From: a virus
Virus record (IMG/VR): IMGVR_UViG_3300045806_000066
Coordinates: 1 to 62,339 of that record
DNA: 62,339 nucleotides
Reading direction: 5' to 3' (one strand)
The position numbers and the translations under genes were made by a program. Below the pieces are notes generated by a model, which saw only the letters and a program-made list of their open reading frames with translations, was not told the origin of the DNA and did no database searches. How positions within the stretch are numbered: position 1 is the stretch's first letter; every line of letters starts with the position of its first letter. Below are positions 1 through 62,339 of the stretch, one piece after another.

Positions 1-127
1 GTAACTCCGCTATCGGGCTGGCTCGCTTCAATCGGTTGCGCCTTGGAGAAGTCCAGAGTTACCGTGCCGTCAGCCATTATTGCGCCAGTCCAAGATTGCT
101 TTTGCCGTCGCTCCAGTAAAGTTTCCC
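1..127. repeat. 127-bp direct terminal repeat, left copy
   Basis: These bases match the last 127 bases of the window exactly. They lie in coding sequence: the start of the giant polyvalent gene and the end of the 519-aa gene. A repeat of exactly 127 bp inside genes is most simply the k-mer overlap left by an assembler that closed a circle, not a biological terminal repeat. It implies a unit genome of about 62,212 bp. Confidence 0.95.
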
Positions 128-1636
128 GTCACTCCCCGGCACCTTCATCGTTGCTCCCGCAGGAGGCTTGGAAGCCGCCGCCGGTTGCTGCCTCGGTTGC
201 GTTGCTGCGGCCCTAGGTGCGGATGGTGCAGCGGCTGCAGACTGCGCCGCCTTGCCGTACACGCCGTACTGTGTGGCCTCAGCGTCCTTCGCCTGCTGCA
301 GTTCCGCGTTCTTGGCTGTGCGGCGGTTCTCCAAGTCATTAAGTGACGCGGTGATCTGGTCCTGATCTTCCTTGTCGAGATCGTTCCATGCGGCCTTGTT
401 CTTGGTCACATCGGGGACCGCGCCGCGCCTCACGATCTGGTTGCGCTCCTGCTGGAACGGTTGCTGCATTTTCTGAAAATCGCTATTCCACTTGCTTTCA
501 AACGCCTGCGGGTCTTTGACGTGCGCTGGCCCGGCTCCGATACGCAGAGCTTCGCCGAGTTGCTCCGGCGTCAAGCTGTCCGGGTCAAGGTTATGAGCGG
601 CGGCGTAGGATGTCACTTTCGCCAAGGGAACTCCCTTGAGTCCGGTGTTTGATCCCGGCGTGGTGCGATCATCCTTGTTGGCGCGGGCGAGTGCCGCGGT
701 AATCAGTGCATCAGTCTTGCGGGCATTGGTCGTCGCATTGCGATCGGCAATCTCTGCCCGGTTCCGGTTGTACTGCTCAACGTCGTCCTCATGCTGCTGG
801 CGAGTATCGGCAGTCTTGGCCGCATTGGCCTCCGTCTCCGCATTCTTCTTGGCGGTGAAGATATCGCCGAACACCTTGGCGTTCGCCGTGGTGTCGGTGC
901 CGAGGTTCCGGCCCGCATCGTACTGATCCTTGGCGTCGGCTGTGATGTTCTTCAACTGCTGGTCGTCGCTGGCCACCGTAGCGCCCTGCCTTGCCACGTC
1001 GCGGCCGTATTGTGCGGTCGGGTCGCCGTAGCCCGGCACGCCTTCATTGCGGGGATCGATTCCACCCAACACGGCGCCACGGAAACCGCCCCGCATGAGA
1101 CCTTCCACTCCACCCAGCACGCCTCGCAGGACTTGCCGTCCGGTCGATGGCTTATAGCTTGCGCCGGTGGTCGGACTGGTTCCATGAGGGTCGATGTACC
1201 CGGCGTCCTTCTGACGTTGGGCCTCGATAGCCTTCCGCTGATCGGTGAGCGCATTCCACTGATCCTGATTCGCGTCGGTGCGCTGCTCTGCCTTGAGCGC
1301 GAGTCTGCGGGTGTTGTCGAGGTCCGGGTCTGATGCTGGCTGGCCGTTGGAGACATTCGCGCCCGCCGTGCCAGGCGAGGCGGTACCTCTTGCTATCGAG
1401 CCCCAATCGGTAGGCTGTGATGGTGCTGACGCAGCACTCGCCATCGGTATCTGATCCGGCTGGAGCATATTGGCCTTGAGTGTGGAAGGTTGCGCGACAC
1501 CCGCCCCATACTGACGATTCTGCAGGTACTTCATCACCGCATCGGGATCTTTGATTGCATCCTTAGGGTCGATACCGCTCGCGCGTAAGGGGCTCGAATC
1601 GTCGATCAGACTGGAAACATCGTAGTCGTTTGCCAT
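77..1636 (-). CDS. Putative internal virion / ejection protein (519 aa)
   Basis: I do not recognise a named family. The product is rich in Ala, Gln, Asp and Lys. Helical, coiled-coil-prone stretches fill roughly residues 105-310 and 400-490, around a short Gly-rich segment (about 175-205) that might interact with membrane. I chose the ATG reading MANDYD, 12 codons inside the longest frame, because it has GGGAGA seven bases upstream and avoids overlapping the previous gene. The stop TAA shares a base with the ATG of the giant polyvalent gene once the contig is circularised, so the two are probably co-translated. Composition and position between tail genes and a polyvalent protein resemble internal (ejected) virion proteins of podoviruses; this role is inferred. 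Confidence 0.7.
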   Translation of the reverse strand: MANDYDVSSLIDDSSPLRASGIDPKDAIKDPDAVMKYLQNRQYGAGVAQPSTLKANMLQPDQIPMASAASAPSQPTDWGSIARGTASPGTAGANVSNGQPASDPDLDNTRRLALKAEQRTDANQDQWNALTDQRKAIEAQRQKDAGYIDPHGTSPTTGASYKPSTGRQVLRGVLGGVEGLMRGGFRGAVLGGIDPRNEGVPGYGDPTAQYGRDVARQGATVASDDQQLKNITADAKDQYDAGRNLGTDTTANAKVFGDIFTAKKNAETEANAAKTADTRQQHEDDVEQYNRNRAEIADRNATTNARKTDALITAALARANKDDRTTPGSNTGLKGVPLAKVTSYAAAHNLDPDSLTPEQLGEALRIGAGPAHVKDPQAFESKWNSDFQKMQQPFQQERNQIVRRGAVPDVTKNKAAWNDLDKEDQDQITASLNDLENRRTAKNAELQQAKDAEATQYGVYGKAAQSAAAAPSAPRAAATQPRQQPAAASKPPAGATMKVPGSDGKLYWSDGKSNLGLAQ

Positions 1637-1646
1637 GAGTTCTCCC

Positions 1647-2225
1647 TTACTGATTTCCAGCGTAAGCGGCACCGATATCCGTGCCCGCCTTCATACCACC
1701 CGCCATCAGGCTTTCCCAGAAGGACGGAGTTTGACCGGCCTTCTGCATCACGTCGAGCGCCCCGTTAGCTCCGGCGATGGACTGGCCATACAGTCCGGCC
1801 TCCAGTTCTGCGGGTTTGGCGCTGGCGTTCAGAACCTGATCGTTATAGGCGGCCTGGTCGGCGGTGCGGGCCGCATCGGCTTGTGCTTCCTGTCCGGATA
1901 GGTTGCGCTCGTTGGACTCGGAAATCGCTTCCGCCGTGGCGTTGGCGCTGCCCATGTTTTGCCCAGTTCGCAGCGCCTGGTCCTGCAGCGCGGCCTTCTC
2001 GGAACTCGCACCAGCGTCCGAGGTGTTGGCGAGAACCTGAGTCTGATCCTTGGCGAACTGGCCGCCGGGAGCATAGGGATTTTCGGACGCGAACTGGCCG
2101 AGCTGGGACTCGTAATTGCCAATATCTGTCTGCGCATCCTTGTAGGAGGTCTGCGCGTTGTTATAGTAGCCCTGGTTCTGGCTGGAGGCCGTATTGAACG
2201 TTTGTCCTTCTTGTCCGCGGCTCAT
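1647..2225 (-). CDS. Putative small internal virion protein (192 aa)
   Basis: The product is a polar, Ala/Gln/Asn-rich, mostly helical protein with no transmembrane segment until a weakly hydrophobic, Gly/Ala-rich C-terminus (about 165-190). Its start ATG overlaps the stop of the preceding acetyltransferase-like gene as ATGA, and the 519-aa gene begins about 10 bases after its stop, so all are in one operon. It looks like the smaller internal virion proteins that precede larger ejection proteins in podovirus genomes. No family is recognised and the role rests on context only. Confidence 0.65.
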   Translation of the reverse strand: MSRGQEGQTFNTASSQNQGYYNNAQTSYKDAQTDIGNYESQLGQFASENPYAPGGQFAKDQTQVLANTSDAGASSEKAALQDQALRTGQNMGSANATAEAISESNERNLSGQEAQADAARTADQAAYNDQVLNASAKPAELEAGLYGQSIAGANGALDVMQKAGQTPSFWESLMAGGMKAGTDIGAAYAGNQ

Positions 2226-2647
2226 AATTGCTCCTTGGATAAATCCTTGAAAAAGTTGGAAAACCTGCCGTCCTCGCAGCTAAACCCGGCGCGCTTCAAG
2301 CGTCGGCCGATGGGCTTGGAAACGATAGTTGGAACCTTGCAATTGATTCCGGTAACGCCCTGCTGGCGGAGAAGGTACAAGATGAAATCGGAGTCCTTGA
2401 ATATCGCGCCTTCGGGATCGCGCCCGCACATCATAAGTTCGACGGTGGTGCGCTCAAACCAAACGCACTGTGTGATTTTTAAATCACACACGACGACCAG
2501 CGCCAGAGCAATGTTCGGCGCGAATCCACCGCCTCTGGCGAACAGTGGGGGGATGGGGTAACTCGTCCCGTCGCGCTCGTTCTGCGTGCGGTGGCACTCC
2601 ACGATAGCGGGCCAGTCGCTCGGTCGGGCAAGTCGTACCTCACTCAC
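2222..2647 (-). CDS. GNAT-like acyltransferase-fold phage protein (141 aa)
   Basis: The N-terminus (EVRLARPSDWPAIVECHRTQ) has the opening strand-helix pattern of GNAT N-acyltransferases, and a hydrophobic strand follows (NIALALVVVCDLKI). The canonical acetyl-CoA loop Q/R-x-x-G-x-G/A is not obvious. Related short GNAT-like proteins occur among podovirus tail and internal-protein genes, where catalysis is unproven. The start is GTG, whose last two bases form the TGA stop of the 52-aa gene upstream; the stop overlaps the next start as ATGA. Translation is therefore probably coupled on both sides. The family call is tentative. Confidence 0.65.
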   Translation of the reverse strand: MSEVRLARPSDWPAIVECHRTQNERDGTSYPIPPLFARGGGFAPNIALALVVVCDLKITQCVWFERTTVELMMCGRDPEGAIFKDSDFILYLLRQQGVTGINCKVPTIVSKPIGRRLKRAGFSCEDGRFSNFFKDLSKEQL

Positions 2648-2802
2648 TTCGTTGTCTTCTGCAATGCTGCGATTTGCGCCTGGAGTGCCGCAATCTGGAT
2701 AACATGCGTAGCGGCTTGGTTGGTCAGCAGGATGAGAGTGTTATGCAGGTCGCCGGCACCTTTGGACGCTGCGGCAATCTGCGATTTCGTTGGGAGTGCC
2801 AT
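2644..2802 (-). CDS. Small helical phage protein (52 aa)
   Basis: A short gene with a good Shine-Dalgarno (TTGGAG) and an ATG. It encodes an Ala/Gln/Leu-rich, probably fully helical protein ending IAALQAQIAALQKTTK, a likely short coiled coil. Its TGA stop overlaps the GTG start of the GNAT-like gene. A terminator-like hairpin with a T tract sits directly upstream of its ribosome-binding site. Function is unknown; a small virion or assembly factor is plausible from the neighbours. Confidence 0.6.
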   Translation of the reverse strand: MALPTKSQIAAASKGAGDLHNTLILLTNQAATHVIQIAALQAQIAALQKTTK

Positions 2803-2814
2803 GTTGACTCCAAG

Positions 2815-2834
2815 AAAAACCGCCCGTAGGCGGT
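2815..2834 (-). terminator. Terminator-like hairpin just before the 52-aa gene
   Basis: On the minus strand ACCGCC-TACG-GGCGGT is followed at once by TTTT. The TACG loop belongs to the stable UNCG class. The T tract ends a few bases before the Shine-Dalgarno GGAG of the 52-aa gene, so it either ends the nozzle-gene-side transcript partially or protects the 5' end of a processed mRNA. Confidence 0.6.
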
Positions 2835-2896
2835 CGGTGGTAGTGGTGCGATGAACTCTATGCAGCGGGGAAGTTCAGTCTAGCGAACTCGCCATG

Positions 2897-2934
2897 AAGC
2901 CTTATGACAGTTGCGTCATAAGCTCTCGCGGCTT
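2897..2934. other. Nested inverted repeat in a short non-coding gap
   Basis: The gap between the 52-aa gene and the 1128-aa tail gene holds an imperfect hairpin. Outer arms AAGCC/GGCTT enclose a perfect TTATGAC-agttgc-GTCATAA stem. There is no long T tract on the minus strand after it. It may be an mRNA-end stabiliser or a weak terminator for the tail gene upstream. I see no gene in this 160-base stretch. Confidence 0.45.
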
Positions 2935-2963
2935 CTATTGCGCCTGACGTTTCCCATATTCTA

Positions 2964-5900
2964 CTACCCTTCCAGTGCTCCTCTGCCAGAAAAGATTGGA
3001 CGGATGAACACGCACATATATTTTATGTCTGACCATATGTCTGGTTGACAACCATTTGTAAGGCGAACCCTCCATCTTTCATTCGTCTTCGGCGGCGTCA
3101 TGCGCGAGATTCCGATGGACTGATCGGGCTTGAGGTCTACCGGGCGCACCTTCAATTCCTTCGAGCTTCCCGATTCGTCCCAATCGTTCGCCATGTCGCG
3201 CCCGCCGAGAAACGATACCTGCAGCGGTCCGTTCCCGCGAGCGTTCAGGTTGAAACCGTGGATCTGGCATACCGACAGCATCCGGCCCTGGGAGGTCGTC
3301 TCGTACTGGTCGTCAATCCCTGCTCCGTTGTCGTTGTAGACGCCCGGAGTTACCGCATGTAGCCCGCCATCTGGCCCGCTCGATCCATAGATGAATTGCG
3401 AGACCTGCGCGCGTACCGGACCCTGATCGGTGCCCACGGCTCCCTCGTTCGGAATAGGAACGTCGGGGATGATGCGCTCAATGCGACCGGCCACGAAGGC
3501 GGCGATATCGTTGAATGAAAACTTACGGCAAGCCTCAATCGTGATCTCCTTGCTGGAGTAGCGCGAGAACATCAGAGGATTTTGCCAGCCCTCCTCGTAG
3601 TTGATGACGATCTCGCAATTCGGCACCGTACTCCCGCCAACCGGCACGCCGACGTGGACTTCTTTCTCCTCGTCGTCGATCGACACCCAGATAGTCTGCG
3701 CTGCGAGCCAGTTGATTGTGTTCCAGAACTTCGGAATTTCCTTGATGATAAGTTCCGGCTCGGTCTCGGTGTACATGTAGATTCCAGAGCGGTGAACGAA
3801 GATCATAAAGCTCTTGCAGACATCGGCAGCGCGAGGTCCGCATGGGCCTACACCGTGCCAACGTTCCACCACGTCCCACGAAGCAGGGTCGCCCGCGTTC
3901 GGGGTAATGACGAAGCCGCTCCTCTCCCGCAGCGCGAAGATGGTTTCTTTGTACTCCCTCACCGCAAATGTGCGCTGTCCGTCGCCTGCCCCAATCGGCA
4001 GCGGACTGGTGTCGCCGTAGTAACTCTCGCCATCAGCGGCGAGTGAAATCACGCAGCCCGTTTCGTATCCCGGCACCCCACACTGGAATACCCTTTGCGT
4101 GGTTGCGGAAAAATACGCACTTACGCATGGGTTTGGCTCGATCACTCGAAGCCGGTCGGTAATGTCGAGTCCCTGTGAGCCGATGAGATAGTCGTCCGTA
4201 AAGTTGAATTGCGCCGAGGTCGTGGTGTTGTCGTTGAGTACCGTCGAGGTCATCAAGATACCGTCGGACAACTGATTCTGTGCGATGACGTAGAACGGGC
4301 CTGCAGGCGTTCCCCCGGAGACAGTGATACCGACATACCGCTTGACCGTGTTCGATGGCCCGGTGGGAATCAGCGTCGCAACCAATACCGATTGCGTTAA
4401 GTACGTGATGCGGACGTAAACATCGAGGCCAGCCGGAAAATCGCCAGATACCGATTCTCGTGCCAAGGTGGGGCCAGTCGTCGGTGCAGCTACCACTCCC
4501 GCGGTGGAGGCAGCGGGAGGCGTGACACCAAGAGCTTCGCCGATGATGGTCATGGTCCCCGGTGTCACGGTGCCGTCGGTAGCGGTCACACATTGCACCG
4601 TGCCAACCAGAGCAAAGGCCGTGGGGAGCGGGGCCGGTGCGCCATGCGCCACACTTGCCTCGTAGACATTTGCGCCAGTAATCAGCGAGCCTTTATAGGT
4701 GACGGAAACCGAAACCGCATCGCCGAGGACCGTATTGGATATCACCGAGGCTGGGCCAGGCAAGGTCTCGTTGTTCGGGACCGTGCATGGCGAGTCGGCG
4801 ATGGCGTTGCGCACAATGCCGGAAATGGTGCCGATGTCGTTGACGAATGCCGTTGCCATATAGCGGACGCCGGAAGCGATGTTGCCCTGCATCTGCGCCG
4901 TGTTCACGGTTGGAGGTGGTACTCCAGTTGCCGATGCGTCGATGCCTGGGGTGTCGGTGTCCTGATAGGTGCCCACCAGTTTGTAAGCTGTGCTCGCTGG
5001 TGCCGCCGATCCGTGGGCCACGTCCGCCTCGTAAAGATTGACGCCAGTGAGCGCGATGCCGTTGGGAACGGAGATGGCGGCCTGGATCGCATCGCCCGCA
5101 GCGGTATTGCTGAATGTCGACGCTGCGCCCACGGTGGTCTCGCCATTCGGGTTGACGTAGGTCTCAAGAACGTACACGTCTCGCCCAGCGGGGAAAGCAC
5201 CGCCGCCTGGGAGCCGCGTGAGTACCGGGCCAACGGTCGGCGGCGATAGCAGGCCGGGGAGAGTTGAGGCAAACTGCGTGGTCGATTCGGCCCAAATTAC
5301 CGTGCCGTCGTTTACTGTTTCTGTAACAGACTGAGTGAGATAGGTGACGAGAACGTACACGTCGTAGGCTGCCGGGATGGTGCCGCCGAGCGGAATTCGA
5401 GTCAGCGTGGGAGCTGTGACGGGCGTCGGCGTCGCGCCGGCGGTACTGGCCGTTGGCGGCGGGTTTCCGATGGCATCCGTGGTGATGAGAAAAGTGTTGC
5501 CGGAGGCATAGATCGAGCCGAGGAGGTTGAACGCCGTGGTCGCCGGGGCCGCCGAGCCATGCGTGACTGCCGCGGCGTAGATGCGGGCGCCGCTGACCAG
5601 AGGATTCGCCCAAGTTGCCGCCACCACGATCGCATCGTCGAGCACGGTGTTGATGATCGAGGCGGCCGGGCCGGGCAGCGTCTCGCGGATTTGCGTCGGC
5701 CATTGCGGCTGCACAGCGCCGGTAATTCCGCCCTGGATGCACTGGTAGGTGTGGCCGGTCTGCTTTGCGATGGTCGTGCCGGTGGTCTGTCCGGGAAGAA
5801 TCTGCACGTAGGATGGTGTTACCACCTCGCCAGCCACGTAATTGTGATTTGCCAGCCATCCTGCGCCCACCGGTTTGAACCCGTAGGGATTCAGCGCCAG

Positions 5901-6350
5901 CGTCTTCAGGTTCAAGGTTGCCATCGCGGACGTAGGCGCGGTGAGGTCGGAGAAGGCGAGGAATCCGCAATTGAATCCCTGCGCGCCGATCATGTGCGAG
6001 GCAGACGGTAGAGTTACCAGCGTGCCGGCGATCGCAACCGCATCGCCGGAGCCAACCGGGGATTCCCGCTGGAGATTACCCTCAAGGTCGAAGAAGACCG
6101 GAATCTGGGTGTAGAGCTCGCCCGCAGCTTCGGGCGTGTATATCGCGCCGAGCAGTCCTGTGATGGGAGCTTTGGCGAGTCCCTGGATGGCGAGCTGGAT
6201 ACCGTAGCGCGTCTTGACGCTGGTCAGCGAGAACTTCTTGTTGCGGCATACGGCGGCCACGCCGATCGGCAGATTGTCCGGGCTGTCCTGATCGACCTGT
6301 CCGCAGAATCGGTTGAACTCGACCGGGGTCGCGCCTGAGAAGTTTGCCAT
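2964..6350 (-). CDS. Large tail protein, nozzle-like (T7 gp12/P22 gp10 type), with Ig-like repeats (1128 aa)
   Basis: The N-terminal 200 residues and the C-terminal 450 residues are beta-rich. The C-terminal part (about 700-1000) contains strings such as SFMIFVHRSGIYMYTE typical of beta-propeller-like podovirus tail nozzle or tubular B proteins. Between them (about 220-650) are three diverged copies of a beta-sandwich-like unit. Each carries a HGSAAPAxTAxxLLG-type motif and is separated from the next by an FPAGxDVYVxxTY-type motif. These look like inserted Ig/FN3-like domains exposed on the virion. The start follows GGAG with a hairpin terminator directly upstream. Family assignment is from pattern and gene order; a baseplate or fibre-hub role remains possible. 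Confidence 0.75.
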   Translation of the reverse strand: MANFSGATPVEFNRFCGQVDQDSPDNLPIGVAAVCRNKKFSLTSVKTRYGIQLAIQGLAKAPITGLLGAIYTPEAAGELYTQIPVFFDLEGNLQRESPVGSGDAVAIAGTLVTLPSASHMIGAQGFNCGFLAFSDLTAPTSAMATLNLKTLALNPYGFKPVGAGWLANHNYVAGEVVTPSYVQILPGQTTGTTIAKQTGHTYQCIQGGITGAVQPQWPTQIRETLPGPAASIINTVLDDAIVVAATWANPLVSGARIYAAAVTHGSAAPATTAFNLLGSIYASGNTFLITTDAIGNPPPTASTAGATPTPVTAPTLTRIPLGGTIPAAYDVYVLVTYLTQSVTETVNDGTVIWAESTTQFASTLPGLLSPPTVGPVLTRLPGGGAFPAGRDVYVLETYVNPNGETTVGAASTFSNTAAGDAIQAAISVPNGIALTGVNLYEADVAHGSAAPASTAYKLVGTYQDTDTPGIDASATGVPPPTVNTAQMQGNIASGVRYMATAFVNDIGTISGIVRNAIADSPCTVPNNETLPGPASVISNTVLGDAVSVSVTYKGSLITGANVYEASVAHGAPAPLPTAFALVGTVQCVTATDGTVTPGTMTIIGEALGVTPPAASTAGVVAAPTTGPTLARESVSGDFPAGLDVYVRITYLTQSVLVATLIPTGPSNTVKRYVGITVSGGTPAGPFYVIAQNQLSDGILMTSTVLNDNTTTSAQFNFTDDYLIGSQGLDITDRLRVIEPNPCVSAYFSATTQRVFQCGVPGYETGCVISLAADGESYYGDTSPLPIGAGDGQRTFAVREYKETIFALRERSGFVITPNAGDPASWDVVERWHGVGPCGPRAADVCKSFMIFVHRSGIYMYTETEPELIIKEIPKFWNTINWLAAQTIWVSIDDEEKEVHVGVPVGGSTVPNCEIVINYEEGWQNPLMFSRYSSKEITIEACRKFSFNDIAAFVAGRIERIIPDVPIPNEGAVGTDQGPVRAQVSQFIYGSSGPDGGLHAVTPGVYNDNGAGIDDQYETTSQGRMLSVCQIHGFNLNARGNGPLQVSFLGGRDMANDWDESGSSKELKVRPVDLKPDQSIGISRMTPPKTNERWRVRLTNGCQPDIWSDIKYMCVFIRPIFSGRGALEG

Positions 6351-6363
6351 GTTACTCCAAAGG

Positions 6364-6385
6364 AAAAGGCCGCCGGTTGGCGACC
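6364..6385 (-). terminator. Terminator hairpin abutting the tail-gene ribosome-binding site
   Basis: On the minus strand a 7-bp stem GGTCGCC/GGCGGCC with loop AACC is followed by TTTTCC and then GGAG and the ATG of the 1128-aa gene. Almost the same hairpin, with a longer loop, stands before the scaffold gene at 12.9 kb. Confidence 0.65.
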
Positions 6386-6406
6386 TGTGATCGTGCTGAA
6401 ATTGAA

Positions 6407-6428
6407 GGGCCCACCCGAAGGTGAGCCC
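6407..6428 (-). terminator. Hairpin with TTCG loop after the tRNA-like element
   Basis: On the minus strand GGGCTCACC-TTCG-GGTGGGCCC (one mismatch) is followed by TTCAATTTC. It lies just after the 3' end of the tRNA-like element. It probably ends or processes that transcript, and it is followed 20 bases later by the second hairpin in front of the tail gene. Confidence 0.6.
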
Positions 6429-6429
6429 T

Positions 6430-6507
6430 CTATGGGATCGGGACTCGAACCCGAACGACCTGTGATCCGGCCTCTTGGCCTGCGTCTACCAATTCCGCCA
6501 TCCCATA
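6430..6507 (-). tRNA. tRNA-Leu-like element with an abnormal anticodon arm
   Basis: Read on the minus strand, a perfect 7-bp acceptor stem (TATGGGA/TCCCATA), a leucine-type D arm (GCGGAATTGGTAGACGC) and a canonical 5-bp T arm with loop TTCGAGT are all present. Between the D and T arms there are only 27 bases. They fold as GGCC-AAGA-GGCC and GATC-ACA-GGTC, not as a 5-bp stem with a 7-base loop, and no T33 can be placed. No CCA is encoded. I therefore cannot name an anticodon: it is either a degenerate tRNA or a tRNA-like RNA. It sits in the late operon between strong hairpins. Confidence 0.6.
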
Positions 6508-6508
6508 C

Positions 6509-6541
6509 TTGCGGGCAGGCCATGCGAAAACCTGCCCGCAA
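6509..6541 (-). terminator. Perfect 11-bp hairpin upstream of the tRNA-like element
   Basis: TTGCGGGCAGG and CCTGCCCGCAA form an uninterrupted 11-bp stem with an 11-base loop. On the minus strand it stands between the 123-aa gene and the 5' end of the tRNA-like element. It has no T tract, so it may serve as an RNA-processing or 3'-end protection site rather than an intrinsic terminator. Confidence 0.5.
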
Positions 6542-6553
6542 CTGCTTTGTATC

Positions 6554-6925
6554 CTACGCCCCTTTGGGCGCAATCATCTTCAAAGTTACGGTGCCGCCGG
6601 AGATCGCCGCCGGGTACGCGCCGCTGCCCAGTTCCACGCCTTCCGAGGTCCAGAACTTGAGCGCAAAGCCGGAGAGCGTAGCCGCCTGAATCAGATCAGC
6701 CGTGTAGCCGCCGATGGATGCCTGCTCGACGCTGGGCGGGACCTGGGGAACTTGACCGGGGAGCGACGGGGAGAGCGCGTTCGGGTCTTTGATGTTGGAA
6801 GCAACCAGCGAGCAGGGATCGCCGCCGATGCCGGTGGTGTAGTTTCCCGACATGGTTGCGGCAATGTAGGTTTCCAGCGAGTTGACCGCGTTGACTTGGC
6901 GAAGGACTTTCAGGGCGACGGACAT
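6554..6925 (-). CDS. Phage structural-type protein of unknown function (123 aa)
   Basis: The product begins MSVALKVLRQVNAVNS and is Gly/Ser/Thr-rich with alternating short strands in its C-terminal half (GGTVTLKMIAPKGA). The start is supported by AAGGAG eight bases upstream; earlier in-frame starts run back through the adaptor gene. It lies between the adaptor-like gene and the nozzle-like gene, so a small head-tail or decoration role is plausible, but I recognise no family. Confidence 0.65.
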   Translation of the reverse strand: MSVALKVLRQVNAVNSLETYIAATMSGNYTTGIGGDPCSLVASNIKDPNALSPSLPGQVPQVPPSVEQASIGGYTADLIQAATLSGFALKFWTSEGVELGSGAYPAAISGGTVTLKMIAPKGA

Positions 6926-6942
6926 AGCATTTCTCCTTGAGA

Positions 6943-7620
6943 TTACCGCCGGCCGTTGAGTCTGCCTGCGCGGAAAGTGGTGGATTGCTGTTCGCGGACG
7001 AGTTGATCGGCCACGCGGTTGAGAGCACTGGTTTCGAGCGCCCCGTAGGATTGTACCCATTCCGGATTGCCGCGCTCGACGGCCGCCAGCGCCGCGGCAC
7101 CGAAGGCGAGGACGTGGCCCATATCGGGATGCACCAGAATCCAGTCATCGTCTTTCAGTAGCGGGGGAGGATTGAACTCGCCTTTCACCTGCAGGTCGAT
7201 GGCGATTCCGAACGGCGTGATGAAGACCACGTTTGACCGCCATTCAAATGACGCCTGAGAGCATCCCAAGCCATTCGGCTGGATCGGCAGGAGGTCAGGC
7301 AAGTCCTCCACGCGCGCAATCGTCTGGTACTGGTTCTCGGGTGCCCCGGCTGGTTTCCATTTCAACCGGAGCGGATTGGTGAGGCCCAGCAAGGGACCGG
7401 CAGCGGTTCTCTGCTGGGCTGTCAGGTCGGTTGTGCCAATGGGGAGATTCGGGAGAGTAATCACCTTCGTCTCGAACGGGCTGCACGTTCCCTTGAGCGT
7501 GGAAATCTCAGCTTCGTAGGCCTGGTTTATGAACGGCAGCAGGAAAGCGTTTGTGAGACTGTCCTGGTCGGGATCGGACAGCAGCCCGGCAATTCTCCCC
7601 TTCAACTCATTGACGTTCAT
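6943..7620 (-). CDS. Putative head-tail adaptor (225 aa)
   Basis: The N-terminus (MNVNELKGRIAGLLSDPDQD) followed by LTNAFLLPFINQAYEAEI has the helical opening common to podovirus head-tail adaptors of the P22 gp4/T7 gp11 kind. A beta-rich middle and a long C-terminal helical region (AFGAAALAAVERGNPEWVQS) follow. In the virion such a protein forms a ring under the portal and receives the nozzle. It stands four bases after the stop of the zinc-ribbon gene and shortly before tail genes. The call is by pattern and context. Confidence 0.65.
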   Translation of the reverse strand: MNVNELKGRIAGLLSDPDQDSLTNAFLLPFINQAYEAEISTLKGTCSPFETKVITLPNLPIGTTDLTAQQRTAAGPLLGLTNPLRLKWKPAGAPENQYQTIARVEDLPDLLPIQPNGLGCSQASFEWRSNVVFITPFGIAIDLQVKGEFNPPPLLKDDDWILVHPDMGHVLAFGAAALAAVERGNPEWVQSYGALETSALNRVADQLVREQQSTTFRAGRLNGRR

Positions 7621-7623
7621 GGA

Positions 7624-8565
7624 TTACTCCGCCGCGGCCTTGTCGCGGATGGCCTTGATGCGCTTGACTTCTTTCCAGCCTGCGGCGTTGAGGAGCTGGA
7701 ACGACACATCGTTGTAGGAGACATCGCCTTCTTGGTACGCGCGAACCGGGTCGGTTACCTTGTTGCAGTTCCCGCACATGTAGGCGTTTGCCACGAGCGG
7801 CTTCCGGCACTTCTTGCAGAGGGTGTCTGGGGCGGGCGAGTGGTTCAGCCAGGGCAGCGACTCGATCATCGCCCAGCCCTGCGCAATGGCGAAGTTCGCG
7901 TACCGGCGGTGCTCGCTGGTGATGTTCTTCACCTGGGCCGGGTCGGACTGGTAGGAATGAGCCTGCTGGATCTTCGCCATGCAGTGCGAGCGCATCGACT
8001 CGTTGGCCTCGTCCCAGAGTTGAGCCAAGCGGTACGGCTTGGTCGCAACCAAACTGGTACCGTCTTCCAGAATCTCCAGATAGGGGGCGCGGACCTCAAA
8101 CTTCTTATCCGCCATCCGGTCGAGCAGGTCGATGGTTCCCTCGAAGACCATCACGCCGCCCATGACGCCGCCGCTCATGTCCTGGGTGGTCTCCATGTAC
8201 GTCTTGCGGAACTCCATCGCCTGCTGGACCGGCAGGACGGAAATCAGGTCGTAGTCGGCAATCAGGTCGGTGCCGTTGTTCGCCGAGATCATGCCCTTGA
8301 ACGGGAAGGCGAAGCGGGGCTCCGTGAGGGTCACAAAGCTGTACTTCTCGCCTTCTTTGCGGGCGGGGACCGTGGCGACGACCAGCGAACCAGCCTCGAC
8401 GATCAGCGGGAACGGGTTGAAATTGACGATGGTAGCGGGCTGCAGGCGGCCTTCCGCCTTGAGCGTCTTCTCCGCGGCGCGGCGTTTCATCTGCAGCTTT
8501 TGCATTCCGGCGCCGATGGCTTGGCCCTGGGGACCGATGGGACGTTGCTGAGTTGCGGTGGACAT
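7624..8565 (-). CDS. Structural-region protein with a C-terminal zinc ribbon (313 aa)
   Basis: The product has a basic N-terminal helix (about 15-45), a beta-rich centre, and near residues 248-268 a clear CKKC...CGNC zinc ribbon. It then ends in a short basic helix. The start follows TTGGAG, with a terminator-like hairpin upstream. It lies two genes downstream of the major capsid gene, between a 232-aa unknown and the adaptor, so it is probably a virion or assembly protein. A zinc ribbon in this position is unusual, and it could instead bind nucleic acid. No family is recognised. Confidence 0.65.
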   Translation of the reverse strand: MSTATQQRPIGPQGQAIGAGMQKLQMKRRAAEKTLKAEGRLQPATIVNFNPFPLIVEAGSLVVATVPARKEGEKYSFVTLTEPRFAFPFKGMISANNGTDLIADYDLISVLPVQQAMEFRKTYMETTQDMSGGVMGGVMVFEGTIDLLDRMADKKFEVRAPYLEILEDGTSLVATKPYRLAQLWDEANESMRSHCMAKIQQAHSYQSDPAQVKNITSEHRRYANFAIAQGWAMIESLPWLNHSPAPDTLCKKCRKPLVANAYMCGNCNKVTDPVRAYQEGDVSYNDVSFQLLNAAGWKEVKRIKAIRDKAAAE

Positions 8566-8582
8566 AGTGTTTTCTCCAATGG

Positions 8583-8602
8583 AAAAAGCTCCCGAAGAGA
8601 GC
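8583..8602 (-). terminator. Terminator hairpin before the zinc-ribbon gene
   Basis: On the minus strand GCTCTC-TTC-GGGAGC is followed by TTTTTCC. The Shine-Dalgarno GGAG of the 313-aa gene begins four bases after the T tract. It has the same arrangement as the hairpins before the tail, scaffold and 128-aa genes. Confidence 0.6.
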
Positions 8603-8633
8603 CGTTGTGAGTGTTTCTACGTGGAAAGAATCT

Positions 8634-9332
8634 CTAGGAGTCGCCGCCGACGCTGACGTGCGAACGGATGCCGCACTGCTGCATCACCCGCTGGCGATAC
8701 CTGGAAGCCGATAGCGAGGTCGAGCGCATCATTGGCAGCACGATGTGCCGCATGGCGTACTCGCGCTCCTCGGTGAAGTGCTCCATCTCGCGGTCCTCGA
8801 TCGCTTTCTGCTCGTTGAGGAAGTTCTGCATCGCCGCTTCCGGCTTCACCCCGTCGCGCTTGTTCATGTTCCACTCGTACCGCTCGATCAACTCGCGGAG
8901 GTACTTGACCGGCGGCATCTGCTTCCATGGACCGCGCATCATCCAGTAGCCACCCTCGGACGGATACGGTCCCATGACGGCGAGCCCGGTCTTCTGGTCC
9001 TTGTTCGCCTCCCACTCGTCGCGCCCGCCAAACTCGGATGCCGGAAACCACTGCTCCAGAATCCAGCCCTTGACCGGGTACAGCGGAACTTCGCGGATGC
9101 CGGTCACCGTCTTGGTCACCGTCGGCGGCCGTGGAATCTCGTTGCCGCTGGCATCCACCAGCAGAGCATTATCGTTCTCGTCCACGTCGGTCCACGTTCC
9201 GCCCCGAATGACGGTGTGGCGCTCGGCCTGGATCAGCCGCCAGTTGGGCAGGCCATAGGGATTCTTGCCACCATACCGCAGGAGCTCCGAAGTCACCGCG
9301 GATGGGGTGTAGAGTAAAGCTGAATCTGTCAT
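8634..9332 (-). CDS. Conserved-looking virion-region protein (232 aa)
   Basis: The ATG reading MTDSALLYTP is preferred because TGAGGA lies upstream and it avoids overlap with the rightward gene at 9361; the longest frame would add 12 residues. The product is rich in aromatic residues (GGYWMMRGPWKQMPPVKYL). Its C-terminal half (about 140-220) is charged and helical, with many Glu and Arg. It is the gene after the major capsid protein in the late operon, interrupted only by the opposite-strand gene. A head-completion or capsid-associated role is possible but I recognise no family. Confidence 0.65.
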   Translation of the reverse strand: MTDSALLYTPSAVTSELLRYGGKNPYGLPNWRLIQAERHTVIRGGTWTDVDENDNALLVDASGNEIPRPPTVTKTVTGIREVPLYPVKGWILEQWFPASEFGGRDEWEANKDQKTGLAVMGPYPSEGGYWMMRGPWKQMPPVKYLRELIERYEWNMNKRDGVKPEAAMQNFLNEQKAIEDREMEHFTEEREYAMRHIVLPMMRSTSLSASRYRQRVMQQCGIRSHVSVGGDS

Positions 9333-9360
9333 AGTAGAATTTTCCTCAAAGGAGAAAAGG

Positions 9361-9754
9361 ATGAGCAATTTAACGGATCATGCCGAACGTGAACTTCGGG
9401 CAGCAGGTCTATTTGATGAAGATTCCGATTACGGTGGAATGCTTCGGGGAAGCGGTGTTGGAACTTGTGAAGGTCTTTGCCGCTCAAGGGCACAGCGGCT
9501 TTTCTGCTGGCATGACACTTCATCTGTTCCAGAAAGTTGCTAGTTTCAAATTGCTCGGGCCGCTGCCAAATCCTACCCTGACCGGCGAGTACATTGACCA
9601 CACCGATATCTCTGGCGGTCATCCGACATGGCAATCTACGCGCCTCAATTCAGTCTTTAGCATGGACAATGGCAAAACGTGGTATGACCTCGATAAGAAG
9701 ATCCCGTGGTGGAAACGCATCTTCGGCGTAAAGCTATCGTACTTAACGTTCTAG
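9361..9754 (+). pseudogene. Opposite-strand small phage protein, apparently frameshifted
   Basis: A strong AAAGGAG precedes an ATG whose frame reads MSNLTDHAERELRAAGLFDE then DSDYGGML. The frame then degenerates and stops at 9543. The continuation expected for this phage protein family, GEAVLELVKVFAAQGHSGFS, is found in the next frame and stays open to the TAG at 9754. Removing one C near 9449 (CTTCGGGGAA to CTTGGGGAA) joins the two parts into about 130 aa. This may be a sequencing or assembly error, a real mutation, or a +1 frameshift. The family is known to me only as small hypothetical phage proteins. It is the only rightward gene inside the leftward late operon. Confidence 0.75.
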
Positions 9755-9762
9755 GAATCTGC

Positions 9763-9788
9763 GCGGGCCAGCCCAAAGGCCAGCCCGC
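9763..9788. terminator. Bidirectional terminator-like hairpin between convergent genes
   Basis: GCGGGCCAGCC-caaa-GGCCAGCCCGC forms an 11-bp stem with two wobble pairs. It separates the convergent ends of the frameshifted rightward gene and the major capsid gene, so it can end or stabilise both transcripts. T tracts on either side are poor. Confidence 0.55.
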
Positions 9789-9802
9789 CACAGGGTTGAT
9801 GG

Positions 9803-11101
9803 TTAATTGGCGAGCGATCCAGGGATATTCAATCCAAAGATTACACCCGAGGCCCAGGAGTTCCGAGAGCCATAGTTGACCGCATCGTAAAAATACGCAT
9901 CGTTTTGCGTGGTGTGGAAGTTGCCGGAGATGCGCGGCCAGTACATGCCGTTGAGCGGACCGGGAAGCATCTGCGGCCCCTTGTGGAAGCGGCACCGCAC
10001 CAGAACCTTCTGGTCGATGAAGTACACCTTGTCGATCGCGGCCACGGAGTCCAGAACGCACTCGAAGCCGGCAATGTTCTTCGGGCTGTTGGGCGAGGGT
10101 ACGCCGTCGAAGCTCGAAGCCTTGCCGTTGCTCAGGGTGTTCATCTGGATAGCGAAGCCGTTGGCTTCCCATGCATACCACTGCGCGGGATGGGTGTACC
10201 AGAAGTTCTTGGCCGCCTCGGACGTGAAGGTTTCCACGCCGCGCGCCTGCTGCATACGCACCAAGAACGATTGCACGGAGCCCAGGGTCAGCGGGGCGCC
10301 GTTGGCGTTGAATGCCGGGCTCTGGGTATAGCTCAGGGCGCGGTTCATGCCGTACAGTTCGCCGGTCGCCGAGGGATTGATGATGTACTGCAGTCCCTGG
10401 AAGAACAGCGGAGTGCCGGCGGCCACGCCGTTGACGAAGATACCGTCGCCCGCCACGGTTCCGGCCGGGACTGCATCGAGGGTGATGGTGTCGGTCGCGC
10501 CCGCGGACACGGAGAGCTTGTCCTGGACGAAGGCCGAGCCGCGCAGGTTGTAGTTCGTGTCCATGACCTGAATGGTGTCGTGCGCGTCGATCAGCCGGGC
10601 GCCAAAGGAGCTGGTCGCCAGGGTAACCGGGTTCGCGCCGCCGCCCGCGTAGGCCGCATTGACCGTTGCGATCTGGCCGGTGTTGGAGCCCTGCAGAAGC
10701 ATGTTGCGCTTCTTCGCCATCTTCTTCTGCATGTCGTTGATGGCGCGGTCCACCGGGTTGACGATGGAAACGCTTGCGCCGGATTCGCCGATGCGCTTGG
10801 CGAGGTCGGTGAAGCTGGTTCCCACGATCAGTTCGACGGGGGTCATGCGGCCCTGGTCGTAGCTGGCTCCCAGGCCGGCCGAGTACGCGCCGCCGTCGGA
10901 GTTGAAGGCGCCGAACGAGCCGCCCATTTCCGTCTGCAGTGGCATACGGTAGGTGAGGAGCGAGGACTCGTCTTCCTTGCCCATCTGCGAAAACCGCTTG
11001 TCGAGGCCGGTTTCCACGTTTTCCAGAAGGTCAATCTCGCGGTTGATGGTTTCGAGCATCAGCGATTCGTTCTGCGCTGCACTTCCAAAATTAACTGGCA
11101 T
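9803..11101 (-). CDS. Major capsid protein (432 aa)
   Basis: The product has the length and layout of HK97-fold major capsid proteins. There is a charged helical N-arm (ESLMLETINREIDLLENVET) and a helix with NPVDRAINDMQKKMAKKRN corresponding to the spine region. Extended beta and Gly-rich loops follow, including a possible insertion around residues 195-260. The C-terminal part ends in NIPGSLAN. No cleaved delta domain or protease gene is seen; a separate scaffold gene precedes it. The start follows GAGGA, with a perfect 6-bp hairpin just upstream. Gene order portal, small gene, scaffold, capsid supports the call. Confidence 0.85.
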   Translation of the reverse strand: MPVNFGSAAQNESLMLETINREIDLLENVETGLDKRFSQMGKEDESSLLTYRMPLQTEMGGSFGAFNSDGGAYSAGLGASYDQGRMTPVELIVGTSFTDLAKRIGESGASVSIVNPVDRAINDMQKKMAKKRNMLLQGSNTGQIATVNAAYAGGGANPVTLATSSFGARLIDAHDTIQVMDTNYNLRGSAFVQDKLSVSAGATDTITLDAVPAGTVAGDGIFVNGVAAGTPLFFQGLQYIINPSATGELYGMNRALSYTQSPAFNANGAPLTLGSVQSFLVRMQQARGVETFTSEAAKNFWYTHPAQWYAWEANGFAIQMNTLSNGKASSFDGVPSPNSPKNIAGFECVLDSVAAIDKVYFIDQKVLVRCRFHKGPQMLPGPLNGMYWPRISGNFHTTQNDAYFYDAVNYGSRNSWASGVIFGLNIPGSLAN

Positions 11102-11115
11102 GGTGAAAATTCCTC

Positions 11116-11131
11116 GGTCCCATCGGGGACC
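11116..11131 (-). promoter_or_regulatory. Hairpin immediately upstream of the capsid ribosome-binding site
   Basis: GGTCCC-ATCG-GGGACC is a perfect 6-bp stem. On the minus strand it is followed by GAGGAATTTT and the capsid ATG, so hairpin, T-rich stretch and Shine-Dalgarno are fused. A second hairpin, CCCGCT-CA-AGCGGG, lies at 11156..11169. Such leader structure may set 5' stability or the relative output of the most abundant protein. Confidence 0.5.
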
Positions 11132-11279
11132 AGTTGCGAATCTCCTGTTGTCTCACCCGCTCAAGCGGGCGGCCTATAGTTGCTACGTGTGGTGATCGCT
11201 CGATCTGCCTGCACACCTTGTCCTAACGCTGGCCGGGGTCAGCGATTACCCGGCTGGGAGTGTGGAGTTGTCGAGACAA

Positions 11280-12878
11280 TTACCGCTGGCGAAGCTGACG
11301 TGCGCGTGTCATTACCCGCAGGTTCTTTTCTGCGGTGTCGAGAAATTCACCTTTGGCCGCCAGTTCGGCGTCCACCAGACGGCGGGCCTCGGTGACGGAG
11401 GTCTCCAGCGTCCAGCTCGTCGGCGTCGGCGAAGATCCGTTGGCGCGCGGTTCCGTGGAGACGTTGGCGGTGTCGGGCTTCTTGTTCTGCACTTCGAGGT
11501 CGGCTTTCAGTTTGGCGCTGACCGTGCGCAGTTCGCCCTTAATGAGCTTGGGCAGCATGGCCTGGTACAGTTTGTCCTCGTAGTCCACGCGACGCTTGAG
11601 GTTCTCCGGCGTCGGCGGGAGCTGTTCGAGGGACACGCGATCCCGCAGAATCTTGGCGTCCTTGCCGGTGATCTCCTTAAACTGAGTGACCACGCGCGTC
11701 ACAAATTGCGGCGCCGTCTTGCCGTCCGGGGAGTCCAGCAGGTACGACGGGATATGAACGCCAGCCTCGCGCAGAGGTTTCAGCGTGGAATCGAATACGC
11801 CTTTGATGCGCCCCCCGATTTCCTTGTTGAACGCCTGGTAGTGCGCGGCCTTCGCGGCGGCTTGCTCTTGGGCGCTCTGTCCGGTCTGTTTGCCGTTCAA
11901 TGCTTCCTCGCGCGCCTTGAGGTCGGCTTCTCGCTTTTCGATCTGCGCGCGGACTTCGGGCGGCAGGGCGCTCAGGTCTGGTCCGGTCTGGATCTCTCCG
12001 GTGTCCTGCTTCAAGAACTCGTAGGCCAGCTTGCGGTTCTCATCAGCTTCGCGGGCTTCCGGGGTGGCGTACTGGTTGGCGGCCAGGCGTTCGGCAATCT
12101 CGGCCATGGCACCATCGAACAGCCGGCCCTTGAATGTGTCGGCGAAGGCGTAATAGTCGGCCGCCAGCTTCGGGACACCGTTTTCGAGCACTGGCTTGCC
12201 GTCTGCGTCCACGATCTTGAACTGATCGACGAACGACTCGAACGCACCATTCATGTCCGCCGGCGTCTGCGCGGTCTCGAACTTGGTGCGCAGCGCAACG
12301 TACTCGTTGGCAGTTTTGGCGGCAAAGCGTCCGGAGTCGGCGTCTGGGAAGATGTCGGCAAACTCTTTCAGCTCGGCATTCTCGCGCGCCATTTTGAACA
12401 GCGCGCCCTTGGCCTTGGGATCGGCGGCCAGCGCGTCCTGCAGTGCCTTGTTGGTGCCCAGCATCTCGCTCAGGGCTTGCGGGGTGATGGAAGTATGCTC
12501 TTCGAGGGGATCGCCTCCAGCTTCAAAGTCAGGCGCGGCAGCATCGGCCTTGGCCGGTTCCTCGACCTTGGCGGGATCAGCTACGGCATCTCCGGGCGCG
12601 GCAACGGCGTCTGCAGGCTTGGCCGCCTCTTCACCATCGGGATGCTCGGCTGCGTACTTGGCCTTGGCGGCGCGATACTCGGCGAACTGGTCGCCAGTGA
12701 AGTTCTTGGGGTCGGGCGGCTGGCTGACGCTGGTCGAAGGGGCAGCGGCAGGCGTGGCAGCAGGGGCCGAAGGTGCAGCTGCGGGGACTGCCGGGGTGCT
12801 GACGGGTGCTGGCGCGGCAGCGGGCGCGGCTACGGGTGGCGCGGCGGCGGCGCTGGGGACTACAGAATTTGTGCTCAT
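11280..12878 (-). CDS. Putative scaffolding protein (532 aa)
   Basis: Residues 1-115 are an Ala/Pro-rich low-complexity arm. Residues about 115-330 are acidic and helical, including a Lys/Asp-rich DADGKPVLENG stretch. Long coiled-coil helices follow (EVRAQIEKREADLKAREEAL) and the C-terminus is basic (TRARQLRQR). High charge, high helix content and a basic tail directly upstream of the capsid gene are the hallmarks of podovirus internal scaffolds, whose basic C-terminal helix contacts the coat. It is longer than P22 gp8 (303 aa). The start follows AAAGGA, with a terminator hairpin upstream. A 177-base gap after its stop holds only the capsid leader hairpins. Confidence 0.75.
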   Translation of the reverse strand: MSTNSVVPSAAAAPPVAAPAAAPAPVSTPAVPAAAPSAPAATPAAAPSTSVSQPPDPKNFTGDQFAEYRAAKAKYAAEHPDGEEAAKPADAVAAPGDAVADPAKVEEPAKADAAAPDFEAGGDPLEEHTSITPQALSEMLGTNKALQDALAADPKAKGALFKMARENAELKEFADIFPDADSGRFAAKTANEYVALRTKFETAQTPADMNGAFESFVDQFKIVDADGKPVLENGVPKLAADYYAFADTFKGRLFDGAMAEIAERLAANQYATPEAREADENRKLAYEFLKQDTGEIQTGPDLSALPPEVRAQIEKREADLKAREEALNGKQTGQSAQEQAAAKAAHYQAFNKEIGGRIKGVFDSTLKPLREAGVHIPSYLLDSPDGKTAPQFVTRVVTQFKEITGKDAKILRDRVSLEQLPPTPENLKRRVDYEDKLYQAMLPKLIKGELRTVSAKLKADLEVQNKKPDTANVSTEPRANGSSPTPTSWTLETSVTEARRLVDAELAAKGEFLDTAEKNLRVMTRARQLRQR

Positions 12879-12897
12879 GGTTTCCTTTGGGCAATAG

Positions 12898-12921
12898 AAA
12901 AGGCCGCCGGTTAAGGCGACC
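12898..12921 (-). terminator. Terminator hairpin before the scaffold gene
   Basis: On the minus strand GGTCGCC-TTAACC-GGCGGCC is followed by TTTTCT. The stem is identical to that before the 1128-aa tail gene, 6.5 kb away, suggesting a repeated control module. Confidence 0.65.
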
Positions 12922-12948
12922 TTCCGAAGTTATAAATCTGGCGCTGGG

Positions 12949-13500
12949 TTACTGGACGGTCGGCTTCTCGGTGGCTTCAGCCTCGGGCTCCGCTGCGGCC
13001 GCCGTGGCTTCCTTGGCCTTCTGCTCGTCGGCTTTCATGTTCTCGATGAAAGATTCTTCGGCTTCTTTTAAGCCGGGAATTTCCGCATAATCCTTGGCAG
13101 TCGGTGCAGGTCCGGTGCCGGTTACCGAATTGCCGTCGGCGTACTGCTTGGTCTCGTGGATGGCCTGGTTCTCGTTGGTTTTTGTTCCCGGAAGCGCCAC
13201 ACCTGGATCGGCATCCATATTGAACTGTGCCATCTCTTCTGGAGTGGCTTTCCGTATGACCTCTATCACAACATCGGTACGCCAGCCCCGATTCGCTCCC
13301 TTTTCCATCGGCTTCACGTCGAAGTCCACCAGCGTAGCCTTGGCGACGTTGCCTGCGGTCAGCATCTGCCCCGCAATGTCCTTGTTGGGGTAGCAGACGG
13401 TCAGGTGCTCGACGCCTTCAATCTCGCGGGCTCCGAGCACGATCGCGTTCATCTCTTCGCCGTTACGGATGTAGCGGCAGGTATCTCCAAATTTATGCAT
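12949..13500 (-). CDS. Virion-region protein with acidic tail (183 aa)
   Basis: A compact N-terminal domain of about 100 residues starts MHKFGDTCRYIRNGEEMNAI and looks beta-rich. A long acidic Glu/Ala-rich helix follows (KAKEATAAAAEPEAEATEKP). The start has GGAGG nine bases upstream. Position between portal and scaffold suggests a head-assembly or portal-associated protein. I recognise no family. Confidence 0.65.
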   Translation of the reverse strand: MHKFGDTCRYIRNGEEMNAIVLGAREIEGVEHLTVCYPNKDIAGQMLTAGNVAKATLVDFDVKPMEKGANRGWRTDVVIEVIRKATPEEMAQFNMDADPGVALPGTKTNENQAIHETKQYADGNSVTGTGPAPTAKDYAEIPGLKEAEESFIENMKADEQKAKEATAAAAEPEAEATEKPTVQ

Positions 13501-13515
13501 TTTGTTCCTCCGAAG

Positions 13516-16080
13516 TTATTTTCCCGCCGTGGCGGTCTTTACGGCTGCGTCCATGATGATCTTACCAGCAGACACGTTTGCCGTTCCCGCCCCTTTCGGG
13601 AGGGGTGGCATGGTCGAGATTAGGGTGAGAGCCTGTGCGGCTTCTGCGGCATCCTGCAATATCTTCGCCTGAGCCTGCTGCATCGCCGGATCTGCAGGCG
13701 GCGCTCCTGCTTGCTGCACCTTCATCTTGCGGCCAGCGTCCTTGGCAGCCTTCTCCATCTCGTCCTGCTCGAGTTGGTCGTAATAGAGTCCGAGATTCGT
13801 CCAGCCAGCGGGATTACTCGCGGCCAGATCGCAATTTTCCTGCGCGAACAGGTTGACGGTATCCTTGGCGACCACATAGTTCGTGAACCGCGATGGCACC
13901 ACGGGCGGCATCATGCCGGCCACGCCGGGCTGACCAGTCTGCGGATCGACGCCCATCTGCGGGATGCCGGGTTCCTTGAGCAGCCGTGCAATGTCCTGCA
14001 AGGTGGCCGACCGCTGCGCGCCGCCGGGCATGACTGCGCCCTGTACGCCCAGGACGGTGATCGCCATCTCCTGGTTGATCGGCACCTGCATGAACTCGGC
14101 GTAGAGCTGGTTCTCGCCCATCTTGTCGATCATGTTTTGCCAGAACTCGCGCACGGCTTCCGGCGATTGCGGCAGTCCCTGATCAATATCCGGGTAGACG
14201 CGAATCCGGCCCGTCATGTCCTCCATGCGAACGTAGTTGTTGCGGAACTCGCTTCCGTTCTCCTGAATCACGCTCCACATATCGCCCGCGAGTTTCATGT
14301 TGGCCTGTAGGCACTCGATAGCGTTCTGACTGGCGGCGGCGTGCTCCTCCTTCAGATTCTCCCAGTAGATGCCGAGCTTGGCGTTGGCCTGGTCGAGTTG
14401 CTGCTTCTGGCCTCCGGCCGTTTCGACACCCTTGGTCGTGCCAGTGCCGAACACTTCCGGGGTGATGCCGCAGATGCTCTGGGCAAACTGCATTAGGCTC
14501 GGAAGGTACTGATAAATGGCCGGGTCGAGCGGCGACTGGTGCTGGTAGATCGCGCTCTGCAGCGGCATATCGCCCTGCTCACTCTTGCTCGGCACCGTGT
14601 TCCAGACGCCAGGCAGCATCCGCTTGCCGCTCAGTTCTCGCATATCGAGGCGGCGGCCATCTACCAGCACCATGCCCGCGGCGTTGCGCTGCATGTGGTC
14701 GTCGATGATGTTGCTCGCATCGTTGAATCGAATATTAAACGGCACCACGTTATCGGCGATGGCCGGCGGGTACATGCCTACGCCCTCGTGCAGCAGGCAG
14801 CAGGACCATTCCTTCGTCAGTACCGCGGCCTTGATCTGCAGAACGGCGGGGCCGACCATCGAAACCTTGAACCCCTCGGGGTAGGCTTTCAAAAGGCGCG
14901 CGAGGAGCGAATTCGGGTCTTTCGGGTCGCCCTGGAGACGGTAGTAGGCGAACGGTTGCGCCCAGCCTTCCGAGTAGGTCGGGTTCTGCGAGGCGATATC
15001 GGTGGTCGTGTTGCCAACCTTGGAGCTCACCATCGTCCGGACCAGCCGCTCATAGCTGGCATTGCGGTTGGTCGAGGACTCGGCGCCCTCGGTAATCTTG
15101 GCGATCTCCGTGGGGAACGTCATGCGCAGCGCGCCCACGTCCACTTCCATCTCTTTGACGAGGATGGGTGTATCGGCCAGGGTCTGGGCCTTCGGGTCGC
15201 AATCGACCTGCATAGGACCGTAGACGCTCCACTTCGGCATCCCAAGGGGCTGTTTCGCGGTCACGGGCACAGATTGAATGTCGGTGCCGCCCTCGTAGTA
15301 GTCCTCGGAGCCGAACTGCGCACCGCATTTGCCACATGCGGGGCTATCAAGGTCGGCATCCGTGGTCGAGGTATCGGCTCCGCACTCCGAGCAGTGGAAG
15401 TGGTCTGGAATCTGAATTTCTTGGTCTTCCAGCGTGGTGACGTTCTTGAATCCGGCCCAGTTGCCGTCGATTACGAAGCGGGTGTGCTTGAAATAGACGC
15501 CGTAGAGGTACAGCAACAGGTCTTCGTGGCGCACCATCGAGCGGATACGGTTCAGGCGCTCAATAATTCCGATGGCTTCCTGCGAAGCCTTGGCCGTGGT
15601 CGTGTCGGCGAGGTTCTCGGCGTTCTCGGGCCGTACCAGCGTCGGCGGAACTCCGCGCGAGAGTGCCGCAACGAAGCCAGTGCCGAACATCTGCGTGATG
15701 TTGTTGATGAACTTTTCCAGGTCAACGTCATCGGCGCCGTCATCGCTCGGGTTCTGCCGATACCATGCCAGCGCGTCCACGTAGGTATTCGAGCCCGCAT
15801 CCCAGCCTAGAATCTGGATGCCCTTGTACATCTGGACATTCTTGAGCCAGTTGGGAAAACGTAGCATCCGGTCCTGCGCCCAGCCTGCTCGGTAGGTGGT
15901 AAACAGGTTGACGATCTGCGCCTTATCGTCGTCGCTCCATCCGGCATCGGCCGCCTGCTGCTCCGCTGGCACCGTCTGAGGATGATCGAGTGAACTGTCG
16001 AGCGTAGAGTCATCCATCGCAGGAGCCGAAGACACTGGCTGGTTCGGCATGGCCGGGGTTGGAATCGTGGGGCTAGACAT
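13516..16080 (-). CDS. Portal protein with a zinc-ribbon insertion (854 aa)
   Basis: Length, gene order and sequence style match large podovirus portals. There is a charged, Trp-rich N-terminus (YRAGWAQDRMLRFPNWLKN) and an early DLEKFINNITQMFGTG helix. A Gln-rich C-terminal region (residues about 740-850) would form the barrel and crown. Residues about 228-255 contain CSEC and CGKC pairs, a zinc ribbon inserted in the body of the protein. The portal forms the dodecameric DNA entry ring and is the docking site for the terminase. Its start overlaps the stop of the 105-aa gene, and the scaffold module follows. Confidence 0.8.
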   Translation of the reverse strand: MSSPTIPTPAMPNQPVSSAPAMDDSTLDSSLDHPQTVPAEQQAADAGWSDDDKAQIVNLFTTYRAGWAQDRMLRFPNWLKNVQMYKGIQILGWDAGSNTYVDALAWYRQNPSDDGADDVDLEKFINNITQMFGTGFVAALSRGVPPTLVRPENAENLADTTTAKASQEAIGIIERLNRIRSMVRHEDLLLYLYGVYFKHTRFVIDGNWAGFKNVTTLEDQEIQIPDHFHCSECGADTSTTDADLDSPACGKCGAQFGSEDYYEGGTDIQSVPVTAKQPLGMPKWSVYGPMQVDCDPKAQTLADTPILVKEMEVDVGALRMTFPTEIAKITEGAESSTNRNASYERLVRTMVSSKVGNTTTDIASQNPTYSEGWAQPFAYYRLQGDPKDPNSLLARLLKAYPEGFKVSMVGPAVLQIKAAVLTKEWSCCLLHEGVGMYPPAIADNVVPFNIRFNDASNIIDDHMQRNAAGMVLVDGRRLDMRELSGKRMLPGVWNTVPSKSEQGDMPLQSAIYQHQSPLDPAIYQYLPSLMQFAQSICGITPEVFGTGTTKGVETAGGQKQQLDQANAKLGIYWENLKEEHAAASQNAIECLQANMKLAGDMWSVIQENGSEFRNNYVRMEDMTGRIRVYPDIDQGLPQSPEAVREFWQNMIDKMGENQLYAEFMQVPINQEMAITVLGVQGAVMPGGAQRSATLQDIARLLKEPGIPQMGVDPQTGQPGVAGMMPPVVPSRFTNYVVAKDTVNLFAQENCDLAASNPAGWTNLGLYYDQLEQDEMEKAAKDAGRKMKVQQAGAPPADPAMQQAQAKILQDAAEAAQALTLISTMPPLPKGAGTANVSAGKIIMDAAVKTATAGK

Positions 16081-16390
16081 TGTTGGCTTCTCTCATTTCG
16101 GGCGGAGGCGCGATCTGGCCGGATACTTGGACGGCGCGCGCTCGTTTTGCCATATCGGCAGTACACAGCGCGGCAATGTCGCTGGGGGTACGGCGGGACT
16201 TCATGGGCGGCTGTGCGGATGGTTTGGATGTGTCAACCATCTCTGCGGCGGTCAACGGCTTAACGCGCAGCGGCTGTGCGCCATGCGAGGTCAAGAGACG
16301 GTCGAGAAGGAGCGCGTTGGCGTTCTTCAGCTCCTCGACGCGCGCCGCCATGTCGTCATATCTTCCGCGGGACACCCAAGGGAAGCGCAT
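16073..16390 (-). CDS. Small coiled-coil protein upstream of the portal (105 aa)
   Basis: The product begins MRFPWVSRGRYDDMAARVEE, with a short helix predicted to form a coiled coil (about 14-35) and a Pro-rich, basic remainder. Its TAG stop overlaps the portal ATG by eight bases, and it starts just after the stop of the 128-aa gene. A similar short protein with a basic lead and an LEALEAEN-type helix is common next to portals in soil phages in my recollection; function is unknown. Confidence 0.6.
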   Translation of the reverse strand: MRFPWVSRGRYDDMAARVEELKNANALLLDRLLTSHGAQPLRVKPLTAAEMVDTSKPSAQPPMKSRRTPSDIAALCTADMAKRARAVQVSGQIAPPPEMREANNV

Positions 16391-16392
16391 CG

Positions 16393-16779
16393 CTATGCGA
16401 TCTCCGTCACAATGACCGCACTTGCAGCGCCGGACGATACGACCTTACAAAGCGGAAGCGCAGCAACGGCGCCGACACCGACCTGCACGCTCGGACCATT
16501 CGCGATGACATTGCCCTGCCCGGCATGAAAACTCGTATCGTCGTCGGGCGGGACCGCAATCGTGGCGTTGACCAGCAGGGGAACCGCTGGGCCAGCCGGG
16601 TTTCCACTGTTGAGCGGCGTCTGATCGGTTACCGACAACAATCCCCCCGGTACGTTCGCCGTTCCGTTGGCGAGGACGGTGGACTCGGTGATGGTATAGC
16701 GGCGAGTAGGCCAGGTTGCGAGGATTGTAAGTCCGCCTGCTCCGGCCGGTACATTCAGAATTCGAGTTCTTGAGGCCAT
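16393..16779 (-). CDS. Small beta-rich virion-region protein (128 aa)
   Basis: The sequence is almost entirely short strands with Gly, Ala, Val and Thr (for example QVGVGAVAALPLCKVVSSGA), and few charged residues. This composition fits a capsid decoration or head-surface protein. GGGAGA precedes the ATG, with a terminator hairpin directly upstream. No family is recognised. Confidence 0.6.
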   Translation of the reverse strand: MASRTRILNVPAGAGGLTILATWPTRRYTITESTVLANGTANVPGGLLSVTDQTPLNSGNPAGPAVPLLVNATIAVPPDDDTSFHAGQGNVIANGPSVQVGVGAVAALPLCKVVSSGAASAVIVTEIA

Positions 16780-16791
16780 ATTTCTCCCAAC

Positions 16792-16811
16792 AAAAAACCC
16801 TCCTGAGAGGG
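16792..16811 (-). terminator. Terminator between the appendage block and the head block
   Basis: On the minus strand CCCTC-TCAG-GAGGG is followed by six Ts, the best intrinsic terminator in the late operon. It separates the exported fibre cluster from the head genes, and GGGAGA of the 128-aa gene follows directly. Confidence 0.7.
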
Positions 16812-16839
16812 CGGAATATCTTTCCGATATGTTTACGAC

Positions 16840-18603
16840 TTAGTTCACAATTGCGATCAATCCTGTTGGCGGCAAGGGTGCGCCGCTTGGTGTCACGTAC
16901 TGATAGGCTCCCGCGTCCCACCGGGAGGTGCGCGCTACGCTGTTTTTGTCGCTGCACAGCCCAGCGGTCAGGCCGCTGCACAGTCCGTTCAGGTTGGCCC
17001 CCAGGTTATAGGCGCTGCTTCCGGTGGTCTGTATCTGGTATGCGCCGCTCAGCGCCGGGTCAACCGTGCTCGACGCCGCATCATAGCCGTACGTTCCCGT
17101 CCACGTCGAGTAGTTATAGAACGCCGTTCCGTCTCCGCTAGCCATCTGCGGGGAACTCGCCCACACGTTGTTATTCACTCCTGAGGTGGATACGTCCGAT
17201 AGCAGCGTGCCGTAGTCGTGCAGGCCGTACTTGACGCCCTCGATGATGTTGTTCTGAATCTTGGGCTGGCAGGCACCCGAGGTAATCGCCCCGGTGCCGA
17301 GAGTGATGGCCGAGTCATTGGATTTCCCGATGATCGTATTGTTATAGATGGTCGAGCAGGAGTTGCCCGTACCCACCCAGAACACTCCCGGCAGCGGACT
17401 GCCGGTATTCACCAGCAGGTTGTTGTACATGTCGCAAGTGGCGTTTTGTGCGCAGTAAAGGAAAGCCGTGGGCGAGCCGACGCCTAGATCGCCGTAGATG
17501 TAATTGTTGTACATTGAGACGGTGACGGTTGGGCTGCTGGCACCGAAGTTGAAGACGACGATCCCGTCCTGGTGCAGCGTGCCCGTTGGGAATTGCCAGT
17601 TCGTCCAGTTGGTGATCGTATTATTGAAGAACTGTGCCCCGGAAATGGTATCGTTAGAGCTCCCACCCGCGGCAATCCCCCAGTCGATATCGCTGATGTT
17701 GTTGTAGCTGACAGCGATGGCCGAGGCGTCCTGATTGGTGTCGGCGGAGAACAAGACGCCGGTCTTGCACTGCGAGACCGTGTTACCTGTCACCACCGAA
17801 CCCGTCGCGGCCCCGAAGAATGCAATGCAGGCGGTGTTCGCTCCATTGATGTCGGTCGCCCCGCTGCTCGATCCGGCGTTGATGTAGATGTTCTTGATCG
17901 TCAGGTTTTCTACCGTACAGTGGGTACAGTTGTCGCCTTCGACACCATAACTCTGTTGCTCGGTGGAGAGCCCGCTGCCGTTGCCTGAGTTCTGGATGGT
18001 GCCCACGCCCACGCCTAGCCCGTCCACGACGATGTAGCTCAACCCGCTTCCGAGATAGATCGCTCCATGCGTGCCGCTGGCGTATGGACTGGTGATCGTG
18101 AAACCCTCCGTGCAGGCCCGCAGGGTGATCGGGTTGCCGCTAGTTCCGGACTGCGCGAAGGACAGCAGGGAAGCGCCAGCCGCGAGACTGAATGACCCGC
18201 CGATGTAGGTGGTGTCTCCGGGCGCAAATGTGGTCGAGTTGAATGTTGCCGGAGTGATGGCCGTCACGCCTGAGCCATTGCAGGTCTGCGCTCCCGCAGC
18301 GGGGAAAACGTAGCGGTTCGCCGCCAGCACGGGCGCGGTGAGCAAAACAAACAGCAGCAGCGCGGGCAGGGTCATGGCGGCGGCTAGATTGTCGTAGCTG
18401 CGGCGCAGTTTGCGGTGGGAGTTTTTCTCGTGCAGGCAACTTTGCATGATTTCTTCCTGCTCCTTGGGTGTTAGCTGTTGCAACGCCTTTTCGCAGTCCA
18501 GAATCGCGATGATGCCACTCTCCCCCACCCACACCTTCCCAGTGCTGCGGGCTTTCAGATAGCAGTAGCGCATCATCTTCGGCCAAACATCGTAGCGAGT
18601 CAC
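16840..18603 (-). CDS. Membrane-anchored right-handed beta-helix appendage protein (587 aa)
   Basis: Residues 1-76 are soluble and charged (YLKARSTGKVWVGESG...LTPKEQEEIMQ). Residues 77-97 are strongly hydrophobic and end LLTAPVLAANRY, a signal-anchor or signal-peptide segment. Residues about 120-530 show many short repeats rich in Asn, Gly, Val and Ile (NNTITNWTN, MYNNYIYGD, NNTIIGKSND), typical of pectate-lyase-like parallel beta-helices in tail spikes and secreted polysaccharide-binding enzymes. The end (TSRWDAGAYQYVTPSGAP) resembles secreted proteins of Acidobacteriota. The GTG start overlaps the previous stop as GTGA. A fusion of a cytoplasmic domain to an exported beta-helix is odd; a second start at Met77 lacks a visible ribosome-binding site. 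Confidence 0.75.
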   Translation of the reverse strand: MTRYDVWPKMMRYCYLKARSTGKVWVGESGIIAILDCEKALQQLTPKEQEEIMQSCLHEKNSHRKLRRSYDNLAAAMTLPALLLFVLLTAPVLAANRYVFPAAGAQTCNGSGVTAITPATFNSTTFAPGDTTYIGGSFSLAAGASLLSFAQSGTSGNPITLRACTEGFTITSPYASGTHGAIYLGSGLSYIVVDGLGVGVGTIQNSGNGSGLSTEQQSYGVEGDNCTHCTVENLTIKNIYINAGSSSGATDINGANTACIAFFGAATGSVVTGNTVSQCKTGVLFSADTNQDASAIAVSYNNISDIDWGIAAGGSSNDTISGAQFFNNTITNWTNWQFPTGTLHQDGIVVFNFGASSPTVTVSMYNNYIYGDLGVGSPTAFLYCAQNATCDMYNNLLVNTGSPLPGVFWVGTGNSCSTIYNNTIIGKSNDSAITLGTGAITSGACQPKIQNNIIEGVKYGLHDYGTLLSDVSTSGVNNNVWASSPQMASGDGTAFYNYSTWTGTYGYDAASSTVDPALSGAYQIQTTGSSAYNLGANLNGLCSGLTAGLCSDKNSVARTSRWDAGAYQYVTPSGAPLPPTGLIAIVN

Positions 18604-19064
18604 GGCGCCACCTGCAGCAGCGTGACCGCGATCCCGGTGGCCCACGCCGCACAGCCCGCCGGAGAACTGAACCACAGCAAAACCGTTCCCGCTACCGGCG
18701 TGGCCAGAGGCTTGACGACGCCCTGCATCCAGGCGAAGCCGTTGCTTGCTACGCTCGCTTCATACGCCTGCGAGGTATCCACCGTGTCGAGCACGTTACC
18801 GCCGGGGTCTTTCAGAATAACCGTGGCGGGCGAGTTGCAGCCCTGCCACGGCGATTGCGTCTCGATCTGCATGGCCGCCATGGTGACGCCTGCCGGCAAT
18901 ACGATGGTGGCCAGGGAATCGTTGACCGCGCCGCCGCTATCGGTAAAGGGCTCGATCTGCCAGTTGCCGGAGGCGTCGGGAATGGCTGCCGGCATCTGTG
19001 CCCATAGGCAGGATGCCAGCAGCATCGACCCCGCGAGTTGGGCGGCCCGTGTCCAGCGTTTCAT
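18600..19064 (-). CDS. Exported, possibly lipid-anchored fibre-cluster protein (154 aa)
   Basis: The N-terminus MKRWTRAAQLAGSMLLASC is a signal peptide with a lipobox (L-A-S-C); cleavage after WAQ by signal peptidase I is the alternative. The mature part is beta-rich with a jelly-roll-like pattern (NDSLATIVLPAGVTMAAMQI) and a hydrophobic C-terminal strand. It is one of six consecutive exported proteins in the appendage block. Its start follows the stop of the 125-aa gene by one base and its stop overlaps the beta-helix gene. Function is unknown. Confidence 0.65.
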   Translation of the reverse strand: MKRWTRAAQLAGSMLLASCLWAQMPAAIPDASGNWQIEPFTDSGGAVNDSLATIVLPAGVTMAAMQIETQSPWQGCNSPATVILKDPGGNVLDTVDTSQAYEASVASNGFAWMQGVVKPLATPVAGTVLLWFSSPAGCAAWATGIAVTLLQVAP

Positions 19065-19065
19065 T

Positions 19066-19443
19066 TTACTGGCCGACCCTGCCCTGTTGTCCGTGGTTTT
19101 GCCCCTTGATCCAGCCGCCGGAAGCCGAGTATCCGTACTGGTTCTGGTCGATAGCGTGGGACGCGGCGGAGCTATCGAGCGTGCCTTTCAACTGGTTCAG
19201 CGCGGTTACGGTGGCGGCGTGCAGGGCTTGCTGCTCAGGCGAGGCCAACAGGGCCTTGACCGGGGCGGCTTCGGCGGCCTGCGCGGCGGCGTAGGCGGTG
19301 CTGGCCGCGGTGATGGAGGCGGATTCGGCGGCGGTGACCGGAACCGCGGCCGGTGAAGCGGCTGGGGCAGCGGACGGAGTTTGGGCGAAGCCTGTAGCCG
19401 CGATGGCGAGGGTGAGCAGGACGATTCCGAGAGCGGTTTTCAT
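19066..19443 (-). CDS. Exported Ala-rich helical protein (125 aa)
   Basis: MKTALGIVLLTLAIAATGFA followed by Q-T-P is a clear Sec signal peptide. The mature protein is Ala/Ser-rich with a helical region (about 40-100) and a Gly/Gln-rich tail (GGWIKGQNHGQQGRVGQ). AAGGAG stands nine bases before the ATG. It may act as a short rod or linker with the neighbouring fibre proteins. No family is recognised. Confidence 0.65.
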   Translation of the reverse strand: MKTALGIVLLTLAIAATGFAQTPSAAPAASPAAVPVTAAESASITAASTAYAAAQAAEAAPVKALLASPEQQALHAATVTALNQLKGTLDSSAASHAIDQNQYGYSASGGWIKGQNHGQQGRVGQ

Positions 19444-19483
19444 GGGGTGTTTCTCCTTGGCGCAGCAGCGCTTGGTGATGGCT

Positions 19484-22402
19484 TTAAAATACTCGAATAT
19501 TGTAGGTTTGCGCGGCCGGGGTGATTCCGAAGGCCGTGCAGAGTTGGGGAATGACCGTATCGGCAGCGCTGACGCTACATTGCGGCTGCAGGTTGGCGGG
19601 GTTGCCCGCCGTGCCGGTCATGGCACACGTCATGGTGGTCAGGGCGCCAGGCACCGTCACCGCCGCCTGGTTCGTACATCCTGCAGCCAAGAGGCCGCCG
19701 CCAATACTCGGCGTGGTGGCCGCCAGGCTGACGCCCGCCGCCACTCCGCCCGCCGCCACTACCCAGTTGGCTCCGTTCCAGAATGCCTGCACCTGGTAGC
19801 TGCCGGCCGCGGTAATGGTTGCGCCGATAATGTTGGTGTTTGCAAGCGTGGAATGGGTTTCCCCGAAGGATGGGCTGACCGGGAGAGAGGCAAACGCCTG
19901 CCCTTGAATGGTCAAGCCGCCTCCCTCTACCTCTACCGGCCCTTGAAACAGGGCGGCAAACTCGGAGCCGTAGGCTTCGGCGTACAGCGCCACTCCGTCT
20001 GGAGTGGCGGCTTGGGGTTGGACATAAGTCTCGCCGTACAGGATGGCCGCGCCGTCTGTGGTGTACGGGTTTACTACAATCCCGGCACCCTGGATGGTTG
20101 CGGCCGAATCTTCTACGAGAATTCCTGCGTTCCCGATGTAGTAAGATCGGCCGCCGAGGATGTACATGGCATCGGCGTAGGCGTCTCCGTCGGCGGTGGG
20201 GTCTTTGATGACCAGGGAGGCTTCTGTGTTATCGGTAAAGCCTGCGGTGCCCTCCTCCGGGGTGTCGATGACCAAGCCATAGGCATACCCGACGAAGGCG
20301 CTGGCGCCGTAATCCACCACGACGCTGGCGGCCTGGCCTTCGCCGATTCCGCCGGGGGGAAGCGAGTAGCCGCCCGCCACCTCGAGCGCGGTGGAGCTGG
20401 TAATGCCTGCCGGAAGGAATGCGCTTTGCTTAATATAAGTTTCGGTGCCGGTGAGTTGAACCAGGCCACTGTAGCCGTCGCCCACTCCTAACGGGTTGGC
20501 GGTCAGGCTGATATCGCAGCTCAGGGTGCCTACCGGGTTACCGTTTTCGCAGGTGGTCAGCAGAATGTTTGCCAGGCCTGCCTGACTCCCTACGGAGGTA
20601 TCGAAGGTTTCCGCGTCAAAGTCAATTTGCGCGGCCGCAAAGCCATCGCCCTGGGCGTTGGTTTGAGATCGCAGATAGATCATTCCAGGTCCGCCGGCTG
20701 GGGCCTCGTCCGCAGCCGAAGGGCTCGCGGAAGTTAGCTGGAAGCTGCCGCCGCCGGTTTGACCGTAGGTGCTCACGTACATACTGCCGCCGTCCTGAAT
20801 ATTGTCTGCGGCTTGTAAGGTCAAGCAGGCCGGGCAGCCGTCGGCGCTGACGCCGTTTTCAATCACAGTGAAATTGTATTCCGGGATGGTAGCCGTGCCC
20901 GTGTCGGCGGTTTCAAAGTCCAAGCCGTCGCCGGTAAAGATCAGCGGGCCGAGGATGGGAGTCTCATCCAGTAAATCAGCCGCCCCGTTGAATGTGCCCA
21001 GCGGGTAATTGGTTTGCACCGAGTAGAGCGGGACGCCGGGTGTTCCGCCGCCGCCGCCGCCGCCGGAGAACGGTACCCAAGCATAGGTAGAACTGCCGAT
21101 ATTCATGCAGGCTTCAAACGTATCCGCACTGGCGCCTGAACCGTCTATGTAATGGAATCTCCCTTGGTTCGGCGCTCCGCAGGTTGCCTGTGACTCGTGC
21201 GGCTGTAGAACGAAGTCGCCGGAGAATACCTCACGGCCACCGTTGGTAAAGATCGAAAATGCATTTGGATAAGCGCCACCATCCGTAATGTCCTGCGCGT
21301 AGAAGCAGGCATCCGTTCCAGCATCTACCCCCGCTGGAGTTCCTTGACACTCAAATCCAGAAAGTGACCCGGCAAGCCCTTGCTCTGGGGCGAAGGTCGC
21401 TAGGTAGGCAGTCAAGGAGTTACTCTCCGGGGAGGAAGGCGCGGCAGAACGAACAGTCACATCTAGACCAGTAGCAGAGTACCCAGCGAAATCTTCTGCC
21501 GTGATGGTCGCAGCCTCGACGTTGCCAGGAAAGTTTGAGTTATACGAATACGCCTCTATCGTGGAACCGCTGTCTCCCCTGGTCGGGCTTAGCAATCCAC
21601 CAGATATAGACACATTATCGCTAGCAGTCGAATTTCCTGCGATGAAAAGACCTGCATCCCCATAATCGCCAACGTCAGTTCCGATAGCGACGACAAATGC
21701 CTCGGGAAGATAAGCGCCTGTTTGGTCAACTATAAACTGTCCATTACCGCAGAACTCTCCTGAGCAGTTGTACTGTACGGAGTTCAATGGGGTTCCGGGC
21801 GTTCCTCCGCCGCCGCAGCTCTGCGCGACGTAGGCGCTGCCGTTCCAGGTGTAATACTGGCAGGCGGCCGTGCGCTGATCGAGGATCGAGATGGCCGTAG
21901 TGCCGCTGGCCGATGTGATCATTCCCGTGGTGCCGCCTTCGGTTGTCCACTCAGGGCTCAGGATAATCACCGAGGTAGGCGTGCTCGACACAGCCGAATA
22001 CCGTTCTGCGTAGTTGATGCTCTCCTGTAATCCAGCCGTGGCCGAGACAATCTGATACGAAAAATGGGTATATGTCGGTGCCGGACTGAATGAAACGGCG
22101 CATCCGATGTTGGTCGAGCGCACGGTAGCTGGAATCACCGTCTCATTCTGCGCTGGGTTGGAATCCCGAATTGAAACTGGTGTGCCTACAATAAATGGAT
22201 GGATCTGCACTCCACCGGTCGTCACCACGCAAGGTCCAGCCCACGAGAACCCACCATCAGCGCCCGAGGTCATTGACCATTGAGCAAACTGCGAGGCGTA
22301 GAGGAACCCATTGAAACTGGCCTGCTGAGCATGAGTAGTCACGCTCACGCTCAGCAGAACCCCCAGGAGCACAGTTGTCAGTCGAACAAATCGCAGCGTC
22401 AT
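19484..22402 (-). CDS. Long exported tail-fibre-like protein (972 aa)
   Basis: The start MTLRFVRLTTVLLGVLLSVS followed by VTTHAQQ is a Sec signal peptide. Residues about 40-190 form one beta-rich domain. Two linkers, GGGTPGTPLNSVQYNCSG (about 204-225) and GGGGGGGTPGVPLYSVQTNY (about 446-466), carry the Gly-rich xPxNSVQYN signature that separates domains in phage tail fibres. The C-terminal 150 residues contain a beta-rich region ending in QPQCSVSAADTVIPQLC. Length and style match a trimeric fibre, yet a signal peptide is not expected on a virion fibre. It shares the operon with five other exported proteins. Confidence 0.75.
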   Translation of the reverse strand: MTLRFVRLTTVLLGVLLSVSVTTHAQQASFNGFLYASQFAQWSMTSGADGGFSWAGPCVVTTGGVQIHPFIVGTPVSIRDSNPAQNETVIPATVRSTNIGCAVSFSPAPTYTHFSYQIVSATAGLQESINYAERYSAVSSTPTSVIILSPEWTTEGGTTGMITSASGTTAISILDQRTAACQYYTWNGSAYVAQSCGGGGTPGTPLNSVQYNCSGEFCGNGQFIVDQTGAYLPEAFVVAIGTDVGDYGDAGLFIAGNSTASDNVSISGGLLSPTRGDSGSTIEAYSYNSNFPGNVEAATITAEDFAGYSATGLDVTVRSAAPSSPESNSLTAYLATFAPEQGLAGSLSGFECQGTPAGVDAGTDACFYAQDITDGGAYPNAFSIFTNGGREVFSGDFVLQPHESQATCGAPNQGRFHYIDGSGASADTFEACMNIGSSTYAWVPFSGGGGGGGTPGVPLYSVQTNYPLGTFNGAADLLDETPILGPLIFTGDGLDFETADTGTATIPEYNFTVIENGVSADGCPACLTLQAADNIQDGGSMYVSTYGQTGGGSFQLTSASPSAADEAPAGGPGMIYLRSQTNAQGDGFAAAQIDFDAETFDTSVGSQAGLANILLTTCENGNPVGTLSCDISLTANPLGVGDGYSGLVQLTGTETYIKQSAFLPAGITSSTALEVAGGYSLPPGGIGEGQAASVVVDYGASAFVGYAYGLVIDTPEEGTAGFTDNTEASLVIKDPTADGDAYADAMYILGGRSYYIGNAGILVEDSAATIQGAGIVVNPYTTDGAAILYGETYVQPQAATPDGVALYAEAYGSEFAALFQGPVEVEGGGLTIQGQAFASLPVSPSFGETHSTLANTNIIGATITAAGSYQVQAFWNGANWVVAAGGVAAGVSLAATTPSIGGGLLAAGCTNQAAVTVPGALTTMTCAMTGTAGNPANLQPQCSVSAADTVIPQLCTAFGITPAAQTYNIRVF

Positions 22403-22414
22403 CAGGAGAGTCCT

Positions 22415-23116
22415 TTACGGGATGGTGACAGTGAGCCACGCCTGGTTGATGCAAACGTAGAAGCCGCCCGTCGCATCGGTGCGCGAGGCAGTCGAGCCGG
22501 AATTGCAGGTACCAGTCGGAGCGGCGCCGACCAGCAAAGCGCCAATCGGCAGATACTTGCTGGCCGTGGTGTTCCACTTGTAGCTCTGCGGGGGAAGGAC
22601 GGTCAGGTCCAGCAGGGCAGTAGTCGCGTTGCCTGCCGCCGCGGCAATGATGGCGGCCGGGGTGGTGCCGGGAACGGCTTTGGCATTCTGATACCAGCGC
22701 GTATCGAGATAGACGACTTGGGGATAAGCCGAGCCGGTGCCGAGTGCGTTGATCGCTTCCTGGAGACCTGCGGTACCGGACTTGAGATAGAAACCGTTGT
22801 GACTGTTGACGGTGGTCGCGGTGATACCGCAGCGGCCAGAGGTGTTGGTCACGGTGGACGCGGTGACGACCTCAGACAGAGACGCCGTGACGTCCGAAAT
22901 CAAGACTGGAGCGTTGGTGTTGAACGGAAAAAACAGGCTGGTGCCGTTGGACTGCAGGCAGACATTCGCGCCCTGCACGATGTAGGTGTTGGAAAACTGG
23001 CTGGGGATTGCCCACGTACCGTAGTCGTAGGCGAAGTACCAGGATTTGTTGGACTGAGCGAAGCACCCTGCGACGAGCAGCAGGACTACGCTCAGAGTTC
23101 TGAGAAGGCTTTTCAT
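22415..23116 (-). CDS. Exported fibre-cluster protein with lipobox-like signal (233 aa)
   Basis: MKSLLRTLSVVLLLVAGC followed by FAQ is a signal peptide with a possible lipobox (V-A-G-C). The mature part includes SNTYIVQGANVCLQSNGTSL and a GLQEAINALG motif. A SAGLQESINYA-type motif also occurs near residue 127 of the 972-aa protein, suggesting a shared domain in the cluster. I chose the ATG preceded by AAGGAG. It is probably an attachment domain or partner of the long fibre; function is unknown. Confidence 0.7.
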   Translation of the reverse strand: MKSLLRTLSVVLLLVAGCFAQSNKSWYFAYDYGTWAIPSQFSNTYIVQGANVCLQSNGTSLFFPFNTNAPVLISDVTASLSEVVTASTVTNTSGRCGITATTVNSHNGFYLKSGTAGLQEAINALGTGSAYPQVVYLDTRWYQNAKAVPGTTPAAIIAAAAGNATTALLDLTVLPPQSYKWNTTASKYLPIGALLVGAAPTGTCNSGSTASRTDATGGFYVCINQAWLTVTIP

Positions 23117-23145
23117 GTGAATCTCCTTGGGGTGGTGCGGATGAC

Positions 23146-24615
23146 TTAATTGTGGTGCCCGTGACAATCGAAGGTGGCTACTCCGGCAATCGAGGCTGTA
23201 AAAACTACTCCAATAGTCGCTGTCGTGGTCGTTTTGGTATTTACAACCCAGTAGCCGACATATTGCGAACTGCCGGTGAGTCCGCAATCAACGAAATATG
23301 AGGAGTCGATGAACGTACCAGGCCAAGTGATCGTCGCTGAACACGATAGACCGCTTCCGGAGCAACCAGCCGTCGCATACAAATCCACCGGACAGGCCGA
23401 GGTCGCTGTGACGATGCCCTGAGAGTTGATCGCGCTGGGGCACAGGCCCGAGGTCACGCCGCCCTGCTGCGCTAGATCCGCAACTGTGCGAGTGCCCCCA
23501 GAGTCGTCCGATACGGCGAAGGCTGATGTGAAATCGAGGATGGGGCGCTGCTGGCGCGCGGTGCCGTTGGCTTGCACGGTCTGGTAGAAGGCAGATCCGC
23601 CGAGACAGGAGCCCCAAACTGGCGGCGTGGTGGGCCCGGTAGAGAGTAGGCACTGGCTCAGGCTGCCCGCATTGCCCGAGAGCCGGAACAGGCCGGTGAG
23701 ATTCATGTCGCCGCGCACATCGAGTGGGTAGGCCGGAACCGCCGTGCCAATGCCTGCGCGCCCCACACTCAGGAGATTGTAGCCATTGAGCGAGAGTGAG
23801 CCAGTGATGCCCTGCTGGCCGTGGTTGGTGGGGCTGGGGAGGATGGGCGACGGGTAGTAGACGACGCCGTGATACCAGGGCACACCGGCGGACAGGTTGA
23901 CCGTCGATCCCGCTCCCATGAGCTGCCATTGCTGCTGAAACTTAGGAACGGCGTTGCCCGCTGAGTCGGTGAGGCTGACCACGTAACCAGTGCCTACGGG
24001 CCACATCGCATCATTGGCAGTGACCGCGCAAACGGTGGTGTTGGCAGTCGGAACCGCTACACCAGTGACCAGAACCGAAGTCTGCGAGTAGGTGGCATCG
24101 CCCGTCGTGGTGCCCTGGAGCGTCTCTGCGCCCGAGGTGGCTCCGATATAGACGGCCATGCCGGTCGCGCCGCCCTGCAGCCCGGAGGCTGGCGTATTGA
24201 CGTTGAGCGTGCCCGCCATCGTGAGCTGAACCACCTGCTCGGGGGATGGCAGCGTGTACGTCGAGTCGGAGGAGTAGAACGCAAATTGCACGTAATAGGT
24301 GCCAGCCGGGAGCGAGCCGGAGCCATACTGCGCAGTCGCCGTGGTCGTGGTCAGCGGGTCCGCCAGCTCCACCACGGAGCCGTCTGCCGAGGTTGCGCAG
24401 GTCACCGCAGCGGGAATGTTGACGCCGCAGCCAGCGATGTAGCCGGTGTTAGAAGGGGCGAGCGTGATGATGTCGTTGGCCGCGGGAAGCCCGTTGGCCG
24501 ACCGCAGGGTGCCGACAACCGTGACCTGGGACGCCGTGACGCAAGATTCAGCATAGGCCGCCTGGCCACCGAGCGTGAGCAGGACAGCGATCAGCCAGCG
24601 AGCGTAGCGTGTCAC
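23146..24615 (-). CDS. Exported tail-fibre-like protein (489 aa)
   Basis: A signal peptide, MTRYARWLIAVLLTLGGQAA with cleavage near AYA-ES, starts the protein. Residues about 30-250 contain two beta-sandwich-like regions. Residues about 265-320 contain NHGQQGITGSLSLNGYNLLS and a GIGTAVPAYPLDVRG element, the VGIGTxxPxxxLDV signature of phage and adhesin fibre stalks. The C-terminus has paired Cys and ends FDCHGHHN. The GTG start overlaps the previous stop as GTGA. It is the first of the six exported genes in transcription order. Confidence 0.75.
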   Translation of the reverse strand: MTRYARWLIAVLLTLGGQAAYAESCVTASQVTVVGTLRSANGLPAANDIITLAPSNTGYIAGCGVNIPAAVTCATSADGSVVELADPLTTTTATAQYGSGSLPAGTYYVQFAFYSSDSTYTLPSPEQVVQLTMAGTLNVNTPASGLQGGATGMAVYIGATSGAETLQGTTTGDATYSQTSVLVTGVAVPTANTTVCAVTANDAMWPVGTGYVVSLTDSAGNAVPKFQQQWQLMGAGSTVNLSAGVPWYHGVVYYPSPILPSPTNHGQQGITGSLSLNGYNLLSVGRAGIGTAVPAYPLDVRGDMNLTGLFRLSGNAGSLSQCLLSTGPTTPPVWGSCLGGSAFYQTVQANGTARQQRPILDFTSAFAVSDDSGGTRTVADLAQQGGVTSGLCPSAINSQGIVTATSACPVDLYATAGCSGSGLSCSATITWPGTFIDSSYFVDCGLTGSSQYVGYWVVNTKTTTTATIGVVFTASIAGVATFDCHGHHN

Positions 24616-24833
24616 CGCTGCATCCCCAGTCCCGGTCCTGGCGAGAACTGCGCGGCGATCTGGGCCTTCCTTTGCTCCTCGCGCGCCCGGCTCTGCTCAC
24701 AGTCTGCCCGGTGCTGCAGCAGCGTGGTCAGGATGTTGATAACCGCCGCGTGAGATGCGATGGGCAGGTCTTCGAGATCTTTGTTGAGGCGCTTGGCGAT
24801 GCCGAGGACGGTATTGGTTTCGGGTGCTTCCAT
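24612..24833 (-). CDS. Small helical protein upstream of the fibre cluster (73 aa)
   Basis: The product is helical and charged, with an Arg/Glu/Gln stretch (EQSRAREEQRKAQIAAQF) that could be a coiled coil. I chose the ATG 11 bases after GGAG over an upstream TTG. The stop TGA overlaps the GTG of the 489-aa fibre gene, so it is probably translated together with it. A chaperone or assembly role is conceivable but unsupported. The 113-base stretch before it holds a small GCCTG-CTGA-CAGGC hairpin and no gene. Confidence 0.55.
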   Translation of the reverse strand: MEAPETNTVLGIAKRLNKDLEDLPIASHAAVINILTTLLQHRADCEQSRAREEQRKAQIAAQFSPGPGLGMQR

Positions 24834-24946
24834 GGTCTTCAAGTCTCCGTGTGCAAAAAGCTATGAATCGTGAGGATTACTACCGTGCAATACCCTTGCC
24901 GGCCTGTCAGCAGGCGCTCATATCGCCCGCCAGCGCGTCAAAATCG

Positions 24947-25348
24947 CTACAGCCGACCGTCCAGCGAGCTAAGATACGCGCGGTTGGTGCCCTCTCGCAT
25001 CCACTCCAGCGGATCGAGAAATTCAAGCAACATGACCACCTCAATTGCGCGCTTCATGGATGGCTGGTCCCCAATTTCCTCATTTTTCCCGTTGATCGGG
25101 TACACCACCACGATTCGGCCATTGCCGTACTCGGTGATGTAGTCCTTCGCCCAGCGAGTGCCGCCGAGGTGCTTGTCTGGCACATAGTTTGGATCGGGAG
25201 TCGTCGCGCCAGTGTTGACGGCCACAGCCTGTAGTAGTTTCCCTAGCCGAGCAGCCACGCGATCTTTCGCGGCCTGCGGCGCGCACTCCACAAATCGCTC
25301 ATCCGCCAACTGCGCCGTTAATTTTGCAATCTCTTCGTCTCGCGTCAT
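24947..25348 (-). CDS. Protein of unknown function after the small terminase (133 aa)
   Basis: Residues 1-45 form a helical region (EIAKLTAQLADERFVECAPQ) and residues about 55-125 a mixed alpha/beta domain (NGRIVVVYPINGKNEEIGDQ). Its ATG overlaps the terminase small-subunit stop as ATGA. Position suggests involvement in packaging or head assembly. I do not recognise it. Confidence 0.65.
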   Translation of the reverse strand: MTRDEEIAKLTAQLADERFVECAPQAAKDRVAARLGKLLQAVAVNTGATTPDPNYVPDKHLGGTRWAKDYITEYGNGRIVVVYPINGKNEEIGDQPSMKRAIEVVMLLEFLDPLEWMREGTNRAYLSSLDGRL

Positions 25349-25878
25349 TTTGACTTTCCCTCAATCTTGCGCAGGGTGAAGCAGATGGGCCCGCCGTTCG
25401 CGCCGGTCAATTCCTTCTTGTCCGTGAACAGTTTGAGGTGGCGGCCGAGGCGCTCCAGGTTCTGCCCCTTGTCGGCCAGCTTGATCTTCTTCAGTAGGCC
25501 GTAGGCGTGCTTCTGGTCGCCAGTACCCTCGAACAACTCGCACACTTCCAGGCCCGCAATCGCCATCGCCGTCACGTCGTCGATGTCCTTGATCTGCTTC
25601 ATCGAGCCGTCCGACTCAAGGAAGTTCCTCGGGTCGTAATAGGCCAGCTTGGCGATCTCGCTCAGTACCCGATCAGCCGTAATCTCTAACTTCTCCAGCC
25701 TTTTTCCTTGCTTCCTGCTGATTTCGGCTGAAATCTTAGCATTCGTCAGCAGCTTGCTCGCGGACTGCGCTGCCCCGTTCTGGCTGTAACCTGCTGCGAT
25801 ATAAGCCCTTGTCGCGTTCAGGTCGGTCAGATACTCAGCGATGAAGGTTTCTTGTTTTTTACTGAGTCCCTCTGCCAT
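25345..25878 (-). CDS. terS: Terminase small subunit (177 aa)
   Basis: The N-terminal domain (LSKKQETFIAEYLTDLNATR followed by AYIAAGYSQNGAAQSASKLL) is the Terminase_2/HTH signature of small terminases that recognise the packaging site. A helical oligomerisation segment (KRLEKLEITADRVLSEIAKL) follows. The C-terminal part (about 95-150) has the DIDDVTAMAIAGLEV and LKLFTDKKEL pattern of the family. The length is usual. The gene is 36 kb away from the large subunit along the operon. An HNH nuclease gene lies just upstream, with a short gene overlapping both. Confidence 0.9.
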   Translation of the reverse strand: MAEGLSKKQETFIAEYLTDLNATRAYIAAGYSQNGAAQSASKLLTNAKISAEISRKQGKRLEKLEITADRVLSEIAKLAYYDPRNFLESDGSMKQIKDIDDVTAMAIAGLEVCELFEGTGDQKHAYGLLKKIKLADKGQNLERLGRHLKLFTDKKELTGANGGPICFTLRKIEGKSK

Positions 25879-26041
25879 TCGTGATCCTATCCACCAGTTT
25901 CATCAGGTACTCGCCGCGCTCTTGCCGCTCCATCGCTGGACCGTGCTTCAATCGCCAATTGATCCAGCGGCGCTGTGCTGGTGTCAGGGTTGCCGGTACT
26001 GCAGGCTGGGGAGGATGCGCGTTGGCGTCTTCGTCGGGCAT
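25859..26041 (-). CDS. Small protein overlapping terS (60 aa)
   Basis: A perfect AGGAGG lies seven bases before the ATG. The product starts with an acidic, Pro-rich segment (MPDEDANAHPPQPAVP) and continues with a basic helical part (LTPAQRRWINWRLKHGPAME). It overlaps the start of terS by 20 bases and the end of the HNH gene by 58 bases, in different frames. Function is unknown; the position suggests a packaging accessory. Confidence 0.65.
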   Translation of the reverse strand: MPDEDANAHPPQPAVPATLTPAQRRWINWRLKHGPAMERQERGEYLMKLVDRITNGRGTQ

Positions 26042-26334
26042 GGCTTGCCTCCTGCGTTGTGACTTGCAGAATGGCATACTTTGCAACGAGTTACACAATT
26101 TTCTGTGGTGTCATCGCCACAGGCGCCGCGACTCTTGAGGTGCGAAAGCTCCATGCGGGACCACTCATCCTCTGCGTGCAGTAGCAGCGCCCGGTTGCAG
26201 TCCACACATCGCCGCCTGTCCCGGTTCCATACTTCCCGGCGGAGGTCATCGAGCGCCTGCCCAGTCAGCCGGATGATGGTCTTATGGGTGCGCGGCTTGG
26301 CGCGCTTCGCGGGGATGCGCTTACGCGGCTTCAT
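25984..26334 (-). CDS. HNH endonuclease (116 aa)
   Basis: After a basic N-terminus, Cys43-x2-Cys46 and Cys84-x2-Cys87 form a structural zinc site. ELSHLKSRG supplies the first HNH histidine (about 65), TTENC the Asn (79), and CHSASHN the last His. This fits small HNH nucleases encoded beside terminases, which in HK97-like phages nick DNA with the terminase during cos cleavage. Its ATG overlaps the previous stop as ATGA. Confidence 0.85.
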   Translation of the reverse strand: MKPRKRIPAKRAKPRTHKTIIRLTGQALDDLRREVWNRDRRRCVDCNRALLLHAEDEWSRMELSHLKSRGACGDDTTENCVTRCKVCHSASHNAGGKPCPTKTPTRILPSLQYRQP

Positions 26335-26492
26335 TCGCTCGGCACCTCATGGAGATCGTCAATCCACACACCCATGCCGTGCGCGTGGCAGATATCGCCG
26401 GGAGTCAGAAGCTCCACGAACCGCTCGTCGGCCATACGCGCACACCACAACTCGGGCCGCTTGACCTCCAGGTCGTCCCACTCGGCAGCCAT
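26331..26492 (-). CDS. Small acidic protein (53 aa)
   Basis: The frame from MAAEWDDLEVKRPELWCARM to EVPSE is protein-like, while its upstream extension (Arg/Ser/Thr-rich) looks like a shadow frame, so I chose the internal ATG. Its stop overlaps the HNH start. CxxxxA...CHAHGMG could contribute a metal site. Function is unknown. Confidence 0.5.
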   Translation of the reverse strand: MAAEWDDLEVKRPELWCARMADERFVELLTPGDICHAHGMGVWIDDLHEVPSE

Positions 26493-26496
26493 GACG

Positions 26497-26763
26497 TCAG
26501 CTTTTCCCGTGGATGCAGCCGCCGCAAGTCCCACGGTGCGGGCTGGTGCAGTCTCGACAGGACTTGGAGTCGCAGATATGGAAGCAGGCGTCGCAGGACT
26601 TGTGCTCCTGATTGTCGGCGTGCTGGTGCCCGTCACCCTTGCACTTGCGGCTGGCTTCGATGGCTGCCATCTGCCGCTGTCGCAACTCATACAGTGCGGC
26701 TTCGGCTGCAAGGTGCGCGCAATCGTACAGGTCCGCGTCGTCAAACGGTTTTGGCTGCTGCAT
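26497..26763 (-). CDS. Small Cys/His-rich protein (88 aa)
   Basis: An N-terminal helix (ADLYDCAHLAAEAALYELRQ) is followed by a dense Cys/His region, CKGDGHQH then CDACFHICDSKSCRDC and CGGC. This could fold around two or more zinc ions. It belongs to a ladder of tiny overlapping genes ahead of the terminase, several with similar metal-binding pairs. No family is recognised. Confidence 0.6.
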   Translation of the reverse strand: MQQPKPFDDADLYDCAHLAAEAALYELRQRQMAAIEASRKCKGDGHQHADNQEHKSCDACFHICDSKSCRDCTSPHRGTCGGCIHGKS

Positions 26764-26935
26764 CGGGTGCCTCTGGCTTTCTGCCTGGTACCAACCACAT
26801 CCGGCCGCCCTTGCCGCGCCACACCATCGGTTCCCCGCCGGTCATCCGGGCGACTTCGGAGTCTTGTTTCCGCTGATCCAGCGTGGCAAGCTTATCGAGC
26901 TGCTCACGGCTCACAAGTATCGCTACGAGCCGCAC
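26741..26935 (-). CDS. Small protein of unknown function (64 aa)
   Basis: A GTG start gives MRLVAILVSREQLDKLATLD, then a segment with GGEPMVWRGKGGRMWLVPGR. It overlaps the previous gene by 13 bases and the next by 23, in the compact style of this block. The product may be a small beta-hairpin domain. Function is unknown. Confidence 0.55.
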   Translation of the reverse strand: MRLVAILVSREQLDKLATLDQRKQDSEVARMTGGEPMVWRGKGGRMWLVPGRKPEAPDAAAKTV

Positions 26936-27081
26936 GTTGCTGCTTCGGCGGCCTCGTCAACCAGCGGCGCCGGGTTCGGGTGGTCCCGCATCCACTGGCG
27001 CAGGACGATGATCTGTTTGGCATCCAGGCGCTGGGCAATCTCAATTTGCTGTGCGGTCCAGCCGTCCCATCCGTCAGCCAC
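26923..27081 (-). CDS. Small protein of unknown function (52 aa)
   Basis: A GTG start gives a protein beginning MADGWDGWTAQQIEIAQRLD, then AKQIIVLRQWMRDHPN and an acidic Ala-rich end. The reading frame is protein-like and tiles with its neighbours: it overlaps the previous stop by eight bases and the next start by 13. Function is unknown. Confidence 0.55.
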   Translation of the reverse strand: MADGWDGWTAQQIEIAQRLDAKQIIVLRQWMRDHPNPAPLVDEAAEAATCGS

Positions 27082-27268
27082 GGTTGCACCCCCGGCGCAC
27101 GAGCAGCCCCTTCGGGCGCGCGCACACGAAGCCGGAGACGATCCAGACGGTCTGCGGTGGCTCAGGCTTCGAGGTGATTGCGGCCGGCGCGGCCTTGGCG
27201 GCTTCCATGAGGTTCACAATTTCCGTTTCCTGTCGGCGATGTTGCGCGGCCGTGGCGATCGCGTTCAT
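27074..27268 (-). CDS. Small protein of unknown function (64 aa)
   Basis: The internal ATG is chosen because it overlaps the preceding stop as ATGA and because the upstream extension is Arg/Pro-rich shadow-like. A helix (MNAIATAAQHRRQETEIVNL) precedes a short strand-rich part (PPQTVWIVSGFVCARPKG) and a basic end. Function is unknown. Confidence 0.55.
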   Translation of the reverse strand: MNAIATAAQHRRQETEIVNLMEAAKAAPAAITSKPEPPQTVWIVSGFVCARPKGLLVRRGCNRG

Positions 27269-27396
27269 TCTGGCAGCCTCTTGGGGCAATCTTGCAGGTG
27301 GTGCAGGTAGGCGGGCCCGGTGGGGTAGGTCCTGTCGCACGCGTGACAGCGAATGTCCACCGGCGCTGGATTCTGTCTTGGCGGCCCCTGCTTCAT
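27265..27396 (-). CDS. Single zinc-finger miniprotein (43 aa)
   Basis: The short product contains CHACDRTYPTGPAYLHHLQDC, close to a C2H2/C2HC zinc finger (C-x2-C, then H and C 13 to 19 residues on). Start and stop both overlap neighbours as ATGA, which strongly supports it as a gene despite its size. It may bind nucleic acid or protein in this late-leader block. Confidence 0.6.
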   Translation of the reverse strand: MKQGPPRQNPAPVDIRCHACDRTYPTGPAYLHHLQDCPKRLPE

Positions 27397-28052
27397 GCTC
27401 CGTCCTGCATATCCAGCCATTTCTGCACCAACTGCGCCTTGGCGGATAGAGGTAGGCCTGCAAACATACGGTCAATCTGGTAATTCGTCACCGAGAGGCT
27501 TACTCGTGGCTCATACGCCGTCTCTTCTTCGGGCTGATTCGTCTGGACTTCTGTTCCCGCGCTGTGGGTTTCCTGTGGAATCTGTGCATCCCTTGCGTCG
27601 GCTGGTACTGGCGGGAGGTTGTAGATCACGTCCTCCACCTTTGGCTCGTGGGTGCACGGCAAACCTGCGTCACGCGCTTCCATCTCCAGGCGCTTTGGGT
27701 GATCCGGTTTCAGGCCCATCTGGCAAGGCGAGCACTTCCCAGTTCGGCTCATGTCCTTGATTTTGATCTTGTGGCACTTTCCGCACCACGCGGATTTTGT
27801 TTTTACCTCATCCTTCGGTTTCGGTTGCTGGCGCTCGCGCATCTCCTCTTGGCGCGCTTCGAGCTTCCGTTCGGGCGGACAGAGGAAAGCTCTGGCGCCG
27901 ATGGTAATCTCCGCCGAGCTGAAGTTCAGCGTATTGGCGCAGCGCAGGCAGTAGGGCGCGTCGTCCAGCAGCAGGGTTGCCGGGGTATGCCGGCTATCAC
28001 TCTCGCAGCAGGCGCATAGGGCGGATGGTTGGGCGGCCGCGGTCGGGGTCAT
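27393..28052 (-). CDS. Multi-CxxC protein of unknown function (219 aa)
   Basis: There are three Cys clusters: ALCACCESD with PYCLRCAN (about 13-40), and CGKCHKI with GKCSPCQMG (about 90-113). A charged linker lies between them, and the C-terminal part is acidic with a helix (SAKAQLVQKWLDMQDGA). Two zinc ribbons are likely. ATGA overlaps link it to both neighbours. It could be a DNA- or RNA-binding regulator of the late operon; no family is recognised. Confidence 0.65.
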   Translation of the reverse strand: MTPTAAAQPSALCACCESDSRHTPATLLLDDAPYCLRCANTLNFSSAEITIGARAFLCPPERKLEARQEEMRERQQPKPKDEVKTKSAWCGKCHKIKIKDMSRTGKCSPCQMGLKPDHPKRLEMEARDAGLPCTHEPKVEDVIYNLPPVPADARDAQIPQETHSAGTEVQTNQPEEETAYEPRVSLSVTNYQIDRMFAGLPLSAKAQLVQKWLDMQDGA

Positions 28053-28519
28053 GGGCGCTCCAGTGCCCGGATCAGGCTCGGGGTGAACTTCTCCTGCAAC
28101 GCGGCCAGTTCCTCGCGGGTGGCGTACCGCACTCGATCCGCCCAGGATGGCTGCCGTGGCCCCTTGAGCCCTGTCGCCGGGTTGACGTCCACGCCGTATG
28201 AGCGCACCTTTGCCATCGCCTGGGACTCCATCTTGGTCAACTTCCCCTCCGGCCGCAGTGCCACGCGCTTCTCGTCTGCCGCGCCGGTAGCGTTATGAAT
28301 CGAGTCAGACTCATCCAGCGCCCCGTTGTCCTCGAAGCTTGTCAGCAGCGAGTCATCCAGTTCCTTCGGCGGCGGCAATGCGATGATGCCCGCCTTCTTC
28401 TCGGGCAACCAGGCGTGCGTACCGGCCAGCACTTGCTGGTTGCAGTATTCGTAGGGTTTTCTGAGGAGAGGGGCCGTTACACCGGGAGTTGCATCGTGCT
28501 GGTAGATCGGAAACCGCAT
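28049..28519 (-). CDS. First gene of the leftward late operon, unknown function (156 aa)
   Basis: I chose the ATG reading MRFPIYQHDATPG. A longer form from 28654 would add 45 residues including CQVCNHP and cannot be excluded. The C-terminal half is basic and helical (SWADRVRYATREELAALQEK). Its stop overlaps the next start as ATGA. The 331 bases between this start and the first rightward gene hold regulatory sequence only, unless the longer start is used. Function is unknown. Confidence 0.6.
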   Translation of the reverse strand: MRFPIYQHDATPGVTAPLLRKPYEYCNQQVLAGTHAWLPEKKAGIIALPPPKELDDSLLTSFEDNGALDESDSIHNATGAADEKRVALRPEGKLTKMESQAMAKVRSYGVDVNPATGLKGPRQPSWADRVRYATREELAALQEKFTPSLIRALERP

Positions 28520-28668
28520 CGTGCTCGCTCGTAGGGGATGATTACAAACTTGGCAGCGCCGCTGTTGGACTGAGCCGCGGGCAGGGCCTTGGCTGGACAA
28601 CGGTGGGACATCCAAGCGGAGATGAGGCGAGGTTGCGCACACATCTCCGCACATGACCTAGGGGAGGA

Positions 28669-28715
28669 TGATTAATCACACTAATTGGCGAAAGGAATAA
28701 TAGCTATAAGCTAAA
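28669..28715. promoter_or_regulatory. Palindromes in the leftward leader of the late operon
   Basis: TGATTAATCA at 28669..28678 is a perfect 10-bp palindrome, and TAGCT-ATA-AGCTA lies about 25 bases further right. Both sit in an AT-rich stretch of an otherwise GC-rich genome, between divergent operons. They are candidate operators. I see no convincing leftward -35/-10 pair here. Confidence 0.4.
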
Positions 28716-28756
28716 GACCTTATCGAGAGACAAACAATCTTGCTTGTGCGATCACG

Positions 28757-28814
28757 GTTGATACCTTTTCATTGCGTGTATCATTTTCATTGACAATGCT
28801 TTCAGGCATGATAC
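28757..28814. promoter_or_regulatory. Three TGATAC/GTATCA hexamers around the early promoter
   Basis: TGATAC occurs at 28760, its inverse GTATCA at 28778, and TGATAC again at 28809, where it overlaps the -10 element. The last two form an inverted repeat spanning the -35 region. This layout is what a repressor operator would look like; the regulator is not identified. Confidence 0.4.
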
Positions 28815-28817
28815 AGT
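28790..28817 (+). promoter_or_regulatory. Sigma70-type early promoter, rightward
   Basis: TTGACA, 16 bases, then TACAGT, with TG one base before the -10 (extended -10). It lies 33 bases upstream of the ATG of the first rightward early gene, which has GGAGGATGAG as its ribosome-binding site. Confidence 0.7.
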
Positions 28818-28850
28818 AGCCGTGCCTGTACTTCCGGGCTGGAGGATGAG

Positions 28851-29054
28851 ATGAACGATTACAAACGGGCAGCCTACAAAAAGCTTAACCTCAAGCGCAA
28901 TGTTTTAGCTCCTGAGCCTGAAGCTATCGTTACCTTCCCGGCATATGATCCTTGCCGCGCCGTGCGGGTTGTTGCTGTAGTCGCGTGGCCCGCCACTGTC
29001 TCTATGCGCAACGTGACTCTATATCACGTTATCCGAGAAGGAGATACATTGTGA
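28851..29054 (+). CDS. First rightward early gene, unknown function (67 aa)
   Basis: A strong GGAGG and the promoter just upstream support it. The product starts MNDYKRAAYKKLNLKRNVLA (basic), and its second half has short strands (VVAVVAWPATVSMRNVTLYH). Its TGA overlaps the next GTG. Small basic proteins at the head of an early operon are often host-takeover factors, but nothing specific is visible. Confidence 0.65.
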   Translation: MNDYKRAAYKKLNLKRNVLAPEPEAIVTFPAYDPCRAVRVVAVVAWPATVSMRNVTLYHVIREGDTL

Positions 29055-29362
29055 CGAAATCTTTTGATCCAGCTAAGAGCGGTTGCCCACTTCCGCCGCG
29101 CGATCAGTGCAATGCAGCCGACGCAAATACTTGTTGCGGGGGAGGATCGGACGAACCGTGTCACTGCACCACCTGTCACCCAACAGTTATCGCACTCCCG
29201 TATGCCGAAGAGTGGTTCGACGATAATGTTGAAATCGGATCATTCGCAGATACCTTGGGGTTTGGGCGAGCAGTGAGGGATGCAACTATCCGCGTGCTTG
29301 ATGGATACCGTAAAACTGTCAAAAAAGAGATTGCCCGTAGCGAACACGAGAGGAACACATGA
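29051..29362 (+). CDS. Early protein with a Cys-rich segment (103 aa)
   Basis: A GTG start has GAAGGAG upstream. Residues about 10-45 hold many Cys (PRDQCNAAD, NTCCGGGSDEPCHCTTCHP), and a helical C-terminal part follows (GFGRAVRDATIRVLDGYRKT). It may bind zinc. Stop and next start overlap as ATGA. Function is unknown. Confidence 0.6.
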   Translation: MTKSFDPAKSGCPLPPRDQCNAADANTCCGGGSDEPCHCTTCHPTVIALPYAEEWFDDNVEIGSFADTLGFGRAVRDATIRVLDGYRKTVKKEIARSEHERNT

Positions 29363-29520
29363 CTCACCAGAACGTACCAATCGCGAAAGTTGAAGCGGAA
29401 GAAACGACCGGCGCGCCTATCCTCTGCCGACTCTGCACCGCCGGGCCAGAAGTATGCGCCCACGGAACGTGCCGGGTGATGCAGGAGCGGGCCGCCGAGC
29501 GCAAGCTGTCCAACGCATAA
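29359..29520 (+). CDS. Small early protein with CxxC and C..H..C residues (53 aa)
   Basis: The product begins MTHQNVPIAKVEAEETTGAP and has ILCRLCTAGPEVCAHGTCRV, a compact set of four Cys and one His fit for zinc, then a helical basic end. Its ATG overlaps the previous stop. No function is recognised. Confidence 0.55.
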   Translation: MTHQNVPIAKVEAEETTGAPILCRLCTAGPEVCAHGTCRVMQERAAERKLSNA

Positions 29521-29554
29521 CCGCTGGCCGGGGCGCATCCGGCACGAGGAACCA

Positions 29555-29749
29555 ATGACGCCGAAATCGACCACTATGACCACACTGGAGGCGAGCAAGA
29601 TACTCGGCTCCGATCCCACATACATCTCCCTGCTTCTCCGCACAGAGAAGCTCGCGGGCAACAAGGACGTTGACGGCAACTGGCAGATCGACACCGCCAG
29701 CGTCACCGCCTACGCCGCCAAGCGCGCTGCCAGAAATGGGCAAAAGTGA
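29555..29749 (+). CDS. Helix-turn-helix DNA-binding protein (64 aa)
   Basis: TTLEASKILGSDPTYISLLL is the helix-turn-helix opening of MerR/excisionase-type or DUF-HTH proteins. RTEKLAGNKDVDGNWQIDTA forms the wing, and a basic tail follows. GAGGAACCA precedes the ATG. Such a small protein may be the early regulator acting on the divergent promoters; direct evidence is lacking. Its stop overlaps the next GTG. Confidence 0.7.
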   Translation: MTPKSTTMTTLEASKILGSDPTYISLLLRTEKLAGNKDVDGNWQIDTASVTAYAAKRAARNGQK

Positions 29750-29913
29750 ACGACCATCGCCGTTTAGCCGACGAGGTGGACGACCGTCGCATCGCCGAAT
29801 ACTTCGCCTGGTTCGATGAGCGCGACCGCCAGCAGCACGTCGAGTTCCCCAAACCGATGTTTACCCTCGTGGTGCCACTGAAAGGACTCTATGCCGAATC
29901 CGAAGCTCATTGA
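29746..29913 (+). CDS. Small charged early protein (55 aa)
   Basis: A GTG start overlaps the HTH gene stop as GTGA. The product MNDHRRLADEVDDRRIAEYF continues AWFDERDRQQHVEFPKPMFT and is highly charged and probably helical in its first half. It overlaps the next gene by 23 bases. Function is unknown. Confidence 0.5.
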   Translation: MNDHRRLADEVDDRRIAEYFAWFDERDRQQHVEFPKPMFTLVVPLKGLYAESEAH

Positions 29914-30040
29914 ACTCTACCCCTCGCGCTCGCTGGACAGGGGGAACTCGAACGCCGTCTCTACTGCACTTCTCGCCGCGGGAGCCAGTTTCATCATCGT
30001 AAGCATCGGATTCGCACTCTACAAGCAGGTTGCCGGATGA
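29891..30040 (+). CDS. Small membrane protein (49 aa)
   Basis: AAAGGA precedes the ATG. After a polar N-terminus (MPNPKLIELYPSRSLDRGNS) there is one transmembrane segment (TALLAAGASFIIVSIGFALY) and a short end. It overlaps the gene before by 23 bases and the next as ATGA. An inner-membrane early protein might affect superinfection or host envelope; no family is recognised. Confidence 0.55.
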   Translation: MPNPKLIELYPSRSLDRGNSNAVSTALLAAGASFIIVSIGFALYKQVAG

Positions 30041-30771
30041 GAACGCCCACGATCTTCTACCACTTTTCCGGCGCTGCTCTCCGTGATGGTTCACCGCTTC
30101 CGAAGATTGGCGAGTGGCTCGAACTGCCAGCGAACATCAAAATCAAGGCCTGCCCAAGCAAGACCGACATCCGTAACGGATTCGGCGGCCTGCACGCATC
30201 TCCAGATGCTTACGACGCCCTGCAATATGCGCCGGGATCACTGCTTCACCGCGTCGAGTTGGATGGCGAGGTTGTATCCCACGGCTCGCCCATCGACAAG
30301 TTCGCAGCTCGCCGCCGCAAGATCGTTGCGACCATCGACGCCAAGGATTTGCTTTGGGAGCACGCCCGCAAGTGCGCCCTATCCGTGATCCATCTTTGGG
30401 ATGCTCCCGAGGTCGTCAGGCAATACCTCGCCACAGGAGATAACTCATTAAGGGACGCTGCCAGGGCCGCTGCCAGGGACGCTGCCGATGCCGCTGCCTG
30501 GGCCGCTGCCGATGCCGCTGCCTGGGACGCTGCCTGGGCCGCTGCCGATGCCGCTGCCGATGCCGCTGCCTGGGCCGCTGCCGATGCCGCTGCCTGGGCC
30601 GCTGCCAGGGCCGCTGCCAGGGACGCTGCCGATGCCGCTGCCGATGCCGCTGCCGATGCCGCTGCCTGGGCCGCTGCCGATGCCGCTGCCTGGGCCGCTG
30701 CCATGGCCGCTCAACGGAAGACGCTCAACAACCTCGTGGATGTGGCGTTCGCAAAGCAGGTTACCGGATGA
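30037..30771 (+). CDS. Alanine-rich tetrapeptide-repeat protein (244 aa)
   Basis: Residues 1-140 form a globular domain (MRTPTIFYHFSGAALRDGSP ... NGFGGLHASPDAYDALQYAP) that resembles phage DUF7666-type N-termini. Residues 141-224 are 21 consecutive tetrapeptides A-A-x-A/D, where x is Asp, Trp, Arg or Met, followed by a short helical tail (RKTLNNLVDVAFAKQ). Such a region should be a long helix with Asp and Trp spaced four residues apart. DUF7666-like phage proteins often carry similar Ala-rich tails of variable length. Function is unknown. The start overlaps the previous stop as ATGA. Confidence 0.75.
   Translation: MRTPTIFYHFSGAALRDGSPLPKIGEWLELPANIKIKACPSKTDIRNGFGGLHASPDAYDALQYAPGSLLHRVELDGEVVSHGSPIDKFAARRRKIVATIDAKDLLWEHARKCALSVIHLWDAPEVVRQYLATGDNSLRDAARAAARDAADAAAWAAADAAAWDAAWAAADAAADAAAWAAADAAAWAAARAAARDAADAAADAAADAAAWAAADAAAWAAAMAAQRKTLNNLVDVAFAKQVTG
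30457..30708 (+). repeat. 12-bp minisatellite, 21 units, coding
   Basis: The unit is GCTGCC followed by GATGCC, TGGGCC, AGGGCC, AGGGAC, TGGGAC or ATGGCC, repeated 21 times without interruption. Because the unit is a multiple of three and has no stop in any frame, all six frames stay open, which explains the spurious Gly-Ser and Pro-Met frames seen here. Copy number is likely to vary between related phages. Confidence 0.95.
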
Positions 30772-30923
30772 TCGCCGCCGCGCGCAATCTCGCCTGTATC
30801 ACCGCCGCCGCCTCGTCCTGTTTCCTGCTTGTGCACCTGCTGCCGGACATTCCTACGCTGGAGCGGTGGGGATGCGCTCTGCTCGACTGGTTGGAATCGC
30901 TGCCATGTATGGGGGAGAGGTAA
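30768..30923 (+). CDS. Small hydrophobic protein (51 aa)
   Basis: The ATG overlaps the previous stop as ATGA. The product starts MIAAARNLACITAAASSCFL and continues LVHLLPDIPTLERWGCALLD, consistent with one membrane segment or an uncleaved signal. It has four Cys. Function is unknown; it ends the first early operon. Confidence 0.5.
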   Translation: MIAAARNLACITAAASSCFLLVHLLPDIPTLERWGCALLDWLESLPCMGER

Positions 30924-30966
30924 CCGCAGTTAACCGAAAGGGTGTCAATTAGCCGCTAAATAGTTC

Positions 30967-30995
30967 TTGACAAAGTACAGCGAGTTATCTACTAT
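30967..30995 (+). promoter_or_regulatory. Second rightward sigma70-type promoter
   Basis: TTGACA, 17 bases, then TACTAT, an excellent match. It lies about 40 bases before the ATG of the 78-aa gene in a short AT-richer gap. Confidence 0.75.
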
Positions 30996-31033
30996 AGTGA
31001 CAGTCAGCCGCTACCAGCGGCACGGAGAATAAA

Positions 31034-31270
31034 ATGACCTACTTCACGATTCGCAGCCGTAAACTCAATCAAGTGTTCACTTTCAACGCCGATTTTCGCA
31101 GCGGTCGCCCGCATGACTCGAAATACGTCCGACTCGAAGAAGATGGAAAAACGGGCACGTTGGCTCCGCAGATTTGCTACGGCGGCGGGTTTACGGGCAA
31201 CACTGTATCCTCTACTCCTGCGACGTTTGAGCGCGACTGCCGGACGTGGTATCGGCAGTATATGAAATAG
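31034..31270 (+). CDS. Small early protein of unknown function (78 aa)
   Basis: GGAG precedes the ATG. The product MTYFTIRSRKLNQVFTFNAD is beta-rich at first, has a Gly-rich loop (CYGGGFTGNTVSSTPATFER) and ends in a basic aromatic helix (DCRTWYRQYMK). It is the first gene after a strong promoter. An 87-base gap follows with only a weak GC-rich hairpin. Function is unknown. Confidence 0.65.
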   Translation: MTYFTIRSRKLNQVFTFNADFRSGRPHDSKYVRLEEDGKTGTLAPQICYGGGFTGNTVSSTPATFERDCRTWYRQYMK

Positions 31271-31357
31271 CCTCTGCTGCGCGGTATCCGCTGTGCGCAG
31301 TGCGTCCGGCGTGGTAGCCGGGGAGGGTACGGAACCCCTCATCTTTTCGGAGCCAAT

Positions 31358-31879
31358 ATGAGCAAGAGCACGATTAGCCTTATTACTCTTTTTCAGATGT
31401 TTCCCGATGCCGAATCCGCCCGCCTGTACCTCGAATCGCGGCTCTGGGAAAACGGCGTTATCTGCCCACAGTGCAAAGCTACTGAGCGGGTTGGGAAACA
31501 ACCCAAGGTTGGGTTCTATCGCTGCAATGCCTGCACCCTAGATTTTACGATTCGGACTGGTACCATTTTCGAGCGGTCGCACATCCCGCTGCACAAGTGG
31601 CTTTATGCGATGTATCTGCTCGTCACTGCTCGCAAGGGGATTTCCTCTCTGCAACTTGGCAAGGAAATTGGGGTAACTCAGAAATCCGCATGGTTCATGC
31701 TTCAACGCCTCCGCGAAGCGTGCTCCGCGCCCGATAGTATCGACAAACTGCGCGGGATCGTGGAACTTGACGAGTGTTTCATTGGCGGAAAAGAAGCCAA
31801 TAAACACGAGTCCAAAAAGCTCAAGGCTGGCCGTGGATCGGTTGGCAAACACATTACTTACAAGGAGTTGACCGCATGA
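31358..31879 (+). CDS. Truncated IS1595-type transposase (173 aa)
   Basis: The N-terminal zinc ribbon typical of IS1595/ISXO2 transposases is present (CPQCKATERVG ... YRCNACTLDFTIRTGTIFE). A helix-turn-helix region follows (KGISSLQLGKEIGVTQKSAW), then the first catalytic stretch VELDECFIGGKEANKH. The family normally continues after a GRGxxGK motif for another 120-150 residues with the other catalytic acids. Here the frame leaves that motif (GRGSVGK) and ends within nine residues. Its ATGA overlap with the next gene shows it sits in a phage operon. Transposition is not expected; a DNA-binding role is possible. No IS terminal inverted repeats are seen. Confidence 0.8.
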   Translation: MSKSTISLITLFQMFPDAESARLYLESRLWENGVICPQCKATERVGKQPKVGFYRCNACTLDFTIRTGTIFERSHIPLHKWLYAMYLLVTARKGISSLQLGKEIGVTQKSAWFMLQRLREACSAPDSIDKLRGIVELDECFIGGKEANKHESKKLKAGRGSVGKHITYKELTA

Positions 31880-32127
31880 AAAAGAGACAGCTAACTTGTC
31901 GAGACCACGGAGGTAGGGGAATTGACGCGATGAACTGTCCTGAGTGCGCAAAGGAGTTAGACGAGGAACTTGCGGCCTCCGATCAACCCTCCGTTCCTCC
32001 TGAACTAGATCGCATTGCAGACGTGGTGTTGGCCTATAAGCCGAAGCCGAAAACCAAGGCTGCCAAGCGTCGTGTTCGCCGCGATAAACGCGAGGCAAAA
32101 TCTCAGAAAAGCGAGTCATCTATATAA
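31876..32127 (+). CDS. Small protein with Cys pairs and basic tail (83 aa)
   Basis: The product starts MKKRQLTCRDHGGRGIDAMN followed by CPEC, so a small zinc ribbon (C..H..CxxC) is possible. The last 30 residues are Lys/Arg-rich (KPKTKAAKRRVRRDKREAKS), suggesting nucleic-acid binding. Its ATG overlaps the transposase-fragment stop as ATGA. No family is recognised. Confidence 0.6.
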   Translation: MKKRQLTCRDHGGRGIDAMNCPECAKELDEELAASDQPSVPPELDRIADVVLAYKPKPKTKAAKRRVRRDKREAKSQKSESSI

Positions 32128-32155
32128 CTCCCAAACTGAAAGAGGAGGCAATGCC

Positions 32156-32626
32156 GTGAACCTATCCGAACGAGAACTCGCAACAACCTTGGCCGCGCTC
32201 CGCGTGTTTCAGCGGATCATCACCAGCGCGGGCATAACCATCTCACCCGGCGCGCTGTTCGATATGGAGCAGTTCACCGACGTTGAACCGCTCGTGCCGT
32301 CCGCAATCGACGACCTGTGCGAGCGGCTGGTCTGCGAAGGGGGTGTTGGCAAATATGGACATCACCCGGACGCGATGATTGATGTCGAAGTGGAGCTAGA
32401 TCGCTTACAGGGGTTGCTCCGTGAGGCGCACGGTGGACTTATCCGGGCACTCGATTACCGCGCTGTCACCCCTGAAGGTTTATCCATCAAAGCGGACATC
32501 CGAAACGCCCTCGAACGCACTGGGTGTGCGCCTGAAAAGTGGGGTTGTGTCGGCGTCGGTTCGCAGCCGCGCTCCGAACTGTTCGAGCAACTCGCGGGCC
32601 TCGTGCGGCCACCGGAGGGACTGTGA
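32156..32626 (+). CDS. Early protein of unknown function (156 aa)
   Basis: I chose the GTG seven bases after GAGGAGG; an ATG six bases earlier runs into a stop at once. The product is mainly helical (SERELATTLAALRVFQRIIT; VELDRLQGLLREAHGGLIRA). The stop overlaps the next GTG. Function is unknown. Confidence 0.6.
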   Translation: MNLSERELATTLAALRVFQRIITSAGITISPGALFDMEQFTDVEPLVPSAIDDLCERLVCEGGVGKYGHHPDAMIDVEVELDRLQGLLREAHGGLIRALDYRAVTPEGLSIKADIRNALERTGCAPEKWGCVGVGSQPRSELFEQLAGLVRPPEGL

Positions 32627-33003
32627 CCGACCAAACGAGAACATCGCCCGATTCGATGGCCGTCATTGCCGACGACCTGGAGCCACAGGTCGAGATGTGG
32701 GACGATCCTGGTCTTGCGCGTTGTGGTGCAGGTTCGGCCCTTCCATCATCGAAGTTCATCTCCTGCGTGGATGGCTCCGTGACCGTCGAACTGACGGCTG
32801 CGAACCTAATCTACGCCATTCAAGAGGAGTTTTGGGGTGCGCTGGAGACGGACACCACGCCGAAGATTCGCGTCGAGACGTGGGCCGCGAAGAAACTGGA
32901 GCTCGTGGACGGCAAGATTCACCTGACGCTGGTTGTCGATGAGTTCGAGGCTGACGACGTGTGCGACGAACCCGATCCGGACAGGGGGCGCGACGATGAA
33001 TAA
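32623..33003 (+). CDS. Acidic early protein of unknown function (126 aa)
   Basis: The GTG start overlaps the previous stop as GTGA. A mixed alpha/beta domain (NLIYAIQEEFWGALETDTTP; VETWAAKKLELVDGKIHLTL) is followed by a very acidic end (DEFEADDVCDEPDPDRGRDD). Acidic early proteins can act as DNA mimics, but nothing specific shows this. It overlaps the next gene by eight bases. Confidence 0.6.
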   Translation: MTDQTRTSPDSMAVIADDLEPQVEMWDDPGLARCGAGSALPSSKFISCVDGSVTVELTAANLIYAIQEEFWGALETDTTPKIRVETWAAKKLELVDGKIHLTLVVDEFEADDVCDEPDPDRGRDDE

Positions 33004-33154
33004 GATCCTGACGTTCTTCTTCCGTTGCCGCCACGAGCACCGCACATTCCCGCAGACGCGGGACGGCAAAACCACCTGCTGCTGCTTGGACTGCGGCAAG
33101 GAATACATCTATGACTGGCGGGAAATGCGGCTAGTCGAGGACAAGGCCGCGTGA
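32996..33154 (+). CDS. Small zinc-binding-like phage protein (52 aa)
   Basis: The product (MNKILTFFFRCRHEHRTFPQ ... CLDCGKEYIYDWREMRLVED) has C-x-H and CxxC pairs and the CLDCGKEFxYDW signature that I recall in many short phage hypothetical proteins. It overlaps genes on both sides, the last as GTGA. Function is unknown. Confidence 0.65.
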   Translation: MNKILTFFFRCRHEHRTFPQTRDGKTTCCCLDCGKEYIYDWREMRLVEDKAA

Positions 33155-33513
33155 GATTTCCATCTGAACTCGAACAGTGGCGCATCCGTAGCGGTGAGTA
33201 TGCATCTCGCACCGGCAACGACTTCGGCGCGTTCATCGTGCCCGGGCCTTGCGGGCGCGATCTCCGCATCATCGCTTCGCCGGGTTACGCCGACGAGAAT
33301 ATTCCGTGGGAGCATGTCTCGGTGTCACTCCCAAACCGTTGCCCGAACTGGCCGGAAATGTGCTTTGTCAAAGGCTTGTTCTGGGACGATGAGGATACGG
33401 TGATGCAACTTCATCCGCCGAAATCGCAGTACGTTAACACTCACAACTTCTGCCTACACCTGTGGCGTCCGGTCAAGGCCCAGATCCCGATGCCGCCGCT
33501 TGTTGCAGTTTGA
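33151..33513 (+). CDS. DUF7694-like phage protein (120 aa)
   Basis: The C-terminal pattern (WEHVSVSLPNRCPNWPEMCF; VMQLHPPKSQYVNTHNFCLH followed by LWRP) matches a widespread family of phage and prophage proteins called DUF7694, in my recollection. The family has no proven function. The GTG start overlaps the previous stop as GTGA. It is the last gene of the rightward early block and is followed by a strong terminator. Confidence 0.75.
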   Translation: MRFPSELEQWRIRSGEYASRTGNDFGAFIVPGPCGRDLRIIASPGYADENIPWEHVSVSLPNRCPNWPEMCFVKGLFWDDEDTVMQLHPPKSQYVNTHNFCLHLWRPVKAQIPMPPLVAV

Positions 33514-33561
33514 CCATTCAAGGCCGCATAGACGGCGCTGTGCCCAGCTCCTGAACACCTT

Positions 33562-33587
33562 GGCTTCCTTCGGGGAGCCAGATTTTT
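33562..33587 (+). terminator. Intrinsic terminator of the rightward early operon
   Basis: GGCTTCC-TTCG-GGGAGCC is followed by AGATTTTT. The stem has 7 bp with one wobble and a stable TTCG loop. Confidence 0.75.
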
Positions 33588-33597
33588 GCGCAGAAAG

Positions 33598-33621
33598 AAG
33601 GCTCCCATTTCTGAGAGCCTT
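33598..33621 (-). terminator. Terminator-like hairpin of the leftward replication operon
   Basis: AAGGCTC and GAGCCTT form a 7-bp stem. On the minus strand it is followed by CTTTCTG. It lies between the convergent early and replication operons. The remaining bases of this 259-base gap show no gene; frames seen there on the minus strand are Lys/Arg/Ser-rich and lack ribosome-binding sites. Confidence 0.5.
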
Positions 33622-33772
33622 CCCCTTGCTGCGTCGTATGCGGGGCTTTCGGAACTCGTCTCGCGCCTTCGTCTGATCTTCCAGCTTGCCAATCAGGTTC
33701 GCCAATCAGATTGGAACCCGCCACACCGCTCCAGCGTTTGACTCCTCCAGCCCCTTCTGTGGGGTATCTCGT

Positions 33773-34165
33773 TTACGCTGCTTTCTGCCCCATGGCCTTG
33801 TACTGCGACTGGGCCTGGGCGAGCGTGAATATCGGGTTCGCCTGCCGGATGGCGTTGATCTGAGCCCAACGGTTCTTCGCGGCAATCTTGAGTTTGTTCG
33901 ACGCCTTGCGCTTCGGCTTTTGCGCAACGGCCTGCGTCTGCGTACCGGCGGCCGGCAGTGCGGCAGGCTTGGCGGTGCGGCTGGCGCGACGCTTGCCGGT
34001 GCGGGCCGGAACCGATGCCATGCCGTCGTTGATCGTCAGCGTCATCAGCCCGACGCCGGAGCCGAACAGAGTTTGCGATTCGTTGTACAGACGGATGCGG
34101 CGCTCGATGTCTTGCCTCATCGAAGCGAAGCCGAGATGCGTGGATGCCTGTGCGGTCTTAACCAT
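33773..34165 (-). CDS. Basic protein of unknown function (130 aa)
   Basis: The second of two close ATGs is preferred because GGGAGA is six bases upstream of it. The N-terminal third is helical (HLGFASMRQDIERRIRLYNE), the middle is Ala/Thr/Pro-rich and basic, and the C-terminal part (KLKIAAKNRWAQINAIRQAN) is a basic helix. It may bind DNA. It is the last gene of the replication operon. Confidence 0.6.
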   Translation of the reverse strand: MVKTAQASTHLGFASMRQDIERRIRLYNESQTLFGSGVGLMTLTINDGMASVPARTGKRRASRTAKPAALPAAGTQTQAVAQKPKRKASNKLKIAAKNRWAQINAIRQANPIFTLAQAQSQYKAMGQKAA

Positions 34166-34208
34166 TTTCATTCTCCCTTGGTACTTCGCTGAGAATAATA
34201 GCACAGAG

Positions 34209-35030
34209 TTATTCGCATAGGTTGTAGACGCTCATGCAGCTACGGGCCGGGAACATGGGCAACTGATCTTCATCCACGCTCTCGATGTAGCGGAAAATAT
34301 CATTGGCCCAAGGGAAAGTCGCCCCGCTCGCCTCATCTTTCCCCGTGTGGAATCGCGCAGGGCAATCGTCGGGGCTCCAAAAGGATCTGCCAACTTTTGA
34401 TTCCAAGTCAAGAATCCGCTTCTTGAGAAAGTTCCATGCATCGGGATAGCTGCGGATCGCCCGAAGTTCCCGCATGTTTACCATGATGCACGGAAAGCAC
34501 CCGACACGACCGCACCCCATGAGGTAGAGCGGGTTCGGTGCCACTCCATGCTTCTTGGCAATCTCAAAGCACTGCTCCGCCGTCCAGCGCAGTAATGGCC
34601 GTTCGATCCAGTACCCGCCCCCATCGTCAACCCACTGCCGTTCATTCATTTTGGCTCGGCTGGCGGATTCATCGGCGCGGATTCCTTGATAACTGCGGAT
34701 GTCGCCATCGTCGAGTGATTCAAAGTAGCGATGGAGCGGGAAACTCTTCAACTCCTGAGTGCAGAACCGAGCGCGAGCGGAAGGGACACGTTTACGCTTG
34801 ACGCTCATGTCCTCAAAACCTTCGTACTTGTCGCTGGTCACCGTCACCAACGAGCCACAGAGGATGGAATGATTGATTTCCTCGATGTAGGCGTAAGTGA
34901 TCGGGTGCTCCCATTTTGTATCGCAAAAAACTGGAGTCCAGTCCACACCAGGCACGCCGATGTTCTCCCTCATCCAGAGCATGAGAGCTGTTGAATCCTT
35001 GCCGCCCGAAAAACAACCGATGTGTTTCAT
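34209..35030 (-). CDS. PAPS-reductase-family PP-loop protein (273 aa)
   Basis: The start MKHIGCFSGGKDSTALMLWM contains the PP-loop SGGKDS of adenylyl-transferring sulfate/thiolation enzymes. FCTQELKSFPLHRYF and CGRVGCFPC provide Cys residues that resemble the metal or sulfur-handling sites of the phosphoadenosine-phosphosulfate-reductase-like phage proteins and DndC. The catalytic chemistry is probably ATP-dependent activation. Substrates in phages are not settled; sulfur modification of DNA or tRNA is a possibility. The start overlaps the RusA stop as ATGA, so it is translated with a recombination gene. The longer upstream frame is a shadow. Confidence 0.8.
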   Translation of the reverse strand: MKHIGCFSGGKDSTALMLWMRENIGVPGVDWTPVFCDTKWEHPITYAYIEEINHSILCGSLVTVTSDKYEGFEDMSVKRKRVPSARARFCTQELKSFPLHRYFESLDDGDIRSYQGIRADESASRAKMNERQWVDDGGGYWIERPLLRWTAEQCFEIAKKHGVAPNPLYLMGCGRVGCFPCIMVNMRELRAIRSYPDAWNFLKKRILDLESKVGRSFWSPDDCPARFHTGKDEASGATFPWANDIFRYIESVDEDQLPMFPARSCMSVYNLCE

Positions 35031-35437
35031 TCCGGCACCGCCGCTCTCACCGCGATCTCTGTCCTCGGATTCAACCAGTCGCGCCGTACCCGCATGATCC
35101 AATCGCTCACCGCCGCATCGCTGTGGATCACGCCAGCCTCTTTCAGCCCATCCCCGACGCACTTCCAGAGGTTGTCACCGTCGCCCTTTTGCCCCTTGCC
35201 GAAGTAGACCGTCACCTCAAGCTCATAGTGCAACTTGCCGAGTTGCGTGGTCGTCAAACCAGCGCACATAGACTGGCGACGAGCGAACATAGCCACGGCC
35301 GCCTTGTACGCTTTGGCCTCATCAGAGACGAACGTTACCCCGCGCCTGGTCCGCGTCTTGTAGTGATTGACGCTGGGCGGCGTGAGTGGAATCACAAAGC
35401 ACACCTCTTGCACCGCTGCCGCCGTGCCCGCGTTCAT
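35027..35437 (-). CDS. rusA: RusA-like Holliday junction resolvase (136 aa)
   Basis: PLTPPSVNHYKTRTRRG at the N-terminus and GKGQKGDGDNLWKCVGDGLK then EAGVIHSDAAVSD are the two conserved RusA blocks. They include the acidic metal-binding residues of the GDxDNxxK and DDxxV-like segments; here the second reads SDAAV. RusA cuts Holliday junctions as a dimer, useful for resolving replication or recombination intermediates before packaging. Length is standard. ATGA overlaps bind it to both neighbours. Confidence 0.9.
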   Translation of the reverse strand: MNAGTAAAVQEVCFVIPLTPPSVNHYKTRTRRGVTFVSDEAKAYKAAVAMFARRQSMCAGLTTTQLGKLHYELEVTVYFGKGQKGDGDNLWKCVGDGLKEAGVIHSDAAVSDWIMRVRRDWLNPRTEIAVRAAVPE

Positions 35438-35850
35438 GCCGTCACCTTGCGCTCTGCAATCAACTCCACCGCGAGCCGGTAGGTGCAGTCAGAATCGTGT
35501 TCCTCGGCCTTGGAGCCACAACCGTTGCACCACAGGCAATATCCGCAATCGTCTATCGGTGACGGAGCAGCCGCCATCTTCTCCACGATAGCCAGCGCGC
35601 GCATAGCCTGCCCGAGATTAAGCGTCTCTGCCGGTATAAGAATCGGCTGCGGGAGGTGGCAGGCTATCGCGTCCTCGGCCAGCTTTTTAAACGTGTCACG
35701 CTCGAACTGGACTTGCTTCGTCAGTAGGTCGGCAAACTCCGACAACATCTCATCCCTCGGGTTCATAACGATTGCTGGTCCTTTGACTATCAGCCACTCT
35801 CGGGCGATATCAATCGTCTTCTTCGGCTCGATTCTGAACATATCCCTCAT
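35434..35850 (-). CDS. Protein with C-terminal Cys cluster (138 aa)
   Basis: GGAGG five bases upstream picks the ATG reading MRDMFRIEPKK. A helical body (DEMLSEFADLLTKQVQFERD) is followed by CGYCLWCNGCGSKAEEHDSD plus one more Cys, a probable zinc site. It lies between RusA and small unknown genes. Function is unknown. Confidence 0.65.
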   Translation of the reverse strand: MRDMFRIEPKKTIDIAREWLIVKGPAIVMNPRDEMLSEFADLLTKQVQFERDTFKKLAEDAIACHLPQPILIPAETLNLGQAMRALAIVEKMAAAPSPIDDCGYCLWCNGCGSKAEEHDSDCTYRLAVELIAERKVTA

Positions 35851-36011
35851 GCGGCCCTCCGAACTTTGCATATGCAATATCCGCAAGACCGCATCAGGCT
35901 TACCCATTCCTTGATTGATGCCCCACCAGCCGGAAGAACGTCGTACCAGTGATGATCCTGTGGATGCCAGAACCAGAATTTCGCGTTCGGATTTTGAATA
36001 CCCGCCCTCAT
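35847..36011 (-). CDS. Small aromatic-rich protein (54 aa)
   Basis: The product MRAGIQNPNAKFWFWHPQDH then HWYDVLPAGGASIKEWVSLM ends in a short Cys-containing basic tail. Start and stop both overlap neighbours as ATGA, which supports it as a gene. The aromatic core suggests a compact beta domain. Function is unknown. Confidence 0.6.
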   Translation of the reverse strand: MRAGIQNPNAKFWFWHPQDHHWYDVLPAGGASIKEWVSLMRSCGYCICKVRRAA

Positions 36012-36250
36012 GCGGCCGCCTTGGATAGTTCCGCGGCTACCCGGCAATACTCGTGATAGAACGCATCCGGCATCTCCCGCGGCAGCGCATCGTACAGCTC
36101 CGGGTCGGCAGCCTGGAGCGACTCGTTGATGAAGCACCACGCCACGGCGACCAGTACCGCGTGTCCGTACACCTTGAACGACTCGTGGGCCGCCCGCCTG
36201 CCGGCTTCCTGCGCCGCACACTCAAACTGCTTTGGCATCACTTTGCGCAT
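36008..36250 (-). CDS. Small helical protein (80 aa)
   Basis: GGGAGAGCA precedes the ATG. The product is helical with aromatic residues (HESFKVYGHAVLVAVAWCFI then NESLQAADPELYDALPREMP). One moderately hydrophobic helix is present but probably not membrane-spanning. Function is unknown. Confidence 0.6.
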   Translation of the reverse strand: MRKVMPKQFECAAQEAGRRAAHESFKVYGHAVLVAVAWCFINESLQAADPELYDALPREMPDAFYHEYCRVAAELSKAAA

Positions 36251-36261
36251 TGCTCTCCCGC

Positions 36262-36471
36262 TCACGGACCTACCTCCATTTCTCCCGCCTCGCAAGCGGC
36301 GATGATCGGCAGAACCTCGGCACTCCCGCAGTTCAAATGCCGCGGCTTCCCATCCGGCTTCCCGGTCCATCGCTCGGCCCGGCGGATTCTCTCCGAGCAC
36401 CGAACGCAAACCCGACGCTTGGGCTTGCGCTGGATGCCGAAGAAGGCGAGGATGCGGCGCCAAATGATCAC
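36262..36471 (-). CDS. Small basic protein with zinc-binding residues (69 aa)
   Basis: GTG start overlapping the previous stop. The product MIIWRRILAFFGIQRKPKRR then VCVRCSERIRRAERWTGKPD is very basic; CVRC with HLNC could hold zinc. It may bind nucleic acid. Function is unknown. Confidence 0.6.
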   Translation of the reverse strand: MIIWRRILAFFGIQRKPKRRVCVRCSERIRRAERWTGKPDGKPRHLNCGSAEVLPIIAACEAGEMEVGP

Positions 36472-37115
36472 TGGATCTGTCCCGCAGGTGCATTCGTCTT
36501 CCGCCCGAACGTCTTCCGCACCCCTTGCGCGCGCGGGTCTTCGTCCTTGGCTACGGCGTCAGCTACGGCCTCGTCGATGGCCTGCGCTGCTTCGGCGTCT
36601 TCCAGCTTGGGGGCCTCAAGCGGCTGGGGCAACTCGGTTTCCTCGGTTTCGTCCTCAGAGGCTCCCTGAGCGTCCGCTGTGGGCTCAGTGGAGGATTCCA
36701 TCGTTCCAGAGGCTTCCGGCTGCACAGCGTTCGACGGTGCCCCGGCTGCGCTGGCTTCCGGCGCTGGGTCAGGGAAGAGATTGGCCTGCATCTCGTCGCG
36801 AGTCATCTGCTCGGTCTTCACAAACTCGCCTGTGTCCATCCGGTAGATCGACTTGAATCCCACGCTCGGCTCGTGGAGGCTGACCGTGCAGTCGATCATC
36901 CGGTTCTCGCCCTTGCGCTTGACCTGCCCGGCCAGGGTGGACTTCTCGAAGTCGATGCGGTCGAGTTCCTCTTTGAACGCCTTGGCCGTCGTCGCCTTAC
37001 GGTCCTCAACCTCGGTGTACTTCGTGGTGGCGTCGCTGAGTTCCTGGGCCTTCGCCTCAAACTCGTCAACGGTGTACGTAGTGAACAGGCACAGCTTGAT
37101 TTCTGTTGCTCGCAT
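36468..37115 (-). CDS. Coiled-coil protein of the replication operon (215 aa)
   Basis: Residues 15-75 form a charged helical region (DEFEAKAQELSDATTKYTEV; KAFKEELDRIDFEKSTLAGQ). A short domain follows, then a long acidic, Pro/Glu-rich low-complexity tail (about 110-200). It follows the nuclease-like gene by about 20 bases. A DNA-mimic or scaffold role is possible; no family is recognised. Confidence 0.65.
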   Translation of the reverse strand: MRATEIKLCLFTTYTVDEFEAKAQELSDATTKYTEVEDRKATTAKAFKEELDRIDFEKSTLAGQVKRKGENRMIDCTVSLHEPSVGFKSIYRMDTGEFVKTEQMTRDEMQANLFPDPAPEASAAGAPSNAVQPEASGTMESSTEPTADAQGASEDETEETELPQPLEAPKLEDAEAAQAIDEAVADAVAKDEDPRAQGVRKTFGRKTNAPAGQIQ

Positions 37116-37136
37116 GATGATCTCCTTGACTGCCGG

Positions 37137-37973
37137 TTAGAGTTGCGTGGAATTGCCTTTGACCTTCTCCAGTTCGGCGCCAATATTTAACGCTATCTGC
37201 TCCGCCGTCTCTTTCAACCTAGCGAGCGAATCGAGTTGGCGAGTCGCCGCGCCATTCATCACCAAGCGAACAGCATCGCCGATCTTCTCGCCGTTCCATT
37301 TGTTGATATTCACGCCGCTTGCTTTCTCAAACTCCGCTACGGCCGTGGCGAGTTCCTTGGATCTCTCCAGTGAATACTTGTGCTCATTCTCGGCATTTTT
37401 CTTTCCATCCATCATGCCTTGCTGATATCCAGCATCACGCGCAACGGTAAGTTGAGCCTCTCCCGTAATCTGCGCTTGGGCGCTGCGCAGTACGGCGGCG
37501 GTGAATGAGCGATCCAGTGGCTTTAGAAACTCGTTGGTCTTCGCGGGCACCTTGCACCGTAGTCCGCCGCGTTTTGCTGGCACATACAGCCCCCACGTTG
37601 CCGGGAGTTCTCCGGGTTGCACGATGTTCTCGTCCCCGACAGCGAGAAACCAGCGGTCGCAATACTGTGCGATTACGTCGGCCTTCTCTGGGTGCTCAAG
37701 TTCGCGTTTCCAATCCGACCGTGAGACTTTAACCTCGAAGCCAATAACCTCCAAGCCACGCGACGGCCAGAGCGACATCACGAGTACATCGGCGTGACGA
37801 TTGCATTTGAATCCGGTTGAGTTGCCAACTTCCGTAAAAAAAGCGTACACGGCTTTGTCACCATAATGGACACGCAGAGCCTCTACCACTTCAGAGGACT
37901 TTTGTATCCTCGGGCGGTCTTTTCCGGTAACAACCTCGTCCTCAAGTTCTATCGACATTTGATCGTTACTCAT
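37137..37973 (-). CDS. PD-(D/E)XK nuclease-like / MmcB-type protein (278 aa)
   Basis: Residues about 45-125 contain NRHADVLVMSLWPSRGLEVI and GFEVKVSRSDWKRELEHPEK, then AQYCDRWFLAV. This is the D...E-x-K core of MmcB-like DNA-repair nucleases. A long helical, charged C-terminal region (about 185-270) could mediate oligomerisation. The ATG overlapping the 50-aa gene stop as ATGA is chosen. It may process DNA during recombination or act in DNA repair; the catalytic assignment is by motif only. Confidence 0.7.
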   Translation of the reverse strand: MSNDQMSIELEDEVVTGKDRPRIQKSSEVVEALRVHYGDKAVYAFFTEVGNSTGFKCNRHADVLVMSLWPSRGLEVIGFEVKVSRSDWKRELEHPEKADVIAQYCDRWFLAVGDENIVQPGELPATWGLYVPAKRGGLRCKVPAKTNEFLKPLDRSFTAAVLRSAQAQITGEAQLTVARDAGYQQGMMDGKKNAENEHKYSLERSKELATAVAEFEKASGVNINKWNGEKIGDAVRLVMNGAATRQLDSLARLKETAEQIALNIGAELEKVKGNSTQL

Positions 37974-38122
37974 CTCGCCCTCATCCATTCCGCCCGGAGT
38001 TCGGCCAGCGCCAGTTGCGCGTCCTGCAGAATCGTGTCAACGTCGGCGTCCGGAGCCTGACAGCGCGCGGTTATTTCGTCCATGATGGCGATGATTCGAC
38101 GGCGTAACTCTTTGTTGTCCAT
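37970..38122 (-). CDS. Small helical protein (50 aa)
   Basis: The product MDNKELRRRIIAIMDEITAR then CQAPDADVDTILQDAQLALA is helical throughout. It begins five bases after the DnaB stop and its stop overlaps the next start as ATGA. Small helical proteins next to DnaB-type helicases sometimes act as loaders or modulators; no evidence here beyond place. Confidence 0.6.
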   Translation of the reverse strand: MDNKELRRRIIAIMDEITARCQAPDADVDTILQDAQLALAELRAEWMRAR

Positions 38123-38127
38123 CTCGG

Positions 38128-39486
38128 TTACCCCCTTGGCCGGTAATCCGGCACGTACTCTAACCGCTTCTTATCGAACATGGCCGCTATCGGGCCCTTC
38201 TCTCCTGCGCGCATTTTCATCACGAGGATGTTGTCATTCCCGGTAAAAGCTCCGTCCGATCCTTCCTCTCGGTGTAGCCCGAGAGCCACATTCGCCGCCG
38301 CTTCCACGTCGCCGGATTCCTTGAAACTAATCATGGTCGGCATCTTGTTGATGTCGCCACCTTGAGGCCGTGCGAAATGGTGCAGGACGATCATCGCCAC
38401 AGGCTCCTCGTCGGCAAACCTGCGCAACGTCTCTATGGCGAAGTTCATGCGGTGCCGTTCATCTCCACCTGGACAACAGAACGAAAATGCCTTCAGGTGA
38501 TCGACCACGATCAAGTGCTCCCGCTCGTCTGCCATAAGTTGCCGTTTGTGCCGCTCCACCATCAGTCGCATCTTTGAGTAGAGTTTGGCCGGGGTGAGTC
38601 CTTTCGGCTTGTGAATCTGCATCGGCCATTGCGAGATAAGTGCTCCAGCCTCTTCGATGGCTAGCTTATCCTCTGGTGTGCGGTAACGCGGATCTCTGAG
38701 TTTCATCGGATGGACGCCCGACACGCTCGCCAAGTTGCGGCGCATCAGTTCGCTCTTACCCATCTCCAGCGAGAAGAAATCTACACGGTCGCCGCGCTTC
38801 GCGTTCTCGCGGCATATCTGCATCGCATAGGCTGTCTTACCACGCTCAGGCATGGCGCCGATGACCATGATCTCGTGTCGCCTGAGTCCCATAATCGAAC
38901 TGTCAAGGTCTGGAATACAGAGGGTGAGCCCAAGTAACTCGCGCTTTGATTCCGCCTCGACGTTCATCTCGTGCAGAGTAGTCATCACGTCATCGGCGAT
39001 GGTTGTTTCCTTCTCGGCGGTCTGAGCTTCGACGGCAACCGCATCCTGAATGATCTTGGAAATCAACTCGTCGCCAGTGATACTGGATTCCATCCCGGCC
39101 AGTTGCGCACGCTCGGCGAGACGAATCGCCGCTCGTACTTTGGCGCGGTCCTTCACAATCGCCATGTAATGTTTTGGCGGGTAGATCGTATTCAGCCGGT
39201 CGGCCATATCCCAGAGGTAGGCCGCCCCGCCGGAAGCCTCCAGAGTCTTATGCCGCGACATCCATTCCATCACCGTCGCCTGGTCGATCTTCTGCCCCGC
39301 CGCAATCACGTCGGCCATCGCGCAGAAGATGCGCGCGTTGCGGCCGTCGTCAAAATCCTCAGCGGTGAGCACTGCCGATATCTGACCCCATACCTCTCCA
39401 TCAAGCAACACCTTCCCGAGAAGCGAACGTTCAGCCTCGTGAGCTGCCGGCATCGTCGCGCTGAATGCTTCGGCGTGGGCGCTCAT
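38128..39486 (-). CDS. dnaB: Replicative DNA helicase, DnaB-like (452 aa)
   Basis: Residues about 10-110 match the DnaB N-terminal domain (HEAERSLLGKVLLDGEVWGQ). The RecA-like domain begins near residue 175, with Walker A GAMPERGKT near 210 and Walker B-type IVVDHL near 328. Downstream motifs follow, including LHHFARPQGG and LKMRAGEKGPIAAMFDKKRL-like sequence. The enzyme unwinds the fork as a hexamer. No primase or polymerase is seen, so it probably recruits the host replisome. Its start overlaps the initiator gene as ATGA, a typical initiator-helicase pair. Confidence 0.9.
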   Translation of the reverse strand: MSAHAEAFSATMPAAHEAERSLLGKVLLDGEVWGQISAVLTAEDFDDGRNARIFCAMADVIAAGQKIDQATVMEWMSRHKTLEASGGAAYLWDMADRLNTIYPPKHYMAIVKDRAKVRAAIRLAERAQLAGMESSITGDELISKIIQDAVAVEAQTAEKETTIADDVMTTLHEMNVEAESKRELLGLTLCIPDLDSSIMGLRRHEIMVIGAMPERGKTAYAMQICRENAKRGDRVDFFSLEMGKSELMRRNLASVSGVHPMKLRDPRYRTPEDKLAIEEAGALISQWPMQIHKPKGLTPAKLYSKMRLMVERHKRQLMADEREHLIVVDHLKAFSFCCPGGDERHRMNFAIETLRRFADEEPVAMIVLHHFARPQGGDINKMPTMISFKESGDVEAAANVALGLHREEGSDGAFTGNDNILVMKMRAGEKGPIAAMFDKKRLEYVPDYRPRG

Positions 39487-40373
39487 GCTTCACCCCGGAG
39501 TATGCGGCGGGTCACTTCGCCTGGGTTCTCTGCGCGCGGTGTGGTTTTACCGTTGGCTCCGCAGGTTTTCAGGTACCCGCCCGATTCCAGCCAGCCCTTT
39601 TTACCCTGCTTAAATGATCCGCCATTGAGCGGAGTTGACTCGTAGGCTTGCCACCGTCTCACGATCTCTTCGGCCGCTGTCGTCGCCGAGATCTTCTCGG
39701 CACCCACCAGTTTCTCGACGCACTCGGTCGCCAGCACCCACATTCGCTGGCCAGAGAGTCCGAGTTCTTCCTGCACTTTACGGCTGGCTTCGGCGGGGTT
39801 GAAATCTCCAATCAGGAGGTTCCCTTCTCTTTCCTGATTCCTGATTCCTGATTCCTGATTAGGCGAAGGCTTTACGGAAGGCTTTACGGAAGGCTTTACG
39901 GAAGGCTTTACGGAAGGCTTTACGGAAGGCTTTACGGAATTAAGGCGAAAAGCGTCCGCAAAGTGTTGACCTAACTGCATAAGGAACTCTTCGATATAGG
40001 ATATCGCTCGGTCTTTTAATTCACATGGAGGAATGAATTGAAGTTCAGTCACCCATGCTCTAACTACATTCGGAGATGCTGGTGGGTTGTGTCGTAAAGC
40101 GTTCGGAAGCCATAACACACAGGCTTTCCAGTCGGCTTCAACCATGCCTTTTCCGAAGGCTTCGCCAAAGGCTTTATCGAAGGCTTCCTGTGTCCACCCG
40201 AGAGATTCGGCAAGTGATCCTCGGCCGACGCGGCATAGTCCAGGGATGACGGATGTATGTGGACCGGTGAGCAGATAGAGCCAAAGTCCTTGACCGCTTG
40301 GTGGCATCGGCGAGAGCGCCACAAACTTGTCGTCTGTCCATGTTCCAACTTCAACCTTACGGTAGCGGCTCAT
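39483..40373 (-). CDS. Replication initiator, O/DnaD-like (296 aa)
   Basis: Residues 1-120 (MSRYRKVEVGTWTDDKFVAL ... SVIPGLCRVGRGSLAESLGW) resemble the winged-helix N-terminal domain of phage replication initiators of the O/DnaD type. A low-complexity hinge follows, made of six V-K-P-S repeats and a Gln/Glu/Arg stretch (about 146-180), then a C-terminal helical domain that should contact the helicase. I chose the ATG six bases after AAAGG. A promoter and a leader hairpin lie upstream. Its coding sequence holds tandem repeats that could be the origin, as in lambda O. Confidence 0.75.
   Translation of the reverse strand: MSRYRKVEVGTWTDDKFVALSPMPPSGQGLWLYLLTGPHTSVIPGLCRVGRGSLAESLGWTQEAFDKAFGEAFGKGMVEADWKACVLWLPNALRHNPPASPNVVRAWVTELQFIPPCELKDRAISYIEEFLMQLGQHFADAFRLNSVKPSVKPSVKPSVKPSVKPSVKPSPNQESGIRNQEREGNLLIGDFNPAEASRKVQEELGLSGQRMWVLATECVEKLVGAEKISATTAAEEIVRRWQAYESTPLNGGSFKQGKKGWLESGGYLKTCGANGKTTPRAENPGEVTRRILRGEA
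39831..39858. repeat. 7-bp tandem repeat, four units
   Basis: TTCCTGA is repeated four times. Its length is not a multiple of three, so the four units encode different residues. Conservation of DNA rather than protein is therefore likely. It stands eight bases from the 12-bp array. Confidence 0.85.
39867..39938. repeat. 12-bp iteron-like array, six units, inside the initiator gene
   Basis: Six perfect copies of AGGCTTTACGGA (TCCGTAAAGCCT on the coding strand) encode V-K-P-S repeats. Perfect DNA identity, including silent positions, within a replication initiator gene is the arrangement of the lambdoid origin, where iterons in gene O bind the O protein. AT-richer sequence follows at 39940-39990. 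It is a candidate replication origin. Confidence 0.7.
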
Positions 40374-40397
40374 TCCCATCCTTTCGCAAGTAAGGCA

Positions 40398-40426
40398 GGA
40401 GAGGGATGCTTGCGAACACCCCTCCC
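40398..40426 (-). promoter_or_regulatory. Hairpin in the leader of the initiator mRNA
   Basis: On the minus strand GGGGAGGGGTG and CATCCCTCTCC pair around an 8-base loop with some wobble. It lies between the promoter and the ribosome-binding site of the initiator gene. No T tract follows, so it may tune mRNA stability or translation. Confidence 0.45.
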
Positions 40427-40490
40427 CACTTATCATCGTCTGCGGGATCAGCGCAGAAGCCCGGCGTCGGCCTGGCGACTCGACACCTCC

Positions 40491-40519
40491 ACCATACTAC
40501 CCGACCCGCGCCCGGTCAA
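40491..40519 (-). promoter_or_regulatory. Leftward promoter for the initiator-helicase genes
   Basis: On the minus strand TTGACC, 17 bases, TATGGT. It lies in the 142-base gap upstream of the initiator gene and overlaps the end of the 60-aa gene. It would allow replication genes to be expressed apart from the recombination genes upstream. Confidence 0.6.
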
Positions 40520-40698
40520 CGGTCATTCGTCGCCTGTACCAGCGCGCTCAGCGCCGCCCCAGCCTGCGCCGCCTTGATGTGCCAGGAGTGGTGCAAGTCC
40601 ATCCCGGTACCGCACACCAGCGCCCCGCAGGTCGCGCACTGGTACAGCGGATCGGACATTCGGATCGGTGGATTAGGAAACCGCTCACTTACCGGCAT
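40516..40698 (-). CDS. Small zinc-binding-like protein (60 aa)
   Basis: YQCATCGALVCGTGMDLHHS followed by W-H-I contains CxxC and a His pair, a C2H2-like motif seen in many short phage proteins with the pattern CxxCGALV..LHxxWH. An alternative ATG at 40659 lacks a ribosome-binding site. It overlaps the Fis-like gene by 14 bases. Function is unknown. Confidence 0.6.
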   Translation of the reverse strand: MPVSERFPNPPIRMSDPLYQCATCGALVCGTGMDLHHSWHIKAAQAGAALSALVQATNDR

Positions 40699-40909
40699 TG
40701 GACACCCCCAACAGTTTCATCTTCCGCGCCAACGAGTTCCGGTGGATGTCCAGGTACACCGCCGTCTGGCTGATGTTCCCGCCATTCACGCGCAAGGCGG
40801 CCTCGATGTACTTCCGTTCGACCAGATTCAGCGCGTCGGCAAACGGAACTTTGACCAGAAGCGCGAACTCGACGTACTCGACCGCCTTTTGCGACAGAAA
40901 AGCACTCAT
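40685..40909 (-). CDS. Fis-family helix-turn-helix protein (74 aa)
   Basis: VERKYIEAALRVNGGNISQT then AVYLDIHRNSLARKMKLLGV is an almost textbook Fis-type HTH (HTH_8), as at the C-terminus of NtrC-class activators. A short N-terminal helix could dimerise it. It may bend DNA at the nearby origin or regulate the replication promoter just downstream. It overlaps neighbours on both sides. Confidence 0.85.
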   Translation of the reverse strand: MSAFLSQKAVEYVEFALLVKVPFADALNLVERKYIEAALRVNGGNISQTAVYLDIHRNSLARKMKLLGVSNAGK

Positions 40910-41133
40910 GCCGCCGTCTCCTTAATCTTCTCGTATACGGCATCCTTCGCCTGCCGGTAGCCAATCAGGTGCTTGATCTGCACCAATTGCTCGCCCGCCT
41001 CCAGCCGCTTGTAGATGTCTCCAGCAACCTCGCGCCGATGGGCCGCCAGCAGCGCCAGAAGGTATTCGCGGGTCACTGAGTAGTCGCGGCAAGTTCCGAG
41101 GTGGTGCGTCAGGAATTCCTTATCGGTTTGCAT
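40906..41133 (-). CDS. Small helical protein (75 aa)
   Basis: GGAG six bases before the ATG supports the start reading MQTDKEFLTHHLGTCRDYSV. The rest is helical (REVAGDIYKRLEAGEQLVQI; KDAVYEKIKETAA). Its stop overlaps the Fis-like start as ATGA. Function is unknown. Confidence 0.6.
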   Translation of the reverse strand: MQTDKEFLTHHLGTCRDYSVTREYLLALLAAHRREVAGDIYKRLEAGEQLVQIKHLIGYRQAKDAVYEKIKETAA

Positions 41134-41518
41134 CGGCGTCTCCGTCCAGCGCGGCAAGGATGGCATTGATTTCTTTGCGGTCATATCCAGCCTCGTCCAA
41201 CTTCTCCCGCCGGGGATCGACTGGCGCGGGGAGCAGGGCGGCGTTGCGGCGCTCGATGAACGCCCGTATCAAGCGGTGGGCATATTCGCGTCTTCCACTA
41301 ATAGACGGAATATCGAGCAACCTAAACAGTGATTCTACTTCCTCTTCGGTTGGCATCTCCCACTTGGCTTGCAGGTAGGGAGCAATTGCAATCACGTCGC
41401 CACACAGGCGTGTACGTTCAGTTGCAGACAATTCACCGTACTGCTTGCGGTGCGGAAGTCTACGCGCTCCTGTCTTAATCGCTGCCTCGATCTGCTCTTT
41501 GCTGAGTTCAATCATCAT
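41120..41518 (-). CDS. Helical protein of unknown function (132 aa)
   Basis: The start is one of two adjacent ATGs, the first overlapping the previous stop as ATGA. The product has two helical parts (ATERTRLCGDVIAIAPYLQA; PTEEEVESLFRLLDIPSISG) and a charged C-terminus ending in a short UBA-like helix pair (EAGYDRKEINAILAALDGDA). Function is unknown. Confidence 0.6.
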   Translation of the reverse strand: MMIELSKEQIEAAIKTGARRLPHRKQYGELSATERTRLCGDVIAIAPYLQAKWEMPTEEEVESLFRLLDIPSISGRREYAHRLIRAFIERRNAALLPAPVDPRREKLDEAGYDRKEINAILAALDGDADANR

Positions 41519-41787
41519 GCTTCCTTTCGTCCGTAAAGTTCTTGCCATTCGGCCAACCGCTGCTGTCCGTTCTTCTCGGACTTTGCTGCGTTGGCCTTCG
41601 CTTTGAGCCCGCGCTGTGCTCGTACCTCGTCACACCAAACTTTATAGGGAAAGTAACGCCGCTCACCGAACGGGTAAGCCGCGAACAGTGCAGCGCGGAT
41701 CTGCTTCTCCGTTGCACCCGTGTCCCGGCAATCCTGCAGTACCTTCGCAATGATCGGCCGCGCCGTGTCCCGCCATGAGTGAGGCAT
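41515..41787 (-). CDS. Conserved small phage protein (90 aa)
   Basis: MPHSWRDTARPIIAKVLQDC with EKQIRAALFAAYPFGERRYF and PYKVWCDEVRAQRG matches a family of short proteins I have seen in many phages and prophages (MPHSWRxxARPIIxxVL ... PYKxWLxE). Function is not established. GGAGTAACA precedes the ATG. It follows the ASCH gene by two bases. Confidence 0.7.
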   Translation of the reverse strand: MPHSWRDTARPIIAKVLQDCRDTGATEKQIRAALFAAYPFGERRYFPYKVWCDEVRAQRGLKAKANAAKSEKNGQQRLAEWQELYGRKEA

Positions 41788-41789
41788 TG

Positions 41790-42188
41790 TTACTCCAGAA
41801 TCCAATTCCACAAACCAAGGTGCCCGGTGACCGATGGGCGGTCTTTGACCACTTCGACAAACTCCAGAAACCACGCGAAGCGGCCATCGGAGTAGTCCCC
41901 AAACGCGAGCTCTTGTGCAGTTAGTTTCCCTCGCACATCTTCCGTTCTACGACAACCCATGAGTTTCACAATGCACAACACTTGGCCCCGCGGGTACTCG
42001 TAGTCAGGGCCGAGCAACACGCTCACAGGAGGCTCTTGGCTAAATTCCTTGGCGTAACCGGGGAAACCTTTGGCCGCATGGATAGCAAGTGGCCCCGTAT
42101 ATCGCGTAGCCCATGACCGCGTTTCGATACGCTTCGCTTTCAACTCCACCAAAGTTGCCCACGGCTGCGTTAGTGTGAGTGCTTTCAT
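41790..42188 (-). CDS. ASCH-domain protein (132 aa)
   Basis: MKALTLTQPWATLVELKAKR then IETRSWATRYTGPLAIHAAK is the ASCH/PUA-like opening. RFAWFLEFVEVVKDRPSVTG then HLGLWNW closes the barrel as in the family. ASCH domains bind RNA or modified nucleobases. The GGGGAGG ribosome-binding site lies in a pair of competing hairpins, so expression may be switchable. It lies between recombination genes and small replication genes. Confidence 0.85.
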   Translation of the reverse strand: MKALTLTQPWATLVELKAKRIETRSWATRYTGPLAIHAAKGFPGYAKEFSQEPPVSVLLGPDYEYPRGQVLCIVKLMGCRRTEDVRGKLTAQELAFGDYSDGRFAWFLEFVEVVKDRPSVTGHLGLWNWILE

Positions 42189-42196
42189 GTTGAATT

Positions 42197-42236
42197 CCTC
42201 CCCGGTTAAATCGGGGGAGCCGTCCAAGCCTCCCCC
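42197..42236 (-). promoter_or_regulatory. Competing-hairpin leader of the ASCH gene
   Basis: On the minus strand GGGGGAG ... CTCCCCC (42236 to 42213) can form a 7-bp hairpin, while the same C run can instead pair as CCCCG-ATTTAAC-CGGGG (42216 to 42200), hiding the Shine-Dalgarno GGGGAGG. The two structures share four bases and exclude each other. This is the layout of a translational switch; a ligand or protein is unknown, but the ASCH product itself is a candidate. Confidence 0.55.
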
Positions 42237-42255
42237 ATCTGCGCACACTGGCCGC

Positions 42256-43371
42256 CTATGCTGACGGTTCAGAGTCTAGATTGTCTGCCCACGCTCCCGA
42301 CTCCACGCACGCGATTACCTTGTCGTAGTCGGCCACGGTGATATCGTTCGACGATTCGTAGCCAAAGTGAGCCAGAGTGCGGTGCTTGTCGTCGTCGGTC
42401 ATGTTCTGCTTCCCGCAGAAAGTATGCCAGCGGGTGACCTGTTCCTTAGTGATCTTGGCACCCTTCACCTTGTTGAGTACGGTCTCGGCGCGCGTCCCTC
42501 CTGCGGCCGCCTGCTTCTCTTCCGGCTTCTTGGTATCCTCGGCCGGTTTCCGCTCATCCATGATCTCGCGCCAGGTCGTCTCGCCATCCTTGAGCGCCGC
42601 GTACAGTGCGCGCAGGTCGAGCAGTTCCTTGGGTTCGAGGATTTCGATATCGTGTTTCAGATAGTCCTTGATCTGTGCGACGGTGACGCCCATCGCTCCG
42701 AAGGCGTCGAGAATCTTCCGCTTGGCCGCGTCCGGGTCTTCTGCGTCCTTCCGCTTCTGCGTGGCGATGATCTCATCCATCGCCTCATCCACCAGATCGC
42801 CGGGAACCAGCCGCAGCCCGAGGGTGCGGACGGCCTTCGAGATGAGCGCATTTTGTTTGTTGAGAATGTCATCATCGGTGCCTTCGAGGAGGTAGACCGG
42901 CTTCCCGTAGGAGTTGAGGCGCTGACGGAGAACCACGTCGCCATCCTTATAGCTGCTGCGCTCGATGGTCTTCTGAATGGTAACGTCTTGCGAATACGGC
43001 ACGTTGCTCTCAATGTCGGTAACCGAGACCCGGACGATGCGGCGCTCGCGGTCATCAAATACCGTGATCGTTTCCACGGCGACGTTGGTCATGCAACGAA
43101 TCGCGGCCTCCGCAAACCGAATGCTCGGACCTTCGATGCCCTTACCCACCGGCTTCCGGTAGCGGGCGACTTCCGCGAAATGCGGACGCTTGCACTCCTT
43201 CATCAACTTCTCACGCACCACATCGAGGTCGCGGGGATGCTGCAGCGCCACGATGTAGCGCGCTTCAATGAGCGCCTTTGCTTGCGCGGCGAGAACCATG
43301 CTGCTGGTTTCCGTCTGCTGCACGATGGCGGTGGACTGCGGTTTCAGAATTGCTGTCTCGGACGTTGACAT
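42256..43371 (-). CDS. Probable single-strand annealing recombination protein (371 aa)
   Basis: Residues about 25-215 (ALIEARYIVALQHPRDLDVV; GPSIRFAEAAIRCMTNVAVE; YLLEGTDDDILNKQNALISK) match a family that I have repeatedly seen beside YqaJ exonucleases in phages. The C-terminal part has a UBA-like helix pair and an acidic linker, then a short domain. By analogy with Bet/RecT it should anneal single-stranded DNA exposed by the exonuclease. That function is inferred from context, as I cannot show the fold. GGAGA lies upstream; it follows the exonuclease by two bases. Confidence 0.65.
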   Translation of the reverse strand: MSTSETAILKPQSTAIVQQTETSSMVLAAQAKALIEARYIVALQHPRDLDVVREKLMKECKRPHFAEVARYRKPVGKGIEGPSIRFAEAAIRCMTNVAVETITVFDDRERRIVRVSVTDIESNVPYSQDVTIQKTIERSSYKDGDVVLRQRLNSYGKPVYLLEGTDDDILNKQNALISKAVRTLGLRLVPGDLVDEAMDEIIATQKRKDAEDPDAAKRKILDAFGAMGVTVAQIKDYLKHDIEILEPKELLDLRALYAALKDGETTWREIMDERKPAEDTKKPEEKQAAAGGTRAETVLNKVKGAKITKEQVTRWHTFCGKQNMTDDDKHRTLAHFGYESSNDITVADYDKVIACVESGAWADNLDSEPSA

Positions 43372-43373
43372 TG

Positions 43374-44396
43374 CTATCTCTCCTTGGCAAACCACGCCCG
43401 GCAATATGCGGAGCGTTCGGTCGGCTTGGAACAGGTTTCAATGATGCGTTGAATTACCTCATTGGCATCCTGTGCGCGCCCCTTGACGAAGGCGGACAGT
43501 TCGGCAAACGCCGTTTTGTAGTCGGTAGTGACGGAAGGCGTTGAGCGGACAATTCCAATCTTGCCGAGTTCGGTCTTGCTTCCGTCGGAATCGCCAAGTA
43601 GCGCGAACAGGTGATTCTTTTCCATCTGCTCAGCCGCTTCCGCTTCCTTCTTGCGAGCCTGCGCCATCTTCAACAGGAGCGCGTGCTCGCTGATATCCGG
43701 CGTACAGGGCACCAGGTTGCCGTTGCCGATGGAGAACTTGCGGGCCAGGTATCTGCCGTAGGCTTCGCTCTCGTCGATCGGTGGCGGCACCTGAGTGAGA
43801 ACGTGGTCGTTCCAGAAGGCACGGCCAGCCTCAATGAGTGCCTTCACCAGCCCGTCATCGCGCTCCACGCGGTAGGACTGGAGCGAGTTACCGGCGAACA
43901 GGACGGCGATATTCCACGCCTTGTATCCGGTCACGGCCATGTACCACATGACCTGAATCAAATACTGCTCAGGAACTTGGTCAGTGCCAGGCGTTCCCCA
44001 CTCGTCCGACTTGCGGCCGGAACACTTACACTCCCACCCGCAAAGAAACTGCGGCATCAGCCCGTCCGGGGTGCCTAGCATCCAAGGTTCCTCGCCGATG
44101 ACGATGGTCTGATCCTTCCACGGCTTCGAGCGCGGAAACAGAGCGGCAATATCCTTGGGCGCCGTCACGTCCACATCGAAGCGAATGGCGTACCGCTCGC
44201 GGATCAGCGGCTCAAGCGCCGAACCCCAAAATAGCAACTCCTTGTCCAATTCAGGAAATCCTCCCGGGTTGATCTTGCCCTCGTAGATCTCGATTGGCCG
44301 CTTCCAGGGTGACAGGCCGACGATGGCCGCAAGGTCTGTACCACCTAGACCATCGGCCCGCGCGGTCATAAACGATTCTTGCTCTTCGTTAATCAT
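43374..44396 (-). CDS. YqaJ-type recombination exonuclease (340 aa)
   Basis: The domain runs from LGGTDLAAIVGLSPWKRPIE (about 17-37) through GTPDGL (about 108) to WECKCSG (about 120), the D...E-x-K catalytic core of lambda-exonuclease-like YqaJ proteins. EQYLIQVMWYMAVTGYKAWN is the conserved Gln-helix. It degrades the 5' strand at DNA ends and hands single strands to the adjacent annealing protein. A helical C-terminal region follows. Length is usual. Confidence 0.9.
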   Translation of the reverse strand: MINEEQESFMTARADGLGGTDLAAIVGLSPWKRPIEIYEGKINPGGFPELDKELLFWGSALEPLIRERYAIRFDVDVTAPKDIAALFPRSKPWKDQTIVIGEEPWMLGTPDGLMPQFLCGWECKCSGRKSDEWGTPGTDQVPEQYLIQVMWYMAVTGYKAWNIAVLFAGNSLQSYRVERDDGLVKALIEAGRAFWNDHVLTQVPPPIDESEAYGRYLARKFSIGNGNLVPCTPDISEHALLLKMAQARKKEAEAAEQMEKNHLFALLGDSDGSKTELGKIGIVRSTPSVTTDYKTAFAELSAFVKGRAQDANEVIQRIIETCSKPTERSAYCRAWFAKER

Positions 44397-44407
44397 GACG
44401 CTTCCTT

Positions 44408-45577
44408 TCAGTACGTTACGGTTACGTGCGGCACTTCGCCGGCTGCGATCATATCGACGATCTTCTTCGCCGTGTCATCATCGAACCCGGCGGCCATGAT
44501 CGCGGTAATCATCTGGTTGTGAACGCGGGCGCGAATCCTGCGATTGGCTTCCCGCTTCTCGTTTAATATCCGTTCTGCTTCCGCCGCGGCCGCAACGCGC
44601 TCCCGCTCACGCTGCACGGCCGCTGCCTTCTCCTGCTCAGCCCGCTTCTCGGCGGCGATGCGATCCTGTTCGGCCTTCTCGATAGCGGCCAGCCGGTCAC
44701 GTTCGGCCTTGGCAACCGCCTCCAGGCGTTCACCTTCCGCGCGAATAGCCCGTTGTTCGGCTTCAATCTTGTCCTTGATAGCCTTTTCTTTGGCGGCCCT
44801 CTCCACCTCCTCACGCCGCTTAGCTTCGCTCTCCAGCCGCACGCGCTCAGCTACTGCATCGCGCTCGGCTTTCTCTTCGGCCGCGATACGCTTCCGTTCG
44901 GCAACCGCTTCCGCCTCCTCCCGCGCCAGCCGCGCAATGTTCGCCTCGTGCTCCTTCTGCGCGCGCTCGGCTGCTTCCTTACGGTGCCGTTCCAGTTCGG
45001 CCCGGTCGGCGTCGGCCTGCTGAGCGGCGGCCAACATCGGACGCAACTTTTGCAAGGATTCGGACTTAGCGAGAGCGGCGCGGCGGGTGAATTCCTCCAT
45101 GTCGCTCACGTCGTAGGCTTCAAGTTCCTCGATCTTGGCCGCGATAGATGCCGTCGGTAGCCCTTGGCAGTTCCCGGCGAGCGTCAGGTACTCAATGCGG
45201 ACTTCCAGAGCGGCGACACGATCCTTCTCCGCCTGCTCCCACTCGGTCAGCGGCGCGCGTACCTCTTTCTGCAAAGCCTCCAGTTCGTCCCAGATACGAG
45301 AACCTTCCTTGTCGATGACGGCCAGCCGCTTCTTCTCATCGGATACCAGTGCCTTGCGCTGGCTGTCGATGAACGTGCGGGACCGGGCAAGCTGGTACGC
45401 CAGCGATGCCAGTTCCTTGCGGTCGTCGGACTTGCTGATATCGAGCGATGCGGCGCGAGCACGGGACTCGGCTTTGATGCGGTCCAGCATCGGGTCAATC
45501 GCGCCCGGCTGAAACAGTTGGACAGCGGTCAACTTCTCGATGGTTACCAGTGCGGTATCCTGCGGTGTCGTGCTCAC
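44408..45577 (-). CDS. Long coiled-coil protein (389 aa)
   Basis: Residues about 40-130 and 180-350 are near-continuous charged helix rich in Glu, Lys, Arg and Ala (for example RLEAVAKAERDRLAAIEKAE), a TolA- or SMC-arm-like coiled coil. The C-terminal 45 residues (RVHNQMITAIMAAGFDDDTA) form a small domain. Similar proteins are frequent next to phage recombination genes. GTG start overlapping the RHH stop. A structural or DNA-organising role is possible. Confidence 0.7.
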   Translation of the reverse strand: MSTTPQDTALVTIEKLTAVQLFQPGAIDPMLDRIKAESRARAASLDISKSDDRKELASLAYQLARSRTFIDSQRKALVSDEKKRLAVIDKEGSRIWDELEALQKEVRAPLTEWEQAEKDRVAALEVRIEYLTLAGNCQGLPTASIAAKIEELEAYDVSDMEEFTRRAALAKSESLQKLRPMLAAAQQADADRAELERHRKEAAERAQKEHEANIARLAREEAEAVAERKRIAAEEKAERDAVAERVRLESEAKRREEVERAAKEKAIKDKIEAEQRAIRAEGERLEAVAKAERDRLAAIEKAEQDRIAAEKRAEQEKAAAVQRERERVAAAAEAERILNEKREANRRIRARVHNQMITAIMAAGFDDDTAKKIVDMIAAGEVPHVTVTY

Positions 45578-45756
45578 AGCGTCACCCCTTCCTTTTCCGC
45601 GAGTTCCTTGAGAGCCGCCCTTATCGTATCGCTCTCGTTTAGTTCGTACCCGTTATCATCCTTGAGTTGACGACGTAGCTGGCAGAGTACCTTGTACTCC
45701 GCTGGCGTTATCCGTGCGCTCACCACTTCCATCTTCTTGGCAGGTCGTTTATTCAT
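45574..45756 (-). CDS. Ribbon-helix-helix DNA-binding protein (60 aa)
   Basis: EVVSARITPAEYKVLCQLRR then LNESDTIRAALKELAEKEGV gives the strand-helix-helix pattern of the RHH (Arc/MetJ/CopG) fold, with a basic N-terminus. Such proteins are dimeric repressors. It is the first gene of the leftward operon and lies beside AT-rich inverted repeats, so autoregulation of both divergent operons is likely. Confidence 0.8.
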   Translation of the reverse strand: MNKRPAKKMEVVSARITPAEYKVLCQLRRQLKDDNGYELNESDTIRAALKELAEKEGVTL

Positions 45757-45783
45757 AGCAAAAGCATCGTAGCATGATTGTTG

Positions 45784-45834
45784 TTTACAATTTCACTTTA
45801 TTTGTAAATAAATTTACAGAATGAGAGTATGATG
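45784..45834. promoter_or_regulatory. Divergent regulatory region with TTTACAA/TTGTAAA repeats
   Basis: TTTACAA at 45784, TTGTAAA at 45802 and TTTACA at 45813 form inverted and direct repeats in an AT-rich island. TATGAT at 45828 may serve as a rightward -10, but no well-spaced -35 is seen. The repeats could be operators for the adjacent RHH protein. The 122-base gap holds no gene. Confidence 0.45.
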
Positions 45835-45878
45835 ATTTGGAAAGTTGTAGCGCCCTACAGGGCCGGGAGGAGAGGGAT

Positions 45879-46409
45879 ATGATCGACATAAAATTCGACG
45901 AAAGTGAAAAATGTCAGTGCGATACGTGCCGCAAAAGAAGGTCCGCACCAGCCCAGCCCGCACCGCAACACGACTGCCGCGCTCGTTACGTTTGCGCGGA
46001 TTGCGGCAAGCCAGTAGACGATCCCAGCCACACAGCCGGGGCCGGGGTGCAGAACTTGTTCAAAGAGCCCGCACCGTATATTCTCCCAACGTCGTCGTCG
46101 GTTGTATTTGAGCTTGCCGACGATTACGCCGCCCACGTCATCGCCGACCTGCGTTCTGAAAACGAGCGGCTCAAGGCGAGATTATCTCGGTTCGACGGAT
46201 CGAGTTTTCTTGATGTGTTGGAGCGGGCTGATCTGGCCGAGGCGGAGCGTGACCGGCTGCGCGCATCTATTCTGTGGGCACTGGGGTACACGCCTGAAAC
46301 CGGAGAACCTTTCCGGTTACGTGAAGATGGCGAAGGAGCGTACTGGTGGAGATCAGAATTGAGAGAGCGTTCGGGAATCACCCCACCAGCCACCAAGGAT
46401 AAGCCATGA
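45879..46409 (+). CDS. Protein with zinc-binding pairs and coiled coil (176 aa)
   Basis: GGAGGAGAGG precedes the ATG. CQCDTCRKR and CADCGKP near the N-terminus could bind zinc. Residues about 85-140 (DYAAHVIADLRSENERLKAR then LERADLAEAERDRLRASILW) form a coiled-coil-like helix. It is the first gene of the short rightward block. Function is unknown. Confidence 0.65.
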   Translation: MIDIKFDESEKCQCDTCRKRRSAPAQPAPQHDCRARYVCADCGKPVDDPSHTAGAGVQNLFKEPAPYILPTSSSVVFELADDYAAHVIADLRSENERLKARLSRFDGSSFLDVLERADLAEAERDRLRASILWALGYTPETGEPFRLREDGEGAYWWRSELRERSGITPPATKDKP

Positions 46410-46621
46410 GTTTAGAGCAGAGAGCGCGGATTGAAGTGATGCAGGAGATAGCCAGAGAGATTAGCTCCATGAGAGATCGGGCGACCGTGCCATTCCGGTT
46501 TGGCTTTTGTTATGACCGCAAAACCGCATTATTCGATGCCGCGAAATTCGTGTACGACAAGGCTTTTACAGAGTTACATGCTGCTGACGAGCCAGCCATT
46601 GACGACAAGGAGAAGCTATGA
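46406..46621 (+). CDS. Small helical protein (71 aa)
   Basis: ATGA overlap with the gene before. The product MSLEQRARIEVMQEIAREIS ... CYDRKTALFDAAKFVYDKAF is helical. Its stop overlaps the next ATG. Function is unknown. Confidence 0.6.
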   Translation: MSLEQRARIEVMQEIAREISSMRDRATVPFRFGFCYDRKTALFDAAKFVYDKAFTELHAADEPAIDDKEKL

Positions 46622-46764
46622 TGCAGTTCTACGTATGCTACACGCTCAAGCGCGGCATCATCGACCCGCCAGAACCGCTCGATGAGGACAACAACCGCAA
46701 GGTTCTATTGGCGCAATACCGGAACGAGTACCCCGAGAAGCAAGAGCGCACGGTTTGGGAGTAA
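46618..46764 (+). CDS. Small protein (48 aa)
   Basis: Two adjacent ATGs, the first overlapping the previous stop. The product MMQFYVCYTLKRGIIDPPEP then LDEDNNRKVLLAQYRNEYPE is a plausible small folded protein. Function is unknown. Confidence 0.55.
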   Translation: MMQFYVCYTLKRGIIDPPEPLDEDNNRKVLLAQYRNEYPEKQERTVWE

Positions 46765-46793
46765 TGAGGTATTATGCTACCGGGGACTAGCCC

Positions 46794-47150
46794 ATGTTCG
46801 GCAACAACTCTAAGAAGCTGCTGGCCGCGATAAAGTCGCTCCAGATAACCGCCAACGCAATACTTGCCAACCAGGAGAAGATGATGTCTTCCGAACAGAA
46901 CCTGCAGGATGCTCTTGACCAGCTCACCGCTTCCGTCGCCACGTCCACCACAATTCAGGCGAAGATTCTGACCGACTTGCAGGCCGAGATTGCGCTGCTT
47001 TCGGCACAGACCGGCCCGGTAACCCAATCGCAACTCGACGCACTGACCAACCAGGCACAGGCCGCGCTCGCCAGCGTGAACGCGCTCAATGCCTCCATGA
47101 CCGGCGAGGATGCCACACTCCAGCCTCCCGCCCCGACGCCCGCAGCATAA
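46794..47150 (+). CDS. Coiled-coil phage protein (118 aa)
   Basis: Nearly all helix (KSLQITANAILANQEKMMSS; LQDALDQLTASVATSTTIQA) with a Pro/Ala tail (LQPPAPTPAA). An internal ATG pair at 46881 has AGGAG upstream and would give an 89-aa form, so the start is uncertain. It resembles short helical-rod phage proteins of unknown role. It is followed by a bidirectional terminator. Confidence 0.65.
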   Translation: MFGNNSKKLLAAIKSLQITANAILANQEKMMSSEQNLQDALDQLTASVATSTTIQAKILTDLQAEIALLSAQTGPVTQSQLDALTNQAQAALASVNALNASMTGEDATLQPPAPTPAA

Positions 47151-47170
47151 CTCTCGCCACAAACAAAAAG

Positions 47171-47196
47171 AGCGCCCACCCCCGCGAAGGGATGGG
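47171..47196. terminator. Bidirectional terminator between rightward block and late operon end
   Basis: CGCCCACCC ... GGGATGGGCG is followed by TTTCTGTTTC on the plus strand. On the minus strand the same stem is followed by CTCTTTTTG. It separates the convergent ends of the 118-aa and 170-aa genes. Confidence 0.75.
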
Positions 47197-47234
47197 CGTT
47201 TCTGTTTCTACGGGTTGGTGCTGCCGAATCGGTA

Positions 47235-47747
47235 CTACGCGCCAGCGATGGCGGCCTGTGCCTTCTCCTCGGTGGTCTGCTCGGCAACCGGGACAGCCGG
47301 GGCCACCGCGGCAGGAGCGGCGACTGGAATAGCCGGGACAGCGGGAGCCTTCTTCACGATGGAATCGAAAAGGTCCGCAAAGCCGCTGGTGATCGCCTGA
47401 ATTGCCGAATCCCATTTGCTCACGTTCGCAACGGCGGCAGTGCCGAGAAATCCGCTGTTCTTGATGAGAGCTTCCACACCGGGAGCGGCGGTAGCGAGTT
47501 TGTCGGCTCCGGAACCGGTACCATTGGTGGCGGCGCTGATGAGTGCGCCAGCTCCCACAATCACGTTGCCGATCTTCTGGATGGCAACGTTGACCTCGGG
47601 GTATCCGGCGGCAGTCGCGGCAATGCCGGCAACTTCGGCGATCTGGGGTTCGATCTTGGCGGCTCCCTCGATCAGCAAGGCGGCATCGTGTTCTGCGGCT
47701 TTCAGAAACGAGAGTACTTCGGTTTCAGCGGTTGCAAATACGGACAT
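47235..47747 (-). CDS. Ala-rich helical late protein (170 aa)
   Basis: The ATG reading MSVFATAETEVLSFLKAAEH is chosen because AAAGGA lies upstream and the longer frame overlaps the gene before. Helices (VAGIAATAAGYPEVNVAIQK) and a moderately hydrophobic centre (IGNVIVGAGALISAATNGTG) precede an Ala/Pro/Val-rich tail. It is the last late gene, after the lysis genes. A membrane-associated or virion role is possible. Confidence 0.6.
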   Translation of the reverse strand: MSVFATAETEVLSFLKAAEHDAALLIEGAAKIEPQIAEVAGIAATAAGYPEVNVAIQKIGNVIVGAGALISAATNGTGSGADKLATAAPGVEALIKNSGFLGTAAVANVSKWDSAIQAITSGFADLFDSIVKKAPAVPAIPVAAPAAVAPAVPVAEQTTEEKAQAAIAGA

Positions 47748-47818
47748 GGGGATTCCTTTGGCGCCGAAGCGCGGGTTGTGGACAACTAATTGTTGGCGGT
47801 TGACTTTTGGTTGGGAAA

Positions 47819-47980
47819 CTAAGACTTTGCGGGAACCTGAAACGCCACGCACGCAGCCGTAAAGCTGGATTGTGAGATCGTTTGAGCCCACGCGCTGCCA
47901 TAACGCACGGAAAGCGCGCCGAACACCACGGCGAGCACAGAGAAGGCGATGGGGCCAATGAGCCCCTTAATTTGGTCCAT
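47819..47980 (-). CDS. Small membrane protein in the lysis region (53 aa)
   Basis: The product MDQIKGLIGPIAFSVLAVVF then GALSVRYGSAWAQTISQSSF has one likely transmembrane segment near residues 6-24. It sits between the 254-aa membrane protein and the 170-aa gene. GGAGGAAATCATC lies before the ATG. It may be a second holin or an antiholin-type partner; this is context only. Confidence 0.55.
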   Translation of the reverse strand: MDQIKGLIGPIAFSVLAVVFGALSVRYGSAWAQTISQSSFTAACVAFQVPAKS

Positions 47981-47994
47981 GATGATTTCCTCCA

Positions 47995-48759
47995 TTATTT
48001 GGCGATGGCGATACCGACGCTCGCCCCGGCGCCCGCGAGTCCGAGAGCCGTCTTGCCGGCGACTCCGGCGTAGTGCTTGACCGGACCCGGGTGAACGTGG
48101 TCCCAGGGCTTGATGTAGCCGTGGATGTCGGTTTCGAGGACCGTCCCTTCGTTCAGAAACCCGGCGCCGCTTGCCGAGAGAACGCCCAGGTTGGTGATCA
48201 GCGTTGCCATGCGCGGCGCGTCGAGGAAGTCTCCGGCAGCGATGGATGTCCGGGTGAGCGAGATTTCGAGGGGCGCAAGCGGTTCCAGCGCGGCGGTGAC
48301 AGCCGGCGGAAGGGTGGCGAGCTGGTCTATGAGGGCGATCGCGTGCTTCTGGTCGGCGGTTACGTCCAACTCCTGCACCTTCCCTTTAAGCGTATCGGCG
48401 GCATCTCCTGTTTTGGCTATCGTAGTCGTCGTGGCCGCAAGCGTACCGTTCGCTGTAGCCAGCAATCCGTCCATCTTGGGGAGCGTGCCCGTCTGGATGG
48501 CCGTCAGAATGGCGGTGAACTGCTTTACCGCTTTACCTGTATCCTCCGCGATCTGCGCATCACGCTTCTGTCCGCGCTGGAGTTCCTTAATCAAACCTTT
48601 GCCGCTGTCAGTGCCGTCGGCAATGTCAGCCGACACCCGACTGCTGTACTTCCAGGCGCACCAACATAGCGGCGTAAGCGTGGCGCAAATGAGGATCGGA
48701 ACCAGCACCCACGCGATGAACGCTAGCCAGAGGAAGGATTTCCACGTCCAGCCCTTCAC
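47995..48759 (-). CDS. Membrane-anchored helical protein downstream of the endolysin (254 aa)
   Basis: The GTG overlapping the endolysin stop as GTGA is the best start. Residues 4-33 (WTWKSFLWLAFIAWVLVPIL then ICATLTPLCW) are a membrane segment with little before it. A long, periplasm- or cytoplasm-facing helical part (about 40-190) and a small C-terminal domain (HVHPGPVKHYAGVAGKTALG) follow. Place and layout suggest a spanin-like or accessory lysis role, but its size is large for an i-spanin. Function is inferred weakly. Confidence 0.65.
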   Translation of the reverse strand: MKGWTWKSFLWLAFIAWVLVPILICATLTPLCWCAWKYSSRVSADIADGTDSGKGLIKELQRGQKRDAQIAEDTGKAVKQFTAILTAIQTGTLPKMDGLLATANGTLAATTTTIAKTGDAADTLKGKVQELDVTADQKHAIALIDQLATLPPAVTAALEPLAPLEISLTRTSIAAGDFLDAPRMATLITNLGVLSASGAGFLNEGTVLETDIHGYIKPWDHVHPGPVKHYAGVAGKTALGLAGAGASVGIAIAK

Positions 48760-49274
48760 GCGCCCGCCCCGCTGGCCTTCTTGAGCATCTCGTTCACTTC
48801 TTCGTCGTTCTGCGGTCTCGCCCCGCCGCCCGCCGCCACGTAGACCGCCTGCAGGCTGGCGATCGTATTCTCGCGCTGCCCGTATCCGGCTCCGGGGAGC
48901 GAGGCCCAGATGTGCGCGCACGAGATTACCGCCATCTGGAATTCTCCCGCCTCTACCGCAGAGAGAGCGTGTGACTCGATAATCTGCCGAACAGCGATTT
49001 TGTCCTGCGACTCCGGTGAGAAATCGGGCAAGTTGAGCAGCTTCTTGTAGGCATCGAAGTAGCGTTCGAGGAGCTGATAGCGCCCAGCCGCGGTGCTCGC
49101 TAAGCTGGGATTGAGCTGGATCAGTTCGCGGGGGTGATCTGCGTAGGAGTGAAACAGAGAGCCGCCAACCAGGACGTTGTAGCCGTCGTCGCCCTTGCCG
49201 GCGGTTCCTTCGGAGTGCGCCAGCATGTCAAGAAATGCGGATAGGTTGCGGGAGAGTCCTGTAAGTCGTGACAT
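48756..49274 (-). CDS. Endolysin, lambda-R-like transglycosylase (172 aa)
   Basis: FLDMLAHSEGTAGKGDDGYN then VLVGGSLFHSYADHP, and STAAGRYQLL, match the lambda R family (GH104 lysozyme-like transglycosylase). Glu22 in HSEGT corresponds to the catalytic Glu19 of lambda R. It cleaves the glycan strand of peptidoglycan without water. No signal peptide is present, so a holin must release it; a holin candidate lies directly upstream. Confidence 0.9.
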   Translation of the reverse strand: MSRLTGLSRNLSAFLDMLAHSEGTAGKGDDGYNVLVGGSLFHSYADHPRELIQLNPSLASTAAGRYQLLERYFDAYKKLLNLPDFSPESQDKIAVRQIIESHALSAVEAGEFQMAVISCAHIWASLPGAGYGQRENTIASLQAVYVAAGGGARPQNDEEVNEMLKKASGAGA

Positions 49275-49553
49275 TTATTGCTCCGTTCTCGTGCTGGCGT
49301 TCGTCGGCGCGGCATTAGGCGAGGATGGCACCAGATGAAAGGCGTTGAGGATCATGTCCACCTTGGAATCTGTCGCAACCTGCTTCTCTTTGATTTCCCC
49401 GAGGGTCTGCCCCATGTTCCAGAGCATGGCGAGCATGGTTAAGAGAACGGCGGCCCATCCGGCAAGGTTCTGCCATGAAACGGTGGATTTAGTATTGGCG
49501 GCAAGTTTGGCGACGTGCGGACATTCGCTTGCGCACTCTTGGGTACGAGCCAT
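49275..49553 (-). CDS. Holin candidate (92 aa)
   Basis: One transmembrane segment (NLAGWAAVLLTMLAMLWNMG) lies near residues 29-48 after a polar start with Cys (MARTQECASECPHVAKLAAN). A soluble tail with a short helix follows. Size, single membrane segment and place directly before the endolysin fit a class III holin. AAGGGA precedes the ATG. Confidence 0.7.
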   Translation of the reverse strand: MARTQECASECPHVAKLAANTKSTVSWQNLAGWAAVLLTMLAMLWNMGQTLGEIKEKQVATDSKVDMILNAFHLVPSSPNAAPTNASTRTEQ

Positions 49554-49597
49554 AGAGATCCCTTCTGGAATAAAATTGGAATAAAATACTGCAGATA

Positions 49598-51310
49598 TTA
49601 CTTTCCGAGTCGCCGAATGGTTCCGAAGCGCCGCCCGATGGTGGCCGGCGCGTTCGCCTTCTGTATCTCCGCCTGCAGACGCTGGCGGTGGATGTACAGC
49701 GAATTCTCGTCGAGCCCGCTGGCCTTCATCTTCGCCAGTTTCTCCTCCATCTCTTCTTCCCGCGGCTTCTTTCCGGGTGAGAGCATCGACTTGAGGCCGT
49801 AGCGGGCAGCTTCCGAGGTGTCCATCTCGATGCGCGCCGCCCCTTTGTCGGTTTTCAGTACCCGGTCCAAGTCTTTCGGATCGCGCATGAGAAGCGGAAT
49901 CGACGACACCAATTCCGCACAGTTCGCCGAGATCAGCCACACGCTATCGCCGGTAGCACCTTCGCGCTTGGTTTCCAGCAGCATGTTCGACATCAGACTC
50001 CATCCGCCCACCACATCGGTATCGGCAGCCTGGGGGTAAGGTAGCCCGTTCTTGGTCAGGATGGAGCCCATGCTCTGCGCGATGGTGTTCTTGCTGCTGC
50101 GCTGGGCGAATGCGTCCGGGGAGAGGTAGAACGCGCCATCGGTATCGGACAGCTTCTCGCGCTCCTCGACCGGCGTCCGCTCCACGATCTGCAGAGCGAT
50201 GTCGTTCTCGGAAATCTCTCGCGTTCCGCCCTCGTCCTGCGCCGCCGCGCCACCGGCCACGTATTCCCGGTAGGTCAACACCACCTTGAGCGTGCGGGTC
50301 ACGTCCCAGCCCAGAAGCTTCTTTACATCCTCGGGCGACATCTCGCCGCGGGCGTGCCAGTAGGTTGCGCAATAGTGGCCGCGCCCCCAATCCTGGGACA
50401 ACCACTTCTGCCACCACGGCTTGATGATCTTGGAAACTACCTCGGGAGAGAGTACCGTCTTATCCCGGTCGTATGTGCGGCCAAAGAAAGCACCTTCCAG
50501 CGATTCCCATGAGCCCCAGAAATCGCGCTGTACCAGCGCCTCATCCTGCGAGACCAGCGCCTTGCCGTAATCGGATCGGGTTGCGCAGAACTCGGCTCGC
50601 TGCGCATCGGTCCAGCCGTAGTAATCTTCCTCGTCCAGCCCGTCCTCTTCGAGCGCCACCCGCACCCATTCCACGTTGTCAAACGGGCGGACGTGGACGA
50701 AAGAGAAGTCCTCGCGCCGCTCATTCTCACGGAACTCGTGCAGATGGAAAACACGACGCAGGAAGTCAATTCCGACGCCGCCCATATTGAATGCTAGGTA
50801 CAGCTTGCAGGTTCCCATCTTGACGCCCGGCCAGCGGACGGCCTGCTTGATCTCGCGCAACTCCTGCTCAGTGAATTGCTCGGCCTGGTCCACCGCGACA
50901 TCGAAGAAGTTTGCCGAGCGGAACCGGTTGATTACATCGTCGAGCGATTCGGCGTGTGTGAAGATCAGTTCCGACGGCGGCCCGCTCTCCATCGGGAATA
51001 CCAGTTTGCGCTCGGTCTTTTTGTAGTACGGGGCCAGTTCGGGAAACTGGCGCATTATCACGTCCTCGTGATAGCGCCGAACCTGATCCGAGTTGCGCAT
51101 GACAATCACGCGCACCGTGCCGGGGTTTTCCATGCAGCGCGTGAGCATGATCCGTTGCATCCCGCCCGACTTGGCCCCGCCACGGCCGCCGCCGTTGCCA
51201 ATCCAGGTTGAGGCTCCGGACTCCATCAGGTCGTACACTTCGACCTGCTTCGGCTGCAGTACGATCGCGGGCTCCGGCTGCGAGATTGTCCCTATCGCTG
51301 GGGTCGCCAT
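49598..51310 (-). CDS. terL: Terminase large subunit (570 aa)
   Basis: The ATPase domain has Walker A GGGRGGAKSG near residues 38-48 and a Walker-B-like DVAVDQAEQF near 138, where the usual DE is replaced by DQ-x-E, a variation known in some phage terminases. Conserved segments LSQDWGRGHYCATYWHA (about 303) and LLETKREGATG with the C-terminal RYGLKSML fit the RNase-H-like nuclease. It pumps DNA into the prohead and cuts at packaging ends. The ATG overlaps the giant gene stop as TGATG. It is far from terS. Confidence 0.85.
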   Translation of the reverse strand: MATPAIGTISQPEPAIVLQPKQVEVYDLMESGASTWIGNGGGRGGAKSGGMQRIMLTRCMENPGTVRVIVMRNSDQVRRYHEDVIMRQFPELAPYYKKTERKLVFPMESGPPSELIFTHAESLDDVINRFRSANFFDVAVDQAEQFTEQELREIKQAVRWPGVKMGTCKLYLAFNMGGVGIDFLRRVFHLHEFRENERREDFSFVHVRPFDNVEWVRVALEEDGLDEEDYYGWTDAQRAEFCATRSDYGKALVSQDEALVQRDFWGSWESLEGAFFGRTYDRDKTVLSPEVVSKIIKPWWQKWLSQDWGRGHYCATYWHARGEMSPEDVKKLLGWDVTRTLKVVLTYREYVAGGAAAQDEGGTREISENDIALQIVERTPVEEREKLSDTDGAFYLSPDAFAQRSSKNTIAQSMGSILTKNGLPYPQAADTDVVGGWSLMSNMLLETKREGATGDSVWLISANCAELVSSIPLLMRDPKDLDRVLKTDKGAARIEMDTSEAARYGLKSMLSPGKKPREEEMEEKLAKMKASGLDENSLYIHRQRLQAEIQKANAPATIGRRFGTIRRLGK

Positions 51311-54300
51311 CAGTGCTTCTGCTTGGACACGGAAGTTCCCAGGTTGCGCAGTAGCGCCGCCCACGCCGGTTGCTTGTTAGTGGGAGACGACGTGCCAACG
51401 GTACTGGAGACGATGGGGAACAGTTTGCGCCCGGCATATGTGCCCACCCCCTCGCCGCTCTTGCCTTTGCCGAAGATCCGCTTGCCGTCCTGCATGTCCT
51501 TGTTGGCCCACATCTCGACGGGGGTGCTGATCAGTGGGTTTGCCTCGCCGACAAAAGCGCCGGCATCGCTTGGAATTCCGATCTGCGCGTCCTCCCAAGC
51601 CTTTTTGTTGCTGTGGCCAAGAAGCTTGCTCGCGCCGAAGCGTAGGGCGGTCCCCATCTCGGCATTCGCCAGCCGCTCACGGAATAGGTTGTCGGTAACC
51701 GAGGAGTTGCCGATGTGGACGTGCTGTAGGTCGGTCGAGTCCTTCCGCTTGTTCTTGCCCAGCGCATGAATCACCTTGTTCGCCAGCAGGGTCAACAGCG
51801 CCGCGCAGATGGTCGCCTTGAGCGGGTGCTTGAGCGCATACGCCACGGATGAGTAGCCCCAGCCTGGGAAGGTCATAAACGGAGCCATGTCGTGCTGCAT
51901 GTCGGTCCAGCTTCCACGCGCGTACCGGCCCAGCTCCTCGTTTACCTGGTTGGCGATCATGTCGTCGGTCGCCTCGGGGTGCTCGGTGCGGATCATCCCG
52001 TACATCCAGAGGCGCGCGGAGTTGTCCGGGCCGCCGGGTTTGAAGATGTTGTGATGGCCGATGAACTTCAATCCCTGCAGCCCGATAGCCTGCACGCCGC
52101 TTCCGATGGCCGTGCTCGCCGTCATGGCCGCACGGAAGGGGAGAGAACGGATCTGGCCCTGATCGTCGCGGGAGTTCATCGCCTGCCGCAACCGCTGCGG
52201 GAAGGTCTTGGTGGTGTAGTCGGCCTGCTCCTTAGCCGCCGCTTTGATGAGGTTCCAGGTGCGCTCTACCACATTGGCGTCCGTATTGGACTCGATCAGG
52301 GTTTTGAAGTTCTCGATGCCTTGAACCGAGATGCCGTTATGCCGCAGAAGCGCCTTGAACGCGGGATCGTCAACGCCGCTGATACCGCGGCGCTTCAATT
52401 CCTTGTCAAACAGCACATTCCAGGCATCGGCGTAGGCGCGTGGGTCGAGTTGCCCCATCGGACGGTGCAGCATCACGCGCCGCAGGATGTTCTTGATATG
52501 GCTGGCTCCGAAGCCCATCGAAATGAGTTGGCCGCGCACCATGCCGGTAATCGGCTCCATCAGTTCGCCGGCTGCTTTCACCCATGGCCGGATGACGTGC
52601 TTGTACCCGCCATTGAAAGCATCGGTCACTTCCTTGGGCGCCAGGTAGATTGGCTCCTGCGCGGGGCGGGCGTGCGCCATGCCCAGCAGGGCGTCCATGT
52701 CGTCCTCGGTCAGCTTGGTTCCCGACGCGCGCTCGTGGGCGGCAATAACGGCCTTAGCCAGCCGGTCGCGGGTGCTCTCCGCTGCCGCCGCGCGCTTCTC
52801 TGGCGAGGTGTTCTGGAACTCGCCGTACTCGCGAATGGTGCCCGGCAGGTCATCGGGAGCCGTGCCGGCCTTTACTGCCTCGCGGATCTGGCGCGCGGCC
52901 TCCGGACTGTAGAAGACCTTGCCGTCGTAAACGATGCTGTCGGGGTGCTCGTCGCCGGGTGAGACCAGCGTGGCCTTCGCCATGACGTGCGCGGCAGCCT
53001 TGTCCTCGACCAGCTTGAGCTTCGTGGAAACGTAGCCGGGAACGAACGACGGGCCGAATTCGTGAAGACCGTGCTCGTAGAAGTATTCCGCGCTGGCGAT
53101 GCGGCCCTTGTTGTTCAGCTTCTGGGTCGTAACGGTGTCGTCGCCGCCGGAACCCTTGGGAGCCTTGCGCTTGCCGTCCGGGCTACCGATCCCCTCGATA
53201 TCCTTGGGGTAGACGCGATGCAGGAATGATTCTTCGATGATGGCGTCGCCGTGGGCGCGCCGGTCCTCGCGCATCTCGTCCTGAATCGGCTCGTAGGCTT
53301 CCAACGCCTTTTGTATCAGCGGGTCGTTGCTGAACTGCTCAAATTCTTCGGGATGGTTGGCTTCAAGGTTCTCGCGGCTAGCTTCGTCGGCCATCAGCAC
53401 TAATCCGCGCTCCTGCTCGCGGGTCATGCCGGCGGTAATCTTCTTGCCGATCGCTTCACCCTCGAAGCGATACGCCTGGGGCGCGGCGTCGATCTCGCGC
53501 AGGTCAGCGGCTGCTTGTGGGTCCACGGCCTCGACTTGATGATGCGCACGTCCCAGCCCGGCCTTCTGAATGAATCCGTCCATCATCTCGTCATAGGCAT
53601 TGTTGCCAGCCTTGACGGCCTTGGCGGCGCGGATTGCCAGTTCGATAGGGACGGTGACGGGCGAGGTCAGCAGCGAGCCGCGCGCAAAGCCGGACTCGCC
53701 GGAGCGGTCGGGCGCGGTCTGGTCGGCGCTGCCGGTGTCCACTTTAGCGGGATACTGCTTGAGAATCTTCTCCAGAATGTCATGCGCCTTGACCTGATCG
53801 CCGCCGAACGAGGTATCTGTCGGCAGGTAGTAGATGGGCTGGACACCGCGCTCGTACAGCACTCCCTTGCTTTTCAGGTCGTTCTGCACCGCCGGGTTCG
53901 CGGTGACAAACTTCACCACATTGGTTCCGGCCACGCGCCCACGGCTTACCTTGACTCCACCTTCGAGTTCGTACTGCGATCCGTTCTTGAGCACGTCCTC
54001 AAGTATCTGGCGTGCATCAATGGTGCTGCTTCCGCCGGAGATGCGGTCGAGTAATCCCTTGATTTTGGAGGTAGGAATGTCGATTCCGACAACCCTCTGT
54101 CCCGTCTTCTCATCTACCGTGCTATAGACTTCCATGCGCGCGCCGCTGGCCTCACGGATGGCGTTCCAGTAGCGCATGACGGCGCCGCCGATGAGATGGT
54201 GAGCCGTAGTGGTGTGGGTCGGAGCGGCCTCGTACTGCTTCTGCCACTCGTCGCGGATCAGGTCAAAGGGGTGCGACTTGCGGGCGGCTGCGTTCGCTGC

Positions 54301-57300
54301 TGTCAGTGCTGCCTTGGCGGCCTTTACGTCCGCCTTGGCCTGGTCTACGCGAGGCTGAATCTCGGCGGGGCTGCGGTAGTTATAGGTTCCGTTCTTCTCG
54401 TTCTCCTGAGCCTCGGCCAGTTGTTCAGTCTTGTACTTCTCATCAGATTGAGCGCGTTCTAGTTTATTGGCCGCATCCGTGAGTGCCTGCTGTACTGCCT
54501 TATCCACCGGAGTCCAGCGGTAGAAGTCGCTGGCCGGGCGCTTCGTCCAAGTACCAGCCTCGGGCCGGGTAGCCCACACGGCTTCCTCGGTGTGCCCATC
54601 CGCGTGAACGATGGCGTGCGCGTCGGCGGTCATTACAAGCTGGCCTTTGTCGTTCCGCAGAACGCGGGGATGCTCGCTCTTGGCCTTCGCCTTGTTGAAT
54701 TCCTTTTCTGCACTTTCGGCAGGGCGGCGCTCGGTGCGCACCTGGGCATCGACGGGATAGTAGAACGTCTTGGCTCCGGTCGTGGGGTCGGACGCCAGCG
54801 TGCGGAACTCCTTGACTGCAAACGAGTCGCCGGGAATCTTCTTGACGCCGGTATCGAGCGTGCCGTCTGCGATGGCCTGTTTCACCACGGCATCAAAGAT
54901 GTTGTAGAAATAGTTGTAGACCGGCTGCTGCAGGTCGGGGTCGAGCGCGAGCAGGCGGTTGAGCAGGCGCGTGACGTTCGTCCGGTCCGCCAGCGGAACC
55001 GTGGTGTTGCCGTCCTTGTCGGTTTTGAGAACGCGGAGCTCCTTCAGGACATCGTAGCCGCTGATTGGCTCGCCGTCGGCTCCCTTGGTTTCCGGTATTG
55101 CCGTTCCCCGCAACAACTGCTGGTAGAACGAATTAGCCGCAGCCTTACCTTGCTCCGTCTCGAAGTTGACCTTCGACATCGCCTCGGTGCCGGTGTTCGT
55201 CTTGGTCTGCCCCTTGGACAGAGCTTCCAGCGATTCCATGCGCTTTGCGATCGACGAGATGAAACGCGATTCGCCGCCGAGATCAGTCTTGAGCAACCCG
55301 TACTCTGGAGCGTTGACCTGGTTGGAGCGATTGAAGCGGCCATTCATCTGCATGGCCTTATCCGCGCTCCAGCCAACCTGCAGGGTGAGGCATAGGCGCC
55401 GCTGCTGGTTTTTGGCTCCCTTGTCGGAGTGAAGCGAGATGCCGGTATCGGCCGCAGAGGACAGAATCGCAACCCGCTTCTTGCCACTCTGGAAGTTCGC
55501 CATTTCGGACTGATTTACCTTGTCCTGGCTGACACCGTTGCCGCCACGATTCACCAGCCGGTTCGTCGCCGGGTCGTACCGCTGCTTGCGCCCGGTCAAC
55601 TCGGCCACCTTTGAGGGGCCACCAAGCTGTTCGATCAGCTCATCCAGCGGGTTACTCGGCATCTTCAACTGGTCGAGCTTCTCCAGCAGTGCCTCGCGCG
55701 CTGCGACGGCGGTAGGGTTCAACACCGGCTGCGAAGTATCGTTGCCATTCTTGTCCTTGACAAATACGGGAACCTTGATCGGCTTGCCGTTGCTGTCGAT
55801 GTCGTCTTTGTACTGTTGCACCGGGTAGTGCTCGGCAACCATATCTTTCAGCATCTTGCCGGGGCCAAAGTCGTAATCCGGCTCCTCGCGTTCCTCACCG
55901 CGATCTTCCGCCGCTACGCGGTCCTTCTCCCGGTTCTGCGCCGCCTCGTTGGTGTTGATGAGGGTGATGCCCACAGACATCGGCTCATGCTTCGTACCAT
56001 CCTCGTCCGTCCATCCCGCCAGCGCCTTCTCTGCTTCGGCCACGGCGGTCGGAATCTTAATCGAAGTCAGCAGGAGATTGAAGAACCGTTGCTGGGTGCT
56101 AAAAAAGGCCGACATTGCGCGGCCCTTCTGCATCCCGCCGCCATTGGTCGTGGTGGCGATAGTTTTCTCCACCGACTCGTAGATGCTGCGCCATGCCGCT
56201 GCAGCCGCTGCATAGACCTGCTTCTGCTCCGGGGTAATGACGTGCTGGATCTCGCGGTACTCCACTCCCTTGAACGTCAACGTGCGGGACACGTATTTAC
56301 CCTGGGCCTTGAGTTCGCGGGCGATCATCTCCATGGCCGACATGCCGCCATGGGAGATTTCTGCGGCAAACTGCGTGAAGCCGCCGGGGAACGGCGTGCC
56401 CGGTCCCCAGAGTCCAAGCCGGTCGAGATACCCGAGGTTCATCACGTCCGTTGCGGCCGTCGCGGAAAGCGAGACGGTGCGCAATCCCGGCATGTTGTCG
56501 AGGAACTTCTTGACCGTCTCTCCCACCTGCGAGGCTTGCTGCCCTTTGGATACCACGGCGTTTTTCAGCGCGTGCGACTCGTCCATGAGCATGTACCCGC
56601 CGTCGCCGCCATCCTCGCCGCGCAGCCATTTATCGAGCTGCATGGCGCGCGTGTTCCCCTTCTTGTCGGCGCTACGGAGAAGCGACCATGTGGTGAACAT
56701 CACACCCTCATGCTCGATAGGCGCGCCGGATGGAATTTTCCCGAGGTCTCGCAGGCTTTTGGCGAGTTGCTTCGCGCCAATGCCTTCCAGGTCGCGGCCA
56801 GCGTCGGCAATCAGGTCTTTAGACTTTGTGACCCATAGCAACCGCTTGCGTCCCTTGTTCCAGTTGTCGAGCAGAATTCCGGCGCCGATGCGGCCCTTGC
56901 CGACACCTGTACCGTCCCCAATCAGCGCACTGGCGCGCGCTCCGCTGGGGAGAATGATGTCGTTCTGCATCCCGGCGATCGAGACGGCTTCGAGTTGCAC
57001 CGCGGAGAGTTTGGCTCCGGCGTAGTTGTCCGATGCCTTACCGACAACGGATTCTGGAAGGCTGGGCTTGTAGGTGAGTGGCGGCATGGGAACCGTCGCC
57101 ATGCTCTTGGTTTCTACGATGGAACCGGGATGTTCGGCTCCCTTGAGGGTGGGCTTGTAGGTGGCGTATGCCGACTCGTCTTCCTGATCGCGCCCGGCTT
57201 CGCGGGTAGCGACTTGCTCTAAGTCGAGACCTCTGACTGCCACTTGTCGCTTACCGTCAGCATTTTCAGGACTTCCTCCAACACTTCCAGCGGCGGCTCT

Positions 57301-60300
57301 TTCATTATTTGCTGGAGCTTCACTTTCTTGTTGAGGTACTGGAAGTTGTTGAGCCCCGTTTGCGGGTCGAGGCGCTGCAACGTCAGGTCGATTTCCTGCT
57401 GGTCGAGCGACGGCTGGTACTTCTCCATCAACGCCTGCGCTTCGTCCGGGTACTCCTCGAACGCCTGTGCTACCTGCGTCTGAATTTGCCGCCACGCTAC
57501 TTCCGGTGGAACCTTGCCGAATCCCAGAGCTACCGCTGCGTCCTGGTCGAGTTTCGTTGGTGACATTGGCTGGCCTCGATTCTTCTACTGGCTTGAGAGC
57601 ATTGTAAGCCTCTTCGAGCGTATCGACGTTCTTAGAAATCGTGGAACCGCTAAAGGATGGGGTTGGACCATCCTTGTCAATTACTATGATGCGCGTAGCA
57701 AACGACGTGCCGTATTTCTGGTACTCCTTGCCGTTCACGCGAATGTTGGCGCGCACATTGTACTGTTGAGCAACCTTAGCGAACCATGCGCCGGATTGCC
57801 CACCATGGAGCGAAGCTCCGCCTTCCGGCTCGTTGGCCTGTCCACCGCCGAGGATGGCTACCAGACGTCCACCCGGCGCGAGGCGCTGCAATGCTTGGTC
57901 TACGTGGTTGTAGCCGTAGACGTTGCTGTTCTTGGCCTCATAGCTCTTGGTGGTGCTGGCCGAGAATGGCGGGTTCATCAGGATAACGGTCGGCTTGATG
58001 GAGTGATCGAGTAGAGCGTTTATCAACTCGCCATCATGCGCGGTCGGCTTATCGAATCCAGCCGCTTCGAGCATCTGCTGGCGCCGGGGTGCAATCTCGT
58101 TGACGTGAACCTCCGCGCCGATGGCTTTCGGCCACACGGCCAGCCCACCATTTCCAGCGGAAGGCTCCAGAACCACATCGGATGGAGTGAGGTTCGCCAC
58201 CTTGGCGGCCACGTAGCTCTCGGTCGGCGGGGTGGAAAACTGCTGATTCTTGATCTGCTCCTCGGTGCGAACACCTTGCGAAGTAAGCCGCGGCATCAGT
58301 TCCCGCAGCTTGGCGAGTCCCTCAATGCCGTCCATCTTCATCAGTTCGTCGCCGTGCTTGAGCAGGTACTTGTTAACGCTTGCCTCCATCGCATCGAACA
58401 AGTCTTTTGGAGTCCAGTCGCCCGAGGTGCGCGAACCGCCAAGGTACTGCTCGCCCAGCTTGTTCAGTTCGGTGACGTTACCCAGCGATTCGCCTGCTTC
58501 GAGCTTGTCGTAGATGGCGTTGATGAGAGCGCGAACCGGCTCCTGCTCCGATTTCGTAACAGGCTCGTCCGGTATACGCTTGACGGTCTCGCCGCGCAGG
58601 TTCTTGATGATTAGGTCGCCAGAAAGCTTCGGGGATTCTTTCTCCTGAATCGGATGTACTTCGATGCCGCCACGAGTCGGCACCAGTGCGGCCTTGGTCG
58701 GCTTCGGCGCTTCCGGCGCACGCTCGGGCGGGTAGGTATAAGGCTTGAGAGACTCGCGCTTCGCCATTACGATCTGGCCGATTCCCTCACCGCGTCCTGT
58801 CACTTTCTCGATACTCACTGAGCCAGTACCATCGAACAGGTTGCGCACGCGCCCGATGCCGGAAGAGAATCCATCCTTCGAGTCGTAGGTTACGAGGTCG
58901 CCATTTTTCAGCGCCTTCGCCTTCTCCCCGGCGGCGCGCAGCTTCGATCCCGGCGTCTCCGGCTTGGTGTCGTCGGCTACGAAATCCCCGGTGTTCTCGC
59001 CTACCTGTTTGGCGCGGTCATCCCAGAACTCTTTGAAATGCGGACTCTTGACGGCGGTAACCGGCAGAACTTGTCCGAGGTGCTTCTGCGACCACTGCTC
59101 GATCGCCTGCTTGGTCTCCCCGGTCGGATCGTCGGCCACACGCGCGGTGAAGATTGTCACCTTGTTCCCGGCGGCGAGTGCCTGCTTGACCTTCTCCACC
59201 ATGGCCGGTACGGGCTCGCCAATCACGGTCTTCCCTTTGAATCCCTCATAATTTGCGAGAGTCCCGTCGAGATCCACTGCGATGGACTTCTTGCCCGCGG
59301 GCGCTTCGGCGTCGGCCGCTTCTGCTGCGATGTCCACTTTCTGCGGCTCAACCTTGGTCAGCTTCGCCGGGTCAGCGACGAGCTTCTTCTTGCCGTCGGG
59401 CAGGATGACGCGCGCCGGGGCAGCCTTGCCTCCGTTGCGCGCCGGGGCTCCTGGGTATTCCACCTGGACCGGCTTGCCGTCCAGCATGGCCGTATCGCCC
59501 TTGGCGAGCGGTTGGCTCCCAGCCTGGGGAGGAACAGGCTGGGGTATCCCGGCGGGAGCGCTACTCACCGCAGCAGCGGGGCCTTCGGAACCCGCGCCGG
59601 CCACTTGTGGATTCTTCGCCTTGTCCACGGCTGCACGCAGCTTCGATCCGGCGGTCTCCGGCGCGCCCTTGAGCTGTACCGGCGTCTCATTTCCGTTGCG
59701 GTCCGTGATCGAGATGGAACTGACGGTGAACTTCTTGCCGTCCGTCACGCTCATGCCGGTGTAGCGGCTGGCCTTGGCCGGGTCAACATACGCCACCGTG
59801 GCGTGCGGCTTGTACTCAGGGAAACTACTGGGTGCAAAGTCGCCGTGCTTCTCGATCTCGGCGTTGATGCGGTGGAGCTCTGGTGCGTTGACGGGCGCGA
59901 TGATCGGCGCGGCACCGTCGCTGTGCTCCGTGGCGGGGAAACTGGCTGTCTTGCCCAGCGTGGCTTCAAACGGTGCTTGCGACTCGATGAACGCCATGAG
60001 CTTCGCGGTGTCGTCGCCCTTTATTCCGTAGCGGACGGTGACGTGTGGATCTTCTTCCAGTCCAGTGGTCTGATCTCCGCCGAATTCGGTCGGCATGAGG
60101 TCTTCTTTGGATATGCGGGCGCGGGCCATCGCCAGTGCTTGACCGGCTTCGCTTTCGTGGGGAATGGCGGCCTGGGTGTTACCGTGCTTGTACTTGGTCG
60201 ACGTCTCGGCTTTGGGCGCTGGCGTGGATACGGTCAGTAACTCAGCCGTACTCCCATTGCCCTTCGCGTGCTCGTCGGCGATCTGCTGCTTGATCCGCGC

Positions 60301-62289
60301 CGCCTCGGCGGTATCGCCGCGCTGTTCGGCCGCCTTCTGGTCAGTGTAGAGTCCCTCGGTGCTCTCAATCTTGGCAATGTCCTCTTTGGTGCCAACCTGC
60401 GTCTCCGCAATCCGGTTGGCGTCACCTTCCTGCCCGATGGGACTCTTGAGCTGGGTCACGTCCACGCCGGGCGCTTCGATCTTGCTCTCCACGGTGCCGG
60501 GGAACTGCACTTTGATGTTCTCGGCTACCTGCTTGGCCTGCTCGGGAGTCTCCGCCGACGCGCGCGCCCCCAGCACATCCTGCGGGGTCTCGCCATTGCG
60601 CGTCTCCTTGGACTTCATGCTAGCGGGAGTTTTGACACGCGAGCCTTCGAGTTCTCCGCCCGCCGCTTGCGCCGCCTGGGTGACAGCCTGCTCGAACTCC
60701 GGCTTCTGTTCCTTGGCCGACTCGCGCAGGTCCGCGTGGTCGGTGCTGCCCTGGATGGGCTCGACGGTTGCGGCGGCATCGGATGGCGGCATCTCGTGAC
60801 CGCTGTACGTCCGCACCGTAGGATCATTGAGCAATCCGGCTGACTTCGCTTCTGGCGTGCGCGGGATCTCAACACCGATCTTCGTGCCGCCAATCTTCAC
60901 GCCTCCACGGTAAGCTTCTGGCGTGCGAGCGACAGCACCTTGCACTTTGTTATCAAACGCCGATGCTCCGAAACCGATTACATCGCCCGTCTTTGGGTCG
61001 CGTAGAGAGACCAATTTCCCGCCGACGAACGCCGGAATCCAGAAAGCCGCCGAACGGATATTGTCTTCCGTCTCCTTGCTCGCACCAGCGGCATGGGCCA
61101 AGTGTCCGGCTGCTTCACTCGAAACAGCGCCCGCCCCGAAACCTTTGGCGAGTCCTACGGGGTTCTCCACCGCGTCAATGCCGATGAACGGCTGAGCGAT
61201 GTCGCCCACGCCAGCCAGTGCCTTGGCTACGCCAGCACCACGGCTGCCACCTTCGCCGGTAATGGCCTGTGCGGTGCCCGAGGCAGTAGTGCCAACGCCG
61301 GGGAATACAGCGTTCCCCACCGCTTCTCCTGGGTTCTCCAGTGCGTACTTTTTCCATGCGTCGGCTTGGCGCGATATTTCTTCATAGCTCAGATGGGAGG
61401 TAAGCCGCCCTTCCTTCTCGCCTTCACCAGTGATTACCTGATCGAGCATCCGGGTATCTGGCTCAACCTGCACGTTCGGCTGCGCTGGTCCGGCCAAGCG
61501 TACCGGCTGGGCTGCTGGCGGCGGACGCACACCATCACTTCCCAGCGGGCCGGGCTCGTATTGAGTGGCTGCCCGATAGTTTGCCAGTTCGGCATTGTAG
61601 GCTTGCGAGGCGGCCCGGCTAGGAGCACTGGCGGCCAGCTTGGAGTACCCGGCGTGAACCGTTTGCGCGAGCTGGTTGCGGTGGTCAACCTGAGCATTGA
61701 ACGCATCGAGAGCCGATTGGTTCGTAGAGTCGAGCGTCTTCCGCTGCGCATCGAGGTCAGCGTCAATCTTCGCGATGGAATCACCCAGCGCCTTGAGTCC
61801 TACGGCTTGCTGGTTCTGCTGCTGGATGGCGGCATTTTGCTGCTGCACTGCCGGGGCCAGCTTTGCGAGCTTCTGGTCTGCGATCTGCGCGCGCTGTGGG
61901 GCCAATGTCAGGTTCGACATGGACTGCTGCTGTTCGGCGTGGGTCGGCTGACGGAACGGGGTAAGAGCATCCTCTTTGCCGGATTGCGTCACACTCTGCT
62001 GAAATGCCTGCTCACCCTGAGACAGCGGCTTGGGTGGGGCTGACATAAGCGGCGCGAGCGGGGTGCTCGCCTGTTTCGGAGCAAGCTGTGGCATCGTGGC
62101 GCGGTCAATTTGCGCGGACGCATCGCTCTTGGACATAACTGCGGGTTGCGGTGCGGCTGGCTGTGGCGCTGGGGGAACTTGCGCGAGTGGCTGTGCCTTG
62201 CTGAAATCGAGCGTAACTCCGCTATCGGGCTGGCTCGCTTCAATCGGTTGCGCCTTGGAGAAGTCCAGAGTTACCGTGCCGTCAGCCAT
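51310..62289 (-). CDS. Giant polyvalent protein: 2H phosphoesterase, HAD phosphatase, methyltransferase and Strawberry-notch helicase (3659 aa)
   Basis: Domains in order: an Ala/Gln-rich N-terminal region with two copies of VTLDFSKAQP (1-400). Then a 2H phosphoesterase with HVTV and HATV near 748 and 829, and a HAD-type phosphatase with DLDGT near 1006 and TIFTAR after it. Then an adenine-methyltransferase fold with EPSAGNGG near 1376 and NPPF near 1439. Then a Strawberry-notch/DarB-like SF2 helicase with GDGTGVGKGR near 1793, DESH near 1901, SATAATD, and GRFNRSNQV near 2318. The last third is helical, with a hydrophobic stretch near 3480-3510. Phage P1 DarB pairs methyltransferase and helicase and is packaged and ejected to protect DNA from restriction; the same role is inferred here. 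Its start overlaps the 519-aa gene stop across the contig junction and its stop overlaps terL. Confidence 0.9.
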   Translation of the reverse strand: MADGTVTLDFSKAQPIEASQPDSGVTLDFSKAQPLAQVPPAPQPAAPQPAVMSKSDASAQIDRATMPQLAPKQASTPLAPLMSAPPKPLSQGEQAFQQSVTQSGKEDALTPFRQPTHAEQQQSMSNLTLAPQRAQIADQKLAKLAPAVQQQNAAIQQQNQQAVGLKALGDSIAKIDADLDAQRKTLDSTNQSALDAFNAQVDHRNQLAQTVHAGYSKLAASAPSRAASQAYNAELANYRAATQYEPGPLGSDGVRPPPAAQPVRLAGPAQPNVQVEPDTRMLDQVITGEGEKEGRLTSHLSYEEISRQADAWKKYALENPGEAVGNAVFPGVGTTASGTAQAITGEGGSRGAGVAKALAGVGDIAQPFIGIDAVENPVGLAKGFGAGAVSSEAAGHLAHAAGASKETEDNIRSAAFWIPAFVGGKLVSLRDPKTGDVIGFGASAFDNKVQGAVARTPEAYRGGVKIGGTKIGVEIPRTPEAKSAGLLNDPTVRTYSGHEMPPSDAAATVEPIQGSTDHADLRESAKEQKPEFEQAVTQAAQAAGGELEGSRVKTPASMKSKETRNGETPQDVLGARASAETPEQAKQVAENIKVQFPGTVESKIEAPGVDVTQLKSPIGQEGDANRIAETQVGTKEDIAKIESTEGLYTDQKAAEQRGDTAEAARIKQQIADEHAKGNGSTAELLTVSTPAPKAETSTKYKHGNTQAAIPHESEAGQALAMARARISKEDLMPTEFGGDQTTGLEEDPHVTVRYGIKGDDTAKLMAFIESQAPFEATLGKTASFPATEHSDGAAPIIAPVNAPELHRINAEIEKHGDFAPSSFPEYKPHATVAYVDPAKASRYTGMSVTDGKKFTVSSISITDRNGNETPVQLKGAPETAGSKLRAAVDKAKNPQVAGAGSEGPAAAVSSAPAGIPQPVPPQAGSQPLAKGDTAMLDGKPVQVEYPGAPARNGGKAAPARVILPDGKKKLVADPAKLTKVEPQKVDIAAEAADAEAPAGKKSIAVDLDGTLANYEGFKGKTVIGEPVPAMVEKVKQALAAGNKVTIFTARVADDPTGETKQAIEQWSQKHLGQVLPVTAVKSPHFKEFWDDRAKQVGENTGDFVADDTKPETPGSKLRAAGEKAKALKNGDLVTYDSKDGFSSGIGRVRNLFDGTGSVSIEKVTGRGEGIGQIVMAKRESLKPYTYPPERAPEAPKPTKAALVPTRGGIEVHPIQEKESPKLSGDLIIKNLRGETVKRIPDEPVTKSEQEPVRALINAIYDKLEAGESLGNVTELNKLGEQYLGGSRTSGDWTPKDLFDAMEASVNKYLLKHGDELMKMDGIEGLAKLRELMPRLTSQGVRTEEQIKNQQFSTPPTESYVAAKVANLTPSDVVLEPSAGNGGLAVWPKAIGAEVHVNEIAPRRQQMLEAAGFDKPTAHDGELINALLDHSIKPTVILMNPPFSASTTKSYEAKNSNVYGYNHVDQALQRLAPGGRLVAILGGGQANEPEGGASLHGGQSGAWFAKVAQQYNVRANIRVNGKEYQKYGTSFATRIIVIDKDGPTPSFSGSTISKNVDTLEEAYNALKPVEESRPANVTNETRPGRSGSSGIRQGSTGSSVAANSDAGSTGVRGVPGRSAGVDGEVPAVARPAGNRPDVAAPRPANGAQQLPVPQQESEAPANNERAAAGSVGGSPENADGKRQVAVRGLDLEQVATREAGRDQEDESAYATYKPTLKGAEHPGSIVETKSMATVPMPPLTYKPSLPESVVGKASDNYAGAKLSAVQLEAVSIAGMQNDIILPSGARASALIGDGTGVGKGRIGAGILLDNWNKGRKRLLWVTKSKDLIADAGRDLEGIGAKQLAKSLRDLGKIPSGAPIEHEGVMFTTWSLLRSADKKGNTRAMQLDKWLRGEDGGDGGYMLMDESHALKNAVVSKGQQASQVGETVKKFLDNMPGLRTVSLSATAATDVMNLGYLDRLGLWGPGTPFPGGFTQFAAEISHGGMSAMEMIARELKAQGKYVSRTLTFKGVEYREIQHVITPEQKQVYAAAAAAWRSIYESVEKTIATTTNGGGMQKGRAMSAFFSTQQRFFNLLLTSIKIPTAVAEAEKALAGWTDEDGTKHEPMSVGITLINTNEAAQNREKDRVAAEDRGEEREEPDYDFGPGKMLKDMVAEHYPVQQYKDDIDSNGKPIKVPVFVKDKNGNDTSQPVLNPTAVAAREALLEKLDQLKMPSNPLDELIEQLGGPSKVAELTGRKQRYDPATNRLVNRGGNGVSQDKVNQSEMANFQSGKKRVAILSSAADTGISLHSDKGAKNQQRRLCLTLQVGWSADKAMQMNGRFNRSNQVNAPEYGLLKTDLGGESRFISSIAKRMESLEALSKGQTKTNTGTEAMSKVNFETEQGKAAANSFYQQLLRGTAIPETKGADGEPISGYDVLKELRVLKTDKDGNTTVPLADRTNVTRLLNRLLALDPDLQQPVYNYFYNIFDAVVKQAIADGTLDTGVKKIPGDSFAVKEFRTLASDPTTGAKTFYYPVDAQVRTERRPAESAEKEFNKAKAKSEHPRVLRNDKGQLVMTADAHAIVHADGHTEEAVWATRPEAGTWTKRPASDFYRWTPVDKAVQQALTDAANKLERAQSDEKYKTEQLAEAQENEKNGTYNYRSPAEIQPRVDQAKADVKAAKAALTAANAAARKSHPFDLIRDEWQKQYEAAPTHTTTAHHLIGGAVMRYWNAIREASGARMEVYSTVDEKTGQRVVGIDIPTSKIKGLLDRISGGSSTIDARQILEDVLKNGSQYELEGGVKVSRGRVAGTNVVKFVTANPAVQNDLKSKGVLYERGVQPIYYLPTDTSFGGDQVKAHDILEKILKQYPAKVDTGSADQTAPDRSGESGFARGSLLTSPVTVPIELAIRAAKAVKAGNNAYDEMMDGFIQKAGLGRAHHQVEAVDPQAAADLREIDAAPQAYRFEGEAIGKKITAGMTREQERGLVLMADEASRENLEANHPEEFEQFSNDPLIQKALEAYEPIQDEMREDRRAHGDAIIEESFLHRVYPKDIEGIGSPDGKRKAPKGSGGDDTVTTQKLNNKGRIASAEYFYEHGLHEFGPSFVPGYVSTKLKLVEDKAAAHVMAKATLVSPGDEHPDSIVYDGKVFYSPEAARQIREAVKAGTAPDDLPGTIREYGEFQNTSPEKRAAAAESTRDRLAKAVIAAHERASGTKLTEDDMDALLGMAHARPAQEPIYLAPKEVTDAFNGGYKHVIRPWVKAAGELMEPITGMVRGQLISMGFGASHIKNILRRVMLHRPMGQLDPRAYADAWNVLFDKELKRRGISGVDDPAFKALLRHNGISVQGIENFKTLIESNTDANVVERTWNLIKAAAKEQADYTTKTFPQRLRQAMNSRDDQGQIRSLPFRAAMTASTAIGSGVQAIGLQGLKFIGHHNIFKPGGPDNSARLWMYGMIRTEHPEATDDMIANQVNEELGRYARGSWTDMQHDMAPFMTFPGWGYSSVAYALKHPLKATICAALLTLLANKVIHALGKNKRKDSTDLQHVHIGNSSVTDNLFRERLANAEMGTALRFGASKLLGHSNKKAWEDAQIGIPSDAGAFVGEANPLISTPVEMWANKDMQDGKRIFGKGKSGEGVGTYAGRKLFPIVSSTVGTSSPTNKQPAWAALLRNLGTSVSKQKH

Positions 62290-62339
62290 TATTGCGCCAG
62301 TCCAAGATTGCTTTTGCCGTCGCTCCAGTAAAGTTTCCC
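62213..62339. repeat. 127-bp direct terminal repeat, right copy
   Basis: Exact copy of the first 127 bases. Joining the two copies restores the TAATG overlap between the 519-aa gene and the giant polyvalent gene, which supports circular closure. Confidence 0.95.

Follow-up and report, generated by a model that had tools for sequence, protein, structure and literature searches.

Six genes with predicted export leaders

The window, the whole 62,339-nucleotide stretch of IMG/VR record IMGVR_UViG_3300045806_000066, contains six adjacent minus-strand genes (16840-24615) in its late structural operon, between the gene for the terminase small subunit (TerS) and that for a portal-like protein. TerS (25345..25878, minus strand; PF03592, E = 1.4e-34) bears no leader and forms the upstream boundary of the module. 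The portal-like protein (13516..16080, minus strand; 854 aa), assigned from its position and size, is encoded directly downstream and is likewise leaderless, as are the major head protein (9803..11101, minus strand; phrog_14242, E = 8.9e-6) and the terminase large subunit TerL (49598..51364, minus strand; phrog_2, E = 6.1e-15).

The original prediction held that all six genes encode Sec-exported proteins and, as scored here, each product does begin with an N-terminal Sec-type leader of n-, h- and c-regions ending in an A-x-A signal peptidase I site. Leaders were called with our own von Heijne-style score, complemented by comparative and cysteine-parity tests. Nearest TerS is a 489-aa protein (23146..24615, GTG start) whose leader, MTRYARWLIAVLLTLGGQAAYA^ES (24550-24615), precedes a mature part with 12 cysteines, consisting of a conserved body with the motif GIGTxxPxYPLDV and a fibre-tip-like C-terminus. 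A 233-aa protein follows (22415..23116; leader MKSLLRTLSVVLLLVAGCFA^QS, 23057-23116; four cysteines when mature), which represents, in short and free-standing form, the N-terminal domain of its neighbour, the 972-aa fibre (19484..22402; leader MTLRFVRLTTVLLGVLLSVSVTTHA^QQ, 22328-22402; 18 mature cysteines). In the latter this conserved domain spans residues 26-200 (21803..22327, minus strand). Then come an Ala-rich, cysteine-free protein of 125 aa (19066..19443; leader MKTALGIVLLTLAIAATGFA^QT, 19384-19443) and one of 154 aa (18600..19064; leader MKRWTRAAQLAGSMLLASCLWA^QM, 18999-19064; two mature cysteines) that is similar to the C-terminal portion of a long fibre, also exported, in locus L004.

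The sixth gene, encoding a beta-helix-like protein (16840..18375), had been read as 587 aa long. That reading, from a GTG at 18603, has no leader: the leader, MTLPALLLFVLLTAPVLA^AN (18322-18375), appears only when translation starts at ATG 18375 (511 aa) or ATG 18447 (535 aa). Homologues align from this later start region and bear leaders in L011 and L029. The mature part contains 12 cysteines.

Five of the six genes pass the strict leader threshold, the 154-aa gene falling slightly under it (hydrophobicity 1.74 vs 1.9). By the same rule none of the 34 other credible genes in the window has a leader, and residue-shuffled N-termini give false positives at 1.2% per gene. Two lipobox-like strings had also been noted, and both exist, LVAGC in the 233-aa and LASC in the 154-aa protein, the only ones of the six to match [LVI][ASTVI][GAS]C. 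The pattern is not kept in relatives. Since these show A^Q, with a near-invariant Ala at -1 and mostly Gln at +1 in the family alignment, cleavage by signal peptidase I is favoured, and a lipoprotein (signal peptidase II) reading of the two predicted sequences is less likely.

Conservation of the leaders

Related viral genomes reveal a pattern of leader-bearing fibre genes far broader than the window. Scanning IMG/VR with one protein at a time, the 972-aa fibre or the portal, found nothing, and the family of the N-terminal domain was opened only afterwards, by a two-sequence alignment. The domain proved common to exported fibres, with leaders of their own, at around 50 IMG/VR viral loci. Across four fibre families leaders are present in 128 of 145 complete members, compared with 3 of 199 in other families. 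The family of the 489-aa protein has them in 25/31 members; portal (0/32) and major head protein (0/11) families are leaderless. The gene order TerS, 489-aa family, N-terminal domain proteins, portal is repeated across divergent contigs.

Ascertainment bias, arising from the use of a leader-bearing domain as bait, was considered and rejected, since a survey baited with the portal agrees: a leader-bearing gene lies upstream in 43 of the 46 lineage contigs having at least 2.5 kb of upstream sequence, and in 31/32 of a stricter set with at least 4.5 kb. No match was found in INPHARED for the portal, the 972-aa protein, the sixth gene or a member of the 489-aa family, and PDB sequence searches (sixth gene, portal, N-terminal domain, head and 1128-aa proteins) returned nothing useful.

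Cysteine parity

An excess of even cysteine counts can be read as a sign of an oxidising compartment (method as in PMC7678975). The mature fibre-like proteins have an even number in 57 of 61 non-redundant cases, against 36 of 89 controls. Among proteins with cysteine in the leader itself, 34/35 have an even count after leader removal and 6/35 with the leader kept. This disfavours the suggestion that the leader is retained as a virion anchor. A mere composition effect was rejected as the source of the parity, other families on the same contigs having no even excess.

Export of these fibre-like proteins via Sec, as originally predicted, is well supported by the leaders kept across families and lineages. 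Cysteine parity fits with loss of the leader and with folding through disulfides on the far side of the inner membrane.

Resemblance to fibres and tailspikes

Of the fibre or spike motifs reported earlier, PLNSVQYN and GIGTAVPAYPLDV are confirmed; the beta-helix repeats of the sixth gene can be made out by eye and have no Pfam match. None of the six window proteins matches a fibre in Pfam or PHROG, and the remaining late genes of the window match no fibre-like family. In the 489-aa family the first ~390 residues are conserved and the tips differ, Pfam domains at the tips of 23 members including Gp53-like_C (four), K1-lyase_C (one) and H_lectin (one). The predicted fold of the C-terminus of the 489-aa protein weakly resembles the LKA1, AP22 and Pam1 tailspikes and the R1 pyocin fibre (E ~0.1), as well as H-type lectins. 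The relationship is clear for an exported sister family of 888 aa, absent from the window, which has a region in common with annotated tailspikes or fibres of Kuttervirus and Curvibacter phages, themselves leaderless. The N-terminal domain of the 972-aa fibre was modelled by AlphaFold2 with a pLDDT of 86.6, and a fold search of PDB and BFVD gave no significant match, known virion-docking folds included.

The resemblance to fibres and tailspikes of Caudoviricetes (those with Gp53-like_C tips, the Kuttervirus TSP2 type, the R-pyocin fibre) extends to modularity, with tips exchanged on a body, to beta-helix bodies and to a position in the late structural operon; the 888-aa family has direct sequence similarity to them, and the 489-aa family has such similarity in its tip domains. 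Known fibres are, however, made in the cytoplasm without a signal peptide, a trait that the six genes lack. All eight reference tailspike or fibre homologues tested were leaderless, as had been expected of ordinary tailed-phage fibres, whereas the present proteins bear leaders, are poor in charged residues and seem to have every cysteine paired. To our knowledge no textbook tailed phage exports its tail fibres. We found no precedent for exported fibres among tailed phages, nor any report of signal peptides on tail fibres in the open-licence literature.

Two other systems invite comparison. The pIII protein of filamentous phages is a virion adsorption protein that is Sec-exported and disulfide-bonded, and in these respects is similar. 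It joins virions extruded through the membrane, however, whereas the window phage encodes TerS, TerL and a head protein of the tailed-phage kind, and neither membrane-extrusion machinery nor a filamentous genome plan was seen in the window. The phage proteins Lom, Bor, Cor and Llp also have signal peptides, and Lom of lambda is exported and encoded between spike and fibre genes (PMC12309495). These are small beta-barrels or lipoproteins, in contrast to the large fibre or spike architectures, encoded in runs of several genes, found here.

Hosts and cultured relatives

Proviruses, together with the cultured phages Tunturi_1 and Tunturi_2 and in part Tunturi_4, place the host of the lineage, a group of soil viruses, in Acidobacteriota. 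Tunturi_1 and Tunturi_2, both podoviruses (PMC11924767), have leader-bearing fibre or spike genes among gp12-gp17, namely gp12, gp13, gp14 (annotated as tail spike), gp16 and gp17 (as virion structural protein). A module of these is shared with exported proteins of the present lineage; in their head, portal and terminase proteins the two phages are not similar to it. Signal peptides go unmentioned in the paper describing these phages (PMC11924767). Export of fibres is not a feature of all Acidobacteriota phages, an idea rejected because the fibres of Tunturi_3 and of the examined part of Tunturi_5 are leaderless. In Tunturi_4 the tail fibre gp111 is leaderless, with nine cysteines, and is encoded beside two exported proteins, gp113 and gp114, from which it follows that exported proteins need not be virion fibres.

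A possible assembly pathway and its alternatives

The reading that we prefer, with a probability of about one half, is that the six sequences represent the receptor-binding module of a tailed, probably short-tailed, Acidobacteriota phage, matured by export and joined to virions at lysis. Its products would be tail fibres and spikes together with accessory tips, cleaved by signal peptidase I at A^Q-type sites after Sec export. Late in infection the proteins would be exported, and would trimerise and oxidise in the periplasm, while heads and tails would assemble apart, in the cytoplasm. Lysis would break the inner membrane and bring the two compartments together, allowing the fibre to attach to the tail through its conserved N-terminal domain. 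Late joining to finished particles is biochemically plausible, since T4 particles made without fibres and P22 particles made without tailspikes can still take these up in vitro. That the whole receptor-binding apparatus takes this route, through Sec and periplasmic disulfides, with infectious particles completed only upon mixing at lysis, is suggested more tentatively. Such a two-compartment assembly pathway is not known to have been described for Caudoviricetes.

A close rival, somewhat doubtful though a serious contender, is that the exported proteins are not part of the virion at all. They might act at the surface of the cell, infected or lysogenic, or diffuse from it, serving as adhesins, as receptor maskers (superinfection exclusion), as decoys or as free enzymes that degrade polysaccharides, the receptor being bound by unrecognised tail proteins that are not exported. 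Export by itself would then account for their location, with no topology problem, and the arrangement in Tunturi_4, the occurrence of relatives as proviruses and the example of Lom as an exported neighbour all fit. Exported modules also include carbohydrate-binding and surface-protein domains (F5/8 C, CHB_HEX_C, Big_2, Beta_helix). Yet five to eight large proteins of fibre architecture in a structural operon seem too many for surface conversion, their bodies and tips resemble those of virion fibres and spikes, and the phage's progeny would face competition from free receptor-binding tips; nor do Tunturi_1 and Tunturi_2 have an annotated integrase.

Capture of host secreted-protein genes, with the leader as leftover baggage, had also been proposed and appears improbable. 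The few chromosomal secreted proteins examined share the same style of leader end, and a prophage-like cassette in ~28/297 Acidobacteriota genomes carries an exported fibre-like protein of ~1500 aa. The two main fibre families, however, hardly occur on host chromosomes (2/396 and 4/297 Acidobacteriota genomes, with strong hits confined to a provirus), leaving capture unsupported for them, and leaders and even cysteine counts survive deep divergence, which argues that they are under selection. Least probable of all is that the leaders are false positives, or uncleaved hydrophobic N-termini anchoring the proteins in virion or membrane. An in-frame upstream extension of the sixth gene would bury its hydrophobic stretch inside the protein, and the calls come from our own score; against this stand the conserved cleavage site, the restoration of parity only by leader removal and the failure of any other window gene to score.

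The assembly of tailed phages is conventionally taught as cytoplasmic, a rule to which receptor-binding proteins with predicted cleaved Sec leaders and fully paired cysteines would be an exception among the phages of one phylum. Should these proteins belong to the virion, its assembly would be finished beyond the cytoplasm, and the host's Sec and Dsb functions would become host factors for the phage; if not, these phages would export a battery of fibre-like proteins acting at the surface of the cell or on its neighbours. In both cases the annotation of receptor-binding proteins in soil phages changes, since a leader should not rule out a fibre call. The question is open to testing now in the cultured phages Tunturi_1 and Tunturi_2 on Tunturiibacter. 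Among candidate host MAGs, eight of nine encode DsbA-family proteins.

Signal peptides in a run of late genes

The window, an IMG/VR virus record of 62,339 bases, carries a late block of tailed-phage type on the minus strand, comprising TerS (25345-25878; PF03592), six genes at 16840-24615, genes for 128- and 105-residue proteins, an 854-residue portal-like protein, head and more structural genes. The portal-like designation is based on size and position, the family matches sought for this protein having produced none. Sec leaders were scored with a custom rule that combines the n/h/c regions with positions -3 and -1. Of the six adjacent genes, all held in the original prediction to encode Sec-exported proteins, five have an unambiguous leader at their obvious starts, the 154-residue product falling slightly below the strict threshold on hydrophobicity; the sixth has a leader when read from ATG 18375 or 18447, and none from GTG 18603. 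None of the other 34 credible genes, scored identically at their own starts, has a leader. The rule has a false-positive rate of 1.2% per gene, estimated with residue-shuffled N-termini, and the chance of six leaders falling all adjacent among 40 genes at random is around 1e-5. Upstream of the leader of the sixth gene the frame stays open for 67 codons (18376-18576, minus strand; MMRYCYLKARSTG...), which may reflect a small gene of its own, an extended n-region or coincidence.

Conservation of the exported genes

The 972- and 233-residue proteins have in common an N-terminal domain (N-domain) of around 190 residues, whose model is confident (pLDDT 86.6) yet matched no known structure in a fold search. 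An alignment of the two proteins led to 32 viral loci, and a wider one to 51. The relatives bear leaders of their own, highly divergent in sequence, with a near-constant Ala at -1 and mostly Gln at +1. A search of related phage genomes for similar signal-peptide runs, proposed with the original prediction, revealed runs of three to seven leader-bearing genes.

When all ORFs of the N-domain loci were clustered, four families proved rich in leaders (79 of 96, 25 of 31, 17 of 19 and 9 of 12 members), most leader-less members being truncated, called at a wrong start or barely below threshold. In the same loci leaders were seen in 0/32 portal, 0/11 head and 0/6 TerL proteins, and all remaining families were near zero. 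With ORFs truncated at the 5' end set aside, leaders occur in 128 of 145 members of the four families against 3 of 199 in the others. To remove bait bias, a second survey was baited with the portal-like protein and restricted to contigs whose portal shared at least 35% identity. A leader-bearing gene lies upstream of the portal in 43 of 46 contigs having at least 2.5 kb upstream, and in 31 of 32 at 4.5 kb. The recurrent order is a relative of the 489-residue protein, a short N-domain protein, a long one, variable exported genes and then the portal.

Cysteine parity

In Gram-negative bacteria, exported proteins tend to have an even number of cysteines because these pair (PMC7678975). Even counts were found in 57 of 61 mature proteins (p 5e-13), a set made non-redundant at 50% identity, which thins kin and leaves some kinship, and in which repeated domains with two cysteines each push even counts up, although domains of this kind are disulfide modules in their own right. 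The corresponding figure for the remaining families on those contigs is 36 of 89. Where the leader itself contains cysteine (35 cases), the count is even in 34 with the leader excluded but in only 6 with it included. The mature window proteins have 12, 4, 18, 0, 2 and 12 cysteines, all even. Parity, which is separate from any signal-peptide score, points to removal of the leader and to folding of the remainder in an oxidising place. DsbA-family proteins are encoded in eight of nine Acidobacteriota genomes examined, and VKOR in three.

Host and proviruses

All seven genome matches are Acidobacteriota MAGs. One locus lies inside a 112-kb contig and is taken to be a chromosomal provirus because the outer parts encode rho, IF-2, nusA and rbfA; in a second contig the phage block is flanked by bacterial genes. 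Two exported families are near-absent elsewhere in the phylum. Around 28 of 297 Acidobacteriota genomes encode a protein related to an exported fibre-like one. In the six regions examined (L202, L203, L204, L205, L206 and L207) this protein has around 1500 residues, with a leader evident in most, and its gene belongs to a compact cassette that also includes TerL, a head-tail adaptor and a repressor-like gene (for example L202:10117-14646 and 14719-16230). A domesticated prophage or a gene transfer agent is a possible identity for this cassette.

Fibre-like architecture and likely role

Among 23 members of the 489-residue family, C-terminal tips match Gp53-like_C fibre tips in four, K1-lyase_C in one and H-type lectin in one. 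The AlphaFold2 model of the window's own 489-residue protein has pLDDT 68, and the best PDB matches of its C-terminal domain, weak at E 0.1 to 0.8, are tailspikes (LKA1, AP22 and Pam1), the fibre of R1 pyocin and H-type lectins. In an exported family of 888-residue proteins, found outside the window, one region recurs in proteins annotated as tailspikes or fibres in phages that include those of Salmonella, Curvibacter and Synechococcus. All eight tailspike or fibre homologues of this family examined lack leaders, and for these the earlier statement that ordinary tailed-phage fibres have no signal peptides holds.

Cultured phages of Tunturiibacter, Tunturi 1-5, were isolated by Demina et al. 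(PMC11924767), whose paper makes no mention of signal peptides. In the GenBank entries of Tunturi_1 and _2, podoviruses by microscopy, leaders are present on gp12, gp13, gp14 (tail spike), gp16 and gp17 (virion structural protein), with 20, 10, 20, 1 and 32 mature cysteines, respectively, in Tunturi_1. Tunturi_2 gp17 is longer by 96 residues and has 34 cysteines against 32, still even (L090:19474-23028 and L093:18902-22744). TerL, portal and head of these two phages show no similarity to those of the window lineage; gp17 has a module in common with exported proteins of that lineage. Tunturi_3 fibres lack leaders.

Sequence and comparative data together support a Sec leader that is cleaved, the presence of disulfides, an architecture of fibre or spike type and a host among the Acidobacteriota. 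With a probability of about 0.5, the exported products would be virion receptor-binding proteins: they would mature in the periplasm and be joined to virions at lysis, their entry into the virion being the step we infer. This reading is favoured because of the receptor-binding architecture, the position in a structural operon and the fact that the rest of the window offered no recognisable fibre candidate. An extracellular role apart from the virion is rather less likely. This rival reading gains from the siphovirus Tunturi_4, which has both kinds of protein: exported fibre-like gp113 (8 Cys) and gp114 (20 Cys) adjoin a leader-less tail fibre, gp111, with 9 Cys (L208:6434-13325), a natural internal contrast within one phage. 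For virion fibres so exported, the component parts are of known kinds and the export route is new; searches of an open-access collection of papers yielded no description of Sec-exported tail fibres.

Other features of the late region

TerL (49598-51364, minus) comes after a giant late gene of 3659 codons (51310-62289, minus), whose product has a 2'-5' RNA ligase-like domain (59689-60054, minus) that also resembles, more weakly, the anti-CBASS protein Acb1. The portal-like family contains a zinc-ribbon-like insertion with four invariant cysteines, C230, C233, C249 and C252 (15307-15405, minus). A phosphoadenosine phosphosulfate reductase-like gene (34209-35162, minus; phrog_424, E 2.5e-53) is a possible auxiliary metabolic gene.
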